A stretch of 64,000 bases of DNA, taken from Salinirubrum litoreum. Its GTDB lineage: Archaea; Halobacteriota; Halobacteria; Halobacteriales; Haloferacaceae. The notes beneath the pieces were generated by a model. It was not told where the DNA came from. It did not search any database and saw nothing but the letters and a program-made list of their open reading frames with translations. A program made the position numbers and the translations under genes. Location of the stretch: contig NZ_JAJCVJ010000002.1 in the NCBI RefSeq assembly GCF_020567425.1, forward strand, positions 1 through 64,000. The letters are read 5' to 3'. Below are positions 1 through 64,000 of this stretch, piece after piece (the first letter of the stretch is position 1; each line of letters begins with the position of its first letter).

Positions 1-366
1 CTGGATGTACTTCTCAACAGTCTCGCTCGAAACGTGGCCTGCTGTGCCTGCGTAGTAGCCGCGTGCCCACTTAATTTTCTCGCCGTCGTGGTCGGCGTAG
101 CGGTGATTGTACTTCCGCGAACTGATGCCTTTGAACCAGTTGGCGAGAAGCGACGGAGCGTGCTTCGGTGGACTACTGACGAACAGGTGGATGTGGTCGG
201 GTTGAACGGTGAGATTGATAATCTCCAACCCTTTCTCGTCGGCTATTTCGTGGAGGATGTCTCGTACACGGGTTGCAACGTCACTGACGAGTACCGATTG
301 GCGGTACTTCGGTATCCACACTATGTGGTAGTTGAGGTTGTACGTTGCGTGCCGTGTGGTCTTCAT
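1..366 (-). CDS. tnpA: IS200-type transposase TnpA, C-terminus cut by window edge
   Basis: Single-strand (Y1) transposase of the IS200/IS605 family. The minus-strand frame starts at 366 and is still open at the window edge, giving about 122 residues of a family usually near 130-140. The HUH metal-binding motif (PDHIHLF, about residue 57) is visible. The catalytic tyrosine of the last helix is probably the Tyr in VEKYIQ at the extreme end. It is clearly related to, but distinct from, the intact TnpA at 12886-13266. About 105 bases upstream of its start is an imperfect hairpin that marks the element's end. Any accessory tnpB would lie outside the window. Confidence 0.9.
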   Translation of the reverse strand, partial: MKTTRHATYNLNYHIVWIPKYRQSVLVSDVATRVRDILHEIADEKGLEIINLTVQPDHIHLFVSSPPKHAPSLLANWFKGISSRKYNHRYADHDGEKIKWARGYYAGTAGHVSSETVEKYIQ

Positions 367-497
367 TCGTGCTACACACTATGTCTCTACGGTGTGTTAA
401 GACTATTGTACACGGTGGGAAATCTAGCCGTGCCATCATCGGTGGAGATGTACGCTATTGTCCGCTTGACCCGCGCCTAAAGACACGGGTATGCGCT
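367..497. mobile_element. End of the IS200-type element next to tnpA
   Basis: Non-coding end of the insertion sequence. A hairpin around 469-490 (ACCCG paired with CGGGT around CGCCTAAAGACA) is followed by GCGCTCG. This layout matches the left end of the complete element at 13360-13395, where CCCCGCCCTGAAGGGCGGGG is followed by GCCTCG. The junction with host DNA is probably at about 495-500, inside what is now the start of the ATPase gene. Confidence 0.6.
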
Positions 498-1843
498 CGC
501 ATCATGTATCAGACGATGCCGAACTCGCGGTGATATACGGTCGACGACGGCTCGGTAAGACAGCCCTCGTCAAGCAGTCCCTCAATCAGTACGATGACGC
601 GGTCGTTTATCAGGCGAAGCAAAAAACGAGTGCTCTCCAACTCCAGCAGTTCGTCGACGCGGCCGCAGACTCGTATCCGGGCGTGACTCGGATACGGGAA
701 GACTGGGAAGAGATTCTCGGATATCTCGCTGAGCAGGACGCGATCATCGTTCTCGACGAGTTCCCGTACCTCGTCGAACAGGATGGGAGTCTTCCCTCCG
801 TGTTACAGGCGATGTTCGACCACGAGCTTGAGGAGTCGGCTGCGACGTTCGTGCTTGTGGGGTCGTCGATCAGCATGATGGAAGAAGCGGCGCTCCTCGG
901 TAACAGTCCCCTGTACGGCCGATCCTCGCTCAAACTCGACATCAGACAACTCCCCTTCGAGGCCGCAATGGAGTTCTTCGACGGCGCATACACGCCCGAC
1001 GAGCAAGTCCTCACGTGGGGCGTCTTTGGCGGCGTTCCGTACTACCTCGAAGAAGTCTCACCGGAGGCGACGCTTGGAGAGAACATCCAGCAGACGATAC
1101 TCTCCCGCCACGGGACTCTCCACAACGAACCGGATTACGTGCTCCGGATGGAACTGACAGAACCGACACGGTATTTCTCTATCATAGAGGCCATCGCCAG
1201 CGGAAGCACCAGCCGGAACGAGATCGCAGGGACGACGGGCATCGACTACAATCAGCTCTCGAAGTACCTGAATCGACTCTCCCGACTCAGGCTCGTCGAT
1301 CAGCACGTCCCGGTTACCGAGCAGAAAGAACGGAGCAAACGCAGCAGGTATCGGATTCGGGACCCGTTCTTCCGCTTCTGGTTCCACTTCGTCTACGGGA
1401 CCGGCGAACAGTACGACGAACTCGGAGCAGATGGGTACGATGTGCTGATCCAACCAGAGTTGGCTGACTTCGTGAGCCACTCGTTCGAGGAACTCTGCTG
1501 TTCGGCACTCCGGTCACTGTATCCGGAGTACACCATCACACAGACTGGGCAATGGTGGTACGGTGAACACGAGGTCGATGTCGTGGGACTCACTGCGGGA
1601 GACACCCTGATCGTTGGTGAGTGTAAATTCCAGCAGGCGCCACTGGGGTATGACGCACTCTCTAAGCTAGAGCGGCACGTCGAGGAACTGCGTTGGACAC
1701 CTGATGACGGGGGCAGTCGAGTCGAAACGTACGCCCTGTTCTCACGGAGTGGATTCAAACAGTCCGTCGTGGAAGCAGCTTCGGAGCGGGAACGTCTTCG
1801 GCTCTTTACAGTCGACGACGTGGTTACTGCATTAGGTATATAA
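491..1843 (+). CDS. DUF234-type archaeal ATPase, N-terminus replaced by IS sequence
   Basis: AAA-type P-loop ATPase of the archaeal ATPase/DUF234 family. Walker A is GRRRLGKT at residues 17-24 and a Walker B-like strand is IIVLDEFPYL at about 83-92. A winged-helix segment lies near residues 235-285. The C-terminal DUF234 part looks nuclease-like (EVDVVGL then GECKFQ, about residues 360-380). Family members normally begin with 15-20 more residues carrying a F-x-x-R-E-x-E-L motif. Here a TGA lies in frame at 467-469 and the only ATG is inside the IS end, so the true start has been lost and an IS-borne start may replace it. Function is unproven; members occur in nuclease or toxin-like contexts. 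Confidence 0.85.
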   Translation: MRSHHVSDDAELAVIYGRRRLGKTALVKQSLNQYDDAVVYQAKQKTSALQLQQFVDAAADSYPGVTRIREDWEEILGYLAEQDAIIVLDEFPYLVEQDGSLPSVLQAMFDHELEESAATFVLVGSSISMMEEAALLGNSPLYGRSSLKLDIRQLPFEAAMEFFDGAYTPDEQVLTWGVFGGVPYYLEEVSPEATLGENIQQTILSRHGTLHNEPDYVLRMELTEPTRYFSIIEAIASGSTSRNEIAGTTGIDYNQLSKYLNRLSRLRLVDQHVPVTEQKERSKRSRYRIRDPFFRFWFHFVYGTGEQYDELGADGYDVLIQPELADFVSHSFEELCCSALRSLYPEYTITQTGQWWYGEHEVDVVGLTAGDTLIVGECKFQQAPLGYDALSKLERHVEELRWTPDDGGSRVETYALFSRSGFKQSVVEAASERERLRLFTVDDVVTALGI

Positions 1844-2017
1844 CGAGTACAAACACGTATTCCCGGCACGTCCTCGAGGAGAAGGGCGTTCAAGGTAGAC
1901 TGTCCAGTACTCGATCGTCTCACAAACGTCGGGTCAGGACCGCCTGCAAGAACTAGTTTCAGTTTCGCTCAGGGTCTGGCTCACGGCTTTTAGCAGGTCA
2001 TCCTATTTGATAGTACG

Positions 2018-2218
2018 ATGGCGACGAGGACTCCAACGAGAATCGAGCGACACCGCTACCGCTGTCCGCACGGCCACGCGAACTGGGAGCCGCGAGACGG
2101 CGGCTTCTACTGCGTCACCTGTCTCACGCGCTGGGGGCGTGACCCGTACTTCCGAGAACTGGAAGACGACCAGACTGGAGAGACGGTCAACCCGGAGGCG
2201 CTCGATGGGATCGAGTGA
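2018..2218 (+). CDS. Small zinc-ribbon protein (66 aa), copy 1
   Basis: A 66-residue protein with CPHGH at about residue 16 and CVTCLTRWG at about residue 33. The two pairs could bind one zinc. A near-identical protein is encoded at 43364-43564 on the other strand, and a frameshifted relic lies at 40956-41108. In both intact copies it is followed, with a 14-base overlap, by the same 62-residue C2H2-like protein, so the two form a translationally coupled pair. I do not recognise a named family. A DNA- or RNA-binding accessory role is inference only. Confidence 0.8.
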   Translation: MATRTPTRIERHRYRCPHGHANWEPRDGGFYCVTCLTRWGRDPYFRELEDDQTGETVNPEALDGIE

Positions 2219-2393
2219 GTTCGTCTGGTTGCCACCACTGGACGAGCCGATCGAGTGTGGCTGTGGGCAGGTATTCTACGACACGAAACAGTGGCGTGAC
2301 CATCGACGGCGTCACTACGACTGGAGTGACGAGGACCCTCCGGAGAGTCCGTCAATACGGGTTCGACGATACCGGGAACACGGCTTCTGGTGA
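2205..2393 (+). CDS. Small C2H2-like zinc-finger protein (62 aa), copy 1
   Basis: This 62-residue protein starts at the ATG inside the end of the preceding gene. It contains CGCGQVFYDTKQWRDHRRRHY, which fits a compact C-x-C ... H-x4-H zinc finger, and ends in a basic/aromatic tail (YREHGFW). About 85 percent of residues match the copy at 43189-43377, far more conserved than the surrounding DNA, so the protein sequence is under selection. The duplicated pair travels as a unit. Role unknown. Confidence 0.8.
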   Translation: MGSSEFVWLPPLDEPIECGCGQVFYDTKQWRDHRRRHYDWSDEDPPESPSIRVRRYREHGFW

Positions 2394-2470
2394 CGGCCAC
2401 CAGTTGTTCTAACATGTAACGCAGGCCTACTGGAGAGATCGAAGCGCCTCTCCAGCCCTCCGTGGTTCCG

Positions 2471-2522
2471 ACGACCGCTGTTTTTCTTCCCCTCAGGGGT
2501 GCGGGGGAACCCCCGTGAAATC
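2471..2522 (+). promoter_or_regulatory. Promoter with GGGTGC/inverted-repeat leader element
   Basis: ACGACCGCTG followed by a T-rich box (TTTTTCTT), CCCCTCAGGGG, then GGGTGC (2497-2502) and GGGGGAACCCCC, directly before the ATG at 2523. The same block order precedes 4890, and shorter versions precede 7032 and 29153. The T-rich box is a plausible TATA element. The GC-rich dyads could be an operator or a structured leader. Confidence 0.55.
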
Positions 2523-2819
2523 ATGTCGACGACGACACCACACCAACGACGACCGATAGATGCAGTCCGGGCCACCGGACTTAATCCGACCGACCCACGC
2601 ACCGACCGAGCACTGACCGAACGGATGAGCATCCGTGTTTGCGGCCGATTCGCTCACGAAGTGTACTCAGAGAGTGGAAACAACTACTTCGTGCACCTCG
2701 GTGCCGAGGCGTGCACGTGTCCAGACTGGCGGAAACACCACCCGGAGGGCGGGTGTAAACACCTGCGACGGGTGCGACTCGAACAAGCGCGGCACGAACT
2801 GGAGGCTGTCGATGAGTGA
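2523..2819 (+). CDS. SWIM zinc-finger protein
   Basis: A 98-residue protein whose second half carries a SWIM zinc-finger signature: CTCPDWRKHHPEGGCKH (C-x-C-xn-C-x-H) at about residues 64-80. SWIM domains bind DNA or partner proteins. Small SWIM proteins are frequent in haloarchaeal accessory regions. The start is set by the ATG 20 bases after the GGGTGC promoter block. The stop overlaps the start of the next gene, so the two are co-transcribed. Confidence 0.85.
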   Translation: MSTTTPHQRRPIDAVRATGLNPTDPRTDRALTERMSIRVCGRFAHEVYSESGNNYFVHLGAEACTCPDWRKHHPEGGCKHLRRVRLEQARHELEAVDE

Positions 2820-3138
2820 GCCCTCGGAAGACGCTGACGCCGCAACGCGCTCGGACGAGATCGTGATTCAGCGGCAGGCGAGGTTCGGACAGACAGGTGA
2901 ACTGGTGGTTTCAGATAACCCCGTCGAGACCTCACTCGTGGACTTCGGGGCTGCAGTCGATCATCGAGAGCGAACGTCATGCCTCGATCGAACCGAAGCA
3001 GACACCTTCGGTCGCGACGACCGGCCAGCGGTGCGCCGACAACGCGAGGCCGAACAGTTCCCGCTGTTCGCAGACGTGGAGGCAGATCAGCAGACGCTCA
3101 GTGGAGAGGCTGCGGCGTTCAGAAGCCTGTTCGAGTAG
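2812..3138 (+). CDS. Acidic protein of unknown function, second gene of SWIM operon
   Basis: 108 residues starting at the ATG that overlaps the stop codon of the SWIM gene. It is rich in Asp, Glu and Arg, with no recognisable domain, membrane segment or signal. The C-terminal third (PLFADVEADQQTLSGEAAAF) looks helical. Translational coupling to the SWIM protein suggests they work together. It could be a SWIM partner or a replication/plasmid accessory protein, with nothing firmer in the sequence. Confidence 0.65.
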   Translation: MSEPSEDADAATRSDEIVIQRQARFGQTGELVVSDNPVETSLVDFGAAVDHRERTSCLDRTEADTFGRDDRPAVRRQREAEQFPLFADVEADQQTLSGEAAAFRSLFE

Positions 3139-3219
3139 GAGAATTTGTCAGCCGTCTCTGTGGTAACTCAGACGGCCCGAAAAAATATTATGTAGCTCCA
3201 CTCTGAGTCTCAGAGAACG

Positions 3220-4584
3220 GTGTCGAGAAACCGAGACATACGGCAGGAATTCGAACGGTTCGCCCAGCGATATTCAACGCTGGAAACGGTCCCGGAGACG
3301 CCACGAACACTGCTGGACGTGATCGAACACTCGCTGGGAACCCAAGAGAAGGCTGAGGTGTATGCAACCCGCTTGCTACGCTATTTTCTCGATCCTAGTG
3401 AGTCCCACGGGCTTGACGACATCCTCCTTCGGCAGTTCATCGAGCTGTTTCCCGAGGAGTCTGCATTCCAAGAAGATCGAACCGACCTGTCCGATGTAAC
3501 GGTCGAGACGGAAGTCAAAGTAAACGGGGCAGCCAAACTCGGAGGAACAAGAGAATCCGACCGAACAGGATACGTAGACCTCGTCGTCTCGCTCCCTGCG
3601 GAATGGTTCCTCATGGTCGAGGTCAAGTTCTACGCTGGAGAGAACAATCTGACTGGTGATAGGAGGCCACAGACAGAGTTCTACCAGGCGGCGACACACG
3701 TCGACGGCGTCGACAAGGACAACTACGAATCGGGGGAGTATTACCTCTATCTTCATCCGAACGACACGGCGCAGGCAACCGCAGATGGCTTCGAGAGCAT
3801 GGCATGGAGTACGGTCACCAGCGAAATCATCGCCCCGGTTTTAGCAGATCATTCTCCACGGTTGCCCCAACGGACAGTCAACCAGCTTCACGAATTCACA
3901 GACGATATTGAGGACCTCACAGGCATGAGCGAGGAATCCGCAAACAGACAGGAGAAGATAGAACTGTATATCGACCACTACGACGCGATTAGCGACGTCC
4001 AGTCAACCTTCGAGGGCAGGTGGGAAGAGTTCACCAACGAGTGGGGAGATCTGTTGGCAGAAACCTGCTCGGATTCTATCCGTAATGAGTGGATATTCCG
4101 AGACGGCACTGACGACTGGGCCTTCCTGTTCAAGCACGACTGGTGGCGTGACGCGGAGACTCTCGAACCACTCGGGAGAACAGAGACAAATAACAACACT
4201 CTGCGTGTGGGCTTTCTCCATCGGTTAGAACATAACCGTGATCTGGCCGTCGGTGATCGTGAGTTGAAGTTCTACTTCCGAAACACGCCGCCGAATCGAC
4301 ATACGACGAGTGGAGATACGAACTTCAGAGACGAATTCGTGGCAAACTTCGAGGCACGCACTGACAGTATTGGTGACGAACTCCCCGAGGCAGCTTACCT
4401 GACGGGTAACATGCACAACGTCATCGAAGCAACCTACGATATCCCGGTTGCTGAGTACGACGATTACTTCGAGGCGTACCTCAGCGCGCTCAATACTGCA
4501 TTCAACGAACACGTCATCGAGAACCCACAACTGGTCGCAGAACTCGAAGATGCCTACTCGGAGACGCTCGAGAACTTTCGGTGA
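3220..4584 (+). CDS. PD-(D/E)XK superfamily nuclease-like protein
   Basis: 454 residues. The core GYVDLVVSLPAEWFLMVEVK (about residues 116-135) fits a PD-(D/E)XK active site (Asp near 118, Glu-x-Lys near 133-135) and is followed by QTEFYQAA, as in the bacterial/archaeal PD-(D/E)XK family of stand-alone defence nucleases. The start is a GTG preceded by an AT-rich box (AAAAATATTATG, 3181-3192), consistent with a short leader. It stands alone between two small-gene clusters. A role in restriction of incoming DNA is inferred from fold and context; substrate unknown. Confidence 0.7.
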   Translation: MSRNRDIRQEFERFAQRYSTLETVPETPRTLLDVIEHSLGTQEKAEVYATRLLRYFLDPSESHGLDDILLRQFIELFPEESAFQEDRTDLSDVTVETEVKVNGAAKLGGTRESDRTGYVDLVVSLPAEWFLMVEVKFYAGENNLTGDRRPQTEFYQAATHVDGVDKDNYESGEYYLYLHPNDTAQATADGFESMAWSTVTSEIIAPVLADHSPRLPQRTVNQLHEFTDDIEDLTGMSEESANRQEKIELYIDHYDAISDVQSTFEGRWEEFTNEWGDLLAETCSDSIRNEWIFRDGTDDWAFLFKHDWWRDAETLEPLGRTETNNNTLRVGFLHRLEHNRDLAVGDRELKFYFRNTPPNRHTTSGDTNFRDEFVANFEARTDSIGDELPEAAYLTGNMHNVIEATYDIPVAEYDDYFEAYLSALNTAFNEHVIENPQLVAELEDAYSETLENFR

Positions 4585-4615
4585 TGGCTCACAACGGCGG
4601 ACTACGCCGCACTAC

Positions 4616-4720
4616 CTAACCTGCGGGAGAGTCATTCGGCCACGTTGGAACTCGTAGGTCTCCATCGGGACGATAGTTGAGGTTCTCCGGGATTCTCTCG
4701 AGCAACGGGGTACTCAGTGT
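4616..4720 (-). pseudogene. Possible C-terminal gene remnant
   Basis: A 34-codon open stretch without a start codon, ending in PENLNYRPDGDLRVPTWPND plus a few residues and a TAG. Its haloarchaeal-looking codon use and composition suggest the tail of a lost gene. Upstream in this frame there is a stop. The rest of the 4585-4840 gap shows nothing recognisable. Confidence 0.3.
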
Positions 4721-4837
4721 CTATTCGGCTATATCGAGGAGGTAACTCACCGTGTCAACAGCCACCGCTCTGGCTCTATCGAACGCTGAAAAGGACGCTC
4801 GGAGGGTTGACACACCCTCAGGACTGGCGACATACTC

Positions 4838-4889
4838 CACGACCGCTGTTTATCGAACCCCTCACGGGTGCGGGGTATCCCGCACGACC
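4838..4889 (+). promoter_or_regulatory. Second copy of the GGGTGC promoter element
   Basis: ACGACCGCTGTTTATCG, then CCCCTCACGGGTGCGGGG and the palindrome GCGGGGTATCCCGC, ending at the ATG at 4890. It aligns block for block with 2471-2522 although the downstream genes are unrelated. Confidence 0.55.
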
Positions 4890-5276
4890 ATGTACGACGA
4901 GAACCCGACTCACCGACCACCACTGACTGGCTACCGCGGCCGGTACGCACAGCGTCACGCAATCGTCGAACGACTCCCCGACCGCACGCGACTCTCCCCA
5001 GCACGGAGTCGTACCCTCCAGACTCACTCGCGAGCGTTCGAGTGGGGGTACGCCGGTTCGGGCCCCTCACAGCTCGCCCTGGCGATCCTCCTCGATTACA
5101 CTCGTGATGAACGACTTGCACTCGATCACTACCGGGCGTTCACCCGCGACGTGATTACAAATCTCGAGGGCTCGTGGGAACTCTCTACTGACGACATCGA
5201 TCGCGAACTCACCACACTCGGGACGCGTGCGTCGGACCAGCAAGCCAGCCCTGTCGAGGAACGACTCGACGGCTGA
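4890..5276 (+). CDS. DUF6166 family protein
   Basis: 128 residues. The conserved FEWGYAGSGPSQLALAILLD (about residues 47-66) followed by an A-x2-Y-x2-F-x4-V pattern is the DUF6166 signature as I remember it, common in haloarchaeal plasmids and islands. No enzymatic function is known. The start is taken at the ATG immediately after the conserved promoter block; in-frame upstream codons back to about 4752 run through that promoter and are unlikely to be translated. Confidence 0.8.
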   Translation: MYDENPTHRPPLTGYRGRYAQRHAIVERLPDRTRLSPARSRTLQTHSRAFEWGYAGSGPSQLALAILLDYTRDERLALDHYRAFTRDVITNLEGSWELSTDDIDRELTTLGTRASDQQASPVEERLDG

Positions 5277-5391
5277 GCTCTTAGGCACCTCCCGACGACG
5301 AGGCTATACAGTCCTCTCTATGACAGACGGAATCGTCGCGTCGTTCCTCGCATGTCGTCCAGATGAAGTCGACGAGCGAACACCGAATCAG

Positions 5392-6729
5392 CTACTGCCG
5401 GTGGACAGTCGCAGTGATGTCCGATTCGGGGCGGAGTTGGAGTGACGGCGTGAATTTGAGAGGTTCATCGACCGTGACGTCCAACTCGACCTCGCCGAGG
5501 ATCGTCGCCACCACGAGTGTCAGTTCCTGCCGGGCGAAGTGGATCCCGATGCAGTTCCGTGGGCCCCCACTGAACGGGAAGTAGGCGTACTCCGGACGGA
5601 CGGCTGGATCCTCCCACCGGGTCGGATCGAACGCCGTCGGCTCTGACCAGAATCGATCATCACGGTGGACCGGCCACTGTGGACACAAGAACTGTGCCCC
5701 CGCAGAGAGGTCGTAGCCGTCGAGCGTCACCGGCTCCGTTGCTTGCCGCGTGATGCCGAGTGTGGGCGGATACAGCCGGAGTGTCTCTGAGACGGCGTTC
5801 TGGGTCTGTTCGAGCGTAATATACGACTCGCCGGTCGGTCGATCACCATCGACGACGGCGACATATTCCTCCTGGAGTGCGTTCTGTACGTCGGGATGCT
5901 CGTCAAGCAGCCGCCAGACGTGGGTGAGTGCAACTGACGGGGAATCGTGTCCCGCGAGCAACATCGCCACCACGTTGTGACGGACTTCCTCGGAACTGAG
6001 ATCACCCGCATCGCGTGCGTCGAGCAGGACCGAACAGAGATCATCACCGCGTTCTCTGTCTTTCCGATCAGCGATGAGGTCGTCGACGTACGCGTCGAGG
6101 TCGCTCACGGCCCGCTCGAATCGCCGGTCGGTCGGCGTCGGGATCCAGTCCGGGAGCAATTGCCCAGGCCTGCGGAAGTTCGCCCGGTCGACGAGGGCAT
6201 CCGCAGCGTTCATGACGACATCCTCCTGACCGCGGATATCGACATCGAGCAGCGTGTCGGCGAGTATGCGGACTGTCAGGAGTCGCATCTCTCTGTAGAG
6301 ATCGATGCGCTCGCCGTCGTCCCACTGCTCGATGTACGTCGCTGCCGTGTCCACAATCCGGTCGGCGTAGCGATCCATCGCACCGCGGGAGAACGCCGGG
6401 CGCAACGTACTGCGCAGTCGTTCCCAGCGGTCGCCAGTCGTGGTGGTCACCGCGTGATCCTCGATGCCGCGGAACGTCTCGCGCTGTGCCGGACTGATCG
6501 TGAACCGCTCGTGCTCAGCGACGAGGATCTGCTCGATCAACTCGGGGCCCGTGACGAGATACATCGTCTGCCCTGGAATCTCGAGTCGAACGATATCGCC
6601 GAGTGACGACCACCTCTTGATCGCATCGATGGGATTCCGGGCGAATGCCAGTCCGTTGCCGAGTATCGGGATTCCGTCCGGGGACGGCGGGACGGCGGTC
6701 GTGTCGCCGGCGGATGGAGACCTGGTCAT
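5392..6729 (-). CDS. Cytochrome P450
   Basis: A 445-residue haem-thiolate monooxygenase. Visible landmarks are the I-helix oxygen-activation motif AGHDS (about residue 256), the ExxR pair ETLR (about 310), and the haem-binding loop FSGGPRNCIGIHFA with the ligand cysteine at about residue 393. An N-terminal P-rich segment (PPSPDGIPILGNGLAF) precedes the body and there is no membrane anchor, so it should be soluble. The start at 6729 (MTRSPS) is preferred over in-frame upstream codons, which would add a non-conserved extension. No redox partner lies nearby. Haloarchaeal P450s of this type are usually orphan enzymes of unknown substrate. Confidence 0.93.
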   Translation of the reverse strand: MTRSPSAGDTTAVPPSPDGIPILGNGLAFARNPIDAIKRWSSLGDIVRLEIPGQTMYLVTGPELIEQILVAEHERFTISPAQRETFRGIEDHAVTTTTGDRWERLRSTLRPAFSRGAMDRYADRIVDTAATYIEQWDDGERIDLYREMRLLTVRILADTLLDVDIRGQEDVVMNAADALVDRANFRRPGQLLPDWIPTPTDRRFERAVSDLDAYVDDLIADRKDRERGDDLCSVLLDARDAGDLSSEEVRHNVVAMLLAGHDSPSVALTHVWRLLDEHPDVQNALQEEYVAVVDGDRPTGESYITLEQTQNAVSETLRLYPPTLGITRQATEPVTLDGYDLSAGAQFLCPQWPVHRDDRFWSEPTAFDPTRWEDPAVRPEYAYFPFSGGPRNCIGIHFARQELTLVVATILGEVELDVTVDEPLKFTPSLQLRPESDITATVHRQ

Positions 6730-6978
6730 AGGTGGTCGATCGAACGCCAATAGTGGTGCTACGACAGCAAAACACATAATCGCTTGCCGAAGAGCCAGCT
6801 TCGGGCCAGACACCTACCGGACGGTAGAGCACCGAGCGAATGCCTCTCTGTGTGATCGTGCGGTCACACTGACGCCTTCACAGCCGATCTACCCGTCAAC
6901 GATTCGGAGAGGCGCTCAAACACACCGTCCGGTGGCGATGACTCAGTGACCCTCCTCGGGGTCACCTCCGTGTGACGT

Positions 6979-7031
6979 AGTGCTTTTTTATTGCGCCTTA
7001 CGGGTGCGGCGCATTCGCGTCGTGTGATCGA
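6979..7031 (+). promoter_or_regulatory. Third copy of the GGGTGC promoter element
   Basis: A T-rich box (TGCTTTTTTATTG, 6981-6993) is followed by ACGGGTGCGGCGCATTCGCG and the ATG at 7032. Spacing from GGGTGC (7002-7007) to the start is 25 bases, close to the 20-21 bases at 2497 and 4866. The rest of the 6730-7031 gap contains only this and presumably the P450 promoter. Confidence 0.5.
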
Positions 7032-7442
7032 ATGACAGAAAAGACACCACCGAACCAGCACCGACTGACGATCCAACTCGACATCGCCGACTTGCCCGCA
7101 GGAGAGACACCCGAACAGTACGTTGACGGCCTCACGTCAGAACTTCGCGAGGCACTCCAGGACGCTGGCAGAACCGTGCCCCGTGCCTCCGGGTGGGTCG
7201 GCCCTTTCTACGCCAGCCTCCCTGCTGACTGCCCGGACTGTGGAACTCTCCTCGAGATCGACCGACCACACCTCGACGAACAGAACGGCGCACTTGCACA
7301 CGCCACCTGTCCCGACGACGATTGTGGCTGGTCGGGCGACGCAGAGTACTGCCTGATCGACCTCTCCGAGTTCGACGACAAGGGACGGGCTCACTCACTC
7401 GTGCGTGCCGGTCGACTGACCCCGACTTTCGAGGAGTACTGA
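7032..7442 (+). CDS. Putative zinc-binding protein, first gene of primase operon
   Basis: 136 residues with two cysteine clusters, CPDC (about 67-70) and CPDDDC (about 93-98), that could chelate one zinc. The N-terminal half (HRLTIQLDIADLPAGETPEQYVDGL) looks like an alpha/beta strand-helix unit, and the central SGWVGPFYASLPADCPDCG is a haloarchaeal island-protein signature without a named role. Its stop overlaps the next start by one base, so it leads a three-gene operon ending in a primase-like protein. Confidence 0.75.
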   Translation: MTEKTPPNQHRLTIQLDIADLPAGETPEQYVDGLTSELREALQDAGRTVPRASGWVGPFYASLPADCPDCGTLLEIDRPHLDEQNGALAHATCPDDDCGWSGDAEYCLIDLSEFDDKGRAHSLVRAGRLTPTFEEY

Positions 7443-7771
7443 TGGCCCGCACACCACAGACAGACGGAGACCAGATCGAACTCGCTGCCGAACGACTCGC
7501 CGGGCGGACGTTGTGTGTTCGCCACCTCTGGGTGCCCGTACAACTCCGGACACACCGGGGTAGAATACAGGTCGCGATCATCCTCGCACTCCTCGCTGAC
7601 GAGGACTGCCGAACACTGGTCGTAACCGATCACGGCTCGTGGCTCACCGACTTCCTTCGCCCACTCGGCTTCCGCGTCGTCGCAGGTCCCGACGACCGCG
7701 GCGTCCTCGTTCACGAACGACGACTCGACGATCCTGGAGACCACAGACCGGACGATCTGATGTCGAACTGA
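7442..7771 (+). CDS. Unknown protein, second gene of primase operon
   Basis: 109 residues. The start ATG overlaps the stop of the previous gene by one base, and its own TGA overlaps the following ATG. The middle (AIILALLADEDCRTLVVTDHG) suggests an alpha/beta fold. No catalytic motif, membrane span or cysteine cluster is seen. I do not recognise the family. Tight coupling on both sides implies a stoichiometric partner of the zinc protein and the primase-like protein. Confidence 0.65.
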   Translation: MARTPQTDGDQIELAAERLAGRTLCVRHLWVPVQLRTHRGRIQVAIILALLADEDCRTLVVTDHGSWLTDFLRPLGFRVVAGPDDRGVLVHERRLDDPGDHRPDDLMSN

Positions 7772-8742
7772 TGACCACAGGCGACAGGCTCAAGCACGCT
7801 ACCGGTGACAGAGCGCCAATGCGGCCGAACGCACTCCCCGTCTCACTCAGACAGTACGATCAGTGGGTCTGCTGGACGACACAGGAGCGAAGCGGGAAGG
7901 CGACGAAAGTCCCCCTCGACCCGACGAGCGTCTCCGGTGGGTATGCCTCCACGGCCGATCCAGCGACGTGGGGGAGCTTCGATTCGGCACTCCAGCGTGC
8001 GACCGCTCCGGACGTCGACGGCATCGGCTTCGTGTTCACCAGCGACGACCCCTTCGTCGGTGTTGATCTCGACGACTGCAGAGACGAGGACGGCCTCTCG
8101 GACGACGCAGTGGAGATCGTCACCAGACTGCACTCTTACACGGAGGTCTCTCCTTCGGGGAGTGGCCTGCACGTCCTCGTTCGGGGATCACTTCCAGAGG
8201 GACCGCGACGGAAGGGAGGCGTCGAAGCGTACGACGAGGCACGCTACTTCACGATGACTGGTGAGCGACTCGCTGGAACGCCCACAGAGGTCAACGCACG
8301 CTCTGGGCCGCTTCGGCGCGTCCACGAGCGCTACCTCGCAGACGAGTCGACGACTCACGAAACGTTCGCCAACTCCGAGATCGCAACGGGCCGTGTCGGA
8401 CTGAACGTCGATCTACAAGAGGCCACAGCACTCGACGACGAGACGCTCCTCGAGAAGGCCCACGCTGCCGAGAACGGCGAGAAATTCGCTCGGCTCTGGC
8501 GTGGAGACACCGGGGGATACGGGAGTAACTCGGAGGCGGACATGGCGCTGTGTTGCCTGCTCGCCTTCTGGACTGGCCGTGACCCACAGCGTGTCGACGA
8601 CCTGTTTCGTCGGTCCGGCTTGCTCCGCACGAAGTGGGACGAGGTCCACTACGCCGATGGCTCGACGTATGGCGAGAAGACGGTCGAACGTGCCTGTCGA
8701 CGGACCGACGAGGCGTACCGGGCGTCAGATCAGTCTGCCTGA
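7771..8742 (+). CDS. Primase/polymerase domain protein, phage NrS-1 polymerase type
   Basis: 323 residues matching the N-terminal primase-polymerase part of NrS-1-like phage/plasmid replication proteins (archaeo-eukaryotic primase superfamily). Landmarks are YDQWVCW near the start, the metal-binding strand VGVDLDDC (about 95-102) and the SPSGSGLHVLVRG loop (about 127-139) carrying the Ser-x-His type motif, then RYFTMTGERL. A helical C-terminal domain (LLAFWTGRDPQRVDDLFRRS) resembles the primase C-terminal region. The helicase domain found in full-length relatives is missing, so it may prime rather than run replication. It suggests that the 7.0-8.7 kb block came from a plasmid or virus. Confidence 0.8.
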   Translation: MTTGDRLKHATGDRAPMRPNALPVSLRQYDQWVCWTTQERSGKATKVPLDPTSVSGGYASTADPATWGSFDSALQRATAPDVDGIGFVFTSDDPFVGVDLDDCRDEDGLSDDAVEIVTRLHSYTEVSPSGSGLHVLVRGSLPEGPRRKGGVEAYDEARYFTMTGERLAGTPTEVNARSGPLRRVHERYLADESTTHETFANSEIATGRVGLNVDLQEATALDDETLLEKAHAAENGEKFARLWRGDTGGYGSNSEADMALCCLLAFWTGRDPQRVDDLFRRSGLLRTKWDEVHYADGSTYGEKTVERACRRTDEAYRASDQSA

Positions 8743-8775
8743 GCAGCGATTTATCGACTTCGAGCGAGAGCAAGG

Positions 8776-8818
8776 GCGGCTCTGTTCTGTGTGAAAATCC
8801 GCGACTGAACACTCTCGG
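8776..8818 (-). repeat. Degenerate IS6-like terminal repeat
   Basis: GGCTCTGTT...AAAATCCGCGACTGAAC resembles the repeat end at 13626-13694 (CTCTGTTGAAATCC...GCGACTGAAC) with a short insertion. It is a relic only; no partner end or transposase is visible nearby. Confidence 0.35.
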
Positions 8819-8888
8819 ATGCAGAGACGATGCTCTCGTGAGTACTCGAGAGGAGTGAATTACAGTTATCCGACATGCGTGAGTAAAC

Positions 8889-9908
8889 GTGGATATGGAC
8901 CTCCCCGTTGCCTTTCGGACGCTGGCAGACTGGGCCAGTGATAGCTCCCCACTATACGAGACCCTTTGTCGTGGTATTGCAGAGGACCCGACTCTACTTG
9001 ATCTCGCAGAGGAAGTGCCGGCAGATAGATGGGCGCCTCACGTCACGTTGAGCGCAGTCCATTATTTACTGCTAAACGGTGCCGACCATCCCCTCGCACG
9101 GTTCTATCCAAGCCTCACCGAGTCCCCGGAAGATCCAACCGAGGCGTATCCCCATTTCCACGACTTCTGTGTGGCCCACACAGACGACTTGATCCCGTTG
9201 TTGCGACACCGTCGGACGCAGACGAACGCCGTCGGCCGCTGTGCGGGCCTCTACCCGGCGTTCTGCTATATCGACCAACAAACACCCGGGTCGCTCGCAC
9301 TTCTCGAACTTGGCGCAAGTGCAGGGCTGAATCTGAACTGGGACCGCTATGCCTACGAATACGACTCCAAACGGTTCGGAGCGAGTGATGCAACCGTGAC
9401 CGTTCACAGCTCTGTCCGAGCCGGATCGCCGCCGCTTCAACAGACTCCACCAGCTGTGAACGCGCGTCTCGGTGTCGATCTCAATCCGCTCGACCCGACT
9501 GACGCAACTGACGCCGCGTGGTTGCGAGCGTTAGTCTGGCCGGAGCATACCGAGCGACTCGACGTCCTCGATACCGCAATCGAACACAGTCATGGGAATC
9601 CGCCGCAGGTCGTCGGTGACGACGCTGTCGAGACACTCGTGAAACACGCAGATTCACTGCCTAGAGATGGCCCACTCGTAGTGTATCACACGGCGCTCCT
9701 CTACCAGTTATCACAAGAGCAGCGAACCACCCTCCACCGAGCGCTCACGACCATTGGTGAAACCCGCCCAGTGTGGTGGCTGTCTGGCGATGGTGAGACC
9801 GAGGATCCGGGCACGTTCGGTCTCGAAGTCACACGGTTTCCCGATGGCGACACAGTTCGACTTGGCCGGTATGAACAACACGGCCGCTGGATCGACTGGT
9901 GTCAGTAA
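8889..9908 (+). CDS. DUF2332 family protein
   Basis: 339 residues. The pattern of a helical N-terminal half (SSPLYETLCRGIAEDPTLL; HFHDFC), the LLELGASAGLNLNWDRY motif (about 141-157) and the C-terminal VVYHTALLYQLS / VWWLSGDG strands is characteristic of DUF2332, which has a Rossmann-like, SAM-methyltransferase-like core (glycine-rich ELGASAGLN). Biochemical function is not established. The GTG at 8889 is used here; an ATG two codons later is equally good. It stands alone. Confidence 0.8.
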   Translation: MDMDLPVAFRTLADWASDSSPLYETLCRGIAEDPTLLDLAEEVPADRWAPHVTLSAVHYLLLNGADHPLARFYPSLTESPEDPTEAYPHFHDFCVAHTDDLIPLLRHRRTQTNAVGRCAGLYPAFCYIDQQTPGSLALLELGASAGLNLNWDRYAYEYDSKRFGASDATVTVHSSVRAGSPPLQQTPPAVNARLGVDLNPLDPTDATDAAWLRALVWPEHTERLDVLDTAIEHSHGNPPQVVGDDAVETLVKHADSLPRDGPLVVYHTALLYQLSQEQRTTLHRALTTIGETRPVWWLSGDGETEDPGTFGLEVTRFPDGDTVRLGRYEQHGRWIDWCQ

Positions 9909-9966
9909 GTACGCCCGTCGTCGCGCCCACTGGTGAGACTATTCGTCGACACAAGAACGACGTCCA

Positions 9967-10635
9967 TCACCCCCGAAGTAGCCGGACTACCTCGTCAGTC
10001 ACAGACGACCTGACGGCCAGCACGTACTGTGCCCCCGGTTCGAACACCGTCTCCGGACCGGGGAACTCCCCGCCCTCCCTGTCGGCGACGACGAGTGCGC
10101 CATGTGGAAGGTTCACTGTCTCGAGCGACTTGCCAGCGACGGGCGCGTCCCTGGAGATCTCGATTTCGACGAGTTCCAACTCAGAGTTCACCTCCTCGAT
10201 CGTTCGTACCCCACCGTCACTTACCGAGATCACCTCGTTCGCAGCCGAGTGTGCTGCCAGTTCTTCGGGGAACACGACGGCGTCGACCATCTCCTCGTAC
10301 TCCTCGTCGTCGCCGTGGTCGATCCGTGCGACCGTTCGAACGTCGGGAGCGATTCGTTGGGCCGTCATACAGATGCCGAGGTTCGTCATCGCGCCGTAGT
10401 CGGTGAGCGCGGCACACACGTCGCTCCCGGCCACGTCCGCTTGTCGAAGGACACTCGGCCGACCGCCGTCGCCGTGGATGATCGTCGCGATGTACTGGTC
10501 TGAGAGAAACTCTACCCGGTCCTCGTCTTTCTCGATGATCACGATATCGTGGCCCCGGTTGGAGAGCCGTTCTGCGGTATGGTACCCGACGTGACCGCCG
10601 CCGACGATGACGATTCTGAGGTCTTTCGATGGCAT
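9967..10635 (-). CDS. trkA: TrkA-type potassium-channel/transporter regulator (RCK domains)
   Basis: 222 residues with a Rossmann NAD-binding TrkA-N domain (GGGHVGYHTAERL at about 13-25, acidic strand-end VIIEKDE at about 32-38) and a C-terminal TrkA-C domain (about 145-222; VEIEISRDAPVAGKSL, FEPGAQYVLAV). Such subunits gate Trk/Ktr potassium uptake in the cytoplasm, central to salt-in osmoadaptation. No channel subunit (TrkH) follows or precedes it, so it must act with one encoded elsewhere. The start is at MPSKDLR; upstream in-frame codons are not conserved-looking. Confidence 0.85.
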   Translation of the reverse strand: MPSKDLRIVIVGGGHVGYHTAERLSNRGHDIVIIEKDEDRVEFLSDQYIATIIHGDGGRPSVLRQADVAGSDVCAALTDYGAMTNLGICMTAQRIAPDVRTVARIDHGDDEEYEEMVDAVVFPEELAAHSAANEVISVSDGGVRTIEEVNSELELVEIEISRDAPVAGKSLETVNLPHGALVVADREGGEFPGPETVFEPGAQYVLAVRSSVTDEVVRLLRG

Positions 10636-10896
10636 AATCTCGGAGGTTTCTCGACAAGCTCCCTGAAGTTTGGGGTGAACGTGTTTCCACACCCCTTCGT
10701 GATGACGTGTGAGTTCGGGGCAGCCTCGACCCTCTGGACGACTCCATCACGTGTGACTGAATTCTCTCGTCGGCCACGTAGCAGGTGGAACGGTATCAAC
10801 ACCGCGTACAGGCCGGCGTTTACCCCACTCGCGACGAAGATAGCTCCCCCGACACCTGCGATGACAGATAGCGTGAACGTCTGAGTAAAGTTGATG

Positions 10897-10920
10897 TGTA
10901 CACAAACCCATACACAAACC
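10897..10920. promoter_or_regulatory. Tandem direct repeat upstream of antitoxin gene
   Basis: TACACAAACC occurs at 10899-10908 and 10911-10920, 12 bases apart, ending 3 bases before the ATG at 10924. A repeat one helical turn apart overlapping the transcription/translation start is what an antitoxin autoregulatory operator would look like. Confidence 0.5.
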
Positions 10921-10923
10921 AAG

Positions 10924-11184
10924 ATGGCATCCAAGAACATCGGGATCAAAGAGGACGTCTACGAGCGTCTCAAAGCGCACAAACGAGGTGATGAGAGCTT
11001 CAGTGAGACACTCGATCGCCTGCTCCACGAATTCGACTCGGACTGGCGGGCCAACGTGGGATTCCTCACTGACGACGAAGCTGCCGCTCTCGAGACGGCG
11101 GTCGCTCAGGGTCTCGACGATACTGACGATTCCCTCGTCGATCTCGGTGAGGAAATCGACGAGCGATTGCAGGAGGAGTCGTGA
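10924..11184 (+). CDS. VapB-like antitoxin
   Basis: 86 residues. The N-terminus MASKNIGIKEDVYERLKAHKRGDESFSETLDRLL is the ribbon-helix-helix-like motif of archaeal VapB-type antitoxins (DUF7557-like as I recall), followed by an acidic helical C-terminus that would wrap the toxin. Its TGA overlaps the GTG of the PIN-domain gene by four bases, the classical antitoxin-toxin arrangement. It is probably autoregulated through the direct repeats just upstream. Confidence 0.85.
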   Translation: MASKNIGIKEDVYERLKAHKRGDESFSETLDRLLHEFDSDWRANVGFLTDDEAAALETAVAQGLDDTDDSLVDLGEEIDERLQEES

Positions 11185-11567
11185 AACTCGTCGACGCGTC
11201 GTTTCTCATCGACTACGCCCGTGGCGACGAGGCGGCAATTTCGTATCTGGCCGCTCACGACGACGCGCAGATCGGCGCGTCGACGATCGTCCTCTCGGAA
11301 CTCTACCGTGGATTGCTGATCACCCAAGATATGACGCGGGAGGCGGCCCTGTCGAAGTACGAGTGGGTCGAACCAGTTCCCTTCACCAACGACGCCGCAG
11401 CCGAGGCAGCCGACATCTACGCCGAACTCCGCTCCAGCGGTGAGATGATCAACAAGAGCGACATCTACATCGCAGGCACTGCCCGGAATCTCGGTGTCCC
11501 GCTCGTCGTCGCAGACACCGATTTCGATGCAGTGAGCGACTTGGATATCGAGACGTACCAGCCTTGA
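11181..11567 (+). CDS. PIN-domain toxin (VapC-like ribonuclease)
   Basis: 128 residues. The PIN active-site acids are present: Asp5 (KLVDAS), Glu40 (VLSELYRG), Asp94 (NKSDIYIAGTA) and Asp112/Asp114 (ADTDFD). VapC-type toxins cleave tRNA or rRNA in the cytoplasm. The start is a GTG overlapping the antitoxin stop. The TGA stop lies in TTGACATCC, which is the conserved end of the adjoining IS200/IS605 element. The element therefore inserted exactly at the 3' end and supplies the stop codon; the protein is still full length for the family. Confidence 0.88.
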   Translation: MKLVDASFLIDYARGDEAAISYLAAHDDAQIGASTIVLSELYRGLLITQDMTREAALSKYEWVEPVPFTNDAAAEAADIYAELRSSGEMINKSDIYIAGTARNLGVPLVVADTDFDAVSDLDIETYQP

Positions 11568-11614
11568 CATCCTCCCCGCGCTAAAACGCGAGGATTCCTC
11601 CGTTGGGGGTTCGG

Positions 11615-11640
<26 letters not shown>
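11545..11640 (-). ncRNA. Candidate TnpB-associated guide RNA (omega/reRNA)
   Basis: In IS200/IS605 elements the tnpB 3' end and right end are transcribed into a guide RNA whose scaffold ends at the element boundary and whose guide is the flanking DNA. Here the scaffold would cover the 3' end of tnpB and the CCTCGCGTTTTAGCGCGGGG hairpin (about 11576-11595). The guide would be the complement of the vapC-like tail just below 11566. Haloarchaeal TnpB genes are known to give sense-overlapping RNAs of this kind. Placement is inferred from position only. Confidence 0.45.
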
Positions 11641-12885
<1,245 letters not shown>

Positions 12886-12889
<4 letters not shown>

Positions 12890-13266
12890 GCGTCGTCATC
12901 CTCCTGTTCAGCGATGTAGCGTTCGACAGCGCCTTTCGAGGCACTACCCGCCGTACCGACGTAGTATGAACGAGTCCACTTCACGCGGTCGTCGTAGCGG
13001 TTGTTGTACTTCCGCGCCGAGATGCCCTTGAGCCAGTTGACGATGAGGGACGGGGCGTTCTTCGGTGGACTCCCGATGAACAGGTGTACGTGGTCGGGCA
13101 TGACCTCGGACTCGGCCAGTTGGAGGCCTTTGTCCTCACAGATTTCCGTGAAGATGGTTTTGAGACGTTCCTTCGTCTTCCCCGTCAGGTTCGAACGCCG
13201 ACATTTCGGAACGAACACTATGTGGTAGTAGAGTTCGTATTTCGCGTGACGGGTACTCTTTACCAT
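12886..13266 (-). CDS. tnpA: IS200/IS605 transposase TnpA
   Basis: A 126-residue Y1 HUH single-strand transposase: metal-binding His59-Val-His61 in [10 protein letters not shown] and catalytic Tyr117 in AVERYIAEQ. Length and motif order are those of an intact family member, in contrast to the truncated relative at 1-366. It excises and inserts the element as single-stranded DNA at hairpin ends. The stop overlaps the tnpB start by four bases, so the two are one transcript from the left end. Confidence 0.95.
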
Positions 13267-13340
13267 CTATGTATACTATCACGGCCAGACGCGTTAAAGA
13301 TTGCGTTGGAACCCGTCTATGCCATCGTCGGCGGTTGGAT

Positions 13341-13378
<38 letters not shown>

Positions 13379-13396
13379 CTTTTGCCTCGAATTTTC

Positions 13397-13609
13397 CGTA
13401 AGACCCACCACGCCGCGTTCGACCGGAACCTGTTCACCATCGACTCCGAGTACCGGGTTCAGGTCGATCCAGCATTCGAGACACAGAGTGACCTCCTCCA
13501 GCGAACACTCGTCGATCGTGACGGCGACCGACTCGCAGACCTCCGTGGGCGTGTCGACGAGGATCGACTGGCAGAGCACAACGCGTCGGTCGCGTGGGTT
13601 ACCAGCTGA
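13397..13609 (+). pseudogene. HNH endonuclease C-terminal fragment cut by IS
   Basis: About 70 codons with no start of their own: KTHHAAFDRNLFTIDSEYR ... LAEHNASVAWVTS. This aligns with the last 70 residues of the HNH nuclease at 20441-21493 (LHHRAFDADLFTI ... LAERNAGLAWVTG). The fragment begins right at the left end of the IS200/IS605 element, and no matching N-terminal part is present on the other side (that flank is the PIN toxin). The insertion was therefore accompanied by deletion. Confidence 0.8.
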
Positions 13610-13625
13610 CGCCGATACTCTCTCC

Positions 13626-13694
13626 TGCCTCTGTTGAAATCCTCAGCGACTGAACGTTTGCTGAGGCCGTGCTGAATACAGAGCGCGAATCAGT
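13626..13694 (-). repeat. IS6-like terminal repeat, solo copy
   Basis: Reading in from 13627: CCTCTGTTGAAATCCTC, then CGTGCTGAATACAGAG and TCAGTCACC. The same order of blocks forms the ends of the element at 31431-31913 and relics at 8776, 15150 and 18946. The outer CTCTGTTGAAA resembles IS6-family ends as remembered. Only one end is present here. Confidence 0.5.
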
Positions 13695-13798
13695 CACCTC
13701 CGGTGGTTGGCACTCGTGAAGAGCGCGGAATAGGACAGGTGGGCTCGTCGATACATTGTGCAGGGTGTTTTTGTTCTGTACACCCCTTGAGACGTGCA

Positions 13799-14728
13799 AT
13801 GGCCGATGAAGAGCGCCCCCAGATACTCGATGATATCGGTGACTTCGAATCGATTTCGATGGAGGACGCCATCTCGATTCTCGGCGAACAAACTCGGATG
13901 AAGATAATAGTCGAGCTGGGGAAGGCTTGGGACGAGCGCAACCACCAACAACAGAAGCTACGTTTCTCAGAACTGATGGAGGCGGTCGGGGTGACTGACA
14001 GCGGACAGTTCAATTACCACCTCGACAAGCTGATCGGGACGTTCGTTGGCAAGTCCGAGGACGGCTACTGGCTTCCAAATCCCGGAATGAGGCTCTACCG
14101 GCTGATCGTCTCCGGGACGGTAACAGAACGAGGGGTACGGGAGGATATCGACGTCGACGACTGCCCGTCGTGTGGCGGTACGGTATGGGCAACGTATCGA
14201 GACGACAACGCCCTGGCATTCACCTGTAAAGACTGCGCTACGGGATACGCAGTGATTCCAATCTCCCCACGTGGGTTCACGGACCGAACCGACGAGGAGG
14301 CTCTCCAGGCCGCCTTTCGAACATTCTACTGTGAGCTACGACTCGCGAGACAGGGCATCTGCCCAGCCTGTGACGGCCATGTGGAGGCCAAGCTTGTCGA
14401 CGATCTGAACGAACGGCTCGAAGCGCTATCTGCCAGTGGCGTAATCAGCAGCCTCAAATGTAGAATGTGCAATAATTACTACTACTCGGATCTCTCTTCT
14501 ATTGCCCTGACAACGGACGAAGTACGGCGGTTCCTGATCGATGGTGGCCTCGAGCCACCGCTCGTTCGAGAGTGGCACGACGTAACGGTCGCAGCTGACG
14601 AGTCGGTGACTGTCGTCCAAACCGACCCGCTTCGGGTCGAAATCACATTCGCTGTGGACGGCGAGACAATCGACGCTACGTTCGATAGCGATCACCGCGT
14701 GGTCAGTTCGACCCGATCCGACGAGTAA
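13799..14728 (+). CDS. Winged-helix (ArsR-like) regulator with zinc ribbons
   Basis: 309 residues. The N-terminal wHTH (about 20-95) has SILGEQTRMKIIVELG, FSELMEAVGVTDSGQFNYHLDKLIG and a wing ending in YWLPNPG, the ArsR/DUF7347-type fold of haloarchaea. Two zinc ribbons follow (CPSC...CKDC at about 120-145; CPAC...CRMC at about 188-225), then a beta-rich C-terminal domain (about 245-305), the DUF7351-like layout. It probably represses or activates local genes in response to a ligand or metal. The start ATG at 13799 sits about 30 bases after a T-rich box (GTGTTTTTGTTC). It is monocistronic. Confidence 0.82.
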   Translation: MADEERPQILDDIGDFESISMEDAISILGEQTRMKIIVELGKAWDERNHQQQKLRFSELMEAVGVTDSGQFNYHLDKLIGTFVGKSEDGYWLPNPGMRLYRLIVSGTVTERGVREDIDVDDCPSCGGTVWATYRDDNALAFTCKDCATGYAVIPISPRGFTDRTDEEALQAAFRTFYCELRLARQGICPACDGHVEAKLVDDLNERLEALSASGVISSLKCRMCNNYYYSDLSSIALTTDEVRRFLIDGGLEPPLVREWHDVTVAADESVTVVQTDPLRVEITFAVDGETIDATFDSDHRVVSSTRSDE

Positions 14729-14877
14729 TTCCGCCTCGGCCCGGACCTGCAGTGTTTTCATCCCGAAACGAACTGTCGCGCATGGGCGCCACATTTTGGG
14801 AAGCCAGCTTCTGAAAACCCGCTAACAGAATTGTCGTTCTGAGAGCACTTTTCTGGTCGCCCAGTCGTTCTCTGTGT

Positions 14878-15090
14878 ATGTCCAATACCACTCTGGACGA
14901 CGACTCGGCTGAAACGGAGGACAAGAACCAATTAGACCCAGTATTCATGGGAGCCGGAATGTTCCTCGGTGCGGCACTCGGATTGGTCGTAGGATTCACA
15001 CTAGACATGCCTGCTCTCGGGGCCGGTACCGGGATGCTGCTGGGGATGTCGAGCGGCATTGCTCTCGGCTTCTGGAAAACGAACCAGTGA
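14878..15090 (+). CDS. Small glycine-zipper membrane protein
   Basis: 70 residues: an acidic N-terminal tail of about 22 residues followed by two hydrophobic helices rich in GxxxG spacing (MGAGMFLGAALGLVVGFTL and MPALGAGTGMLLGMSSGIALGF). Such glycine-zipper proteins pack tightly in the membrane. No family-specific function is known. It is monocistronic, and no partner is evident. Confidence 0.7.
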   Translation: MSNTTLDDDSAETEDKNQLDPVFMGAGMFLGAALGLVVGFTLDMPALGAGTGMLLGMSSGIALGFWKTNQ

Positions 15091-15149
15091 GATGCAACGT
15101 CGCGAGGCGTGTCACAACCGACCGTCCCCTCCCAAGTCAGGTTTCGTCA

Positions 15150-15226
15150 CAACAGCCTTGTTGAACTCCCCACTCGGTGAGTGGATTCAGCAATCCTACT
15201 GAATATACGGCGTAAGTCAGTCACCC
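15150..15226 (-). repeat. IS6-like terminal repeat, degenerate solo copy
   Basis: CCTTGTTGAACTCC ... CTACTGAATATACGG ... CAGTCACCC keeps the block order and spacing of the repeat at 13626-13694, in the same orientation, and sits just upstream of the transporter gene at 15272. Confidence 0.4.
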
Positions 15227-15271
15227 GAGAGACTCGGAATCTACTTCCACCCGTTCGAAGATTAGACACAC

Positions 15272-15970
15272 ATGAACGGACTCCCGTTGGTCGTCGGCGG
15301 CCTCGGTACTGGGCTCGTCGCCGGTTCCCTCTTTGGGGCACGACACGCACTCGAACCCGATCACGTCGCCGCTGTTTCGACCCTCGTCGAGGACGAGGAG
15401 CGTCCGGGAATCACCGGCGCAGCGTGGGGGACTGGCCACTCGCTGCCGATCCTCCTGCTTGGGGGACTGTTCCTCGCGCTGGACGTCCAGATACCGACCA
15501 ACATCGCAACAGCGTTCGAACTGCTCGTTGTGGTCGTTCTCGTCGGGCTTGGTGTTCGAACACTCGCTGGTCGTGAGGCACTCGGCCTCGCGCTCCTACG
15601 ACACGTTCATGACGAGCAAGACACCTCTGGCGGACGGAATCACAGGCATCTGGACGTGGCCGGTAGACGCATCGGCCTCCTGCACTCTCATGAAGATGAA
15701 GAATCGCTAGCTGTCGGTATCATCCATGGATTGGCCGGAAGCGGTGGCGTCGTCATCGCGCTTGCAGCCGCCTCACAGACGACAGTCGGGGGGACGGCCT
15801 TCCTACTCGGATTCTCGCTGGCGAGCATTCTCGCAATGGGGGTTGCTGCGTGGACGTGGGGACAGGCGATTGGGCAGTCACGCAAGCTCCGCCTCGTTGC
15901 TGGCGGGGCCAGCGTACTCGTTGGTATCCTGTTGTTCGCCGAGATTGTCGGGCTTACTCCACCATTCTGA
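15272..15970 (+). CDS. NiCoT/UreH-like metal transporter
   Basis: A 232-residue integral membrane protein with about six hydrophobic segments. The signature GARHALEPDHVAAV (His25-x4-Asp30-His31) is the HX4DH metal-binding motif of helix II in HoxN/NixA-type nickel/cobalt transporters and UreH proteins, and GTGHSLPILLLGG matches the conserved GHS motif of the next helix. A histidine-rich cytoplasmic loop (HSHEDEE, RHVHDE) separates two three-helix halves. It is shorter than classical NiCoT (about 330), so closer to the UreH/SulP-unrelated small branch. No urease or hydrogenase genes are nearby. Confidence 0.8.
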   Translation: MNGLPLVVGGLGTGLVAGSLFGARHALEPDHVAAVSTLVEDEERPGITGAAWGTGHSLPILLLGGLFLALDVQIPTNIATAFELLVVVVLVGLGVRTLAGREALGLALLRHVHDEQDTSGGRNHRHLDVAGRRIGLLHSHEDEESLAVGIIHGLAGSGGVVIALAAASQTTVGGTAFLLGFSLASILAMGVAAWTWGQAIGQSRKLRLVAGGASVLVGILLFAEIVGLTPPF

Positions 15971-16086
15971 CGAACGGCAGTTCCACGTACAACCGAGTTA
16001 GCTCTTGGCGTGACTAACTCTTCATCTACTGCTTACTCAGAATGTGTCACGCACTTGCTGTAACGACCCACTGTATCCTCTCACGT

Positions 16087-16899
16087 TCAGATCGTCGTCG
16101 AGCGACGTTTGACGCGTCCATCGATTACCGCGACGGCGTCTTTCTCTTCCAGACGTCGCACAATCTCCTGTACGGCCACTACACGCCGGTCGAGTTCCTG
16201 TTGCAGGTCAGCCATCGATTTCGGTTCGTCAAGCGCGTGTAGCACTTCGAGCTCCTCGTAGACGCGCTCAGTGATCTCCGCCACGGGGTCGTGCAACGGT
16301 GTCGTCACATTGTGTTGTTCGGTGAGGGCAGTCAACGCTTCGTTGACGTACGTCACGAACAGCTCTTGCTCTAAGAGTTCGACCTGCATCTCGAGTTCCG
16401 CTTCGACGACGTCGAACTCGAGGCCGGTCTGCATCAACGAGAACATATCCTCGATGTCGTCCACCCGACCGGCAACCGCTTTGAACAGGAAAATGTCTTC
16501 TGGACTCACGAGCTCGATCCCGAGATTCCCAGGGCCGAGATAGCGTTCGCTCCGCTCACGGATGCCTGGAGACAGAATCAGTTTGCCGACCACCTGCTGG
16601 TTGAAAACGTCGATACGACACCCGTCATCGTTCTCGAGGATGCGCTGGGCACCGAGTTCTTCGTACTCTTCGTCTGGTTCCTGGACGATAGCGTATCCTA
16701 GTTCAAGGAGCACCGCCTGTAGCTGACTCAGATCGTCGCCGGAAGAAACGATGAGGTCGATGTCTTTGGTCGTCTCTTTGAGTCCGCGAAACGCCATCGA
16801 CCCACCGCCAATCAAGAAGACGGTGAGTGGGTTGTCCAGCTGCTGGCCGATGTGCTCGAGTTCTGAGCGAATGTATGCGCTATCAAATCGCGCCCTCAT
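16087..16899 (-). CDS. Nucleotidyltransferase-fold toxin candidate (DUF6036-like)
   Basis: 270 residues. GGGSMAFRGLKETTKDIDLIV (residues 31-51) is the G-G-S ... D-x-D motif (Asp46, Asp48) of minimal nucleotidyltransferases, as in AbiEii/MenT-type toxins. The C-terminal third contains a winged-helix-like segment (DLQQELDRRVVAVQEIVRRLEEKDAV). The preceding HTH gene overlaps its start by four bases. HTH-NTase pairs of this layout are common in archaea and resemble AbiE-like systems. Toxicity by tRNA or protein nucleotidylation is inferred, not shown. Confidence 0.72.
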   Translation of the reverse strand: MRARFDSAYIRSELEHIGQQLDNPLTVFLIGGGSMAFRGLKETTKDIDLIVSSGDDLSQLQAVLLELGYAIVQEPDEEYEELGAQRILENDDGCRIDVFNQQVVGKLILSPGIRERSERYLGPGNLGIELVSPEDIFLFKAVAGRVDDIEDMFSLMQTGLEFDVVEAELEMQVELLEQELFVTYVNEALTALTEQHNVTTPLHDPVAEITERVYEELEVLHALDEPKSMADLQQELDRRVVAVQEIVRRLEEKDAVAVIDGRVKRRSTTI

Positions 16900-17819
16900 G
16901 GCGCCACCTCGTACTCCTCAGCGAGTTCCAGGAAGTCCTCCCACTCGGGAAGTCGAGCCGTCCGCTGGGCACCGCTGGTGTCGAGATACGTGTAGAGGTT
17001 GTCGACGACGTCGTCGACGCCGTACTTGGTGGCTTGGACTCGGAGTTCGTCGCGGTCGATGTCGACGTGACTGAGCAGGAGCAGACAGTATGACTGCGTT
17101 CGTGCGCCCGAATCGACCACGAGCATGTGGCAGCACAACATCTCCGGCGAGAGTTCGCTCGTCGCCTCTGAATAGAGGTAGTACCGACGGTCACGTGCCA
17201 ACAGCGGGAGACCGTATCGCTGGAACTGGTCTGGGCCTGTCGGAATGAAGTGTTCGTCAGCGATTTCTATCGTCGTCTGCACAAGGAACTCGCCCAGAGA
17301 CTCCCACAGAATCGTGTAGGTGTCGGTCTGTGCTTCGACAGTCTGACGGTGGACGTGATGGGCAAGCTCACGAGCGAATACGCTCAGCTGTTCGAAGCCG
17401 TCGTTCAGTGCGTACGCCCCGTCGTCAGTTTGGTAGACGATTCCGCGATGCTGAAGCGGGGCTAGCGTACGGTGGACGGTGCTTCGGTGGACGTCAGCGC
17501 GACGTGCGAGTTCAGTCGCGGTCCGTGGGGTATCGAGGTAGTAGCACACACGGAGGGCTGCCCCTGACAACAGCTCCGGCCAATCGATGTGTGAATACTG
17601 CTGTGTGAGGTTCGTGAGTAACTCGAGTGCCTTCGCGTCCGACAGTCGAATCCGTTTTGTTTTCCCCTGTCGACGTGTCTCGACGAGACCAGCCGTTTCG
17701 AGCCGCTCAACGAGTTCTGAGGTGTAGCTGAGACTCCGATTGAGATTCGTTGCAAGGTCAGAGACCGTCTGCTCACCGTGGAGGGCTGTAAGGGCGCGAA
17801 CCTCACCTTCTGTGAGCAT
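16896..17819 (-). CDS. Double winged-helix regulator, partner of nucleotidyltransferase
   Basis: 307 residues with two wHTH units: residues about 1-65 (GEVRALTALHGEQTVSDLATNLNRS...LVETRRQGKTKRIRL) and about 100-145 (RTATELARRADVHRSTVHRTLAPLQHRGIV). The C-terminal half is an alpha/beta domain similar to that of AbiEi-type antitoxins (DEHFIPTGPDQFQRYGLPLL). It precedes the nucleotidyltransferase with a four-base overlap. The start is at MLTEGEV because a direct repeat and a TATA-like TTTATATATT lie immediately upstream, leaving no room for a longer protein. Confidence 0.75.
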   Translation of the reverse strand: MLTEGEVRALTALHGEQTVSDLATNLNRSLSYTSELVERLETAGLVETRRQGKTKRIRLSDAKALELLTNLTQQYSHIDWPELLSGAALRVCYYLDTPRTATELARRADVHRSTVHRTLAPLQHRGIVYQTDDGAYALNDGFEQLSVFARELAHHVHRQTVEAQTDTYTILWESLGEFLVQTTIEIADEHFIPTGPDQFQRYGLPLLARDRRYYLYSEATSELSPEMLCCHMLVVDSGARTQSYCLLLLSHVDIDRDELRVQATKYGVDDVVDNLYTYLDTSGAQRTARLPEWEDFLELAEEYEVAP

Positions 17820-17832
17820 ACTGTTGCATACT
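17816..17832. promoter_or_regulatory. Direct-repeat operator at start of HTH/NTase operon
   Basis: GCATACT-GTT-GCATACT, two perfect 7-mers with a 10-base period, the first overlapping the start codon at 17817-17819. The TATA element (minus strand TTTATATATT, about 17842-17851) is just upstream. This is consistent with autorepression by the HTH protein. Confidence 0.5.
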
Positions 17833-17859
17833 AGCGAATCAATATATAAATCACTTCGG

Positions 17860-18180
17860 TATTTTGCAACGCAGAGCGGATCCAGTCGAGGACGTAGGCA
17901 CAACAGATGAAAGCCCTCGGCCGCTCGGCATCCCGCGACCGCGCGAGACTACGTCTCGCTGGCCCTCGTTCGCTTCGCTCACGAGGACGCCGCTGTGCTC
18001 CTCGTGCCTGCGGTGCTTGCGGGGCCGGGGGACGACCGAGACGGCCTCGCCCTTTCTGAGTCCGCTAGGATGGCGGCTGGGTTACTGAGCGTCAAGAGTG
18101 GTTGAACGGTGGTTCTCTACGGCCCGCCCCGTTCGCCGCTGCCGCCCTCCGCGTCGCTCGTGACCGACAATTCGTAGAAG
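17860..18180. other. GC-rich non-coding stretch
   Basis: No gene is supported between the HTH/NTase promoter and the element at 18190. The stretch 17905-18075 is markedly GC-rich with many short CG-rich dyads (for example CTCGGCCGCTCGG and GCCTGCGGTGCTTGCGGGGCC). Every frame there gives low-complexity Arg/Ala-rich translations. It looks like a haloarchaeal repetitive intergenic segment. Confidence 0.35.
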
Positions 18181-18299
18181 GTTCGATCCAATCGACAATT
18201 TGACAACAGTTTTTCACAGCCGTGCTGAATACAGAGGGTGAGTGCAGCAGGTAGCAACCAGCCGAAATTGATTCAGTAAGACGCCAGTAACACTAGCGT

Positions 18300-18584
18300 A
18301 TGTCTGAAGCAACCACGGGCTCGAACAGTGATGACGAAATTGTCACGGTGAATTTTAAAGTCACACAGGCGTTTCTCAACGAAATAGACAGCACGTGGCA
18401 GAGACGTGGGTTCAACAGCCGAAGCGAATTCATCCGCTACACTCTCCGAGACGCGACTGAGTTCCCGACGTTCGACCGGGATGAACTCATTGCTCTCCTC
18501 CAAGCAGAGGAGGACATCCGTAAGGGACGGACGATGAGCGCTGACGAAGCCCGCGAGCAGTTCGGAACAGACGGCGATGAGTGA
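18300..18584 (+). CDS. CopG/RHH-type antitoxin
   Basis: 94 residues. VTVNFKVTQAFLNEIDSTWQRRGFNSRSEFIRYTLRDA (about 16-53) is a ribbon-helix-helix DNA-binding domain. The acidic C-terminus (EEDIRKGRTMSADEAREQFG) is the usual RelE-binding tail of haloarchaeal RHH antitoxins. The gene is intact, but the overlapping toxin gene is broken, leaving an orphan antitoxin that could still bind operators or neutralise related toxins. Confidence 0.8.
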   Translation: MSEATTGSNSDDEIVTVNFKVTQAFLNEIDSTWQRRGFNSRSEFIRYTLRDATEFPTFDRDELIALLQAEEDIRKGRTMSADEAREQFGTDGDE

Positions 18585-18860
18585 GGGGACTGGACGTGAG
18601 AACTCACATCGACGGCACAAGAGGACCTTTCTGCCCGTTCTCCGCCTGACCAAGAGCGGATATTGAACAAGCTCGACGAGATTGTCGACTCGCCGTGACG
18701 AGATCCACCGGACTATGGTGAACCACTCCAAAATAGTTCGCACAAAAAGGTACGTATCGGTGAGTTCCGGTTAGCCGTGACTTTCCGTCAATCCGAACAG
18801 CGGATGGTTGTCGCTCGAATCAAGCGTCGTGGTGGAGCGTACACTGCCGACGACGATTGA
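18577..18860 (+). pseudogene. RelE/ParE-type toxin, inactivated
   Basis: Reads as DWT-stop-ELTSTAQEDLSARSPPDQERILNKLDEIVDSP-stop-RDPPDYGEPL...KKVRIGEFRLAVTFRQSEQRMVVARIKRRGGAYTADDD. This is a RelE-fold mRNA interferase of normal length. Three lesions are seen. An extra G in GAGGGG near the start shifts the ATG out of frame. Two in-frame TGA codons stand exactly where relatives have tryptophan (TWEL and SPWRDPP). The remainder is open to the natural end. The original start would overlap the antitoxin stop, as usual. Confidence 0.8.
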
Positions 18861-19148
18861 AACTCTTTGCTGCACGAAGCCTCTGACCGACCTGCGCGCT
18901 ATATCCAGCACACCATGTTGTCAAGCTATGAGTATTTCAACAGAGCTTCGATACCGGATCTCTCTTCTGAGCGACAGTTCAAAGAGGACCGTCTCGGTGA
19001 CTGGTGTGTGGACGTCGTCTTCACCGTCACACGCGGTAGAACTCACGAGATACTCGGCATTCTCCAAGAGTTTCACCACCAACTGTCCCAGTCCATCTAC
19101 TGGACTTCCCACGTCCGCGAAAAGGGAAGGTAACCGAGGCGAGACGTT

Positions 19149-19637
19149 TCACCGCCCACTTTTCACGAGGTTGACGAGCGTCCGGGCTAATCCTCCAAGC
19201 GTGAAGTCCTCCGGTGCGATGCCCAGTTGTTGGAGCATCCCGAACTGATCGATGTTCTCCCAGGTTTCGACTGCTCGTCCGGTCTCATCGTATCGAGTGA
19301 GGAACGTGCCGGTCACACGCACCGTTCTGTCGGTCGGCTTGAGACCGACGAACTCCCCCGTGTGAGTGCCGGTCATCACCCAGTGACCCGCGACCGCCTC
19401 TCCCTCGACGATGACTGGCCCGATCGTGAATTCGGCGTCCGGAAAGCCACTGATCAACTCGCGTTGCATCTCTTTGTACTCGGCATTCGTCAACTCCTTC
19501 CCGTCGAAGTGACCGACCCAGTCCGGGGCGTGGTACTCGTTGATGAACGAGAGATTGTGATTTCCATGGACCTCCTCAGCCCAGCGCTGTGGGAACTGTC
19601 GACGTGCTTCTACTGTGTCTGTCTGATCTGTTGTCAT
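19149..19637 (-). CDS. SnoaL-like / ester cyclase-type protein (copy A)
   Basis: 162 residues of the NTF2-like SnoaL superfamily: an N-terminal helix, NEYHAPDWVGHF, the conserved GHWVMTGTHTGEFVGLKPT stretch (about 83-101) and VETWENIDQFGMLQQLGI near the end. SnoaL-type proteins are cone-shaped small-molecule-binding folds; a few are polyketide cyclases or limonene-epoxide hydrolase-like, most are uncharacterised. The adjacent gene (19659-20111) is a diverged paralogue, so this is a tandem duplication. Confidence 0.8.
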   Translation of the reverse strand: MTTDQTDTVEARRQFPQRWAEEVHGNHNLSFINEYHAPDWVGHFDGKELTNAEYKEMQRELISGFPDAEFTIGPVIVEGEAVAGHWVMTGTHTGEFVGLKPTDRTVRVTGTFLTRYDETGRAVETWENIDQFGMLQQLGIAPEDFTLGGLARTLVNLVKSGR

Positions 19638-19658
19638 GGATGCAGCTGTGAACTCCGT

Positions 19659-20111
19659 TCAGTCATCGTTGGCAGGCACGGCCGCTTCGAGATCTGCAGC
19701 CGTCACGCCGAGTTGTTGCATGAAGCCGAACGTATCCGGTTGCATCCACCACTCCGCAATTTTGCCATCAGCTATTCGGAAGAAGGCCATCGTCTGCACC
19801 TCGAACTGTCTGCCAGTCGGCTCGATCCCCATGAACTCGCTGTCGTGGACCCCGGACTCTGTCAGTCGCATCGCGACGGTGTCTCCCTCTGCGATGACGC
19901 TGTGTATCGTCTCGGTGGAATTTGCGAAGCCCTTGCTCTCGCTTTCGTACAGCTCTCTGATCGCCTCAGGCCCGTGGAGCTCTCCCATCGGGGTGTGTGT
20001 CACCACGTTCTCGGCGAATATCTCGTCGATCGCGTCTAGGTCCCCCTGGTCTTCGACTTCCTCTCGAATTCGACGAACGAGACGCTTGTTCTCCTCAGGT
20101 GTTGTTGACAT
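19659..20111 (-). CDS. SnoaL-like / ester cyclase-type protein (copy B)
   Basis: 150 residues, paralogous to the downstream neighbour: NVVTHTPMGELHGPEAI, VAMRLTESGVHDSEFMGIEPTGRQFEV and ADGKIAEWWMQPDTFGFMQQLGV match positions of copy A and of the SnoaL fold (the W-x-x-x-D/N-x-x-x-x-x-Q-L-G signature). The gap to copy A is 21 bases, so the pair is probably one transcript. The start at MSTTPEENK is preferred; earlier in-frame codons are not family-like. Confidence 0.8.
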   Translation of the reverse strand: MSTTPEENKRLVRRIREEVEDQGDLDAIDEIFAENVVTHTPMGELHGPEAIRELYESESKGFANSTETIHSVIAEGDTVAMRLTESGVHDSEFMGIEPTGRQFEVQTMAFFRIADGKIAEWWMQPDTFGFMQQLGVTAADLEAAVPANDD

Positions 20112-20440
20112 AGATATCCAAGTCGAATTCTTCGATCGGTGTGAACAAAATCGCACGTTCGAGTCACGTACCATCGACCGCCGTCTGCTGAGGAGTGCTT
20201 GCTGTGTACCTAACGGATGTTCACCCCTTCGCTACTTCGACTCGGACGCACACGAGTCACCTTCACCGTCCCGTCGAGCGATCGCGGACCGTCGGCCTAC
20301 GGAGTCTCGGTCTCGTCGAGTCGGTCCAGGGAGCTTCACACTCACCGATCGGGGTCACGAGTCGATCGAATGCACGTCCTGTTCTCCAGATAATCTCTGC
20401 TGAGCGATAGATCGAAGGGGGCCGCCTCGGTGACAGATGT
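20112..20440. other. Intergenic region, nothing recognised
   Basis: 329 bases between the divergent SnoaL pair and HNH gene. It must contain both promoters, but no gene, repeat or clear dyad was recognised. Confidence 0.4.
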
Positions 20441-21493
20441 ATGGACGCCGCCTTCCACGTCACGCGTCGGTATCGGGATACCGGGTCGTGGCGTGACGCC
20501 GACGATCAGTTTCTGCGGTGGATTCGCGGACCGCTCAGTACTGGAATCAAGAACACCGGCGGGATTCGCCCGCTCTCGTACGAGGACTCAGACGAGACAG
20601 CCGCACTCGTTCTCATCTCGAACGACGCCGGCGTGTCTCAACACGATGATCCGTGGGAAGACTCACTGGCTGTCTCGACGGGCGAGATCGACTACTGGGG
20701 TGACGCCAAAGCGGGCACACCCTACGACGAGTCACCGCTCAACCAGCGGATTCGCCACGCATTCGAGCAGGCCGCGCGCGGAAACCGTGATCAGGTCCCG
20801 CCAACGCTCGTCTTCCGCAAGCCCAAACCGGGTGTCGTCGAATTCTGTGGCCTCTGTGTTCCGCATGGCTTCGAGGTCTCGACGTACCGCGACGAGAACG
20901 ACCGGAAAATCCCCAACTACCGGTTTCGCTTCACCATCCTGAATACCGACCGTGTTCCCGTCTCGTGGCTTCACCAACGCGCTCAGCGCCAGACGGAGAC
21001 GGATGCACCTGATGAGTGGTCCGAATGGGTCGAGGAGGGTGTCGTCTCCCGCTGGCCGCTCGGAGACAGGGTCGACGATACGACGGGCTATCGCCGGCGA
21101 GGAGAGCGTGATGAGACGGTCATCAGCGGTCAATTCCGCGAGGACACGCTCTCCCGGTACGACCACCGCTGTGCAGTCACGGGAATCGGAGAATCTGCAG
21201 TACTGGACGTCGCGCACGTCCTTCCCCGGAGTGAGCATCCCGAACTGGTCGAGGACCCTGCGAACGTCCTCGTGGTGAACGCGCTGCACCACCGGGCGTT
21301 CGACGCCGACCTATTCACCATCGCTTCCGATCAGCGCCTCCAGGTGAACCCGCAGTTCGATCCCGGCCATCCGTTCTTACAGGAAACCATCGTCGACCGT
21401 GCTGGGAACCAGGTGGAGTTCCCGCAGGCTGTCGAGGTAGACCAAAGTTATCTCGCAGAACGGAATGCCGGGCTAGCGTGGGTGACTGGTTGA
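20441..21493 (+). CDS. HNH endonuclease with putative modified-DNA-binding N-terminal domain
   Basis: 350 residues. The C-terminal HNH nuclease has YDHRCAVTG (about 236-244), LDVAHVLPRSEHPE (about 254-267) and NVLVVNALHHRAFDADLF (about 272-290). The N-terminal part contains SRA-like signatures (GGIRPLSYEDS; EIDYWGDAKAGTPYDESPLNQRIR) found in modification-dependent restriction enzymes of the McrA/ScoMcrA type. A type IV restriction function (cutting modified foreign DNA) is therefore likely. Related C-terminal sequence survives as a fragment at 13397-13609, and a differently built HNH nuclease lies at 47485. Confidence 0.8.
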   Translation: MDAAFHVTRRYRDTGSWRDADDQFLRWIRGPLSTGIKNTGGIRPLSYEDSDETAALVLISNDAGVSQHDDPWEDSLAVSTGEIDYWGDAKAGTPYDESPLNQRIRHAFEQAARGNRDQVPPTLVFRKPKPGVVEFCGLCVPHGFEVSTYRDENDRKIPNYRFRFTILNTDRVPVSWLHQRAQRQTETDAPDEWSEWVEEGVVSRWPLGDRVDDTTGYRRRGERDETVISGQFREDTLSRYDHRCAVTGIGESAVLDVAHVLPRSEHPELVEDPANVLVVNALHHRAFDADLFTIASDQRLQVNPQFDPGHPFLQETIVDRAGNQVEFPQAVEVDQSYLAERNAGLAWVTG

Positions 21494-21503
21494 TCCCGTT
21501 TAC

Positions 21504-21635
21504 TCACTTTACGTCGTCACTTTTGCAGAGACGACTTCTACCGTGCGATCTCTTTTCCAATCGCTTCGCATACTCAGTTCGCCCTTCTTTCAGGTAGTGC
21601 CGCTCACGTCCCGTGTCCGATGAGAAACTGGACAT
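21504..21635 (-). CDS. Possible 43-residue basic protein
   Basis: An open frame from ATG at 21633-21635, MSSFSSDTGRERHYLKEGRT then a basic tail, downstream of the PIN toxin on the same strand. Codon use is only moderately haloarchaeal and no family is recognised. It could equally be non-coding. Confidence 0.25.
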   Translation of the reverse strand: MSSFSSDTGRERHYLKEGRTEYAKRLEKRSHGRSRLCKSDDVK

Positions 21636-21690
21636 TGGTAGTTGACAGAGCAGTGTCTGCCTGCAGAAAATGAAGTCTGCAGGCTCGCTC

Positions 21691-22203
21691 TCAGGACTCC
21701 TCAAGTAACGAGCGTGCCCGTTGCACGTAGGAATTACTGTTCCAACTACGGCCGTCGCTGATCGTATCGAGGAGCTGTCGTGCATCGGCTGCTGATAGGT
21801 GGTCAGTTCGAACGAGTACCGAGAGTAGCGTCGGTGTCGTGACGAGTCGCGTATCAGCGAGCGATGCGTGAATCAATCCAAGCTGGTTGAACTCATCACA
21901 GAGCAGGAACGCGGCATCGAGTTCGTTTGAAAGTGTGACGGCGGCGTTCTCACCATCATCGAGTGGAAAGTCGGCATCAAGCGCCACGGACTCTGTCTCG
22001 ATCGCGTCGGTCCGATCGAGGACGGTCGTCGCAGCACGACCGTGCGCGTCATCATACGAAGCGATCTCCTGGAGTTCCTCGATGACCGCCTCTGGGACGA
22101 CGACGTCGTAGTGGGCGAAACAGAGCACGAGTGGGTCGGGACCGTCCTCGCTAGTACTCCCGAGACTGACGAGGGCGGAGGCATCGGCGACTAGCGTCGG
22201 CAT
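21691..22203 (-). CDS. PIN-like toxin of the second VapBC-type pair
   Basis: 170 residues. LVADASALVSLGS at residues 4-16 places the first PIN acid at Asp7. Further acids lie in VPEAVIEELQEIA (Glu near 42), LDDGENAAVTLSNELDAAFLLCDEF (about 83-107; Asp-x-x-Glu and the Asp before Glu-Phe). This layout is that of archaeal PIN proteins annotated as DUF3368-like or VapC-like nucleases. The start codon is immediately after the antitoxin stop. It probably cleaves RNA in the cytoplasm when free of its partner. Confidence 0.75.
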   Translation of the reverse strand: MPTLVADASALVSLGSTSEDGPDPLVLCFAHYDVVVPEAVIEELQEIASYDDAHGRAATTVLDRTDAIETESVALDADFPLDDGENAAVTLSNELDAAFLLCDEFNQLGLIHASLADTRLVTTPTLLSVLVRTDHLSAADARQLLDTISDGRSWNSNSYVQRARSLLEES

Positions 22204-22506
22204 CTATGCGTCGGCGACCTCATCGATGAAGTCCTCGTCTAACTGCTGTTTCAACACCCGGAGATTCGCCGCCTCCTCGGCACCGACGAGCGCTTTGAGC
22301 TGCTCGAAGGTAATCTCCTCGTCGTAGTAGGCGGCCGCGATCTCCTGTGTCAGCGCGTCGTCGTGCGTGGCCTCTTGCAGGTATTCCCGGAGCGCAGTCA
22401 CGAGAATATTCGTCCGATCTTCGCCGAGTACCTCTGCGAGGGCGTCTGTCCGGTCAATGAGTCGGTGAGGGGCTCGGAACTGGACGCGCTTTTTGTCACT
22501 ACTCAT
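22204..22506 (-). CDS. RHH-type antitoxin of the PIN pair
   Basis: 100 residues: VQFRAPHRLIDRTDALAEVLGEDRTNILVTALREYLQEA (about 7-46) is a ribbon-helix-helix N-terminus, followed by the C-terminal toxin-binding helices (ITFEQLKALVGAEEAANLRVLKQQLDEDF). The stop codon directly abuts the PIN start. Of the two adjacent ATGs (22509 and 22506) either could be used. Two 15-base direct repeats lie upstream. Confidence 0.8.
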   Translation of the reverse strand: MSSDKKRVQFRAPHRLIDRTDALAEVLGEDRTNILVTALREYLQEATHDDALTQEIAAAYYDEEITFEQLKALVGAEEAANLRVLKQQLDEDFIDEVADA

Positions 22507-22509
22507 CAT

Positions 22510-22561
22510 GTGTACATTGTGAGCCAGATCACTTAGCCCTTCTCGTGTGTATACTGTGAGC
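22510..22561. promoter_or_regulatory. Direct repeats upstream of RHH antitoxin
   Basis: GTGTACATTGTGAGC (22510-22524) and GTGTATACTGTGAGC (22547-22561) differ at two positions and are 37 bases apart, the first ending against the start codon. They are a likely antitoxin operator pair. Confidence 0.5.
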
Positions 22562-22649
22562 AACGAAGAGTCAAGCAACAAGTCGCCTCCGAGGCGATTC
22601 ACCCTGAACTCTATCGATTTGATACAACGTCTCTAGGGTAGATACTTGA

Positions 22650-23795
22650 CTACTCCAGAATATCGAATACGTCGACTGCTTTGTATTCTTTCCCACGTTT
22701 TTTGCCAGTCACTTCCTCGATGAGGCCATCCGATTCGAGATCCTCAACGACTTTGTAGGCGGTCCGGCGTGAGACACCGAGATACTCCACGAGATCTGGC
22801 GCCGTGAAATACGGGTACTGAAGTAACTGCCGAGCGAATCTATCCGTACTCGTACTGCCAGAGTACTCTTTCTCGTAGCGCGCTTGGAGGACACGGAGTC
22901 GATGCGTTCGGTCGTACGACCGCTCAGCTTGACTTCGAAGTCCTTCGAGGAAGAACCTGAACCACTCCTCCCACGCACCGCCGTCACTCACCGCACGCAT
23001 CCGCTCGACGTACTCGACCTTGTGACGATTGAAGTACGCACTCGGGTAGATGTATGGACTTTCGAGGTAGCCTTTGCTCGTTAAATACAGAATAATGAGT
23101 AGGCGACCGAGCCGACCGTTCCCATCAGAAAAGGGGTGCACTGTCTCGAAGAAATAGTGGATAACTGCGGCATCGACGAGCGGGTGATACTGTCCGCCCA
23201 TCTGAACGTACGACTCGAGTGACTGCATGAGTCCACTGAGTCCTTCCGGACTCGGTGGGACGAACGGACGCTCTCCTGGCTGTGGGCTCGTGAGATGAAC
23301 CATATGTTCGCGGAACTCCCCAACGACGTCTCCCTCATTTCGGACATCCTCGAGCAGCATTGAATGGAGTTCTTTGAGTAGTGAGAGCGTTATCGGTGCA
23401 CCGCTCTCTATTTTGCTGAGGCCGTATGTGAGCGCAGTCTCGTAATTAAGTGCCTCTTTCAGGTCTTTCTCGACCTTCGAATCAGTTCCGTCTCCAGGGT
23501 GTTTCGTGTGGTAGGCCTCAATGTCTTGATACGCAACGTCTGCACCCTCGATACGTGCTGATTCGACAGCCTCGAGGCGAATGAGAGAGGTGTATAGAAC
23601 TGCAGAGAAATCAACCGTTGAGCTGATACCGTCAACACGACCGATTTGGTACGCAGCATCGGCTACCAAATCCTGCGTCTCTGTGGAGAGGTCGAGTTTC
23701 GGCTCTATCGGGAGAGTTTCGGGTGAGTAGTATGGATTTGGATGATACGGGACGTATTCTCCCGGTGCATTCTCGGGAAGCTCTTCGGTAGGCAT
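22650..23795 (-). CDS. Fic-family AMP-transferase with built-in inhibitory helix
   Basis: 381 residues. The catalytic loop HPFSDGNGRLGR (residues 220-231) is complete. The N-terminal inhibitory motif (S/T)xxxE(G/N) is present as SARIEG (79-84), making this a class II, self-inhibited Fic protein. A C-terminal winged helix (YFTAPDLVEYLGVSRRTAYKVVEDLESDGLI, about 335-365) suggests DNA binding or autoregulation. Fic enzymes attach AMP to target proteins in the cytoplasm. The gene is monocistronic, with TATATAAAC upstream on the minus strand and an inverted repeat CTACT...AGTAG beside it. Confidence 0.9.
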   Translation of the reverse strand: MPTEELPENAPGEYVPYHPNPYYSPETLPIEPKLDLSTETQDLVADAAYQIGRVDGISSTVDFSAVLYTSLIRLEAVESARIEGADVAYQDIEAYHTKHPGDGTDSKVEKDLKEALNYETALTYGLSKIESGAPITLSLLKELHSMLLEDVRNEGDVVGEFREHMVHLTSPQPGERPFVPPSPEGLSGLMQSLESYVQMGGQYHPLVDAAVIHYFFETVHPFSDGNGRLGRLLIILYLTSKGYLESPYIYPSAYFNRHKVEYVERMRAVSDGGAWEEWFRFFLEGLRSQAERSYDRTHRLRVLQARYEKEYSGSTSTDRFARQLLQYPYFTAPDLVEYLGVSRRTAYKVVEDLESDGLIEEVTGKKRGKEYKAVDVFDILE

Positions 23796-24046
23796 TCCTG
23801 TGTTTACAGTGTCCTACTCTCTCCAGTAGTATAGTTGTTTATATACTGAATATACGTAAGCAGGGTGTACGCGCTCACTTACGAGAAATCGGCGGCAAAT
23901 AGTATACTTGCAGCCGATGGGACTGCCTCTCCGTATAGTAGATATATATACGAGTAAATTAGCAGACTGAGTTTCACGGCGGTCGTGTGCTGATAGCGAT
24001 GATATCGCACATCTGCCGTGAGTGGTTGGACGGCTTTCGCTGATTG
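23796..24046. other. AT-rich gap between Fic and TumE-like genes
   Basis: 251 bases, clearly more AT-rich than the neighbours (for example ATATATATACGAG). It holds the Fic promoter. No gene or repeat was recognised. Confidence 0.4.
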
Positions 24047-24490
24047 CTAGCCCCACAGCGTCTCGATTCGTTGTTCGATTGCCGTGAGGACGGTGGAGTA
24101 TACCTCGAGCGGGTGGAGTGATTGAAGTCCGAGGTCCGTGATTTCGGTACCCGACGGTGGCGCATGGAAGTGAACTCGGGTACTGTGTGGATTCGGATGC
24201 CGATCCCAACGGCATTCCCAGTGTTCACCAGACTCGTGTTCTTCGACGTAGTGGAGCGAAAAATCGCCAGTCGTGAACCATCGAATGTCGAGCCGGGCTA
24301 TTGTCACCGAGTCCGGGTATCGGCCACCGTCGAGCAGTACAGAGAGTAGTCGTGGTTCGTGCGAATCCGGGTCAAACTCAGTCCCGGCGACGAGTGAGTC
24401 TGCTGAAAGGTGTCGCTCCAAGAGGCGTAACGTCTGTCGATCCGGTGGGTTTGTGGAGTATGGTGGCGTATCCTCTGGTGGTTGGCTCAT
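24047..24490 (-). CDS. TumE-like (DUF6516) toxin
   Basis: 147 residues. DIRWFTTGDFSLHYVEEHESGEHWECRWDRHPNPHSTRVHFHAPP is the core beta-rich motif of the TumE/DUF6516 family of type II toxins, which are paired with HTH antitoxins (TumA). His and acidic residues in this region are conserved in relatives as I recall. The start codon directly abuts the stop of the HTH gene at 24491. Mode of action is thought to be RNA cleavage; in haloarchaea it is untested. Confidence 0.72.
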   Translation of the reverse strand: MSQPPEDTPPYSTNPPDRQTLRLLERHLSADSLVAGTEFDPDSHEPRLLSVLLDGGRYPDSVTIARLDIRWFTTGDFSLHYVEEHESGEHWECRWDRHPNPHSTRVHFHAPPSGTEITDLGLQSLHPLEVYSTVLTAIEQRIETLWG

Positions 24491-25018
24491 CTAGGCTGGA
24501 ATCAGATGCCCGTCGTTCTGGGAAAGTTGTCGAGCGAGTTCGTACAGCCTGATGTCTCGAATCACGCCCTGCCACTCACTGACTGCTGTCATCCGCTCGT
24601 GAATGGTTTCGTGACTCTCGTGGTCGAACACGTTGACTGCCGTCGGGTCGGTCGTCTCGAACTTCGTTTCGTACGCTGCCCGCTGCGCTTCGAGCGATTC
24701 CACGCGGTGGATGATCGCTTCGATCGAGAGTTCCTCTGCGATGCGACTGGCGTCCTGCCATTCGAGATATCCCTCGTTCCGTTCGTACGTCGCCGGACGG
24801 CTGTCTCTCTCAGCTCGGACGATGACCATATCTGCTAAGCGATCGAGGTGCTTCTTCGCGGCGTTGGGCGAGCAGTCCGCACGCTCTGCGATGTCGGTAT
24901 ACGCAGTCGGGTCGGTAATTCCGAGAACGACGTCGTATATACGACCGAACGTGTCTGTCCCTGCCTGCCACCGTCGCTCCGTCTCATCAGGCTTCGGAGC
25001 TGGATCGAACTCGCTCAT
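24491..25018 (-). CDS. TumA-like HTH antitoxin (DUF7342-like)
   Basis: 175 residues. A winged HTH at about 30-75 (VVLGITDPTAYTDIAERADCSPNAAKKHLDRLADMVIV) is followed by a helical region (about 85-170) that would bind the toxin. It is first in the operon, with the toxin following without a gap. A perfect inverted repeat, ATATATCT-11-AGATATAT, lies 26 bases upstream and overlaps the expected TATA position, so autorepression is likely. Confidence 0.75.
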   Translation of the reverse strand: MSEFDPAPKPDETERRWQAGTDTFGRIYDVVLGITDPTAYTDIAERADCSPNAAKKHLDRLADMVIVRAERDSRPATYERNEGYLEWQDASRIAEELSIEAIIHRVESLEAQRAAYETKFETTDPTAVNVFDHESHETIHERMTAVSEWQGVIRDIRLYELARQLSQNDGHLIPA

Positions 25019-25043
25019 ACCTCCCCGTACGCGCTATCTCTCA

Positions 25044-25070
25044 ATATATCTTTAGAGAATTCAGATATAT
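25044..25070. promoter_or_regulatory. Perfect inverted repeat operator before TumA-like gene
   Basis: ATATATCT (25044-25051) and AGATATAT (25063-25070) separated by 11 bases, 26 bases from the start at 25018. The repeat doubles as the AT-rich promoter element. Confidence 0.55.
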
Positions 25071-25153
25071 GTGAATAACGACGTCCGTGACACTACTCCA
25101 GGATTCCATCACACCCCCACGACCTATTGCACCGAGCTACGTACCAACTGAAT

Positions 25154-26563
25154 ATGTCTGTGTCCTCTCGGTCGATTCAAGTCGCCTCGGTCGTCGTTCT
25201 CATCGTTCTCGCGGGCTGTCTCGGCGGTGCTGGGCCCGCAGATCCGAGTACAACTCCCACAGCAGAGTCAACTGCTCAGCCGACTGCGACGGCCGAAGGG
25301 ACACTCGAGGTCCACTTCATCAACGTCGGCCAATCGGTGAGTACGCTCGTCGTCGGGCCGACAGGCGAGACCATGCTGATCGATACGGGCCACTACAACG
25401 ACGACGGTGAGTACGTCCTCTCGTATCTCAAAGCACACGACATCGACCAGATCGACTACCTCGTGGTCTCACACAACGACGCCGACCACATCGGCGGGAA
25501 CGCCGCGATCATCGAGTACTACGAGACACAGGCCGATGGCATCGGTGCGATCTACGACCCCGGCATCGCTGCGAGTACGCAGACCTACGAGTCGTACCTC
25601 GATGCAGTCGAGGAACACGACGTCACGCTCTATCAAACTCGCGAGGGTGATACGATTCCGTTCGAGGGTGCCACCGTCGACGTCTTCGGTCCACCCGATC
25701 CGTATCTCGAAGACGAGGAGCGGAACGAGAACAGCATCGTCCTCAAACTCACGCACGGCCAGACGAGCCTCTTGTTCACAGGTGATGCTGAGGACGATCA
25801 AGAACAATACTTGATCGACACCTACGGCGCACAGCTCAACTCGACAGTGATGAAGGCGGGTCACCACGGCTCTTCGAGTTCGACGAGTGGGGCAATACTC
25901 GATGCAGCTGATCCGCAGGCGGTCATCATCTCGAGTGCGTACGACTCACAGTACGGCCACCCGACTGACGAGGTGCTCACCAGACTCTCTGATCGGTCGA
26001 TCCCCGCGTTCTGGACTGCCACCCACGGGAACATCGTCCTCGTGAGTGACGGCCAAGGGGTTTCAGTCCAGACGCAGACCGACGCCCCCACGACTGCGAC
26101 GCAACTCAAAGAGGGCAGTCCGATCGAACCCGGAATGGATGGGGAAGTCACCGAGCGCGTTCGCTACGGTGGGACTGCTGTGACGGCGGCGACGAGTACG
26201 GCTGTAACTGACGGCGGGACGCCCACCGGGCAACTGGAGATCACCGAGATCAACGCCGATGCCGAGGGTGACGACGGTGAGAACCTCAACGACGAGTACG
26301 TCGTCTTCGAGAACACTGGCGATGGACCACTCGACATCGGCGGCTGGACTGTGAGTGACGAGGCTGGGAAGACGTACACCGTCCCTAGCGGTGTGACGCT
26401 GGAGGCTGGTTCTCAGGTGACGCTGCACACCGGGAGTGGTGAGGATACAGCGACAGATCTGTACTGGGGCCAGGGCTCGCCCGTCTGGAACAACGGCGGG
26501 GACACCGTGATCGTGCGAAACAGTGACGGGGATATCGTCCGTGAGGAGCAATACGATGGTTAA
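25154..26563 (+). CDS. Secreted MBL-fold lipoprotein (ComEC-like hydrolase) with lamin-tail domain
   Basis: 469 residues. A signal peptide with lipobox LAGC (lipid-anchored Cys22) is followed by a Thr/Ser-rich linker. The metallo-beta-lactamase domain (about 50-310) is of the ComEC/Rec2 type, with metal ligands in SHNDADHIGG (His107-x-Asp-x-Asp-His112), LLFTGDAEDDQEQ and KAGHHGSSSSTSG. A lamin-tail domain (about 360-465: LEITEINADAEG...NDEYVVFENTGDGPLDIGGWTV) closes the protein. It is extracellular and membrane-anchored, and related enzymes act on DNA. The start at MSVSSRSIQV gives a proper signal peptide. The following DUF3006 gene overlaps its end. Confidence 0.88.
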   Translation: MSVSSRSIQVASVVVLIVLAGCLGGAGPADPSTTPTAESTAQPTATAEGTLEVHFINVGQSVSTLVVGPTGETMLIDTGHYNDDGEYVLSYLKAHDIDQIDYLVVSHNDADHIGGNAAIIEYYETQADGIGAIYDPGIAASTQTYESYLDAVEEHDVTLYQTREGDTIPFEGATVDVFGPPDPYLEDEERNENSIVLKLTHGQTSLLFTGDAEDDQEQYLIDTYGAQLNSTVMKAGHHGSSSSTSGAILDAADPQAVIISSAYDSQYGHPTDEVLTRLSDRSIPAFWTATHGNIVLVSDGQGVSVQTQTDAPTTATQLKEGSPIEPGMDGEVTERVRYGGTAVTAATSTAVTDGGTPTGQLEITEINADAEGDDGENLNDEYVVFENTGDGPLDIGGWTVSDEAGKTYTVPSGVTLEAGSQVTLHTGSGEDTATDLYWGQGSPVWNNGGDTVIVRNSDGDIVREEQYDG

Positions 26564-26870
26564 CCTTCAGGATGGTGAGTACACGGCGGTCGTCGACTCG
26601 ATCGAAGACGAACTGGCGACGGTGTTCTTCGAACGGGATGGTGAGTCGCTCGGCGGTGACGTCATCGACGCCACGAGGCTCCCTGAGGAGGCCCGAGAGG
26701 TGGATTCGATTCTTCACGTCACGGTCGAGGATGGCGAGTGTACGGAGTGGGACTACGACCCCGAAACAACCGAAGAACGTGCGGAGGCTGCACAGAGTCG
26801 GTTCGATCGGCTCTCACAGCGTCCACCGTCAGGAGACGAAACAGAGACCGACGACGAGGACACGTTCTGA
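26556..26870 (+). CDS. DUF3006 domain protein
   Basis: 104 residues. DGEYTAVVDSIEDELATVFFERDGE and EVDSILHVTVEDGE are the two halves of the small beta-barrel DUF3006 domain, which in bacteria and archaea is typically encoded next to MBL-fold ComEC-like hydrolases. The ATG is 8 bases inside the hydrolase gene. The C-terminal tail is highly acidic (TETDDEDTF). No signal peptide is seen, so it may act in the cytoplasm, perhaps as a regulator or chaperone of its partner. Confidence 0.85.
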   Translation: MVNLQDGEYTAVVDSIEDELATVFFERDGESLGGDVIDATRLPEEAREVDSILHVTVEDGECTEWDYDPETTEERAEAAQSRFDRLSQRPPSGDETETDDEDTF

Positions 26871-26871
26871 T

Positions 26872-26891
26872 TGACATCCTCGCCGCGCTCG
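26872..26891 (-). repeat. Relic right end of an IS200/IS605 element
   Basis: TTGACATCCTCGCCGCGCTC matches the right end at 11564-11583 (TTGACATCCTCCCCGCGCTA) at 18 of 20 bases and likewise sits immediately after a stop codon. Nothing else of the element remains; the 26892-27095 gap shows no gene. Confidence 0.55.
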
Positions 26892-27095
26892 ATTGATAGA
26901 CATTCACCCGGAAGCCTCATGCGAGATACAGAGGATGTGTGTAGCACGTGGGGGGATGAGTCGAACACGGCCATCAGGGCGCGGAGTTCGAAGCGAAGCT
27001 GAGGGACTGTCGAAACGGAACAGGCACGGGCAGTCGATTTCTGATGCGGGTACCCCGACCGAACCCTTATCAGAGATACCGCACTATCTCGTCGT

Positions 27096-27302
27096 ATGAG
27101 TACTGGGCGCGAAATACGTCTCGTCGAAGAAGACGACGGTTGGTGGTCGGCTATCGACCGGGAGACCGGTGTGGCGAGTCAGGGCCCGACCCGTCAAGAG
27201 GCTCTTCGGAACCTCGACGAGGCGATCGAGGTAACCGAGGAAGCTCGCGCCGACGATACCTCTGCCCCCGAACCGGACGCACCGTGGTTCGAGGATTCGT
27301 AG
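27096..27302 (+). CDS. hicB: HicB-type antitoxin
   Basis: 68 residues with a short HicB core: IRLVEEDDGWWSAIDRETGVASQGPTRQEALRNLDEAIEV, the partially degraded RNase H-like fold that neutralises HicA. The archaeal form lacks a C-terminal DNA-binding domain. It is directly followed by hicA with no gap (stop 27300-27302, GTG 27303). Order antitoxin-toxin is the reverse of many bacterial hicAB loci but normal in haloarchaea. Confidence 0.9.
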   Translation: MSTGREIRLVEEDDGWWSAIDRETGVASQGPTRQEALRNLDEAIEVTEEARADDTSAPEPDAPWFEDS

Positions 27303-27548
27303 GTGGTGACACGTGACTTCTCCGGGCGGGAGATTGTCAAGGTCCTCCAGAAGTTCGGCTATCGCCACGACAAAACCCGCGGCGACCACGCCGTGCTAAA
27401 GTACACCCATCCAGACACGGGAGAGAAGCGGACGGTCACCGTCCCACTCCACAATCGTGTTCGCATCGGCACCCTCCAGAGTATCGCTGAGCAGTGTGGT
27501 GCCAACGACTTCCGGGAGTGGTGCCAGTGGATAGACGATCATCGGTAG
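27303..27548 (+). CDS. hicA: HicA-type mRNA interferase toxin
   Basis: 81 residues. FSGREIVKVLQKFGYRHDKTRGDHAVLKYTHPD contains the HicA dsRBD-like fold and the catalytic histidine in RGDHAVL (His29). It ends with VPLHNRVRIGTLQSIAEQCG, the conserved second half. The start is a GTG immediately after the antitoxin stop. It cleaves mRNA when unbound. Confidence 0.92.
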   Translation: MVTRDFSGREIVKVLQKFGYRHDKTRGDHAVLKYTHPDTGEKRTVTVPLHNRVRIGTLQSIAEQCGANDFREWCQWIDDHR

Positions 27549-27667
27549 CCAGGCTGGATCCACCCGCTTGACCCGCTATATTGCCAGACGGCGATAGATA
27601 TTTCTCTGCTGTGAGAAATAGAGTTCCTACCTAGGCTGCTGGAGATGCCAACGACATTACTTGAGCT

Positions 27668-27800
27668 AGTTTATTCTCTCGACCGGATGCAAGGGTACTC
27701 TCATCCCCCACTGTATCATGAGAGTCGACGAACTCTGCCGGATTAAGGCCATCATCAGGAAACTCTACGACGATTGTCTCGCGTGAGTGTCTCCTTCTGA
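27668..27800 (+). pseudogene. Decayed duplicate of the 5' part of the 29153 gene
   Basis: The promoter and first codons of the gene at 29153 recur here: AGGGTACTCTCATCCC, an ATCATGAGAGTCGACGA start, then MRVDELCRIKAIIRKLYDDCLA-stop against MRVDDLTPAELYRLQAIIQR... in the intact copy. There is a five-codon deletion and a TGG-to-TGA change at the Trp after LA. Downstream similarity fades after about 27800. The 27549-27667 part of the gap shows nothing else. Confidence 0.7.
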
Positions 27801-27810
27801 ACACACCAAC

Positions 27811-28905
27811 TCAGCTTGCCCATCTCGGGTGCCCCTCCTCATGATAATCGGTTCTCACGACCATATTCCAGAAGGAGTGTTGCTCGAACCCCGAGAGTCG
27901 CTGCACGTTGATCGATTTCAGGTGATACTCGTGTTTCTCCGGAGCAAAATCGGTCCGCAGTAGTCGGGTGTACACATCGTCGTATGCATCGAGTTGCCTG
28001 GACTGCCCTCGATTGCTCTTCGAACCGGGGATGTCAGGCCCTGCTTCCGCGAGGAGCTTTTCGTATAGCCGTTCGCTCTGTTCGAGTGGGTTTCTGATAG
28101 TCAGGCCGATCACTTTCGGACTATCCGGGGATGACCGTCTGGTGTGGTGGTGGTCTCTCACCTCGAGTGAGAGTGGCTCGTCAGGACGGATCTCGAATTC
28201 ATCTATTGTCACCGTCTTTGCGTTCTCTCTCAATCGGCAGCCGAACTGCGCTGCGAGTTCTTGATACCGGCGAGGATCGACTGGATACCCACTGGTCAGA
28301 AACTCGAGTCTGCACCGCGGGATGTTCCCATACTCTCCACAGAGTGTGAGATACAACAGCATGTAGTCCTCTTGATAGAGCCGGTTCACGAAGACGACAC
28401 GCCCGTACTCTGTGTCATCTAGATCACCCCGATCAAATCGCTCTTCGAATGTTTCCAGACACGTGACGAAGTTTTCGATGCCGATGCCGCCCCAAGACCC
28501 GCTCGGATACTGAAACGTGAACCAGTTCTCGTCCGTATTGGCCATCGTCGACAATCGCTTGAGGCCATCAGCGACGAGCTGGATGTCTACTTCTCGGCGC
28601 TCACCCCCAAACTTCACCGGCTGGTCGAATCCAAAATAGCTCGTGAGAAACGTACAGATGATCCCCCGATCCGGATTCTCTGTCGGACCTGTGTTCAGTT
28701 GCTGGAGGTCTAACTGAGAGTTGGAGCTCCGTGGCCGTGCGTCCACCCCCTGCCAGACCCCTTCTTCCGGAACCGGATATGGAAGGCTGATCAAGCTCTC
28801 TGAGAGTACCCTGAGGTATGCGATCTCGAACGGAATCTTCTCCACTTTGGCGTATTCTTCGAGTTGCTTGACCGCTGTCTCGGGAAGGTCCATCTTCGTC
28901 CCCAT
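27811..28905 (-). CDS. Unknown 364-residue protein
   Basis: A full-length open gene with haloarchaeal codon use but no family I recognise. The N-terminus (ETAVKQLEEYAKVEKIPFEIAYLRVLSE) could be a small RHH- or helix-rich domain. The middle contains strands (GRVVFVNRLYQEDYMLLYLTLCGEYG) and the end has many His/Arg residues. There are no membrane spans or cysteine clusters. It lies on the opposite strand between the decayed and intact copies of the 29153-type gene, so it probably arrived together with that duplication. Defence association is guessed from location only. Confidence 0.6.
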   Translation of the reverse strand: MGTKMDLPETAVKQLEEYAKVEKIPFEIAYLRVLSESLISLPYPVPEEGVWQGVDARPRSSNSQLDLQQLNTGPTENPDRGIICTFLTSYFGFDQPVKFGGERREVDIQLVADGLKRLSTMANTDENWFTFQYPSGSWGGIGIENFVTCLETFEERFDRGDLDDTEYGRVVFVNRLYQEDYMLLYLTLCGEYGNIPRCRLEFLTSGYPVDPRRYQELAAQFGCRLRENAKTVTIDEFEIRPDEPLSLEVRDHHHTRRSSPDSPKVIGLTIRNPLEQSERLYEKLLAEAGPDIPGSKSNRGQSRQLDAYDDVYTRLLRTDFAPEKHEYHLKSINVQRLSGFEQHSFWNMVVRTDYHEEGHPRWAS

Positions 28906-29096
28906 GCTGGAGTCACTCTGAATGCAGTCTTAACTCTTCCAGTAACTGTTTCCATATCACTATATCTAAATAGATAAAACGGCCTTCTGATACGATAGTT
29001 CGATTACTGCATCTCTTTGTGCATATTCCTTGCATTGTTTGTGCAGCACCCGCCGGTTTCCCTCCTAGGGGCCTCCTGTTCGGTCTCTCGTTACAG

Positions 29097-29152
29097 CCGA
29101 TTTATCACCCTCAGTCGGCTGGGAGGGTGCTCTCATCCCTTCGCACTGCATC
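29097..29152 (+). promoter_or_regulatory. GGGTGC-type promoter element, fourth copy
   Basis: CGATTTATCACCCTCAG (TATA-like TTTATC) then GGGAGGGTGCTCTCATCCC and TCGCACTGCATC up to the ATG at 29153. GGGTGC is at 29125-29130, 22 bases from the start. The decayed duplicate at 27668 keeps a GGGTAC version (27693-27698). Confidence 0.5.
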
Positions 29153-29926
29153 ATGCGAGTCGACGACCTCACACCAGCGGAGTTGTACCGCCTGCAGGCC
29201 ATCATCCAACGCATTCACGACGACTACCTCGCGTGGACGTCGCCGTTCGAACGCGAGCAATTACCCGAGAAAGCCGCGCTGGAGGGCATTCCCCGTGGCG
29301 AACCTCGTGCCCGCCATCTCACGTTTTCTCTTCTGCTGAGTTACGATACTGATTCTCGGAGCCTCTGGGAGACGACTCGTCGACTGTGGCACGACTACCC
29401 CTGGTTGTTCGAGCCCCGAGCGCTCGTGGTGGACCGGAATAGAACAGCGGTGACTCGGATCTTCGAGCGGAACGGTATCCGCTACTGGCGACGGGATGCG
29501 GCAGCCTGGTATCTACTGGCATCGAGACTCGTCGAATCGTATCGAGGGTCTGTACTGTCGCTCGTTGCGAGTGTCGAGTGTGATGCACTGCGGTTGCTTC
29601 GGCGAGTGCGTAGTGAGGGGTTCCCGGCTCTCGACGGAGAGGAGATTGGCCCGCACTGGTGTCGCTTGCTTCACGAAGACGTCGTGCGTCTCTACCGGAT
29701 CGACCGGATTCTGTTCCCTGTCGATGTGTCGCTAGTGAGAGTGAGCAGGGCGTTGGTCGGTTCGTTCGAGTCTCTTGAAACCGTGCGAGTGTTCTGGGAT
29801 GAATTCTGTTCACTGTCGGGGTTCGATCCCGTCCTCGTCGACCGGTCGCTTTCGTTGGTCGGGACGCACTGGGAGGAGTGGGGGCGAGAATACGTGGACA
29901 ACGTGTGTTCGGCAGTCAGCTGGTGA
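29153..29926 (+). CDS. Unknown helical protein (257 aa), duplicated 5' end upstream
   Basis: 257 residues, mostly helical, rich in Arg, Trp and Leu. RLQAIIQRIHDDYLAW, LEGIPRGEPRARHLTFSLLLSY and the run LWHDYPWLFEP suggest a helix-rich DNA-binding or HhH-like protein, but no catalytic motif is certain. The ATG follows a GGGTGC-type promoter. It is monocistronic. I do not recognise the family; a DNA-glycosylase-like fold is possible, though I see no Lys/Asp active-site pair. Confidence 0.6.
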   Translation: MRVDDLTPAELYRLQAIIQRIHDDYLAWTSPFEREQLPEKAALEGIPRGEPRARHLTFSLLLSYDTDSRSLWETTRRLWHDYPWLFEPRALVVDRNRTAVTRIFERNGIRYWRRDAAAWYLLASRLVESYRGSVLSLVASVECDALRLLRRVRSEGFPALDGEEIGPHWCRLLHEDVVRLYRIDRILFPVDVSLVRVSRALVGSFESLETVRVFWDEFCSLSGFDPVLVDRSLSLVGTHWEEWGREYVDNVCSAVSW

Positions 29927-30080
29927 CTCAAGTAGTCGATCCGTTCGCTGTACCCCCACCACAGTATCTGGCTTCCTGTGAACGGTGTACTGTGACTCTG
30001 CTGAATAGAAGCAGTACCAGCGCTCGGATCTCAGAACAGGCTCGATATCAGAGCTGAAAGGAACGAATCGGGCAGGTACG

Positions 30081-31325
30081 TTACGTGTTCAGTGGATGTC
30101 GGAGTGTCCACTCATCGGCAGTTGGGTCGATCCTACTCGGTTCGCTCCCACGTGACTCGAGAATCCCAGCGTGATACAGCATCGCCTTCAACTGGAAGAC
30201 GGTCGGTGAGTGATACACGTTCCCGTCGGTGAGTTCTGCACGCCGGAGATCTCCCTCTTCTGTTAGGACTCGGCTCCGGACGTCGTCGGTGCCACGGAGG
30301 AACAGTTCGATCGTGAACGTCGGATGGTGCCTGTGGAGCCATTCGACGAGATCGACCAGTGAGGGTGTGCTGTTCCCTCGGTCGTGCATCGTCTGGAGTT
30401 CCTCGACGAGCAACTGTGTCGCCGGGTACGCCCAGACGACACGGCGAGCGACGAGTCCCCACTCGGGAGCGATTTCACAGAACCGTTTCCGTGATCCTTT
30501 CCACTCGGTGAACGCGTCGAGCGCGTCATCTACCGAGCCGTATCGATCGAATGCAAAGCGGACGACCTCTCTACCCAGTGGCGTCAGTTCGATCTCGTGA
30601 GGCTCCTCTTCGATCAGTCCCAGAAACGACGCGCCCCTCCGGGCACCGTCTGTCTCTCCGACGACCCGCTCGTCGACGATCGAGTCTGTCTCCTCGGCGT
30701 GATAGACTGCGAGTGGATATGCGAGGTAGTTCTTCGGGTGATTCAGACTGAACGATTTGTCTGCAACGCCCTGGGCGGTCGCCTGAAACCGGATCGCACT
30801 CGCTTCGTCTGACGTTCGGTTCCCGACTACTCGTGGGACTTCGAGAGGCGTTACCTCGCCGTCTGATTCGACACCGAGCACGCCGACGTTCAGTTCCCGA
30901 GCGAGGGTTCGGTCCGCCTGTGAGATCGCTGCTCTCGGCCCGGAGACGTATGCTGCGTTCGCCTCATGCAGTCTGTCGTACGCCTGGACGATTCCGCGCT
31001 CGATATCGACAGTGCCGCTATCGGTGTATCCCTTCGCCTCGATCGCGACGAGTGGTGGTTCTTCGCCGAAGCGTTCGACCGCGAGATACTCAGAGTCGAG
31101 GAGACGTACGCCGACGAGATCTGGATACCCCGAGCCGATCTGGACGTGGTTGAACGGTGCGAGTTCCTCCCGGATTCGAGAGGGCACTGGCTCGTCGTGC
31201 AGCCAGTTGCTTGTGGCGAACTGCGTGTCGACGACTGCGTAGGCGTTCTGCTCGCTCTCGTCGGGAAACAGACGACGCTTCGTGTGGGCGAGAACCTGTG
31301 GTTCTGACAGCGCCGTGCTGGCCAT
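30081..31325 (-). CDS. Restriction-endonuclease-like (PD-(D/E)XK) protein
   Basis: 414 residues. GSGYPDLVGVRL (Asp69) and PLVAIEAKGYTDSG (Glu96-x-Lys98) form a textbook PD-(D/E)XK site, followed by IVQAYDRLHEANAAYV, typical of Mrr-like or VRR-type nucleases. The C-terminal 230 residues include winged-helix-like segments (LTPLGREVVRFAFDRYGSVDDAL) that may bind DNA or a partner. It is a lone gene. Likely a stand-alone defence nuclease; target unknown. Confidence 0.75.
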   Translation of the reverse strand: MASTALSEPQVLAHTKRRLFPDESEQNAYAVVDTQFATSNWLHDEPVPSRIREELAPFNHVQIGSGYPDLVGVRLLDSEYLAVERFGEEPPLVAIEAKGYTDSGTVDIERGIVQAYDRLHEANAAYVSGPRAAISQADRTLARELNVGVLGVESDGEVTPLEVPRVVGNRTSDEASAIRFQATAQGVADKSFSLNHPKNYLAYPLAVYHAEETDSIVDERVVGETDGARRGASFLGLIEEEPHEIELTPLGREVVRFAFDRYGSVDDALDAFTEWKGSRKRFCEIAPEWGLVARRVVWAYPATQLLVEELQTMHDRGNSTPSLVDLVEWLHRHHPTFTIELFLRGTDDVRSRVLTEEGDLRRAELTDGNVYHSPTVFQLKAMLYHAGILESRGSEPSRIDPTADEWTLRHPLNT

Positions 31326-31430
31326 GCCTCAGGCTGTCGGGGCGAGTACATGAAGCTTCGGCAGTCGTCGTGAGTACGAGACGGCGTGTCTCTCGGAAGT
31401 CCGTTCACAGTCGGGAAACTGTGCTCAGTC

Positions 31431-31913
31431 GGCTCTATTAAAACTCTTCTGCCGCTGATAGTTTACTGAGGCCGTGCTGAATACAGAGGATGAGTTCAGC
31501 ATAGAGTCCAATTTCTCTCACACAGAAGCCAATGAATTGGTCTTCAGTACGTGCACCTATCTATCGACAACTCGCCTTATGAGCAATAACGCCACGCAGA
31601 GCGCGAGGAGTATTAGCCCCTCATCAAGTGATAAAAACGACGTAAGGTCGAGATATCCAATAATCACGGTGAGTAGAGACATCAACAGGTAGATTGCCTC
31701 AAATCTGGTTAAGTCAAGCACGGATGCGTGAATTTGCTGTTGTAATTATAAAACACGGGGGAACGAAGTCTTGTTCTCGGCGCCGATCATATTTAAGTGG
31801 TTTTCTGTAGCCATTGACCCGTTAGAGCATATTATAGTTGGCAAGTCGTGACCGACTCGCGCGCTATATTCAGCACGCGATACCTATCAGGCATTGAGGG
31901 TTTCAACAGAGCC
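31431..31913. mobile_element. 483-bp non-autonomous element with IS6-like ends and 8-bp target duplication
   Basis: The left end GGCTCTATTAAAAC...GCCGTGCTGAATACAGAG and the inverted right end GGCTCTGTTGAAACC...CGTGCTGAATATAG match over about 60 bases. The element is bracketed by a perfect 8-base direct repeat GCTCAGTC (31423-31430 and 31914-31921), the duplication length expected of IS6-family transposition. The interior has no transposase but contains one small membrane-protein gene on the minus strand. 31326-31422 and 31922-32080 hold nothing recognised. Confidence 0.75.
31557..31721 (-). CDS. 54-residue two-helix membrane protein inside the IS6-like element
   Basis: GTG start at 31721, preceded on the minus strand by a TATA-like TTTATAATTA about 25 bases upstream, which fits a leaderless transcript. 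The product has two hydrophobic helices (AIYLLMSLLTVIIGYL and GLILLALCVALLLI) joined by a short polar loop (LTSFLSLDEG) and ends RRVVDR, so the C-terminus should be cytoplasmic. No family is recognised. It is AT-richer than its surroundings. A small toxin-like or phage-exclusion peptide is one possibility. Confidence 0.5.
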   Translation of the reverse strand: MLDLTRFEAIYLLMSLLTVIIGYLDLTSFLSLDEGLILLALCVALLLIRRVVDR

Positions 31914-32087
31914 GCTCAGTCCTGTAACTCGAAACCGAACCTCTCGTTGGCATATACCCCTGAGTTCACACCGTACACCTCACAGACAGTGGCGAGCGTT
32001 GTCTATCCGCGATTGTCCCTACCTCTCTCGTTGCGTCATCACTGTGGTCGAGATCGAGTGGCTCACTACAGTAGTCGTCTGGCGTAG

Positions 32088-32104
32088 TTCATAAATAGTA
32101 TGAA
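32088..32104. promoter_or_regulatory. Inverted repeat upstream of UPF0175 antitoxin
   Basis: TTCATA-AATAG-TATGAA, perfect 6-base arms, 21 bases before the ATG at 32126 and overlapping the TATA-like CATAAATAG. Probable antitoxin operator. Confidence 0.5.
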
Positions 32105-32125
32105 TGCGTAGTTTGGAGAAGAGAG

Positions 32126-32494
32126 ATGGCTCGGATCACTGGCTCGTACCCGGACGACCTCGACCTCCTCATCGAGGGTGCTGTCGAGGCTGGTGTGTTC
32201 GGGGGCAAGAGCGATGCCTTGCGAGAGTTCGTGCGTGAATACTTCGAGGACCACAAAAACGAGCGCATTGCAGCTGCCGTTGCTCTGTACGAACGGGAAC
32301 GGGTCACACTCGGTGATGCTGCGAGACTCGCTAGTGTCGATCGCTGGACCATGCGTGATATTCTCCGTGAGCACGGCGTCACGATCCGCGTCGGACTCGT
32401 CGACGAAGCGGACGCAGCCTACGAAACGGAGGCAGCGAGTGAACTCGAATTCAGTGATGAGGACTCGGCCGACGATGAGCCACCTGCGAAATGA
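32126..32494 (+). CDS. UPF0175-family antitoxin
   Basis: 122 residues. GGKSDALREFVREYFEDHKNERIAAAVALYERERVTLGDAARLASVDRWTMRDILREHGV (about 32-92) is the UPF0175 helical/HTH unit that pairs with DUF3368 PIN-like proteins. An RHH-like N-terminus precedes it, and the acidic tail (EFSDEDSADDEPPAK) is disordered. The TGA overlaps the next ATG by four bases. The inverted repeat upstream suggests autoregulation. Confidence 0.85.
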   Translation: MARITGSYPDDLDLLIEGAVEAGVFGGKSDALREFVREYFEDHKNERIAAAVALYERERVTLGDAARLASVDRWTMRDILREHGVTIRVGLVDEADAAYETEAASELEFSDEDSADDEPPAK

Positions 32495-32997
32495 CAGGTG
32501 ACGATGTTCCAGGGAACCCGAGCGTCCTGAACACCACTGTCCTCTCGAATTTTGCATATATCGACCAGCTCTGGGTGGTCAGAGGACTCGCTGGAATCTG
32601 CTCGGTTCCAGCCGTTCACGAGGAACTGCAAAACGGCGTTGATGCTCATCCGTATCTGCACGCAGCACTCGATATACTCGACGACGAAATTCCAGTCGTG
32701 ACGATTTCAGACACCGTCGCAAACAGAGAGGCGGTTGCCAGGCGCCATCTCGACGCCGGTGAGGCACAGGCGTTCGCGTTTGCAGACGCACACGACGGTC
32801 GACTGCTGACCGACGATGGAGATGCTCGCTCGTTTGCGAAAGAACAGGGTGTGACCGTCGTCGGGTCGGTCGGCGTCCTGTTGGCCGCGATCGATGCTGG
32901 AAAGATCGATGAATCAACCGCAGACGAGTGGCTGTCACGATGGATCGATGAGATTGGTTTCTACGTGCCGTATCGAACGATCTCGGAGTATCGATGA
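32491..32997 (+). CDS. DUF3368 PIN-like toxin
   Basis: 168 residues: VLNTTVLSNFAYIDQLWVV (13-31), CSVPAVHEELQNGV (Glu near 46), LDAGEAQAFAFADAHDGRLLTDDGDARSFAKEQGV (about 89-123), VVGSVGVLLAA. This is the DUF3368 version of the PIN fold. The residue where PIN nucleases usually have the first catalytic Asp is Asn14 here; the later acids (Glu, Asp, Asp) are present. Overlap with the UPF0175 gene marks a type II toxin-antitoxin pair. Confidence 0.82.
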   Translation: MTGDDVPGNPSVLNTTVLSNFAYIDQLWVVRGLAGICSVPAVHEELQNGVDAHPYLHAALDILDDEIPVVTISDTVANREAVARRHLDAGEAQAFAFADAHDGRLLTDDGDARSFAKEQGVTVVGSVGVLLAAIDAGKIDESTADEWLSRWIDEIGFYVPYRTISEYR

Positions 32998-33112
32998 CCG
33001 GCTTTCTCGGAGTTCGGAATCGCTGAGTGGACAGGAGTCGGGAGTTGCGTTGATAGCACAGATAGTTTTTCTGTGAGGGGATATCCACCCGCGTGGATTC
33101 TCGACGAGTAGG

Positions 33113-34144
33113 TCAGTATTGCGGCTCGAACACGAGATCCTCGTGACTGTACGAGTACGTGCTCACGCCCTCATCATCACAGATCTCGGCGAGACTCGCA
33201 GGCGACAGAGAACCGGGATTGTCTACTGCGTCGTCGAGTTTCGGCTGGAAGGTGAGAGTGATGTCCCTGTCTTGCTCTTCGTCGACGTCGACGACGATCC
33301 CGAGGTCCGGATCGTCGTAATCCGGCTTGATAACATAATCACCCACGGTGAAGGGTTGCTCGGCGCGTTCGAGATTCGTGTGCTTGTAGGTGTACAGTCG
33401 AATGTCCTGGTCGTCACAGTACGAGGCGAGTTTCGCAGGATGGATCTCTCGCCAGTCGCCGGGTCCTTCGTCCAGCGTACTCGGGAACGCGACGCTCACC
33501 GCCTCACCGTCCATCGTCTGCCCGTAGAGGCTCACGTCCGCTTCTGGAGGGAGGACTTCGACCACGACTGCGACCGAGGCGTCGTCGTCGGACTTCTGGA
33601 CCCGATCTCCCGGCTTGAACGGATTCTGTGGCTTCTGATTCAGGTGTGCCGTGTTCGGCCCGAGGTCGTGCAACTCGTTCATCGGCCGTGCCGCGAGGTG
33701 GGCCAGCTTGTCGGGTTCGTCGCCGGTGTACTGCTTCTGCATCTCGACCTTCGATTTCAGTGTCTCAACGTGCTCCCACCCCAGCAAGATCAGTGCGTCC
33801 TCGTTGTCCCGGTGCCAGACCATCACCACGATGTCGTCGTCCGGGTCGGTTTCGAGGATCGACGCTGGCTTGAACGCCGAGACGTCACGCGAGGTCTTCA
33901 CGTCGACCTCGTAGCCGAACACCTCGAAGTCGTATCCTGCAAAGCTCTCGGGATTACACCGTCTGATTGCTTCCTCGTTTACCCACTCCCACGTTTCGAC
34001 GGGGAGGTACTCTCTACAGAATTGCTCGAAAGCGAGTTCGCCGAGGTTACCGATCCGCTTGACCGACTGTTGCTCTGCTCCCTGAATGACTGCCTGGTGG
34101 TGGGCCCGCTCGCGGTCGATCTCGTCGGGGGTGTAGACGTACAC
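33113..34144 (-). CDS. PD-(D/E)XK nuclease-like domain fused to two SH3/KOW-like repeats
   Basis: 343 residues. The N-terminal nuclease-like core shows GNLGELAFEQFC (Glu36), GYDFEVFGYEVDVKTS (Asp72, Asp81-x-Lys83) and VMVWHRDNEDALILLGW, as in Holliday-junction/VSR-like PD-(D/E)XK folds. Two tandem barrel-like repeats follow: FKPGDRVQKSDDDASVAVVVEV (from about 176) and FTVGDYVIKPDYDDPDLGIVVDVDEEQ (from about 263), each ending in a similar LAxxCDDxxxxxYxY motif. The duplication and the fusion are unusual. Possibly a DNA-modification-sensing nuclease. Confidence 0.65.
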   Translation of the reverse strand: MYVYTPDEIDRERAHHQAVIQGAEQQSVKRIGNLGELAFEQFCREYLPVETWEWVNEEAIRRCNPESFAGYDFEVFGYEVDVKTSRDVSAFKPASILETDPDDDIVVMVWHRDNEDALILLGWEHVETLKSKVEMQKQYTGDEPDKLAHLAARPMNELHDLGPNTAHLNQKPQNPFKPGDRVQKSDDDASVAVVVEVLPPEADVSLYGQTMDGEAVSVAFPSTLDEGPGDWREIHPAKLASYCDDQDIRLYTYKHTNLERAEQPFTVGDYVIKPDYDDPDLGIVVDVDEEQDRDITLTFQPKLDDAVDNPGSLSPASLAEICDDEGVSTYSYSHEDLVFEPQY

Positions 34145-34405
34145 ACCCGGCTATCTGTCGAACAGTAGTATAATTATTCTGTTGTAAATTGGCTGAACAC
34201 ACTGGACTGTGGGTCGTGGTTGAGATGTCGGGAAGACAGCCGGTCCGGGCACTTTTCGGCTCAACCGCTCGGATCTACCTAGTGAGCACACTGTTCTGAT
34301 TTTTTTCGCGTCATCTCAGGCGATGACGACTGAACAGCCCAGCAACGGAGTCACACTGATTTCGAGTGAAGGTTCAAATACCAGATCGGCCCCAGGAGAG
34401 GTATC

Positions 34406-35281
34406 GTGACTACACCAGACGAGTGCCTTGACGCACTCCGAGAAGCGGCTGATCGTCTCGGAAAGTCACCCTCGAAGCCCGAGTATGAGCAACTCGGACT
34501 CACACCGTCCGCTTCAACGGTTCTACGGCATCACGGATCGTGGAACAAGGCGAAAGAACGCGCAGGCTTGGAAACGAGTGCCAGCTCTGGGTCTCGACTT
34601 GGAGACAAACCCAAACACGTCACACTACCTGAAGGAGAGTCGTGGGAAGACCTCAGTCAGGATCAGCGTTGGCACTACAAGAACAGGGAGTGGAACACTG
34701 AGCGCACACTCGCACGGCGTCAAGAACATCGGAAATGGATTCGAACACTCAAACGAGAGAGCAATGGTTGCCGTCAGTGTGGAGAGTCCGATCCTCGGTG
34801 TCTTGACTTCCATCATCGAAAGCCAAGCGAGAAAGAGATGGCCATCAACAAGATGGTGCTCTATGGCTACTCAAAATCCCGCATCAGAGCAGAGATCGAG
34901 AAGTGTGAACTTCTCTGTGCGAACTGTCACGCCCGATTTCACCGAACGAAACCTGGTGAAGAAATTCTCAGCACAGTAGGGGAAATGGATCTCTCTTCAG
35001 GGAAAGTCACAGAAGAGACCCTTGGTGAGCTGGAAGAGGTAGGATACACCAAGGCTGATCGCCTTAGGTTGTGGACCTCATTGTACAAGCGGGACCGCGG
35101 CTGTCAGAGCTGTGGTGAATCGGATCCGAGCTCTCTGCAGTTTCACCACGAAAACGGTGACAAGACTCGCGGTGTCGGAGCGATGATCTCGGATAGTTAC
35201 CCAACCGAAGAGGTGCTAGCAGAAGTCAAGAAGTGTACTGTGCTCTGCGCTAACTGTCACCGGAAAACACACCGACGCTGA
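34406..35281 (+). CDS. Protein with homing-endonuclease-associated repeat and two HNH-like zinc motifs
   Basis: 291 residues, GTG start. Residues about 5-55 (ECLDALREAADRLGKSPSKPEYEQLGL...HHGSWNKAKERAGL) are a homing-endonuclease-associated HNH repeat. Two HNH-like modules follow. The first is CRQCGESDPRCLDFHH...CELLCANCHARFH (about 121-178). The second is CQSCGESDPSSLQFHHENGD...CTVLCANCHRKTH (about 231-288), an obvious internal duplication. Each has C-x2-C, His-His and C-x2-C-H spacing. It sits just before the tRNA-Gln. It could be a nicking or homing-type endonuclease. Confidence 0.75.
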   Translation: MTTPDECLDALREAADRLGKSPSKPEYEQLGLTPSASTVLRHHGSWNKAKERAGLETSASSGSRLGDKPKHVTLPEGESWEDLSQDQRWHYKNREWNTERTLARRQEHRKWIRTLKRESNGCRQCGESDPRCLDFHHRKPSEKEMAINKMVLYGYSKSRIRAEIEKCELLCANCHARFHRTKPGEEILSTVGEMDLSSGKVTEETLGELEEVGYTKADRLRLWTSLYKRDRGCQSCGESDPSSLQFHHENGDKTRGVGAMISDSYPTEEVLAEVKKCTVLCANCHRKTHRR

Positions 35282-35335
35282 TCGATCAGGAGAAAGCGAC
35301 AGGATTTAGTACGACACTGCCGTCTGCCCAAGTGG

Positions 35336-35408
35336 AGTCCTGTGGTGTAGTGGCCAATCATGTGAGCTTCTGGGGCTCACGACGGAGGTTCGAATCCTCC
35401 CAGGACTA
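35336..35408 (+). tRNA. tRNA-Gln (anticodon CTG)
   Basis: A 73-base cloverleaf: acceptor AGTCCTG/CAGGACT, short D stem GTG/CAT, anticodon stem TGAGC/GCTCA around loop TTCTGGG (anticodon CTG), T stem GGAGG/CCTCC around TTCGAAT, discriminator A. No intron, and no CCA in the gene. tRNA genes are common integration sites, but I found no repeat of its 3' end elsewhere in the window. The next 240 bases (35409-35648) show no gene. Confidence 0.92.
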
Positions 35409-35648
35409 TTCTCGATTCCTTCCGTGCTCAGTAAGGAGGAGAGCCATTTCGGTTCAGCCAACTGCCACCAGATCTCCCCTTGAAGTTTGGTAACGATGAG
35501 CGGCTGCCATGTCCTTATGACAGATTTTTGAGTGTAACTAGCAGTCCAGCTGAAGACGGGTTTAACCACAGTGGAGGGGCCGGTGCGTAATTTGGTTATA
35601 TAGTCACAAAACGTAGTTTCAAGTCTTTTATCCGACTCCACTGAAGAA

Positions 35649-37736
35649 ATGAGGAGCCTGTCGCTAGTTCACGTCAGGGACCGCGAGGCGTTTGAGCGGA
35701 CCGTCACGACACCTGTAGAGATCACGGAAGACGCGCCTGGGGATCTAAACAGAGGCGACAAGCTGCGTCTCTGGGCTATTCACCACGACGACAGCGAGCG
35801 AAACAGAACAGAGTACGAGGCACTCGCGCCGGGAGACGGGGTAGTATTCCACGACGGTGAGAACGTATTCGCTGCCGGTGAGGTCGGGCGGCTGTTCGAT
35901 GTCGAGCAAGCGGGTGCCGAACTCGGCGACTGGCTCTGGGATGACCCGCACCGAACACTGGCGTTCACAGTCGAGGAGTTTGTGGAGGGCCTCACTGTCT
36001 CGCTCGATGCTGTTTGGGAGGCATTCGGGTACGGCCCGGAACACAGTACGAGTACAGCACTCACTCGGGCTTCCGCATCTGCGCTCGATACGCTCGAACA
36101 GGAGTACGACACGTTGGAGGCGTTCTATGGCTGGCTCGTTGACGCACCAGAACATAGCCGCAAACTAGCCGCAGAGATCGAGCCGTCATCAACATCTTCG
36201 GCGCCGTATTACTGGGTAAATCAGAGCAATAACCCCGAGGAGATCGAGGAGGGATATCTACAGGCACCGCTTGACTCCTTCCCGAACTACGACCTCCGGA
36301 AACTCGAGCCGGGAGATCTCGTATTCAACTACCGAAATGGTGAGATAATCGGTGTTTCAGCGGTTGAGGGGCACGCCTACGTCGTAGACACAGACGCAGA
36401 AGAACAAAAGCACCGAGTGGACATCGATTTGGACCGATTTGCTGACCCAATTCGATTTGCCGATGTCTTCGAGTATCTGACTCGGGAAGACGTCCGGCTC
36501 GATAAGTACTATCCGGTTAACCCTGCAGGGATCAATCAGCAGTACCTGTTCAACCTAAGCGAGAAAGCAGGCGACTACCTACTCGAACGTGGACGTCACG
36601 AGAGCGTTCAAGTAGACCGACTCGAAGACCGCCTTTCCCTTCCGAGAGTCGAGATCGACCTCCCCTCTGAACTTCACTTTCCGGATGGTGAATCAGCACG
36701 ACTCCAGCGCCAGATCAACGCCGCACTCAACGCTGGAAAACACATCATCTTGACCGGGCCGCCGGGCACCGGGAAGAGCCGACTCGCACGGGCAGTCGCA
36801 ACCCAAGCTGCTGAAACAGCCGCAGTCGATGACTACACCTTCACCACTGCAACAGCGGAGTGGACGACGTTCGATACGGTCGGCGGCTACGTCCCGAGTC
36901 GAGAAGACACAGGATTAGAGTTCGATCCCCGACTCGTCCTGCAGTGTTTCCGTGACGACGAGGAGCTCGTCAGAAACGAGTGGCTCGTCATCGACGAACT
37001 GAATCGCGCTGATATCGACAAGGCGCTCGGCCCGCTGTTCTCCGTGCTGTCGCAGGACTCGGTCGAGCTCCCCTTTGAGCGGGACGAGCGCATCCGAATC
37101 GACTGGGTCGAAAATCGAGACCAAGATACCTTCGAGTCGATCGCACGAAGCCCGGATCGCTTCCCCGTGACGCCCGCGTGGCGGCTGATCGGGACGATGA
37201 ATACGTTCGACAAGACATCGCTGTATGATCTCTCGTATGCGTTCATGCGCCGGTTCAGTTTCATCCATGTCGGCGTTCCCGGACTCACCACAGACACGGG
37301 GGCGGTCGACTACTCACTGCTCGACCCGAGCGGACAGACGAACTACGCCACTAAGTGGGCGAGAGCGACCCCAGAACTGCAGGACACCATCGTGGAGTAT
37401 CACCGAGAGCTGAGCCTCATCTGGGCGATCATCAACGACTATCGGACAATCGGCCCGGCCATCGTCCGGGATATGCTGGGGTATCTGGACGCCGCAGAGG
37501 GCGGTGACGATACGACGCCACTCACCACCGCGATCATCACCCTCGTCTTCCCGCAGTTGGAGGGAATGCGTCAGTCCGAACAGCGGGCGCTCATCGAGGA
37601 CCTCACCACCGGAAGCCTTCGCGGGGAGGCCAAGACTGGAGAAGACGACCCATCGGAATCGGTCGAGCTCCGGATCGATGCTCCATATCTCCGTGCGAAG
37701 GCACGCGACTTCTTCGAGTTGGACATCGAGGAGTGA
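35649..37736 (+). CDS. mcrB: McrB-like AAA+ NTPase with PUA/EVE-like N-terminal domains (system 1)
   Basis: 695 residues. The N-terminal region looks like two PUA/EVE-type base-recognition units (about 1-100: LNRGDKLRLWAIHHDD...GDGVVFHDGENVFAAGEV; and about 185-290: YYWVNQSNN...LEPGDLVFNYRNGEIIGVSAV). The AAA+ motor has Walker A GPPGTGKS (about 370-377), Walker B WLVIDELNRADIDKALGPL and the McrB signature GTMNTFDKTSLYDLSYAFMRRF (about 515). In McrBC, McrB recognises modified DNA, translocates on NTP hydrolysis and activates McrC. The next gene (McrC-like) starts 8 bases after the stop. Confidence 0.88.
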   Translation: MRSLSLVHVRDREAFERTVTTPVEITEDAPGDLNRGDKLRLWAIHHDDSERNRTEYEALAPGDGVVFHDGENVFAAGEVGRLFDVEQAGAELGDWLWDDPHRTLAFTVEEFVEGLTVSLDAVWEAFGYGPEHSTSTALTRASASALDTLEQEYDTLEAFYGWLVDAPEHSRKLAAEIEPSSTSSAPYYWVNQSNNPEEIEEGYLQAPLDSFPNYDLRKLEPGDLVFNYRNGEIIGVSAVEGHAYVVDTDAEEQKHRVDIDLDRFADPIRFADVFEYLTREDVRLDKYYPVNPAGINQQYLFNLSEKAGDYLLERGRHESVQVDRLEDRLSLPRVEIDLPSELHFPDGESARLQRQINAALNAGKHIILTGPPGTGKSRLARAVATQAAETAAVDDYTFTTATAEWTTFDTVGGYVPSREDTGLEFDPRLVLQCFRDDEELVRNEWLVIDELNRADIDKALGPLFSVLSQDSVELPFERDERIRIDWVENRDQDTFESIARSPDRFPVTPAWRLIGTMNTFDKTSLYDLSYAFMRRFSFIHVGVPGLTTDTGAVDYSLLDPSGQTNYATKWARATPELQDTIVEYHRELSLIWAIINDYRTIGPAIVRDMLGYLDAAEGGDDTTPLTTAIITLVFPQLEGMRQSEQRALIEDLTTGSLRGEAKTGEDDPSESVELRIDAPYLRAKARDFFELDIEE

Positions 37737-37743
37737 CGGTCGT

Positions 37744-39057
37744 ATGGTGAAGACACCACCCGAAGAGCTGGCCTCGTACGTGACCGATGAGCTAGTGACG
37801 TATCTCGGGAGCGGTCGTCTCAATGAATTCGCACTCACAGCAGCAATCGACTTTTCTGGGTTGGATATCGAAGGACTGGATCAGCTCAAACAGTTGCATT
37901 TCGTGCTGAGTGATGACGTCGTCGAGTTCATACACAAGCTCCCTGAGCGGCTCCGTCGAGTCAAGTCAGTGAGCAAGCAGACGAGTCAACTCGAACGCGG
38001 GGCAGTTCGCGGAAAGATCGATTGGCAGGAAACGATCCAGACCCGTGCGAAGACTGGATTCGATGACCGGACCGTGTTCGTCGTCGACCGGCCAGAAGTC
38101 GAGTATGACATCCCGGAGAATCGTGTCTTGAAGAAGTTGCTTGCGGTAATTGCCGAACCACTCGCACGGGATATCGAAGGGACGACGCAGGGATGGCGAG
38201 CAGCGTGGGATGATACCGATATTGTGCGTCTCCAGCGAACGCTGGCGAACAACGTTTATCTTGACGCCCTGCCGGACCCAGCCGAAATTTCGCTTTCCGG
38301 ACGAGATCTTGAAACAGCGAGACGATCCAGACACCGTCTCTACGCTGATTCGGCGCGACTCTACCGGCTGTACGACGACTTATTGAACGACCGGCTAGAC
38401 CGTCCAGCAGTACAGAAACTTCTCCAAGAGACGCTTGTCGTGCCCACAGAACCGCATCGACTTTTCGAGTTGTGCTGTGTGTTCGGGACGATACGTCGAC
38501 TGCAACGAGCGTACGGCGAGCTGACTCTCCAGCGAGTCGAACCCGGGATGGATGAACTCGCTCGCTTGGAGAGTGACAAACACCGGATCGACGTCTACTA
38601 CGACCAGACCGGTCCACTCCAGTTCACAGAGTCACTGCCATCGGTTGCAGAACTGCAGGACCGGGGCGCGGATGAACAGTTCATTCGACTGGCACGCGCA
38701 GGTGAAACACACCAGGAGGCAATGGAAACCTTCCTCGGTCAATCCAGTGAGAGATTGCTATACAGCGGACGGCCTGACGTTCTCGTGTTACGGTACGAGA
38801 GGGATCAAAAAGCGGATGGGGTGTTAACTGACTGCGTGATTGGCGAGGCGAAGTACACCGAATCAGAGGCGACGTTTTCTGTGGGAGTGCGAGAGCTACT
38901 GGAGTATGTGACCTTCGCACGTGATGAGAGTGGGTATTTGGAGGACTCCACTGTAGAGATAACAGGCGTGATTTACACGGACGGCGTCGAGACAACAACT
39001 GACCGTGGGTCAGGGCTTCGCCATCTCTCCACTGATGCGATTTTCCAGGAACAGTAA
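37744..39057 (+). CDS. mcrC: McrC-like nuclease subunit (system 1)
   Basis: 437 residues. The N-terminal two thirds is helical and typical of McrC/LlaJI-type subunits (VEYDIPENRVLKKLLAVIAEPL). The C-terminal PD-(D/E)XK nuclease shows GRPDVLVLRY (Asp near 345) and CVIGEAKY (Glu-x-Lys near 368-370). It is co-transcribed with the McrB-like motor and is unlike the second McrC at 59194, which has a different N-terminus. The start ATG at 37744 is 8 bases after the mcrB stop. Confidence 0.85.
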   Translation: MVKTPPEELASYVTDELVTYLGSGRLNEFALTAAIDFSGLDIEGLDQLKQLHFVLSDDVVEFIHKLPERLRRVKSVSKQTSQLERGAVRGKIDWQETIQTRAKTGFDDRTVFVVDRPEVEYDIPENRVLKKLLAVIAEPLARDIEGTTQGWRAAWDDTDIVRLQRTLANNVYLDALPDPAEISLSGRDLETARRSRHRLYADSARLYRLYDDLLNDRLDRPAVQKLLQETLVVPTEPHRLFELCCVFGTIRRLQRAYGELTLQRVEPGMDELARLESDKHRIDVYYDQTGPLQFTESLPSVAELQDRGADEQFIRLARAGETHQEAMETFLGQSSERLLYSGRPDVLVLRYERDQKADGVLTDCVIGEAKYTESEATFSVGVRELLEYVTFARDESGYLEDSTVEITGVIYTDGVETTTDRGSGLRHLSTDAIFQEQ

Positions 39058-39177
39058 GCTCGAGGTGGACTGATACTTCTGTGCGACTCTCTTACCACCC
39101 AACAGGCAGGGCGCTAACAAGGTAACGCACTGTCGGCAGATATCCTATAATCGAATACGACACAACGCAGAGACCGG

Positions 39178-39450
39178 ATGAAGCCGGCGGATGATCCGAT
39201 TCTGGAAGTCATCCGGAGCGATGGCAACATGACTCCCCTCGCAGTGTCCAAAGAAGGCTGGGTGCCGCGTGTCGACATTACCCGAAACTACGCTGGCCAG
39301 CGTTGTCGGGCACTCGCACGTCGGGGTATGCTCCGTTGCCTCGACAAGGGATTGTACGGAATCACCGACGAAGGTCTCCGCTACCTCGACGAAGAACTCG
39401 ACGCCAACTCGCTCGAAGAACGCGAGTCCATCAAGCCCGACAGCGAGTAG
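39178..39450 (+). CDS. PhiH1-repressor-like winged-helix protein
   Basis: 90 residues. DPILEVIRSDGNMTPLAVS...VDITRNYAGQRCRALARRGMLRCLDKGLYGITDEGLRYLDEELD is the haloarchaeal winged-helix fold related to the PhiH1 virus repressor. It could regulate nearby mobile or defence genes. Monocistronic. The flanking 39451-39770 region has no supported gene. Confidence 0.8.
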   Translation: MKPADDPILEVIRSDGNMTPLAVSKEGWVPRVDITRNYAGQRCRALARRGMLRCLDKGLYGITDEGLRYLDEELDANSLEERESIKPDSE

Positions 39451-39769
39451 CCTATTCTCTGCAGAGGTGTCGGCTCGGTTACTTTCACTCGATTCGCCAC
39501 GTTTACTACTGGTTCTGCGTATCGTGTACATGCTTCTCACAGGTCGTGGGAAGCGCCGTTCCGGTGTCTCCAGCACCGGGGCTTCTGCGACGGCGCTCCA
39601 ACTCCGTGGTTAGTAGATGGTAGCCAAAAGAGTCAGCCACGGACGCACGGCGGAAGTGGAACTGGAATCCGGGGTCAGTGGGAGTCGGAATCGAGTCTCG
39701 TTCTTTTTCCGTTTCCGACGTTCACGGTGGATACTGGTGATCGGCATCCATCGACCCACCGCATCGTCA

Positions 39770-39925
39770 GCATACGCTCGACCGCAACTCCGGCTCTTTG
39801 TCACCGTCTTGGACTTCTGGAGTGATCACAAGGCCGGTGATCTACCGGATTCGACTGGTCACACTGGCCGCGATTCTGTTCGTGATGGGTGTGCTCATGC
39901 TGGCGATCAGGCGCTCTAGGTAGGT
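39770..39925 (+). repeat. Repeat module with short membrane-peptide frame, copy 1
   Basis: CCGCAACTCCGGC...TCTGGAGT...CTACCGGATTCGACT is shared with 41255-41412. In one frame it encodes VIYRIRLVTLAAILFVMGVL and a basic end (GTG 39837, stop 39921-39923), a single membrane helix. It may be the 3' end of a lost membrane-protein gene. The stretch 39926-40120 is very AT-rich and serves as promoter for the next gene. Confidence 0.45.
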
Positions 39926-40120
39926 ATATACGAGATATGTATCAAGCGTCTTGGCTATCTTTTTCTTGTAAACGAACTCACTCCAACACTAGAGTTAGAA
40001 TATAGGTCTAATATTTAATTTATATTTAATAACCTTAGGAAATACTCTTTATAGACAAAATAGTTGAATGTGTCTATGTTTGGGATAAGGCATTTATGAT
40101 TCCGATACGTCATAAGAATT

Positions 40121-40945
40121 GTGACAGAAAGAGGCACTTTCCGCTTGGGTCGACTCAAAGTAGAGAATGGTAGTTTACCTACCGTTGATGAGGTCGCGGA
40201 CGCAATTAGTGACGATTTTACTGAGCGGACGAGTGAAGAAGACCCTGCGACAGGTGAGCCGATTACGTATCAAGAAAAAGGCCGAGACGTGTACAAGGCG
40301 ACAGACTACGACAATTACAACTTCTGTCACTTCACTTACGTTACTGACACGGACGAGAGCTTCCGAATCCGGGACGACGGTGAGGAGAGAGAGGAGGACC
40401 AAATTGTCCTTGAAGTAGCTTGGGTCGTCTACTTCGAGAACGGTCAGTATGCCTTCCAATCCCGTGACGATATCGCGGAGGCTTGGATTCCGAGGTTCAT
40501 CAAGCGCCGAACTGATAGGGAAATCACCAACGACGATCATCGAATGGATAGAATCGGACAGGAAGAACTGGAAGATCGATTCTACGGTGCTGACCGGATC
40601 ACGAAGGCAAAGTTCGGTCAATCGGGTGATGATGATGCTGGGCGGGCAGGAAGTGGGGGTAGCTTGGAAGAACTGGCCCGCCACTCCTCTGGCCTCACGT
40701 TTAGTACGGGCCAAGGGGGTGGCGGTAATCTCCAAGACGCCAGCCTGATTCGAGAAGCAGTGGAGGAACTCGAAATCAAGCGTATCAACGTCAAAAACGG
40801 CGACGAGAACATGATTACGCTCAAAGAATCTGGGCGTGTTGAGATCTCTTGGAACAACAACGACTGGGACGACGATGCCAGTGCTCGGAATCGAGGGCAA
40901 ACAATCCGGAGGAAGCTACGTCCATACCTGATCGCTGTAAGGTAA
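40121..40945 (+). CDS. Unknown 274-residue protein, candidate defence cargo
   Basis: GTG start behind a very AT-rich leader. Codon use is less GC-biased than in the flanks, suggesting recent transfer. The N-terminal 120 residues look beta-rich (NYNFCHFTYVTDTDESFRIRD; VLEVAWVVYFENGQYAFQS) and contain AEAWIPRFIKRR. The C-terminal domain (about 205-274: LIREAVEELEIKRINVKNGDENMITLKESGRVEISW) is separated by a Gly-rich linker (STGQGGGGN). No family is recognised. It lies between two copies of a repeated membrane-peptide/zinc-finger module. Confidence 0.6.
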   Translation: MTERGTFRLGRLKVENGSLPTVDEVADAISDDFTERTSEEDPATGEPITYQEKGRDVYKATDYDNYNFCHFTYVTDTDESFRIRDDGEEREEDQIVLEVAWVVYFENGQYAFQSRDDIAEAWIPRFIKRRTDREITNDDHRMDRIGQEELEDRFYGADRITKAKFGQSGDDDAGRAGSGGSLEELARHSSGLTFSTGQGGGGNLQDASLIREAVEELEIKRINVKNGDENMITLKESGRVEISWNNNDWDDDASARNRGQTIRRKLRPYLIAVR

Positions 40946-40955
40946 TTTAGATCGG

Positions 40956-41190
40956 AACTGGCGGCCAGTTGTCGGAAGTACGGGTCTCCAGCCCAGCGCG
41001 TCAGGCACGTGATGCAGTAGAACCCCCGTCTCGTGATTCCCAGTTCGCGAGTCCGTGCGGGAATCGGTAGCGGTGTCGCTCGATTCGCTGTGGATTCCTC
41101 GTCGCCATCGTGTACCCCCGTAGGAGCGTCCACTGATAGGGGTGCGCCAGACGTGGGGTGAAACTGGAAGTGGTCGAAGTGCTGGAACTC
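40956..41190 (-). pseudogene. Frameshifted relic of the 66-aa zinc-ribbon gene
   Basis: From 41108 leftward the sequence reads MATRNPQRIERHRYRFPHG, as in the intact copies at 2018 and 43364. A one-base deletion in the RDGG codons moves the remainder (FYCITCLTRWAGDPYFRQL) into another frame. The first zinc Cys is Phe (FPHGL for CPHGH). The upstream leader up to 41190 (GCGCCAGACGTGGGGTGAAACTGGAAGTGGTC) also matches the region upstream of the copy at 43364-43564. Confidence 0.75.
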
Positions 41191-41254
41191 GTTGGATTTA
41201 TTTCGCAGAAGTGTCGTTGATTCGATGACGGACGACAGGCATCAAGTCATCGAG

Positions 41255-41412
41255 ATCTGTCGGCCGCAACTCCGGCGAGTGATGCTGCAAGGGGTTTCTG
41301 GAGTAGTCACGACCGACGAGCTACCGGATTCGACTCTACACGCGGGTCTCCATTCTCGCGGTGATACTCGTGGTGGTGCTCGTGATTCTGGCGTTCTTGA
41401 TAGCGTCGTCTA
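41255..41412 (+). repeat. Repeat module with short membrane-peptide frame, copy 2
   Basis: Same block order as 39770-39925 (CCGCAACTCCGGCG...TTCTGGAGT...CTACCGGATTCGACT) with a frame that reads YRIRLYTRVSILAVILVVVL and ends near 41424. There is no start codon in that frame (a TAG precedes). Together with copy 1 it brackets the gene at 40121. Confidence 0.45.
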
Positions 41413-41494
41413 ACGTGACGACTTAGTTCCGATTGGTGAACAGTCATCTATCCAGATGGTTTTATGTATCGTCCATTGAATCACTAACCCAACA

Positions 41495-42496
41495 ATGCCT
41501 ACTCACGGTGTGATGCCCTACAATTTTCAACTGAGGAAGAAGGGGGATAAAGACAAACTCTGGGACCTAACCAACCTCCGGACACATGACCCAACGCTTT
41601 CCGACAATCACATCTTGGATATATTGGAGGATTTCTTACAACAGGTAACCGGTAACCTGGACAAAAATAAGGATGACGAGAAGGCAGTCGTCGTGAAAGA
41701 TTACAATGTCGACAAGAGCAACAACCTGGTTGAGGCGATCATCTCGACTGGCGATTTCGGATATCGTTCGGAACTCAGAGACGTGAACAGTGGGCAAGTC
41801 ACTCATAATAAGTCCACGAGCGAAGCAGAGCTAATTCCCTACTACCTCTCAATGTGGATTCCAGAGACGGTCAGTGGAGATCTGTATGAAAGCGGTCAGC
41901 GTGGTATCATGGTCTTCCAGCGAATCAATGGGAGAAGCATCATGACGCGGTTTAAAAAGCGGTTCCACTCATTCGCGCTCACTCATGACGACTGCAACAC
42001 AATGCTGGAGATGAATCCGATTACCAGACAGGAAGTTCTTCGTAAGGTTCTGCAATCTCAGAGTGTGAAGCGGATCGAGATCGAGGTGGACGAGGTCCCA
42101 GCGGACACTGAAAAGGAAGTCCAGTACATTGAGGGGATGGATACACACGACGCAGAGACTCAGTCAATTGTACTCAAACCGAAGCGAGGCGGCTCTCTTC
42201 TGCCAATAAAGAGTATTGCCCGTCAACTAAAACGAGACGGTGGGAGCTTCGCTCAGGTCGTATCAGACGACGTTTTGGAACTGAAAACTACAATTAAAAA
42301 CGAACACGGGAAGAAAGAAACATTCTCGCTGATCGACGACAAACTGAGGATGCGGAAGGAACTGGATCCCAGCCAAAAGAATCTCAATGGTGGGCTACCA
42401 ACAACTAGTTACTTGGCTGACCAAGCCGCACTGATGACCAATCAGGTCTTGCCACAAAATATAGTTAAAACGCTGAACTATTCAACAAAGGTATGA
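41495..42496 (+). CDS. RexA-like cytosolic protein, first gene of a two-gene candidate exclusion system
   Basis: 333 residues. No family is certain, but the order of segments recalls phage lambda RexA: an N-terminal DNNHxL-like stretch (LSDNHILDILEDF), a beta-rich middle (GIMVFQRINGRSIMTRFKKRF), an I-x-P-x(n) segment (EMNPITRQEVLRKVL...VKRIEIEV) and a C-terminal block SIVLKPKRGGSLLPIKSIARQL...LELKTTIKNEHGKKETFSLIDDKL comparable to RexA's DIVIKPKFKRDIKKVAKDI region. It is followed after 4 bases by a four-helix membrane protein. Lower GC than the flanks. It has no cysteines forming a zinc site and no signal peptide. The RexA relation is inference. Confidence 0.6.
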   Translation: MPTHGVMPYNFQLRKKGDKDKLWDLTNLRTHDPTLSDNHILDILEDFLQQVTGNLDKNKDDEKAVVVKDYNVDKSNNLVEAIISTGDFGYRSELRDVNSGQVTHNKSTSEAELIPYYLSMWIPETVSGDLYESGQRGIMVFQRINGRSIMTRFKKRFHSFALTHDDCNTMLEMNPITRQEVLRKVLQSQSVKRIEIEVDEVPADTEKEVQYIEGMDTHDAETQSIVLKPKRGGSLLPIKSIARQLKRDGGSFAQVVSDDVLELKTTIKNEHGKKETFSLIDDKLRMRKELDPSQKNLNGGLPTTSYLADQAALMTNQVLPQNIVKTLNYSTKV

Positions 42497-42500
42497 GAAA

Positions 42501-43040
42501 ATGTTACTACGAAACCTACCGGACATTGTCTGGAAGAACTACAGTTCGCTTGCAGACGAATCAGGGTTTAGAGGCCGACGAGCGTGGGTTTTCGTAGTAG
42601 CAACCTTCGTGGTGTTACCGATAGCGGCGGGTACTGTTGCTGGCCGATACTCACCCATCTGGTCAGATCTAATTAGAACCCTGATTACCGCCACAGGTGT
42701 CCTTACCGGCTTCTCGATCAACGCACTGGTGCTACTTACCAGTCACACGGCCGAAAAGACCTATGAACAGAAAACCACTATTGTCGAGCAAACTCAAGAT
42801 TTCACCCTCTACTCGGTTCTAGTAGGGGTTAGTCTACTTCTCTCACTCGTTGGGGGCTACATCCTAACCGAAGCTTCTGTAGTCAACGGGATGGCGATTC
42901 CTTTCCCTGTCAGTATCTCGGCCTCGCAGTTGCTCTCATTCGTCGTATACTCCCTGCTGGCTCACTATTTCCTGATACTTTTGGTGATTGTTCACCGGCT
43001 CTACACACTCGTAGATACTAACGCTCTAAACAACGGCTAG
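42501..43040 (+). CDS. Four-helix membrane protein, RexB-like partner
   Basis: 179 residues with four clear membrane helices: about 29-48 (VFVVATFVVLPIAAGTV), 60-82 (LITATGVLTGFSINALVLL), 98-118 (LYSVLVGVSLLLSLVGGYIL) and 145-167 (SFVVYSLLAHYFLILLVIVH). A polar cytosolic loop (HTAEKTYEQKTTIVEQTQD) lies between helices 2 and 3. Size and topology parallel RexB, the ion-channel effector of the lambda Rex exclusion system. It begins 4 bases after the cytosolic partner's stop, so the two are co-expressed. Sequence identity with RexB is not evident by eye. Confidence 0.65.
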   Translation: MLLRNLPDIVWKNYSSLADESGFRGRRAWVFVVATFVVLPIAAGTVAGRYSPIWSDLIRTLITATGVLTGFSINALVLLTSHTAEKTYEQKTTIVEQTQDFTLYSVLVGVSLLLSLVGGYILTEASVVNGMAIPFPVSISASQLLSFVVYSLLAHYFLILLVIVHRLYTLVDTNALNNG

Positions 43041-43046
43041 CGTCGA

Positions 43047-43172
43047 TCACTTCCCACCGACACCACTCGCCACGTTCACCTCGTACCGCACTTCCAACTC
43101 GGGAGCGACCAGCACGTCGGCCACGTCCGACGCGACCTCGTGACCGACTTCGCAGACTACTATCCCCGACAT
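43047..43172 (-). CDS. Possible 41-residue protein after the zinc-finger pair
   Basis: ATG at 43170-43172, product MSGIVVCEVGHEVASDVADV then LVAPELEVRYEVNVASGVGG-K. Strong GC3 and Val/Glu/Asp-rich composition argue for coding. It is 16 bases downstream of the C2H2-like gene on the same strand and could be a third member of that cluster. No counterpart follows the copy at 2205-2393. Confidence 0.45.
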   Translation of the reverse strand: MSGIVVCEVGHEVASDVADVLVAPELEVRYEVNVASGVGGK

Positions 43173-43188
43173 CTCTTGAGCAACCTTC

Positions 43189-43377
43189 TTACCATAAGCC
43201 GTGCTCCTGGTACCGTCTCAATCGCACCGAGGGACTCGGCGGTTCGTACTCGTCGCTCCACCGATAGTGCCGCCGTCGGTGGTCCCGCCACTGCTTCGTA
43301 TCGTAGAACACCTGTCCACACGCACACTCCACAGGCTCGTCGAGCGGCGGGAGCCATACGAACTCACTCGATCCCAT
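43189..43377 (-). CDS. Small C2H2-like zinc-finger protein (62 aa), copy 2
   Basis: 62 residues almost identical to the product of 2205-2393: SSEFVWLPPLDEPVECACGQ, then the C-x-C...H-x4-H finger and a YQEHGLW tail. It overlaps the upstream zinc-ribbon gene by 14 bases exactly as in copy 1. The overlap, both lengths and the order are preserved, although the loci are 41 kb apart and inverted. Confidence 0.82.
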   Translation of the reverse strand: MGSSEFVWLPPLDEPVECACGQVFYDTKQWRDHRRRHYRWSDEYEPPSPSVRLRRYQEHGLW

Positions 43378-43564
43378 CGAACGCCTCCGGCCCGATCTCC
43401 TCGCCCGTCCGGTCGTCTTCCAACTCTCGAAAATACGGGTCTCGTCCCCAGCGCGTGAGACAGGTCACGCAGTAGAACGCACCGTCTCGCGGTTCCCAGT
43501 TCGCATGCCCGTGCGGGCAGCGGTAGCGGTGTCGCTCGATTCCTGTTAGACTCCTCGTCTCCAT
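43364..43564 (-). CDS. Small zinc-ribbon protein (66 aa), copy 2
   Basis: 66 residues (METRSLTGIERHRYRCPHGH...FYCVTCLTRWGRDPYFRELEDD), matching 2018-2218. The start at METRS aligns with MATRT of copy 1; an ATG three codons upstream is possible. The conserved upstream leader is shared with the relic at 40956-41190, so this copy and the relic flank the 41.5-43.0 kb membrane-protein pair. Confidence 0.82.
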   Translation of the reverse strand: METRSLTGIERHRYRCPHGHANWEPRDGAFYCVTCLTRWGRDPYFRELEDDRTGEEIGPEAFDGIE

Positions 43565-43646
43565 CGTGTACACTCGATGGACTATCTACTGAAAGCCGTG
43601 CGCCAGACGTACGGTGAAACTGGAAGTGGTCCTGTACACGAACTAA

Positions 43647-43874
43647 TTACTTCTCCGAAGTGGATCGTGACGGGAAGATGTCGGTGTAGGCTATCTCGAT
43701 GAGTTTGAGCACTCCCAAGACGACTATGCCGATTGCAACAAGCCCGGGGAAGTTGCCTGGTGGTTGAATACCGAGGACAGCACCGTCCCCGATTCGAACT
43801 GCCATCCCTCCGAACCCACCAAGGAGAATGTCTCTGACCGCGTTGAATTCCCACGTCTCGAATAGTTTTGTCAT
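43647..43874 (-). CDS. Small membrane protein (75 aa)
   Basis: Product MTKLFETWEFNAVRDILLGG... with one strong C-terminal hydrophobic helix (FPGLVAIGIVVLGVLKLIEIAY) and a weaker glycine-rich segment before it, ending in a short charged tail. No family is recognised. Upstream DNA is AT-rich. It is orphan, between the zinc-finger pair and the membrane protein at 44075. Confidence 0.5.
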   Translation of the reverse strand: MTKLFETWEFNAVRDILLGGFGGMAVRIGDGAVLGIQPPGNFPGLVAIGIVVLGVLKLIEIAYTDIFPSRSTSEK

Positions 43875-44074
43875 CCTGCTCTGGAACACCGAGTGTTCCC
43901 TATTCAACGTTCCCGATTCAGAGACTACGAGACGGCGATGATCTCCGTGCCCGCTCAGTCGTCGGTCTATTGTGGTAAGAGTGGAATCCTGAACTCACAG
44001 AACCTGGCGCGCGTTCGACATAGTCACTATCTACTGTTGAAACATATTTCTGCGTCTAAGGCGACGCTGTGTTT

Positions 44075-44848
44075 ATGAACGATACTACCTCCGTCAGTTC
44101 GCTCTTAGACGATTTCTCGACAATGGAGATGGCATTATTCGTGGTGGTGCTCGGGATTATAGTCATCTCGACTCTTGCAGCATTACTCTTGAGTTCCGTG
44201 ATGATTCTGACCCAGGGAATTAGAACTCCCGGTGAATATGCGACCTTCGTTTCTGGCTCTGCGACAGTCGTCCTCGTTGTCTTGACAGGGTGGTATACAG
44301 TGGAAACCCGGAGAATGGCTAGAGAGACTGAGATAGCACGTCAAGAAGAGAAGGAGTGGAGGAAAAAGAAAGACGAGATGAGCCGGGATAAACTCAGACG
44401 GGGGTTACTCGGAGAAGTTAGACGGACTGAGGGCCTAGACTCGTTCGCGGAAGAGTATAGTCCGTTTATGAGCTATGCCGGAGACATCATCCCGAGGACA
44501 GTGTACAGCCAGAATGCGGGAGAAATTGGCAAGTTAACTGAGGAAGAAATCTCGATAGTCGTTGATTATTATACGCAAGTGCAGATGATAGATACGGCGA
44601 TGAAGATGCAGAACCAGTACGACATTTCGGCTCAGAGGGGTCTAAAGGAGATTTTGTTTTCGCAGTCACACAGTCTCAAACAGAGACAGGGTGCAGAAGA
44701 GCGCGCTGACGAGGTCCGAGAACTGATATACGATCTAATTGAGACTAGAGATGAGGTAATCAGTACACTTGAGAATAATCTCAACGATACCGCCGACGGG
44801 AGTTCATCTGAGGGAACGGAAAAGGACTCCAGAAGAGAATCCGGATAG
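44075..44848 (+). CDS. Membrane-anchored coiled-coil protein, candidate effector
   Basis: 257 residues. Two membrane helices (about 19-44 MALFVVVLGIIVISTLAALLL; about 58-76 FVSGSATVVLVVLTGWYTV) are followed by a highly charged coiled-coil linker (VETRRMARETEIARQEEKEWRKKKDEM) and a helical cytoplasmic domain. AT-rich codon use implies foreign origin. The two-helix plus cytoplasmic coiled coil plan resembles DUF4760-like proteins seen near defence genes, but no catalytic motif is visible. The start at MNDTTS follows a TATA-like AACATATTTC at about -35. Confidence 0.55.
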   Translation: MNDTTSVSSLLDDFSTMEMALFVVVLGIIVISTLAALLLSSVMILTQGIRTPGEYATFVSGSATVVLVVLTGWYTVETRRMARETEIARQEEKEWRKKKDEMSRDKLRRGLLGEVRRTEGLDSFAEEYSPFMSYAGDIIPRTVYSQNAGEIGKLTEEEISIVVDYYTQVQMIDTAMKMQNQYDISAQRGLKEILFSQSHSLKQRQGAEERADEVRELIYDLIETRDEVISTLENNLNDTADGSSSEGTEKDSRRESG

Positions 44849-44859
44849 GTGTCCCATAT

Positions 44860-45254
44860 TCAGCCCCAACGATCCATCAGTAACTACACCCCACAAGTCC
44901 AGCGCCATCGCCCCGATCACAACAACACCCAAGAACGTTAGCGGCAGGCTCAACTCCTCACCGCCCGGCACAGCATCGAGACGTACCCGGTGACGAATAC
45001 GAGAACCCCCGAGTACGCATCCGCGCCTCAATCGGCGCGAGCGGCCACGGCAGCTCGGGATAGTTCAGAAACGAGTAGGCCATCGCCACCCGGACCGTCG
45101 GTGCGCCGAGCGCGAGGCGGACGACGATCTCCGCGTTGTAGATCAGCAGCACCGCGACGACGAGCGACTGAGTGACGCGCCACTGGTCGAGGGCGTACTC
45201 CGGGAGGACGCGGTCGCGGAGGGTGTCGCGCCAGCGATCGGTCACCTGTTTCAA
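44860..45254 (-). pseudogene. Frameshifted small membrane-protein gene(s)
   Basis: From 45254: MKQVTDRWRDTLRDRVLPEY then two hydrophobic stretches (VVAVLLIYNAEIVVRLALGA; LNYPELPWPLAPI). The frame then breaks near 45028, and a hydrophobic continuation (GVLVFVTGYVSMLCRAVRS) is readable in another frame. A further membrane-like segment (LPLTFLGVVVIGAMALDLWG) lies at 44880-44960. It looks like one or two inactivated membrane proteins. Confidence 0.45.
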
Positions 45255-45257
45255 TGT

Positions 45258-46022
45258 CTAGTAGAACGAGGCGGAGACAGTGACCACTCCGTACTCTGCC
45301 GTCGTTGAGGATTCCTTTGCAACATTACCGTCGTTCAGTATTTTAACAGTCAGCTTCCGGTCGGTGTCGTCCTGTTTTTGAGCGCTCACCGAGATGACGT
45401 TCGGGTCTCCATCGATCTCGATCGTCCGACTACCGCTTCCGTCGACGCTTCGTTGCGAACCAGCAGTTCCGACGCTTCCTCGCCAGCTACCATCGTACTC
45501 TATCCGTACAGAGTACGCAGAATCTCCGCTCGAACCAGAGCTACCTCCGCCGAACGAATCACTTGAGGAGACAGCTACAACACCGTATGCGGATGTCGTA
45601 CTTCCCTTAGCCACTACCTCACCATCGGCGCGGATTCGGACTGTCAGCTTTCCCGAGCCACTGCCTTCCTTCTGAATGCTCGTACTTACGAGTGATGCGT
45701 CCCGCACCTCGTAGACCGTATCACCGGATCCATCGACGGACTTCGAAGCACCACCTGTTGCGATCGAACCGGACCATGATCCACCAGTCTCAATTTCAAT
45801 GACGAAATCTGGCGAGACAGAGGTCGGAGTAGGGCTTTCAGTAGGCGTGGACGTTTCGGTGGCCGTTTCTGTTCGGGTGGCTGTTTCGGTAGCAGTTGCA
45901 GTTGAGGTCTCAGTACTCGCTTCCGTTACTCGTGTGGGTGAGGAACCAGACTCTCCTTCGCCACCGAGACAGCCGGCAGTCGCGAAGAGGGCCGCCCCAG
46001 CGAGGAATTTACGTCTCCTCAT
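45258..46022 (-). CDS. Tat-exported lipoprotein with two homologous beta domains
   Basis: 254 residues. A twin-arginine signal MRRRKFLAGAALFATAGC with lipobox (ATAGC) is followed by a Thr/Glu-rich low-complexity spacer. Two repeats of about 85 residues follow: FVIEIETGGSWSGSIATGGASKSV...YGVVAVSSS and YSVRIEYDGSWRGSVGTAGSQRSV...YGVVTVSAS, joined by a Gly/Ser linker (FGGGSSGSSGDS). Both halves share the G-S-W-x-G-S-x-x-x-x-G-S/A pattern, so they arose by internal duplication. It is extracellular and membrane-anchored. No enzymatic residue pattern is evident; ligand binding or adhesion is a guess. Confidence 0.82.
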   Translation of the reverse strand: MRRRKFLAGAALFATAGCLGGEGESGSSPTRVTEASTETSTATATETATRTETATETSTPTESPTPTSVSPDFVIEIETGGSWSGSIATGGASKSVDGSGDTVYEVRDASLVSTSIQKEGSGSGKLTVRIRADGEVVAKGSTTSAYGVVAVSSSDSFGGGSSGSSGDSAYSVRIEYDGSWRGSVGTAGSQRSVDGSGSRTIEIDGDPNVISVSAQKQDDTDRKLTVKILNDGNVAKESSTTAEYGVVTVSASFY

Positions 46023-46272
46023 ACCAACAGATTAAATCTCCAATATAAAGTTGTTCTGTTGTAACACTCTGTGGGAGTGATGTACTTCGAAACACACCGT
46101 CCGTTCTCGCAGGGTCGTTCCTTCCCTGTTTCATTCTCGAAATCCGCGTCATGTCTGGCACTCACGTCTGGTCGTGACCGGGAGGCTTCACCCACTAGCC
46201 TCTACCTTATCGAACCCTTTCCACCCCGGGGGTATGGCTAGTATACATCCCGCATCGTCAGAGGAAGATCAC

Positions 46273-46536
46273 ATGGGATGCGCCATCCCGACGTACCGCG
46301 ACAAGATCAGCGACTGGGAGGACGAGTACACGAACTACTACCGCGCACTCCGCCACGACCGACAGTTGGCGTTCGACGACCTCGTGAAACACGTCAACCG
46401 CCACTCGGTGGCCGGCGGTGCCCGAAACCACTACACACCAGAGCTCACTCACCTCGTCTCGATCTGCGTCGGCCAGTAGCACGAGATTCGACAACCCCGC
46501 GAAGAGATCGAGTCGCTCCAGGAGGTGAGTGAGTAG
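46273..46536 (+). pseudogene. Haloarchaeal small helical protein (DUF8156-like) with premature stop
   Basis: MGCAIPTYRDKISDWEDEYT... matches the usual start of a haloarchaeal family that pairs an MGxxxPTYR N-terminus with a helical body (RALRHDRQLAFDDLVKHVNRH...LVSICVGQ). A TAG at 46477-46479 interrupts it. The same frame continues HEIRQPREEIESLQEVSE to a natural stop at 46534-46536, just before the next ATG, so the last 18 codons are probably lost by a point mutation. An upstream ATG at 46234 is less family-like. Confidence 0.55.
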
Positions 46537-46538
46537 CG

Positions 46539-46885
46539 ATGCACCTGAGTGACGAGTACGACGAGGTCCCACCAGAACAGGTACGCTTGAGGAGGGCATC
46601 ATCGGATATCAAATTCTCGTTGACGGTGAGTACGCCGGCGCGATCGAGGGCATCCCCGGGAGACTGGAGAGCTTCGTCGTCGAGATGCATTGGCGGGAGA
46701 AAGGTGTCGGCCGTGCCGCACTACAGGAGCTCGTCGAACTGAGCACCAAACATGGGAAATCCGAAATCGTGACTAACAACGTGATGTACGACGCGATGGA
46801 GCATATCCTCGAAAAGGAGGGATTTGAGCCACGCGATGAGATGGGGTGGACGGAGTCTCTCTCGGACAACACCGAGTCCGATTAA
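46539..46885 (+). pseudogene. GNAT acetyltransferase, frameshifted
   Basis: MHLSDEYDEVPPEQVRL is followed, after a frameshift near 46590, by EEGIIGYQILVDGEYAGAIE and RLESFVVEMHWREKGVGRAALQELVE...IVTNNVMYDAMEHILEKEGFEPRDEMGW. The acetyl-CoA-binding EKGVGRAAL (Q/R-x-x-G-x-G/A) and the C-terminal EGFE motif are intact. The undamaged part could still give a fragment from the ATG at 46685. Together with the preceding damaged gene it marks a decaying two-gene unit. Confidence 0.65.
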
Positions 46886-47033
46886 ATTTTCGCCTCTCGT
46901 CAGAGACTCAGACACATCACCTCGCTACAAAATCGCCCGAGGGCTAAGTCCGACTGTCACCACTCTGTTAGTCGAACGGTAATATGCACACCCACACGGG
47001 AATTGTTTATACCTCTAACAGACGCAGCACCAT

Positions 47034-47405
47034 ATGATGACCGATCTCGAGGACCTCCAGCTTCGATACGAACAGTTCGTTGCCCAGAGAAACTGGGAGC
47101 AGTTTCATACCCCGAAGAATCTCGCAGAAGCAATCAGCGTCGAAGCGAGCGAACTGGTAGAATGCTTCCTCTGGCACGACAACCTCAAACCAGACGAACT
47201 CCAGAAGAACGAGAACCTCGTTACAGACGTCGAAGAGGAACTCGCTGATATCGTGATCTACTGTCTGGGGATGGCAACCAGACTCGATATCGACCTGCTC
47301 GATGCAGTCGAAGCAAAACTCGAGGATAACGAGCAGCGATTCGACCCTGAGAAGACAGACACGATCAACGAAGAGCTCTCCCAGTGGCAACGAGAAAACC
47401 GGTAG
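47034..47405 (+). CDS. MazG-type nucleotide pyrophosphohydrolase
   Basis: 123 residues of the all-alpha NTP pyrophosphatase fold. EASELVECFLW (about 39-49) and VEEELADIVIYCLGMATRLDIDLLDAVEAKLEDNEQRF (about 64-101) contain the Mg-binding E-x-x-E and E-x-x-D clusters of MazG. It would hydrolyse non-canonical or excess NTPs to NMP and PPi; stand-alone MazG enzymes are implicated in stress and phage response. Tandem ATGs at 47034 and 47037. Followed by an HNH nuclease after 79 bases. Confidence 0.88.
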   Translation: MMTDLEDLQLRYEQFVAQRNWEQFHTPKNLAEAISVEASELVECFLWHDNLKPDELQKNENLVTDVEEELADIVIYCLGMATRLDIDLLDAVEAKLEDNEQRFDPEKTDTINEELSQWQRENR

Positions 47406-47484
47406 CAGTACCCGACTTCCGCCGACCAAATTGACTACTTTGGTACATAGGTTCACCCGAACAGCACTGCTTGCTGACACCTAG

Positions 47485-48786
47485 ATGACGAAGACGTGGC
47501 TACTCAACACCATCCCGTCACACTGGGATCACTACTACGAAGGACCAGATACGGACGACCACCCCGAACGACACCACAACCAGCCGTGGCACGGCATCCC
47601 CGCAGGTGGTAGCTCACCAGACCCGAGTGAACTCAACCCCGGAGATCTCCTCATCATCAGGGTCAACGGCGAGGGCGTCCGGGCGCTGTGGACGTTCAGA
47701 GAAGCACGACGCGTCGACGATCAGTCGATTCTCCCACCCGACTGGCGCGACCACGAAGGGGATGAGCGAGACTACGAGTGGATCATCTATTGCGGGGAAG
47801 CTCCGGCTCGACGGTTCGATGAGACCTACTCCGAAGAGTGGAACGAGTCGCCAGATCTCCACTATGCGGCACTGACAGGGACGGCGAAGAAGGGCGATAG
47901 CGTCGTCCAGCCGTACGTCGAGTTCCTCCTGGAGAAGGACATCCCGAGTGCAGCTCGTGAGGCACTCCTCGAAGTCAGCCAGGAGCGTACCGCACAGTCG
48001 ACACCCGGTGACAGCGGCGGACGCTGGTCTCGTGAGGAGTACATCCTCGCACTCGACCTCTATCTCAACCATCCGGAGATCACGCACGACGACTCAGATC
48101 CGGACGTCCAGGACGTTGCAACCCTCACAGGAAGATCGTCGAACTCGATCGCGCTCAGGCTTGCGAACTTCCGTCATCTCGATCCCGAGGGAACGGAAGG
48201 GATGTCGAACGTGGGTTCGGATTGTCGGAATATCTGGGAAGAGTTCTACGGGCAAGAAGACGAGCTCGCGTACAGAGCCGAGGAGATCAGAGATGACCTC
48301 GGTGGGGGCCAGACTAGCACGTCGACGTCGGGGTCGAGTACGTCCATGTCAACTGTCTCTGGGACGGAGACAGTAGAGACTGGAGAGACAACCTCGACAC
48401 AGACGGTTCGGCGGGGGCAAGCGAAGTTCCGTGCTGCCGTCAGGGAACGGTACGACGACCAGTGTGTCCTCTGTGACATCGAGAAGCCGACGTTACTGGA
48501 GGCAGCGCACATCCTCGAGTGGGAGAAGTTTGAGGGCGAACGGGGAGATCCCGCAAACGGGCTCCTCCTCTGTCGGAACCACCACCAGGCCTTCGAGCGG
48601 GACCTGTTCACGCTCTCAGAAGAGTACGAGATCGTGCCGCGGCCCGACCTGACGTTTGAGAGTCAGTGGTTGCGAGAGACGATCACAGATCGTGCAGGAG
48701 AGGCAGTAGAGTTCCCCAACGACCCGCCATCGAGTGAGTATCTCGCTCAGTACAACGAGCGACTTGCTTGGGTGGACGACGAGTGA
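47485..48786 (+). CDS. HNH endonuclease with PUA/EVE-like and SANT-like domains
   Basis: 433 residues, three parts. Residues 1-130 are an EVE/PUA-type domain (TWLLNTIPSHWDHYYEG...LNPGDLLIIRVNGEGVRALWTF), thought to read modified bases. About 178-255 are a SANT/Myb-like helical unit (RWSREEYILALDLYLNHPE...GRSSNSIALRLANFRHLDPEG) seen in related restriction proteins. After a Ser/Thr-rich linker, the HNH nuclease (about 325-380) has CVLCDIEKPTLLEAAHILEW and NGLLLCRNHHQAFERDLF. It is probably a type IV, modification-dependent restriction enzyme, independent of the HNH gene at 20441. Confidence 0.85.
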   Translation: MTKTWLLNTIPSHWDHYYEGPDTDDHPERHHNQPWHGIPAGGSSPDPSELNPGDLLIIRVNGEGVRALWTFREARRVDDQSILPPDWRDHEGDERDYEWIIYCGEAPARRFDETYSEEWNESPDLHYAALTGTAKKGDSVVQPYVEFLLEKDIPSAAREALLEVSQERTAQSTPGDSGGRWSREEYILALDLYLNHPEITHDDSDPDVQDVATLTGRSSNSIALRLANFRHLDPEGTEGMSNVGSDCRNIWEEFYGQEDELAYRAEEIRDDLGGGQTSTSTSGSSTSMSTVSGTETVETGETTSTQTVRRGQAKFRAAVRERYDDQCVLCDIEKPTLLEAAHILEWEKFEGERGDPANGLLLCRNHHQAFERDLFTLSEEYEIVPRPDLTFESQWLRETITDRAGEAVEFPNDPPSSEYLAQYNERLAWVDDE

Positions 48787-48954
48787 GATAGGTCAATTTA
48801 CTCGTCGGGGAAAGATACCCGGATCTACCTTGACGTCGGACTCGCTGATCTCCCAGCTGTGACATCGAATCTACCACGTAGACTGAATGAATCAAATTGT
48901 GAGTCGGCTACGATCGGCCACACTGAATTAGCGAGTAACGGATGCCAATGTATG

Positions 48955-51519
48955 CTATAATACAGACTCTACGGCCCTACGTTTACCAGGAGGGAGAAAT
49001 TCAGCTCTGTTATCGAAAATGTGCTCGATTGTGTTTGTCGATTCACCCGCGTCCCGTACTTCGCGTATCGCCTCCGGACCAGCATACAAGATAGATCGAG
49101 CCAGTATCTCCACAACGGCCTCTCGAAGCCGTGACTCCGAGAGGTAGCGAGAATTTGCGTGACGTCGTAATCGAGCGCTATTTTCTATTGTCTCAATGAG
49201 AGAGGTGGTAGCGTCGGTGATCTGGGTCGTTAATCTGGTGAGATCCTCACTACTGAATAACCTCGCAGAAGGGTAGCCAACAGGGCAGCATTCGTTTATC
49301 AGTTGTTCGAATGCCCAGCCGTACTGTTTGTGATATTGATCAACATCATCCGCGAGATGGGCGTCCATCACGATCGCTGCAAACAGCAGGTTCGGAAGCA
49401 AGTTAGACTGGATCTCTTTGAAGATTTCTTCAGGTACCTCGGAGGGAGATTTGCCAAGTTTCAGATTGTACAAGTACTGTTCCAGTAAACTCTGAACCCG
49501 ACCCTCGGAGCGATCAGTGTACACGTCATGGAGACAGTTGACAACGTCTTGTGTCGGAACCGTTGGATCCGGAACTGCCGAATCAAGGATCAGCAACTGG
49601 AGCGAGACAGAATTGATTGCCCGTAATCGATGACTAACGGCTGTTGCGCAAGGCTCTGATTGGGAGGTCTGCCTAACGTAGGTCCGGAGCTCTTCCTGCC
49701 AGTTTTCCAGATAGGTTACCAACAGATCATTGGGATCATGACTTGACCCCGTATTCCAGGCGGTCAGTCTGAGGCCCCCCCGTGGTCCGCTGTCCGACTC
49801 CTCGCGGAGTCCGCTGGGTTCAGCAGGAGTATCTGCATCGCTCCGATTGTTCAGAGCTTGGAGTAGTGCTGACATTGAGTCGCGGATCGTTTCCTGATCT
49901 TCTCCCTCACTGAGATACAGTCCAAATACCTGCTCAGGCACCGCTGTCGTACCGGATTCGGTGAGTTCCTCAGCCGTTGCTGTATTACTGTCCGGGGTGT
50001 AGACTTGGAGCCATCGCGGATTCGATGTGGTCCCATCAATAACAAGCCGAGCGACACCCCCCAGTCTGAATGGCCCATTCGCTTCCTGCTCGACGTGGCG
50101 ACTTGAATACTCGAACGCAAGCCGCTGATCGCTCGACTGTGATTCGATTCCCTCGGTCTGATTCCACTCAAGATCTATCGGCGAAAGTCCGTAGGTGTCA
50201 GTTGGCGCATCCTGACGAGCTCCGATCTGGAGTGTGCCCTCACCTGATTCGAGGGCTGACTTAAGTTCTGGAGACACATCTCCACGGAGTTTGACTGTCC
50301 CACCATCGAACGATCCATATCGGTGGTAGCTAACGTTTGAGAGACTCACTACCGGGCCGGCCTTTTCTGTTGGAGTCGGCTCACGACTCTCGAACAAACC
50401 GTTGAGATCCGCCGGTTCGAAATCTTCGGCAGTTGTAGGAATGGCTTTTTCAAATGGATTTGCTTCAAGTAAATATGCGAATCCATCGAGTCTCGGCTTC
50501 CGACGGAAAAGCGCCGTCTCGATATTCCCTCCGTTCTTTGCTGAAGAGAGCAGGGCAGCCTGCGAGGCGTTCGGGCTACCACTCAAGCAGTAGGTGGCCT
50601 TCTCAGTCCGGAAGACAAGCAGTTTACCGTGGACGTAGCGGTGGCTATCATACTCGAGTGCAGCCGTACCGTCTCGTTGCAACCATGTGGCAAAGGCATC
50701 CGAGTCAAGTTGGCTTCTGTCTCTCTGCAGCCAGAGTGTCGTCTCAATCTCTTTGGACATGAAGTACTCCGGGACGCGCATTGAGGTTCCATAGAACGGA
50801 GCGATAATGTCCACCGATTGGAGCTGTTCTCCTCGATCCTCGATCGCCGCAATGGCCTGTTCGAGGATTGGCTGAGAGAGTGAATGGAATAGTCGTGTTG
50901 CGTCCGCAGTCGAGGTCAGCTGGGTAGTATCGATATCATGGACCCATGCGGCAGCTCCGAGCGTGTGGTCGATTGTCTGTCTCGTCGCCGAATCGACTGT
51001 TCGACCAAATTCGCTATTGAGGAGTGTATGGAGGTACTCTTCGAGATCGCAGTAGAGCCTCGCTTGCATAGCTCGTGTAGCCGCTGACTCTGATCCGGTC
51101 TCGTCACCGTCGGGATCAGCAGGAAGCGTAAACTGAGTTGCAATTTCTTGATTTGTTGTCAGTCCAGGATGAGTCAGGTTCCCGCTTCCGACCATGACCT
51201 GGACACGATTCTGACCGGTAAGCAGGTGCACCTTCGGATGGAAGGTTCGGTTGGTCGGTGGACGGATTGGACTGACGTGATAGGCTTGGCCAAGTGCAGT
51301 GCCAGCGGTCTGTCCAAGTGTCTCTGTTGGCTCATCAGGTGCAATTGAATCCTCATACTGGCGCTCATCCATCAGGACCGCTGTTCGAATATTCCGTCGT
51401 TTCGATCGGAGAGCTGGAAGGGCGGACCGCTCGAAGAACCCTGGCGAAAACGGGAACGTCGTCAGTAACGCCCCCTCCATGACACGCTGATCACTGGCTA
51501 GCCATTCGAGCAGGCTCAT
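48955..51519 (-). CDS. Phospholipase D-superfamily nuclease, 854 aa, operon with 643-aa partner
   Basis: Two HKD-type half-sites are visible: FHPKVHLLTG...VMVGSGNLT (His94-x-Lys96, Gly111-Ser-Gly-Asn114) and YVHGKLLVF...CLSGSPNAS (His297-x-Lys299, Gly314-Ser-Pro-Asn317). Together they would form one PLD active site acting through a phosphohistidine. The remaining 500 residues are a beta-rich middle (about 400-560) and a helical C-terminus with no recognised domain. The start overlaps the partner's stop (ATGA). PLD nucleases occur in DISARM and other defence systems, but this architecture is not one I can name. Confidence 0.8.
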   Translation of the reverse strand: MSLLEWLASDQRVMEGALLTTFPFSPGFFERSALPALRSKRRNIRTAVLMDERQYEDSIAPDEPTETLGQTAGTALGQAYHVSPIRPPTNRTFHPKVHLLTGQNRVQVMVGSGNLTHPGLTTNQEIATQFTLPADPDGDETGSESAATRAMQARLYCDLEEYLHTLLNSEFGRTVDSATRQTIDHTLGAAAWVHDIDTTQLTSTADATRLFHSLSQPILEQAIAAIEDRGEQLQSVDIIAPFYGTSMRVPEYFMSKEIETTLWLQRDRSQLDSDAFATWLQRDGTAALEYDSHRYVHGKLLVFRTEKATYCLSGSPNASQAALLSSAKNGGNIETALFRRKPRLDGFAYLLEANPFEKAIPTTAEDFEPADLNGLFESREPTPTEKAGPVVSLSNVSYHRYGSFDGGTVKLRGDVSPELKSALESGEGTLQIGARQDAPTDTYGLSPIDLEWNQTEGIESQSSDQRLAFEYSSRHVEQEANGPFRLGGVARLVIDGTTSNPRWLQVYTPDSNTATAEELTESGTTAVPEQVFGLYLSEGEDQETIRDSMSALLQALNNRSDADTPAEPSGLREESDSGPRGGLRLTAWNTGSSHDPNDLLVTYLENWQEELRTYVRQTSQSEPCATAVSHRLRAINSVSLQLLILDSAVPDPTVPTQDVVNCLHDVYTDRSEGRVQSLLEQYLYNLKLGKSPSEVPEEIFKEIQSNLLPNLLFAAIVMDAHLADDVDQYHKQYGWAFEQLINECCPVGYPSARLFSSEDLTRLTTQITDATTSLIETIENSARLRRHANSRYLSESRLREAVVEILARSILYAGPEAIREVRDAGESTNTIEHIFDNRAEFLPPGKRRAVESVL

Positions 51520-53447
51520 CTGGATGCCTCCATGAAGCTCCCGATGAATGCCCGACCAGACTCAGTCAGTGACAACGAATCCAGACGATTGGTTTCGAGG
51601 AGATCGAGCTCATAGCCGATATCACCGATTCGGTGCCATTTGATTGTAGGTGCGTTCGGTAACCCTCGGTTGTACAGGTCGCCATCATTGACCTGATAAT
51701 CAAAAGTCAGTGTTCCATCGGTGTTCAGGTGAAGCAGCTGTGGACTCCGGCCATTCGAATCACCGATCTTCTCGAAAAGGCGCTCGAAGTATTCAGTCAG
51801 TGTCCACCGCTTGGCGAATGCAGCGGTCGTGTAAGCAAACGGTGATCCCTCCCAGTCCGCACGGTTCGTTGCAAGCGATGGGAGCATCTCGCAGTCATTC
51901 GCAACGTCCCAGCACGTTTGTGGCCCGGGATGGTCATGTGCCGTTTTGAACCATGCCAGAAACGGTTCGAGAGGGTCAGTGACAAAATATTCTTCATACC
52001 TAGTACTGACCCGAGCCAGTAGCACTGCCGCGAGGGCAGCCACTTTGCGGTACTCAGCGACCGTACTTGCATCGGCCAGTACCGACTGCAATTGATGCTT
52101 GTAGGCGCGTTCGCTGTGGCCGGTGAGGCTAAAGCACGACTCCTCGGACGTCTCAGTATCCGCTGCAACAAGGCGGGAGGTAACATCGGCCCAAGACATA
52201 TCCGTCAGACTGGGCCCATCGGGTAGCGTCGATTCGAAATTTCCGGTTGGTGCCTCCCCAAAGTAGACTGCATCACGCACGTCATTCAACGTTGACCTAT
52301 CCGCCCCGGGATCGATAGCAAGGTTGATTCCTTCTAATGCGCGGCCGGCAACCGAGTCGAACTCATCATGGTCAAATAGGGATGATAACACATCTGATGG
52401 GAAGATGGGTTCCAATTCTCGGATTACCCCTTGGACTGCTAGAAACAGTGCTTGAATTCCATATGACGCATATTCAGCATGTATCAAGAACCGCCACACT
52501 TCACGCGCATCAGTCAGGTGCTCGAAAGACGGCGATGCGGTTGGCCGTCGATCAGCCCAATCTCCGGTCGCTAACAGCAGAGTCAACGAGGATCGAACAA
52601 ATTGATGCCGTCCTTCCTCAAAGAACTGTTCTAGATTTTCACTCCCCATCTCCACATCAGCTGCACTGACGCCTAATAATTCGGCCTCAATACTTGCTGT
52701 CTCAAGTTGCTTAGAATCGGTCAGCAGGAACTCCCGGAGGTGCAACTGCTCCGGTCCCGACTCCTGATCGAACTGAAGAGAATCATACTCGACTGTTGGC
52801 GACACTAGATACCAGTATGCATTCCGCAGAATCTCGCGCTCCTGTGAGGAGATCTGGCAGAAGCACCCGGAATTACAGACTCGCTCTATCAACGATCTTG
52901 ATAGCGTTTCAGCTTCGACTGCTGCCTGCACGGATTCAAACTCAAAGGTCACGGCGGCGTCATAGGCGTCTGCAAGAGCCTGTCCAAGAGGTGTTACTGT
53001 CTGGTCGTTTTCGAGCAAAAGGAGGTTGTAAAAGACACCCGAATAATACGAGTCGAATCGAGCTGTATCCTCACTCCCGATAGAAACGGTCTCAGCGTCA
53101 ATCGGGACCTCGTCAATACTATCATCAGCCAACGCTTCCGAAAGCTCATCAGGAGGGTTCAGAGTCCCATTTGTGCTCGTTCCCTCTTCTGGACAGGCAT
53201 GCGGATCGCTGCCGAGAAGCACCACTTTCTCGTAGAGTGCACGATCAGTTGGCGCATCGCCGTCAAGGTTCGCCGTCACCCAACACCAAAATGAGAGATA
53301 CCTGAGTCGCTGGGTGACCGCCATGCTGAGTATCGGGTGAAACATCCGGGACTGGAGAGTAGATTCGGTCGATTCGGCCCCGAGTGGATCCAAGACTCGC
53401 ATCGTCTCGGACTGACTAGTCCACTGCGGGTCCAGTGTACGTGACAT
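51516..53447 (-). CDS. Large unknown protein (643 aa), partner of PLD nuclease
   Basis: No recognised family. The N-terminus contains QSRMFHPILSMAVTQRLRYLSFWCWV, the middle is helical and acidic (SGCFCQISSQEREILRNAYWY; IHAEYASYGIQALFLAVQGVI), and the C-terminus is probably a winged helix or PUA-like unit (YELDLLETNRLDSLSLTESGRAF). Cys residues in VCNSGCFCQ could bind metal. It is first in the operon, reading away from the AddB-like gene, and is translationally coupled to the PLD gene. It could be the sensor or DNA-recognition subunit. Confidence 0.7.
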   Translation of the reverse strand: MSRTLDPQWTSQSETMRVLDPLGAESTESTLQSRMFHPILSMAVTQRLRYLSFWCWVTANLDGDAPTDRALYEKVVLLGSDPHACPEEGTSTNGTLNPPDELSEALADDSIDEVPIDAETVSIGSEDTARFDSYYSGVFYNLLLLENDQTVTPLGQALADAYDAAVTFEFESVQAAVEAETLSRSLIERVCNSGCFCQISSQEREILRNAYWYLVSPTVEYDSLQFDQESGPEQLHLREFLLTDSKQLETASIEAELLGVSAADVEMGSENLEQFFEEGRHQFVRSSLTLLLATGDWADRRPTASPSFEHLTDAREVWRFLIHAEYASYGIQALFLAVQGVIRELEPIFPSDVLSSLFDHDEFDSVAGRALEGINLAIDPGADRSTLNDVRDAVYFGEAPTGNFESTLPDGPSLTDMSWADVTSRLVAADTETSEESCFSLTGHSERAYKHQLQSVLADASTVAEYRKVAALAAVLLARVSTRYEEYFVTDPLEPFLAWFKTAHDHPGPQTCWDVANDCEMLPSLATNRADWEGSPFAYTTAAFAKRWTLTEYFERLFEKIGDSNGRSPQLLHLNTDGTLTFDYQVNDGDLYNRGLPNAPTIKWHRIGDIGYELDLLETNRLDSLSLTESGRAFIGSFMEASR

Positions 53448-53699
53448 TCAATCTAGATGCTTATAGCCAAGATAAAAATCCTTTGATATATTTTATAATA
53501 CAAGAGAACTTAGCTTAAGCAACTTTCGTCAAACCCTTTAACTCCAGTTAATCAGGGGTCTACAGCGACTCCACTATTATTGACACGGTTAGCGCGAGGT
53601 TGATGAGTATACCGAGAGACAACAGCCCATCCCAGAGAATGAAGTCAGGTTCTTATTCCTTCTATCAACCTTTATTAGTTGACAGCAGTCTTTTCTGTC
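53448..53699. promoter_or_regulatory. AT-rich divergent promoter region
   Basis: 252 bases separating the leftward PLD operon from the rightward helicase-nuclease operon, with TATA-like ATATATTTTATAATAC (53488-53503) on the left side and TTTATTAGTTG (53671-53681) about 27 bases before the GTG at 53700. It is much more AT-rich than either operon. No gene is supported inside. Confidence 0.5.
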
Positions 53700-56285
53700 G
53701 TGTCATTTCCTCGGGCCAAACCGATCGACGCTCTCTACGAGGAGGTCGCCGAATACGACCTCGTCGTGGTGCCGGACGCGCCACTGGCCAGCGCGTTGAA
53801 CCGCCGGATCGACAGGCCACACCTCGGCTCGTTCGCGATAACGCCGCGTCGTCTCGCGGCGGGGCGCCGGGAAGAAGCCGAGGACAGGATCGCCTTCCTC
53901 GAACTCGTCGAGCAGACAGACCTGGACTGGAAGCGCGCCGCGTACGCCATCGGGAACATCCTCCAGTGCTGGGAACACCAGGGCCGTCTCGACGCGATTC
54001 TCGAGTACGACGAGTACGTCGACGAGGCGACACGGCAAGCCGTCCAGCACATCGCCGACCTCGAGACGACGTCGCGGCGACTCACCGAGTATCGAATCGA
54101 CGACGGTCAGGACGTCGCCGTCGTGGGCGCCGACCAACTGACCCAGCTAGAGCGCTCGATTCTCCCCGAACACTACGAGACGTACGACACGTTCGGGGAG
54201 CAGGAGTTCGAGCAGCCCCCGTTCCACATCTTCGACTCCTCGACGGCGATCGTCGAGACGGTCGTCGATGCCGCTACCGAGGAGACTGCCGGCGACGTCG
54301 CTGTCGTGCTCGATCAGGGGAGTGAGTTCTCTGCGCTCATCGAGTCTGCCTTCGAGGCCGAGGACATCCCGTTCTACGGTGGCCCCGGCTTCATCGACCA
54401 GCCGGACCACCGCACGTTCGTCCAGTTGCTTCGTGCTGCACACGGCGGCACCGATACCCGTGTCGGCGAGATACGGCCGCTGCTCGCACGGCTCGACGTT
54501 TCTCTGGACGTCGAACACGACGAGAAACGGCTGTACGAACTCGACGACCGTGATCTAAATTGGCTCGTCGATTTCTGTGAGCGAATCGATTCCCGGACGT
54601 TCGCCGAAGCACTCGACAGGTTCGAGGACAGAGCAGACTGCCAGCTCGAGACGTTTCGTGAAGAGCTGGAGACGCTCGGCATCGCCGGTACACGCGCGAC
54701 CGAGCGCGCCGTGGATCGACTCATGTTCTACCTCCAGAGTTACGAGGTCCCCGTCGACCGTGAGAACGAGGGTGTGTTGCTCGCGGACGCGAAGTCGGCC
54801 GCCTACGTCGACCGCCCGGTCGTCTTCTACCTGGGACTGGACGAGGACTGGACGCACTCGGCGCCGCGCCGACCGTGGGTCGACCAGGACGCCCAGTACA
54901 CGCGCAACATCCACCAGTTCCAGCTGCTCCTCCAGAGTGGGACGACCCAGTACTACCTCGTGCAGGATGCGAAGGGTGGTTCACCCGTGACGCCGTGTCT
55001 CTACTTCGAGGAACTGCTCGACGAGGAGTTCGAGCGCTTCAGCGATCTGGACTCGGAGACGCACACGCGACGATTCGATCGGTCTGGTGATGGATTCGGG
55101 AAGGAGTCGGTCGACGCCACCGTCACCGAGGTATCGACCATCAGTCAGTCGAGTCTCGGGAGCTACGTCAATTCGCCTCGGGACCACTTCTTCGGGAGAC
55201 TCGTCGACGGCCCGGACAAGGACTACTTCAAAGAGGGGAATCTCTTCCACGACTTCGCCGAGTTCTACATCCACCACCCGGAGTTCGTCGACGAGGACGT
55301 TATCGACGATACTGTGGAGTACATTCTCGACGCGACGCGGCCGTTCGTCCGGTCGGTCGACGAAGCGACGAGGCGGACGAAGTACCGCGCCGGCCTGGAG
55401 ACGATCACCACGTTCTTCGATGCGAACAGGCCGGTCGACGGCGAGTTCCTCACCTCCACGAGCCAGTGGGGACAGAACATCTTCGCCGAGCGCTTCGACA
55501 AACCCGTCGACTCGCCCATCACGGAACGGTGGTTCGAGAACGAGGACCTGGGGCTGAAAGGCAAGATCGACCTGATTCACTCGCCGTCACGGTTGGTAGA
55601 CCACAAGAGCGGGAGCCGCAAGAGTGCCTCCCGAGTCGTCAAGCACTCGGCACTCGATCCGCCGAGTGACACACCGAACTTCCAGGCACTGCTGTACCTC
55701 ACTCACTGGCGGTCACAGTACCCCGACCAGGAACTCGAGTTCACCTTCTTCCACTTCCTCGAGACGCTCGACGACGTCGTCACCGGCGAGGTCGACCTCG
55801 ACGATACACTGACGACCGTCTCCTACAAGCCGCAGACGTTCGCCGAGTACGCGCGCTCCGAGGCGGTCTTCGACGAACTCGTCGCAGACGGCGCGAACGA
55901 CTGCCAGAAGACCCTGAGCCAGGTCGACTACGAGGACTACGCGGCCGTCTTCGACGACGTGGCGCTGCCAGACACGACGGACAGCGACGAGCTGATCGCG
56001 TCGGCGTTCGGCGAGCGATTGACGGCCCGAATGAAAGACCGCGTTGGCGACTACAAATACGTCGAGTCGGGGTGTAAGCAGGCGATGCGGCAGTTGACGC
56101 GCGTTCGTGGACAGACCTTCTTCGAGGACGACCTCGACGCGTTCGAGACGTTCGTCGACGAACGTCTCGAAGAGTTGAATCGGCGACGTGCCGGCGAGGA
56201 ACGGTTCCCGGTCGACGGACTCGGCGGTGAGCCGAACTACCGCTACGTGGACAACCGCGACCTCCTCCTGGAGGGTGACCGATGA
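53700..56285 (+). CDS. AddB-like PD-(D/E)XK nuclease / inactive helicase subunit
   Basis: 861 residues. The N-terminal part resembles the degenerate helicase fold of AddB/RexB-type subunits (YDLVVVPDAPLASALNRRI; VAVVGADQLTQLE; VVFYLGLDEDW). The C-terminal RecB-family nuclease has GLKGKIDLIHSP (Asp near 621) and RLVDHKSGS (Asp-x-Lys near 634-636), preceded by QSSLGSYVNSPRDHFFGRL, where iron-sulphur AddB proteins have Cys-Pro and this has Ser-Pro. The GTG at 53700 is preferred because a TATA element lies about 27 bases upstream; a TTG at 53679 would overlap that region. It is coupled to the helicase gene by a four-base overlap. Confidence 0.8.
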   Translation: MSFPRAKPIDALYEEVAEYDLVVVPDAPLASALNRRIDRPHLGSFAITPRRLAAGRREEAEDRIAFLELVEQTDLDWKRAAYAIGNILQCWEHQGRLDAILEYDEYVDEATRQAVQHIADLETTSRRLTEYRIDDGQDVAVVGADQLTQLERSILPEHYETYDTFGEQEFEQPPFHIFDSSTAIVETVVDAATEETAGDVAVVLDQGSEFSALIESAFEAEDIPFYGGPGFIDQPDHRTFVQLLRAAHGGTDTRVGEIRPLLARLDVSLDVEHDEKRLYELDDRDLNWLVDFCERIDSRTFAEALDRFEDRADCQLETFREELETLGIAGTRATERAVDRLMFYLQSYEVPVDRENEGVLLADAKSAAYVDRPVVFYLGLDEDWTHSAPRRPWVDQDAQYTRNIHQFQLLLQSGTTQYYLVQDAKGGSPVTPCLYFEELLDEEFERFSDLDSETHTRRFDRSGDGFGKESVDATVTEVSTISQSSLGSYVNSPRDHFFGRLVDGPDKDYFKEGNLFHDFAEFYIHHPEFVDEDVIDDTVEYILDATRPFVRSVDEATRRTKYRAGLETITTFFDANRPVDGEFLTSTSQWGQNIFAERFDKPVDSPITERWFENEDLGLKGKIDLIHSPSRLVDHKSGSRKSASRVVKHSALDPPSDTPNFQALLYLTHWRSQYPDQELEFTFFHFLETLDDVVTGEVDLDDTLTTVSYKPQTFAEYARSEAVFDELVADGANDCQKTLSQVDYEDYAAVFDDVALPDTTDSDELIASAFGERLTARMKDRVGDYKYVESGCKQAMRQLTRVRGQTFFEDDLDAFETFVDERLEELNRRRAGEERFPVDGLGGEPNYRYVDNRDLLLEGDR

Positions 56286-59161
56286 CCGACCTCAAACCGA
56301 ACGACCAGCAACGGGAACTCATCGACAGCACGGACGGGCTCTACCTCGTCGACGCCGGCGCCGGGACGGGCAAGACGTTCACCGTGACGCGGCGATACGC
56401 CAACGTCGTCTCTCAGGACGGCGTCGACCCTGACGACGTCCTGCTGGTGACGTTCACGAACAACGCCGCGGCCGAGATGAAAGAGCGGATCGTCGGGAAC
56501 TGTCACTACGGGATGCGCGAACTCGCAGACGCACCGATCCAGACGTTCCACTCGCTGTGTCACGATCTCCTTGAAGAGCACGGGCACGCCGCGCCGACCT
56601 ACCTCGGCATCGACGACCGCATCACTGGCTCGACGCGGATCGTCGAGGACGAACTCGTCGAACAGGCGCTGTTCGGCGAATTCATCGACCGATTCAGCGA
56701 CGACCACCCCGAGTACGACGACCACTTCCGTGCGCTCTCGAACCCGGAGGAGCTACTCGACCTCATCAACCAACTCGCAGCGAAAGGAGTATTCCCCGAC
56801 GCCGAGGGGTGGTACAGAGACAGCGAGCGCCACCTCGACGGGGACTTCGCGGCGTTCGCTCGACAGTTCGACGAGTTGAACGAACCACGGAACGGCGGGA
56901 GCAAGCAGTCGATACTCCGGTCGAAGCTCTACCAATACGGTCAGAACAAGACCTACCTGCCGGATGCGCCCGAGAAGTCGGAGATTCGCGGGAGCGGCAA
57001 GCAGGTGCCCGACGAACTCGCGTCGCGGGTTTTCGAGGAAGACCGCGAGGAATTGAAGCAGTTCGTCCACGATGTCTACCACGAGTACCTGCGGTTCGCG
57101 CTACGGCGGAACTATCTGAACTTCGGGATGCTCCAGCTGTTCGCGTTCGTCCTGCTCTGTGAGAACCACGAACTGCGCGAGGACGTCGCGTTCGAGTACG
57201 TGATGATCGACGAGTTCCAGGACTCCAGTGAGATCCAGTTCAAACTCGCGCTGTTGCTCTCGGGGACGAACAACATCTGCGTCGTCGGGGACTGGAAACA
57301 GAGCATCTACAGCTTCCAGTACGCCGACGTCGACAACATCGTCGAGTTCGAGAGCCGACTCGACCGGTTCGTCGACCAGCTGAACAGCGATCGGGAACGC
57401 GTCTCGTTCTCCACGAAGCCCGTCACCACCATCGAACTCGTCGAGAACTACCGCTCCACCCAGGAGATCCTCGACTTCTCGGAACACGGCCTGCGAGTTC
57501 CCGCGGCGAATCGCGACGACGTCGACGTTGAGTCCATTAACGACCGAATCGTCTCACTCCAGTCGAACGCGGACCACGAGAACACGACCATCGAGGCCAT
57601 CCAGAGCGACGAGGAGCAGGAGGCAGTGCTGGCGAAGATTCAAGAGATCGTCGGCAACGAAACGTACCGCGTCGAGGACGAAGACGGTGATCTCCGGGAA
57701 CCACGGTACGGGGACATCGCCGTGCTGACGCGCACTCGTGACTTCGGCCGCGAGTTGCTCGGGACCGCCGAGGAGTACGGCTTGCCGATGGCCTACGAGG
57801 GGGGTATCGAACTGTTCAGGACCGATCAGGCGAAACTCCTGCTCGCCTGGCTGCGCATCCTCGAAGACGACGTCGACCGCGGCTGGGCGGTCACACTGGA
57901 GCGAGCCGGCTACACACTCGACAAGGTCGACGCGATCCTCGAACGCGAGACGTATCCCGAGAACATGGTCGAGTTCCGCGAAGCGCTCCGGGGGATGGAG
58001 ACGCTGGGCGGCGTCGCACGGCGTGTGTTCGCCCGCTACGGCTACGACGGGCCGACCGCCGACGTCGTCCTCCACACGCTCCAGTCCGTCCACAACGCGA
58101 CGACACAGACCCGAGGTGACCTCATTCGGTTCATCGAACGGTCCATCGAGGCCGGCAGCACCCACGAAGTGCAGGCGGGTGCGGGGACGAACTCGGTGAC
58201 CGTCCAGACGATTCACGCCACGAAGGGCCTCGAGTATCCCATCGTCATTCTCGCGAACATGAACAGCGGGCGCTTCCCGCCGGGCGGCGGTGGGAGCGGG
58301 GTCATCAGCTACGACGACCCGGTCGGCTTGCGCCAGCGGAAGGTGTACTCGGAGGAGGCCCACGGACTGCCACACGTCTACGACGACTGGCGGGCCGACG
58401 TCCTGCGGAAGTGCCTGCCTCGCGAGTACGACGAGGAACGCCGGCTTCTGTACGTCGCCATCACACGCGCCGAGAGCCACGTCGTCTTCACTGCTGGCGA
58501 GGAGCCGAACACCTTCATCGAGGAACTCCCGGTCGAGGTGGAGAGAGTCACGCCCGACGTCACAGAGACCACCCAAGAGAAGACCGAGCAGACTGCCCTC
58601 CAGGTCGAGATGTCTGTTCCAGCGGGCCCACGAGGCCACACGCCGCACACGCTCATGCGCGATGACGTCTTCGAGGACGTCGAGGGTGGCCGGGGGACCG
58701 AGTTCGGCACGCAGGTCCACGACTTCGCCGAGGCGTACGCACTCGATGAGGGTGTCGAGCCGCGGAATACTGACGAAGAACACGTCGAAGCGTTCCTCGA
58801 CGGCCTCGATGGCGACCTGCTGGTCGAAGAAGACGCCTACCTCCCGCTGTCTGTCGGCAGTGAGCGCGTCACGATTTCGGGGGTCGTCGACCTCGTGCAC
58901 GTGACACCGGATCGGGTCGAGATTGTCGACTACAAGACCGACCGTGGGCGACACGGTGAGGCGGAGTATCGCAAGCAACTGAGTGTGTACTACCGGGTCG
59001 CGTGCGAGGTCTATCCCGAGCGCGAGATCACTGCCAACATCTTTTACACGGAGACTGGAGATCGACAGGAGATCGAACCACTCTCTATCGACGAACTACG
59101 GCATCTCGTCAAGACAGTAGAACCAACTACAGGAGGCGGTGGTCAGGCGAGAGAGCAGTGA
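56282..59161 (+). CDS. AddA/RecB-like UvrD helicase with C-terminal nuclease
   Basis: 959 residues, superfamily 1A helicase: Walker A DAGAGTGKTFTV (24-35), motif Ia LVTFTNNAAAEMKERI, Walker B VMIDEFQDSS (about 305-314), motif III VVGDWKQSIYSFQYAD, motif IV LVENYRSTQEI, motif V VQTIHATKGLEYPIV and motif VI LLYVAITRAES. A RecB-type nuclease domain ends the protein (TISGVVDLVHVTP, Asp near 871; VEIVDYKTDRG, Asp-x-Lys near 882-884). With the preceding AddB-like subunit it forms a dual-nuclease helicase complex for processing linear DNA ends. Such pairs are uncommon in archaea, and its island location suggests defence or an acquired repair module. Confidence 0.9.
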   Translation: MTDLKPNDQQRELIDSTDGLYLVDAGAGTGKTFTVTRRYANVVSQDGVDPDDVLLVTFTNNAAAEMKERIVGNCHYGMRELADAPIQTFHSLCHDLLEEHGHAAPTYLGIDDRITGSTRIVEDELVEQALFGEFIDRFSDDHPEYDDHFRALSNPEELLDLINQLAAKGVFPDAEGWYRDSERHLDGDFAAFARQFDELNEPRNGGSKQSILRSKLYQYGQNKTYLPDAPEKSEIRGSGKQVPDELASRVFEEDREELKQFVHDVYHEYLRFALRRNYLNFGMLQLFAFVLLCENHELREDVAFEYVMIDEFQDSSEIQFKLALLLSGTNNICVVGDWKQSIYSFQYADVDNIVEFESRLDRFVDQLNSDRERVSFSTKPVTTIELVENYRSTQEILDFSEHGLRVPAANRDDVDVESINDRIVSLQSNADHENTTIEAIQSDEEQEAVLAKIQEIVGNETYRVEDEDGDLREPRYGDIAVLTRTRDFGRELLGTAEEYGLPMAYEGGIELFRTDQAKLLLAWLRILEDDVDRGWAVTLERAGYTLDKVDAILERETYPENMVEFREALRGMETLGGVARRVFARYGYDGPTADVVLHTLQSVHNATTQTRGDLIRFIERSIEAGSTHEVQAGAGTNSVTVQTIHATKGLEYPIVILANMNSGRFPPGGGGSGVISYDDPVGLRQRKVYSEEAHGLPHVYDDWRADVLRKCLPREYDEERRLLYVAITRAESHVVFTAGEEPNTFIEELPVEVERVTPDVTETTQEKTEQTALQVEMSVPAGPRGHTPHTLMRDDVFEDVEGGRGTEFGTQVHDFAEAYALDEGVEPRNTDEEHVEAFLDGLDGDLLVEEDAYLPLSVGSERVTISGVVDLVHVTPDRVEIVDYKTDRGRHGEAEYRKQLSVYYRVACEVYPEREITANIFYTETGDRQEIEPLSIDELRHLVKTVEPTTGGGGQAREQ

Positions 59162-59193
59162 CTGTGTGGTCTCGGGAACGTCCAGCAGGGAGA

Positions 59194-60519
59194 CTAGGCG
59201 TACTCGGTTCGGTCGTGAACGGACTCTGAGGCTCCCTCGATCGCGTTCAGATACTGGCGGGCGCTCTCTTCGAGAGCCGTGACGTAGTCGTCGTACGTAT
59301 CTACGTCGGGGTTGGTGGCGAGTTCGATCGATCGCAGTGGGTACGTTCCCATCACGCTCGACTCTTTTCGCTCACCACCCGTCTGCGGATAGACGATCGC
59401 ACCGGGAGCTTCGAGGGCCAAAATATACGAAGTCAGCTGGTACACGTCGCCTGAAGAGGTCGATCCTGTTTTCCACTTGGCGTCAGCCACGGTGACTGGC
59501 GTGCCATCGTCACGAGTCACGAGTACGTCGGGGCGCATTGTTACTGCATGTGGGCCTTCGACGAGGTTCGGTATCGAGGCCTGTCCTTCTACCTGGAGAT
59601 TGCTGATGTTCTTCGCTGCCGCTCGAAATGCCCGTTCGACTATCCGCTCGAACACGTCGTTCATATTGACGAATAGCGCCAGCGAGCGGCGCTCTCCCGC
59701 CCGCACGTCTTCGAAGAACTCGCGTGCGAGGATCAACCGTGCCAGTTCGAGTAGTGCCTCGTAGTGGTCGTTCAAGCGTGAGAGCTCGATCTGCCGAAGG
59801 TCGGTCATCGAAACCGGTTCCACAGAAACGAACTCCCGAAGCTGTTGCTCCTGCTGTTTCAGTCGACTAGATAGCTTCTCATTCTGCACGAGCAGCAAGA
59901 GAATCCGTAGTGAGGCGAGAACCGTCTGGTTCAACAGGTTGTCCGTAGTGAATTCGTCGTACTCGACTGCGAAATCGGTCGTCACGGCGGTCGGTCGCTG
60001 GAGCTGTCGCTGTACGTCTATTCGGCCTTGAACGTGGTTCCGAATCTCGCGCCTCCTGGTGTAGTCACGGTGAAGCCCGTGATCGAGGACGGTCTGGAGT
60101 TCAGCCTGGAAGAGCACGCCGAGTGCATCGAAGAACGACGATGCACTGGTGAACGACGTCTCGAAGTCGAACGTCTCCACGGGTGTATCGAACGCGTACT
60201 GTAGCGCCCAGAGCAGCCGTGTCACCGTCTGTTTTGGCGTCACTTCGATCTGTAGCCCGCTGGGAAGCGTGATCGTTCCCACGTGAGAACCGGTTTCGAT
60301 GATCACCAAACCGTCGCTGGTGAATGAGGTGTCGAGCGGCGTCGTCTGGCCCAGATCGTCGAGTGACTCCAGGAACGTGATGTCTCTCTGGCCGAGTTCG
60401 ATCGGGTGAGAACTGTCGTGCTCTTCGAGCGAGACGACGTCTCCATCACGGTTCGATCCGGCCCCGCTTTCTGCTCGGATCGGTGACCCGAGTCGACCGG
60501 TGGTGACGGAGTCACTCAT
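59194..60519 (-). CDS. mcrC: McrC nuclease subunit (system 2)
   Basis: 441 residues of classical McrC type. The N-terminal wing (FTSDGLVIIETGSHVGTITLPSGLQIEVTPK, LLWALQYAFDTPVE), a helical middle (VQGRIDVQRQLQRP; DNLLNQTVLASLRILLLLV) and the C-terminal PD-(D/E)XK nuclease (MRPDVLVTRDDGTPVTVADAKWK at about 327-349) are all recognisable, as is the trailing VYQLTSYILALEAPGAIVYP. It starts 8 bases inside the end of mcrB. Convergent with the helicase operon, 32 bases apart. Confidence 0.92.
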   Translation of the reverse strand: MSDSVTTGRLGSPIRAESGAGSNRDGDVVSLEEHDSSHPIELGQRDITFLESLDDLGQTTPLDTSFTSDGLVIIETGSHVGTITLPSGLQIEVTPKQTVTRLLWALQYAFDTPVETFDFETSFTSASSFFDALGVLFQAELQTVLDHGLHRDYTRRREIRNHVQGRIDVQRQLQRPTAVTTDFAVEYDEFTTDNLLNQTVLASLRILLLLVQNEKLSSRLKQQEQQLREFVSVEPVSMTDLRQIELSRLNDHYEALLELARLILAREFFEDVRAGERRSLALFVNMNDVFERIVERAFRAAAKNISNLQVEGQASIPNLVEGPHAVTMRPDVLVTRDDGTPVTVADAKWKTGSTSSGDVYQLTSYILALEAPGAIVYPQTGGERKESSVMGTYPLRSIELATNPDVDTYDDYVTALEESARQYLNAIEGASESVHDRTEYA

Positions 60520-63121
60520 CTCGGAACACCCGCGCTTCTTCGACGAACGACCGAAGGCCTCGTTCGAGAGCCGTAACCTCCTCCTCGGTGAGTTCGTCTA
60601 TGGCGAGTGTAGGTTCGGTGAAGGAGCCATCGTCTCCTGCGTCCGGGTTCCAGTTGTGCTCGTAGCCGTCGATGTCGTCGAAGACGTGGCCTGCTCGTTC
60701 GATGAATTCCCGAGTGAGTGGGTTCTCGTCCCGGTCGTGTAACCAATTCCACCGGAATCCGATTTCTCCCTTCTGATCGATCTTGATGATTCCGACACCG
60801 GGATCGACATCGTCCGACTTCACCATCACAGACGCGTTGTTCTCGCCTCGGCCCGCGTCCAACCAGCCGACCTCTTCACCGACGTCGAGTACTCTGTCGA
60901 TCTGTGCTGCCGACTCGTCGTTGAGCGTCGACGGTAGTCGTTGACGGAACGTGTCGGGTGTTCGTTCCCCGGCAGCCCACGGATCTTCCGCATCTTGCTG
61001 TACTGTTTCGGTAGTACCCCCATCAGACTCAGCAGCGACAGATCGAGGGAGTGGGACGGGATCGTCTATACCCGCGAGGTCGCACAGTGCACTGTACAGG
61101 TCGTGGACGTCGAACGATCGAATCCGTTCGGTGTCCCAGTCTACCAGTCGATCGCCCGTCTCACGCAGGAGCTCGTCACGAAGGCGGTCGAACTGACCGA
61201 AGTAGTATTCCTCGAGCTGTGGGAGGATGTCGTAGCGCCAGGCATCGGAAAGCTCCTGTGCCGAATCGTGGCCGAGAAGATGCGTGTGTCCCAACTGCTT
61301 TCCCTTCCCGAGTTGCGGGGCTTCCAAGATACGTTCGTTCAGCGTTCGAACTGCGAGAACACTGGCGCCCAAGAGACGTTCTCTGGGTTGGACTGCATCA
61401 GAGCGTTCTGTGACAGCGCTTCGTGGCTCGGTGTTTTCCGTGTCGTACTCCCCGAACACCAACTCCATGTTCGGCGGGAAGTCGATGAACCGGAACCGCC
61501 GACGTAGTGCAGTGTCGACCAGCGCGATCGACTGGTCGGCCGTGTTCATCGTCCCGATGACGTAGAGGTTCGACGGAATCGTGAACGTCTCCCCCGAGTG
61601 GGCAAGCTCGGTCTCGAAGCTATCCCGCTTGTCGGCTTCGAGGAGCGTGATCACTTCACCGAGTATCTGCGCGAGGTTTCCGCGGTTGATCTCGTCGATG
61701 ATGAGGACGAACGGCGGTGGGCTCTCACCGTCCTCAGTCGCTCGCAGGGCGTCGGATGCATTCTCGGCGATCTTCTTCAGGACACCGTCTTCGACTCGGT
61801 AGGAGACGCTCCCGGAGTCGGTCGCATCGGCAGTCAACCCCTCGATGAAGTCCTCGTATGAGAACGAGGGGTGGAACGTGACCGACCGAACCTGACTCTG
61901 TGTCGGTTCGCCTTCGGTTCGCTCATTTACCCACCAGTCGGCGAACCGCTTCGCCTCGAACGTCTTACTCGTACCAGGTGGACCGTAGAAGACGACTTGC
62001 TTCGCGATGTCGAGCTGGCGTTCGACTACGTCAGCTATCGGCGGTCGCTCGGGCCGGTTCGGTTCGGTGATTCCGTTGAGAGTGTGGTAGCTCTCAAGGA
62101 CTGACTCGAACTTCGAGAGTACGTCCCCCGCAGTCACGTCTTCTTCGGTTACCCGTTCGAGGTCGCGTTGCTGCTTCCACTCCCCACCACGCTTCTCGTC
62201 GCCAACGTGGAGTCCGTACGAGAGGCGATCCCCGTGGAACCCCAGATACAGTTGGTACGCTTCAGTCTGGCTCTCGTGGGTAGCCGGAAATATCGCTAGC
62301 CATGCGAAGTCGTCGAGTTTGTGACGTGGCTCTGAGTGATTGACGATATGCTGGGTCGACTCCAATGCGCCACTCTGCTCGAGAAAAAAGTCGGATAACG
62401 TCTGAAGGTACGTATTCAGTCGAGGCTTGTAGTAGTCGTAGTATAGCTGGCCGACCGTAGTGAACGGCGTATAACCCTGAGCGATGTTCTTCTCGTGACT
62501 CTCGTTCTCTTCGTCGATGAACGTAACCAGTTCGTCGATCGTTAACCCGCTTTGCGATTTAATCGACTGAAGTGCTCGGAAACGGACTCCGTTGATCTTG
62601 TCGTCGCCTTCGTACTGGTTCGCTTTGGCCGTCAGATAGGGTCCCGGAAGACGTCGAATTGCCTCGAAGAAACTCTTCGTCTCCTCAGGTCCCTCTTCCA
62701 GGAGTTCCTGTCGGTACTCGTGAATTCGCTGTGAAGTCTGCCGAACGGATTGGAGAAGGAATGTTGCGAAGGATTCGGGAACAGGATCGGCACTGATATG
62801 CTCGAAGAACCGTTCGAGGTCAGCAGGTTCGACACTGAAGCTGTACTGATCGTTGAGGTTTTTCGAGAGGCGCCTGACCAAAGTCTGATAGAGGCTCCGT
62901 TTTTCCGCAGCTGTTAGCGTCTCGATCGTCTCAACAGCTGCGTTGTTCAGTCGTTCTTCTCTCGCGGGTCCCCAATCAGCGAAATAACGTAGTACTCCCC
63001 GAAGTGCGGCTTCCGAGTAATCTGTCTCCTCGGTCGTACTCGGAACGGGAACGAGGTGATACGCGTTTTTCAGTTCTTGTGTATCAAAGTAATAGCCCTC
63101 AATTTCGAGTGTACTTGGCAT
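60512..63121 (-). CDS. mcrB: McrB GTPase/ATPase with DUF3578-like N-terminal domain (system 2)
   Basis: 869 residues. The N-terminal 360 residues contain a MrcB_N/DUF3578-like region (FAWLAIFPATHESQTEAYQL; HGDRLSYGLHVGDEKRGGEW). The AAA+ motor shows Walker A GPPGTSKT (about 378-385), the VTFHPSFSYEDFIEGL motif, Walker B VLIIDEINRGNLAQILGEVI and the McrB signature GTMNTADQSIALVDTALRRRF (about 523-543). A C-terminal extension (about 720-869, VMVKSDDVDPGVGIIKIDQK) is extra. The first gene of the operon, it is read leftward. Its N-terminal sensor is unrelated to that of system 1, so the two systems should recognise different targets. Confidence 0.92.
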   Translation of the reverse strand: MPSTLEIEGYYFDTQELKNAYHLVPVPSTTEETDYSEAALRGVLRYFADWGPAREERLNNAAVETIETLTAAEKRSLYQTLVRRLSKNLNDQYSFSVEPADLERFFEHISADPVPESFATFLLQSVRQTSQRIHEYRQELLEEGPEETKSFFEAIRRLPGPYLTAKANQYEGDDKINGVRFRALQSIKSQSGLTIDELVTFIDEENESHEKNIAQGYTPFTTVGQLYYDYYKPRLNTYLQTLSDFFLEQSGALESTQHIVNHSEPRHKLDDFAWLAIFPATHESQTEAYQLYLGFHGDRLSYGLHVGDEKRGGEWKQQRDLERVTEEDVTAGDVLSKFESVLESYHTLNGITEPNRPERPPIADVVERQLDIAKQVVFYGPPGTSKTFEAKRFADWWVNERTEGEPTQSQVRSVTFHPSFSYEDFIEGLTADATDSGSVSYRVEDGVLKKIAENASDALRATEDGESPPPFVLIIDEINRGNLAQILGEVITLLEADKRDSFETELAHSGETFTIPSNLYVIGTMNTADQSIALVDTALRRRFRFIDFPPNMELVFGEYDTENTEPRSAVTERSDAVQPRERLLGASVLAVRTLNERILEAPQLGKGKQLGHTHLLGHDSAQELSDAWRYDILPQLEEYYFGQFDRLRDELLRETGDRLVDWDTERIRSFDVHDLYSALCDLAGIDDPVPLPRSVAAESDGGTTETVQQDAEDPWAAGERTPDTFRQRLPSTLNDESAAQIDRVLDVGEEVGWLDAGRGENNASVMVKSDDVDPGVGIIKIDQKGEIGFRWNWLHDRDENPLTREFIERAGHVFDDIDGYEHNWNPDAGDDGSFTEPTLAIDELTEEEVTALERGLRSFVEEARVFRDE

Positions 63122-63202
63122 CTACCGGGACATGAGTGTTCTCTGGCATAGGTGTTTTCGTGGAAGGAGTTTCGATGCATCCCGAATTCGGAACGCGTGG
63201 AC

Positions 63203-63361
63203 TTACTGCTCGTGACTGGTGTTTGAGTCGGCGAGACACCGGGTGAGACAGAGTGCCTGCTCGGTATCGTCGGTAATCGCCCCCGCTGGCTGATTCGACG
63301 TTCCGGGGCTGACCGTCTCCCGGAGCGTGACCGTGGGCGCATTCGATCTCGGAAAATAACT
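63203..63361 (-). pseudogene. Possible gene fragment downstream side of window
   Basis: An open stretch without start codon ending APTVTLRETVSPGTSNQPAG...LCLTRCLADSNTSHEQ. Its high GC3 is coding-like, but a TAG precedes it in frame. No family is recognised. The surrounding 63122-63590 otherwise shows no supported gene. Confidence 0.3.
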
Positions 63362-63590
63362 CTAACTCGGCCGGGCAACCGGGGGCGTCACTAGAGGGGA
63401 TGCTCAGTAAGACGTTCTCTACCTGCTGACTGTTGATACTGCGACCCACACTACCCGGTCGCAAAAGTGGTCCTAACGGTAGGAGGCCGATCTAAGCTCT
63501 TCTCAGTCTCCGTCTCGTAGTTCGCCACTGACCTCCACGAGGTGTTTTCGCTTCCGTCCCGTCACCTCACAGCTAGTTCACCCATCTCCC

Positions 63591-63860
63591 TCAACCTGAT
63601 ACTGAAGTCTCGAAAGCTGTCTCTCGACGGAAGACCATCTGTATCGGGAACTCGTCGCCACTCACATCGTACTCAGGAAGCCGCTGCAACTCGTCTGCAG
63701 GAGCACATGCAGTCAGTGCCAGTAAGTGTGCATCGAGCAGGTCGTCGACTCCTGCATCCTGCTCGGCCTGTTTCAAACTCTCCGCGAGCGAGCGCCAGTC
63801 ATCCCTCTCGCATCTCTGGGCACTGAAACACCGATCCACGATCCCAACATGCCAAACAGC
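63591..63860 (-). pseudogene. Possible C-terminal gene fragment
   Basis: Coding-like minus-strand frame ending RCERDDWRSLAESLKQAEQD...DLLDAHLLALTACAPADELQ...GDEFPIQMVF plus a short tail. No credible start codon is present, and the frame becomes low-complexity beyond 63860, where an oppositely oriented gene begins. Probably the remaining tail of a truncated gene. Confidence 0.3.
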
Positions 63861-63888
63861 TATGTTCCAACACCTCCAGCAGTGGTCT

Positions 63889-64000
63889 ATGTCGGGCGGT
63901 CCCATCGATATCGAGGAGTTCGAGAGCGCCGATGCCGACGAGTTCGACGAACGGACTGACACCGAGCGCATCGTGCTGTTTCTCGACGACCACGACGACC
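63889..64000 (+). CDS. Small acidic protein, probably HTH-type, cut by window edge
   Basis: Product starts MSGGPIDIEEFESADADEFD and continues ERTDTERIVLFLDDHDD to the edge. Small haloarchaeal wHTH regulators often begin with such an acidic lead-in followed by a helix of this type. An in-frame ATG at 63862 could extend it by 9 residues. Identity cannot be settled without the rest. Confidence 0.5.
   Translation, partial: MSGGPIDIEEFESADADEFDERTDTERIVLFLDDHDD

Follow-up and report, generated by a model that had tools for sequence, protein, structure and literature searches.

A recurrent pair of genes for a PLD-superfamily protein and its large partner in haloarchaea and on bacterial plasmids: a probable relative of the Azaca defense system

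Do two large overlapping genes that lie among the restriction genes of Salinirubrum litoreum form one functional unit, and does this unit serve in defense? We considered this question for a window of 64,000 nucleotides, the whole stretch of DNA analyzed, for which an earlier note had regarded a new PLD-based defense system as plausible. That proposal is largely supported by the inheritance of the two genes as a unit and by their position in defense islands; a relationship to Azaca must be added to it. In our judgment the two genes, A and B, probably constitute a mobile two-gene Azaca-like defense module with ZacA-like and ZacB-like parts, devoid of helicase and methyltransferase.

Layout of the locus and the two proteins

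Both genes are intact and are encoded on the minus strand. Gene A (51516..53447, 643 aa) is the first gene of the pair, and gene B (48955..51519, 854 aa), encoding the PLD-superfamily protein, lies downstream of it with a 4-nt start/stop overlap, ATGA (51516..51519, minus strand). An HNH nuclease gene (47485-48786) is convergent with B. On the other side, the AddAB-like pair (53679-59161) is divergent from A, and McrBC (59194-63121) is located beyond it. The 231-bp region between A and the divergent AddB-like gene (53448..53678) is AT-rich upstream of A and presumably contains the promoters. These coordinates confirm a coupled pair of large genes with the sizes given earlier and its location between restriction systems, adjoining a divergent AddAB-like operon.

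Several other features of the window were observed. The convergent HNH gene encodes a 433-aa HNH_2 protein, the C-terminal part of which bears a weak similarity to restriction enzymes dependent on phosphorothioate, whereas the N-terminal half may be a modified-base reader. A tRNA-Gln(CTG) gene (35336-35408), upstream of a 695-aa McrB-like AAA protein (35649-37736), is a possible island boundary. A 333-aa protein (41495-42496) has a weak match (7e-5) to a type IV CRISPR Cas7-like model. No RNA families were found in positions 40000-64000.

Protein B scores better than the curated cut-off of Pfam PLDc_2 (2.3e-7) and contains two HxK...GSxN half-sites, a feature of PLD-superfamily nucleases that is invariant in 32 pairs, which bears out its earlier description as a PLD-superfamily protein with both HKD half-sites. 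The first half-site covers residues 94-116 (HPK...GSGNLT; 51172..51240, minus strand) and has the form H94-x-K96...GSGN(111-114); the second covers residues 297-317 (HGK...GSPN; 50569..50631, minus strand) and has the form H297-x-K299...GSPN(314-317). Past the second half-site, counts over the 32 pairs reveal an N-x-E motif with a conserved acidic residue (residues 332-334; 50518..50526, minus strand). Ten residues (D51, H94, K96, N114, T116, H297, K299, G314, S315, and E334) are invariant in 32/32 pairs, and N317 and N332 are each retained in 31/32. The D of the canonical HxKx4D motif is missing in both half-sites. The AlphaFold model of B has a mean pLDDT of 47 and is confident only for parts of residues ~210-510, corresponding to the second PLD half and a predicted beta-sandwich (~390-510); the C-terminus is predicted to be helical. 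Foldseek with this model places SauUSI at the top and Nuc and BfiI lower, all of them PLD nucleases, with low whole-model TM-scores.

For protein A, searches of Pfam, PADLOC, and NCBIfam gave no match at E<=1, and profile searches against the PDB gave nothing credible. In particular, A showed no match to PIWI. Alignments and residue counts over the 32 pairs demonstrate a conserved N-terminal motif, PxW...DPLG...RLRYLSFWCW (residues 7-56; 53280..53429, minus strand), which is the stretch matching the ZacA model in relatives. At the other end, residues ~601-642 (LTESGRAFIGSF; 51522..51647, minus strand) form low-confidence AlphaFold helices that are winged-helix-like. In a Prevotella relative, the C-terminus matches the Pfam winged helix HTH_45 above the cut-off (8.6e-6), and T628 and G631 are nearly invariant in the 32 pairs. 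Thus, the family shows winged-helix signals, and a C-terminal winged helix in the window protein itself may tentatively be proposed. The AlphaFold runs for A and B used five sequences as input; the models of both proteins are poor (mean pLDDT 47 for A as well), so the domain assignments in A are tentative, and only the mostly helical character of this model is usable. The earlier description of A as lacking a recognized domain was right at the sequence level, though the family does carry the winged-helix signals.

Co-inheritance of the genes and their neighborhoods

The distribution of the pair is sporadic. Among 391 Halobacteria, tblastn with A detected 13 places in 12 genomes, and a profile search yielded matches in 15 genomes, one of which (G313) has a decayed copy. 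In Halobacteria, B adjoins A wherever A is intact. In all 13 loci of the first haloarchaeal set, B is directly downstream of A with an identical 4-nt overlap, and it likewise adjoins A in the later-added L095 (1-nt overlap) and L114 and in Halorientalis (L038). In total, besides the window, the overlapping genes were encountered at 15 haloarchaeal loci and at 19 loci on bacterial plasmids, far beyond chance. In Halobaculum limi, A and B are 73%/70% identical to their window counterparts. For 17 of the plasmid loci (L042-L058) the search started from B, and a profile identified an adjacent A homolog in 17/17; one of them, L050, was first retrieved via A, though B matches there too. Two further plasmid loci (L116 and L117) also carry both genes, making it 19/19. 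A narrower B alignment in the genome-wide scan gave 4 loci. The plasmid hosts belong to Alpha- and Betaproteobacteria, Actinomycetota, and Bacteroidota, bacterial pairs being present, for instance, in Polaromonas and Roseovarius, and the carriers include conjugative and mobilizable plasmids. In 3/19 plasmid loci (L054, L057, and L116) the order is B-A and the pair is kept. No carriage of A/B was found in phage records; one pair is present in an IMG/VR contig derived from an isolate genome.

Archaeal and bacterial members are homologous by profile-profile comparison, over ~490 columns for A (99.7% probability) and over the first 330 residues for B (99.9%). The tree distances of A and B correlate with r = 0.94 (31 pairs, 0/5000 permutations), and the correlation holds for archaea (0.98) and bacteria (0.92) alone. 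Both genes are under purifying selection, with dN/dS of 0.06-0.16 in close pairs, dS being near saturation in the comparison of the window with L014. The exceptions to pairing are a decayed A without B in G313 (L115, 9141-9897, A fragments split by stops) and a broken B without A in Haloquadratum (L041, 7578-9308). Both look like decay and suggest that loss of one gene accompanies loss of the other. Whether the two genes are conserved jointly had been named as a decisive point, and they do behave as a unit in both archaea and bacteria.

The pair is often surrounded by known defense genes. Model-verified McrBC is located near it in the window and at L016, L025, and L095; within 8 kb it is found at 3/13 first-set loci, compared with 0.05 expected (P ~2e-5, a rough estimate from nine McrC genes in 12 first-set genomes with 13 pairs, and somewhat optimistic because McrC was noticed before counting). 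Other haloarchaeal neighbors are a McrB-like protein (L017) and TmtA of Tiamat (L019). On the Myroides plasmid pFM-G13, A/B (L050, 7947-12064) interrupts a type I R-M operon and separates hsdS from hsdR. Elsewhere the neighbors include a type I methylase (L046), an HsdR-like protein (L047), a type III REase (L055), ZorC/ZorD of Zorya (L058), QatA/QatC (L052), and DrmD of DISARM (L053). Where helicases accompany bacterial pairs, they are of the HsdR, ZorD, DrmD, or type III kind, and the methylases that occur beside certain pairs belong to type I or III systems. No obvious defense neighbor is seen at some loci, such as L014 and L042. Location in defense islands, a second point raised earlier, is thus usual for A/B loci, with R-M, McrBC, Zorya, Qat, DrmD, pAgo, and TmtA among the neighbors, and this neighborhood is suggestive of a defense function.

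The locus L023 is the sole one with a pAgo neighbor. Here a long pAgo and a 706-aa PLD protein (12465-17327), an APAP-like (pAgo-AgaP) locus, lie 2.3 kb from A/B, and two PLD-based modules stand side by side.

Relation to Azaca and other PLD-based systems

Azaca is listed with a PLD-like domain (PMC10952713), and its component ZacC is listed as an SF1/SF2 helicase (PMC12278908). According to a figure quoted in PMC13321033, Azaca is present in only 2/382 archaeal complete genomes. The window A does not match the ZacA model, and 2/13 archaeal A members do (best 0.0018). Most bacterial members match ZacA weakly (1.5e-5 to 0.012), always in the N-terminal part and collinearly. The ZacA model is selective, its single match in 391 genomes being itself an A/B pair. 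The ZacB model matches the window B at 3.5e-12 and 11/11 archaeal members, and the two are collinear (82-504 to 103-509 in Prevotella; 201-454 to 228-485 in L095, 8e-18). However, this model is unspecific, matching generic PLD proteins in 239/391 Halobacteria, and a ZacB match alone therefore means little; we rejected such matches as proof of Azaca. The extended collinear alignments and the ZacA matches carry more weight. Azaca calls that lean mainly on the ZacB model PDLC03829 of PADLOC may be inflated.

Since the window A has no ZacA match and ZacB is unspecific, the link to Azaca rests on relatives and gene order: relatives of A match ZacA and B is collinear with ZacB, which gives the pair the look of a distant Azaca relative with two genes. 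The differences are also clear. The ZacC helicase is absent from the locus, only short helicase-motif matches being found elsewhere in 12 pair-bearing genomes. The proteins are of other lengths, 405-667 aa for A against 396 positions of the ZacA model and 708-895 aa for B against 586 of ZacB. Judging from these sequence comparisons, A/B is probably Azaca-like rather than Azaca as defined. A literature search, which did not cover the original Azaca description, found no text naming ZacA, ZacB, or ZacC as the A/B pair. The comparison with PADLOC gave no complete system match, a result that the earlier note had recognized as capable of overturning its proposal if positive. Its statement that the pair matches no known system holds in that sense, and for DISARM as well, but must be qualified by the weak likeness to ZacA and ZacB.

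The pair was also compared with other PLD-based systems. In DISARM and Dpd, the PLD proteins are DrmC and DpdK, whose models weakly match B or its relatives, and DrmD adjoins the pair at L053; by contrast, the pair lacks the YprA/DUF1998 helicase, methylase, and deazapurine genes. The ten genes surrounding the pair in the window gave no match to DrmA, DrmB, or a methylase, and the match of B to DrmC was weak (2e-4). The restriction enzymes SauUSI, BfiI, and NgoFVII possess a PLD nuclease core, with a weak Pfam match of NgoFVII to B. Unlike SauUSI, B lacks both an SNF2 helicase and an SRA domain; unlike BfiI and NgoFVII, it has no companion methylase, and no methyltransferase belonging to the pair was found; in contrast to all three, it is encoded together with A. 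The PADLOC phage defense candidate PDC-M27 has a PLD component, M27B, that weakly matches B relatives (2e-6 to 7e-12); its match to the window B (5.6e-4) is limited to the HKD region, and A is unmatched.

In APAP, which combines pAgo and AgaP (PMC11442185), a haloarchaeal PLD protein is likewise encoded beside a nucleic-acid-recognizing partner, and the L023 pair adjoins such a pAgo/PLD locus. However, A is not an Argonaute, the pair has no long-A pAgo adjoining the PLD gene, and B and AgaP are remotely similar, sharing the PLD motif region only. The haloarchaeal nuclease AgaP is toxic alone and has been proposed to be restrained by its partner pAgo (PMC11442185).

Proposed function and alternative explanations

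Enzymes of the PLD superfamily bring two half-sites together in one active site and proceed via a covalent phosphohistidine, independently of metal and ATP. B would be a single-chain PLD nuclease whose half-sites combine intramolecularly into one such site, and its chemistry, by extension from the superfamily, would be the same metal- and ATP-free phosphohistidine chemistry. PLD proteins need not cut DNA, and the nuclease role of B is a prediction by analogy. A, mostly helical with winged-helix-like ends, would bind DNA and B, and most likely it keeps B inactive or positions it until some feature of an invader is met. Candidate triggers are modified bases, intermediates of replication or entry, and phage proteins; upon triggering of A, B would cut DNA. 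Since there is no methylase, the module would have to read a mark or state absent from the host or to stay off until infection. With AgaP and pAgo as a precedent, we favor A as the recognizer or restraint and B as the cutter. Somewhat more tentatively, A/B may be a separate two-gene system, widespread in archaea and bacteria and absent as a system from the catalogs searched, in which a hitherto undescribed family of helical winged-helix sensors controls an ATP-independent PLD nuclease with no helicase, methylase, or guide.

Two alternatives, both of which we regard as rather unlikely, retain defense and differ in the role of A. If the pair is a modification-dependent, type IV-like restriction system, A recognizes a modified base in DNA of foreign origin and guides B to cut it, and for that reason no protective methylase is needed. 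This agrees with the lack of a methyltransferase in the pair, the position of the window pair, with McrBC on one side and on the other an HNH nuclease distantly akin to phosphorothioate-dependent enzymes, the enrichment of McrBC near the pair, and the top fold match of B, SauUSI, which is a type IV PLD enzyme. However, searches of A revealed neither an SRA or EVE domain nor any other known reader of modified bases, and the neighbors could be independent members of the island. Alternatively, B could be a non-specific nuclease toxin held by A and freed upon infection, with death of the cell (abortive infection). With two overlapping genes, of which the partner gene precedes at most loci, the operon resembles many toxin pairs, and the toxicity of AgaP and its proposed restraint by pAgo offer a haloarchaeal parallel. 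On the other hand, A is far larger than the usual antitoxins, the B-A order also occurs, and the similarity of AgaP to B is remote and confined to the PLD motif.

The remaining explanations change the nature of the module. A housekeeping or repair pair unrelated to defense, acting, for example, in DNA-end or tyrosyl-DNA processing or in lipid metabolism, agrees with the marginal match of the B profile to the HKD region of tyrosyl-DNA phosphodiesterase (0.002), and PLD chemistry is also used outside defense. Against this, the distribution is sporadic, the pair is carried by plasmids and occurs in reversed gene orders, it is inserted inside an R-M operon, and it has defense neighbors; we consider a housekeeping role improbable. 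Nor do we give much credence to a four-gene system in which the AddAB-like proteins process the ends of invader DNA and A/B completes or guards this processing, an explanation that appears very improbable. AddA homologs occur widely in the family (in 22/35 of the genomes tested), and in four (G000, G197, G075, and G384) of the seven genomes that have both A/B and AddAB-like genes, the latter lie within 15 kb of A/B, which by a simple estimate would occur by chance with P ~2e-7. Besides the window, these AddAB-like genes are found at L114 (13109-18540), L018 (166-3042), and G384 (C1:2075874-2078738). However, their orientation and distance vary, no close AddAB homolog was found at bacterial pair loci, and a close AddA homolog (E <= 1e-50) is absent in 7/15 pair-bearing genomes. 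On the last ground, we rejected AddAB as an obligate third and fourth component; these observations suggest that haloarchaeal AddAB marks a shared island or a hotspot of defense-gene insertion and is not a part of the module.

Returning to the Azaca-like module, if the pair indeed defends its hosts, it would be a minimal two-gene nuclease system common to archaea and bacteria, and gene A would represent a new family of sensors or regulators that has no Pfam or NCBIfam model. As such a system would have neither a motor nor a gene for marking self, how it distinguishes its own DNA from that of invaders would be a sharp and testable question. The pair possibly reveals a separable ZacA/ZacB core of Azaca, and models of A and B, once added, would uncover many unannotated loci.
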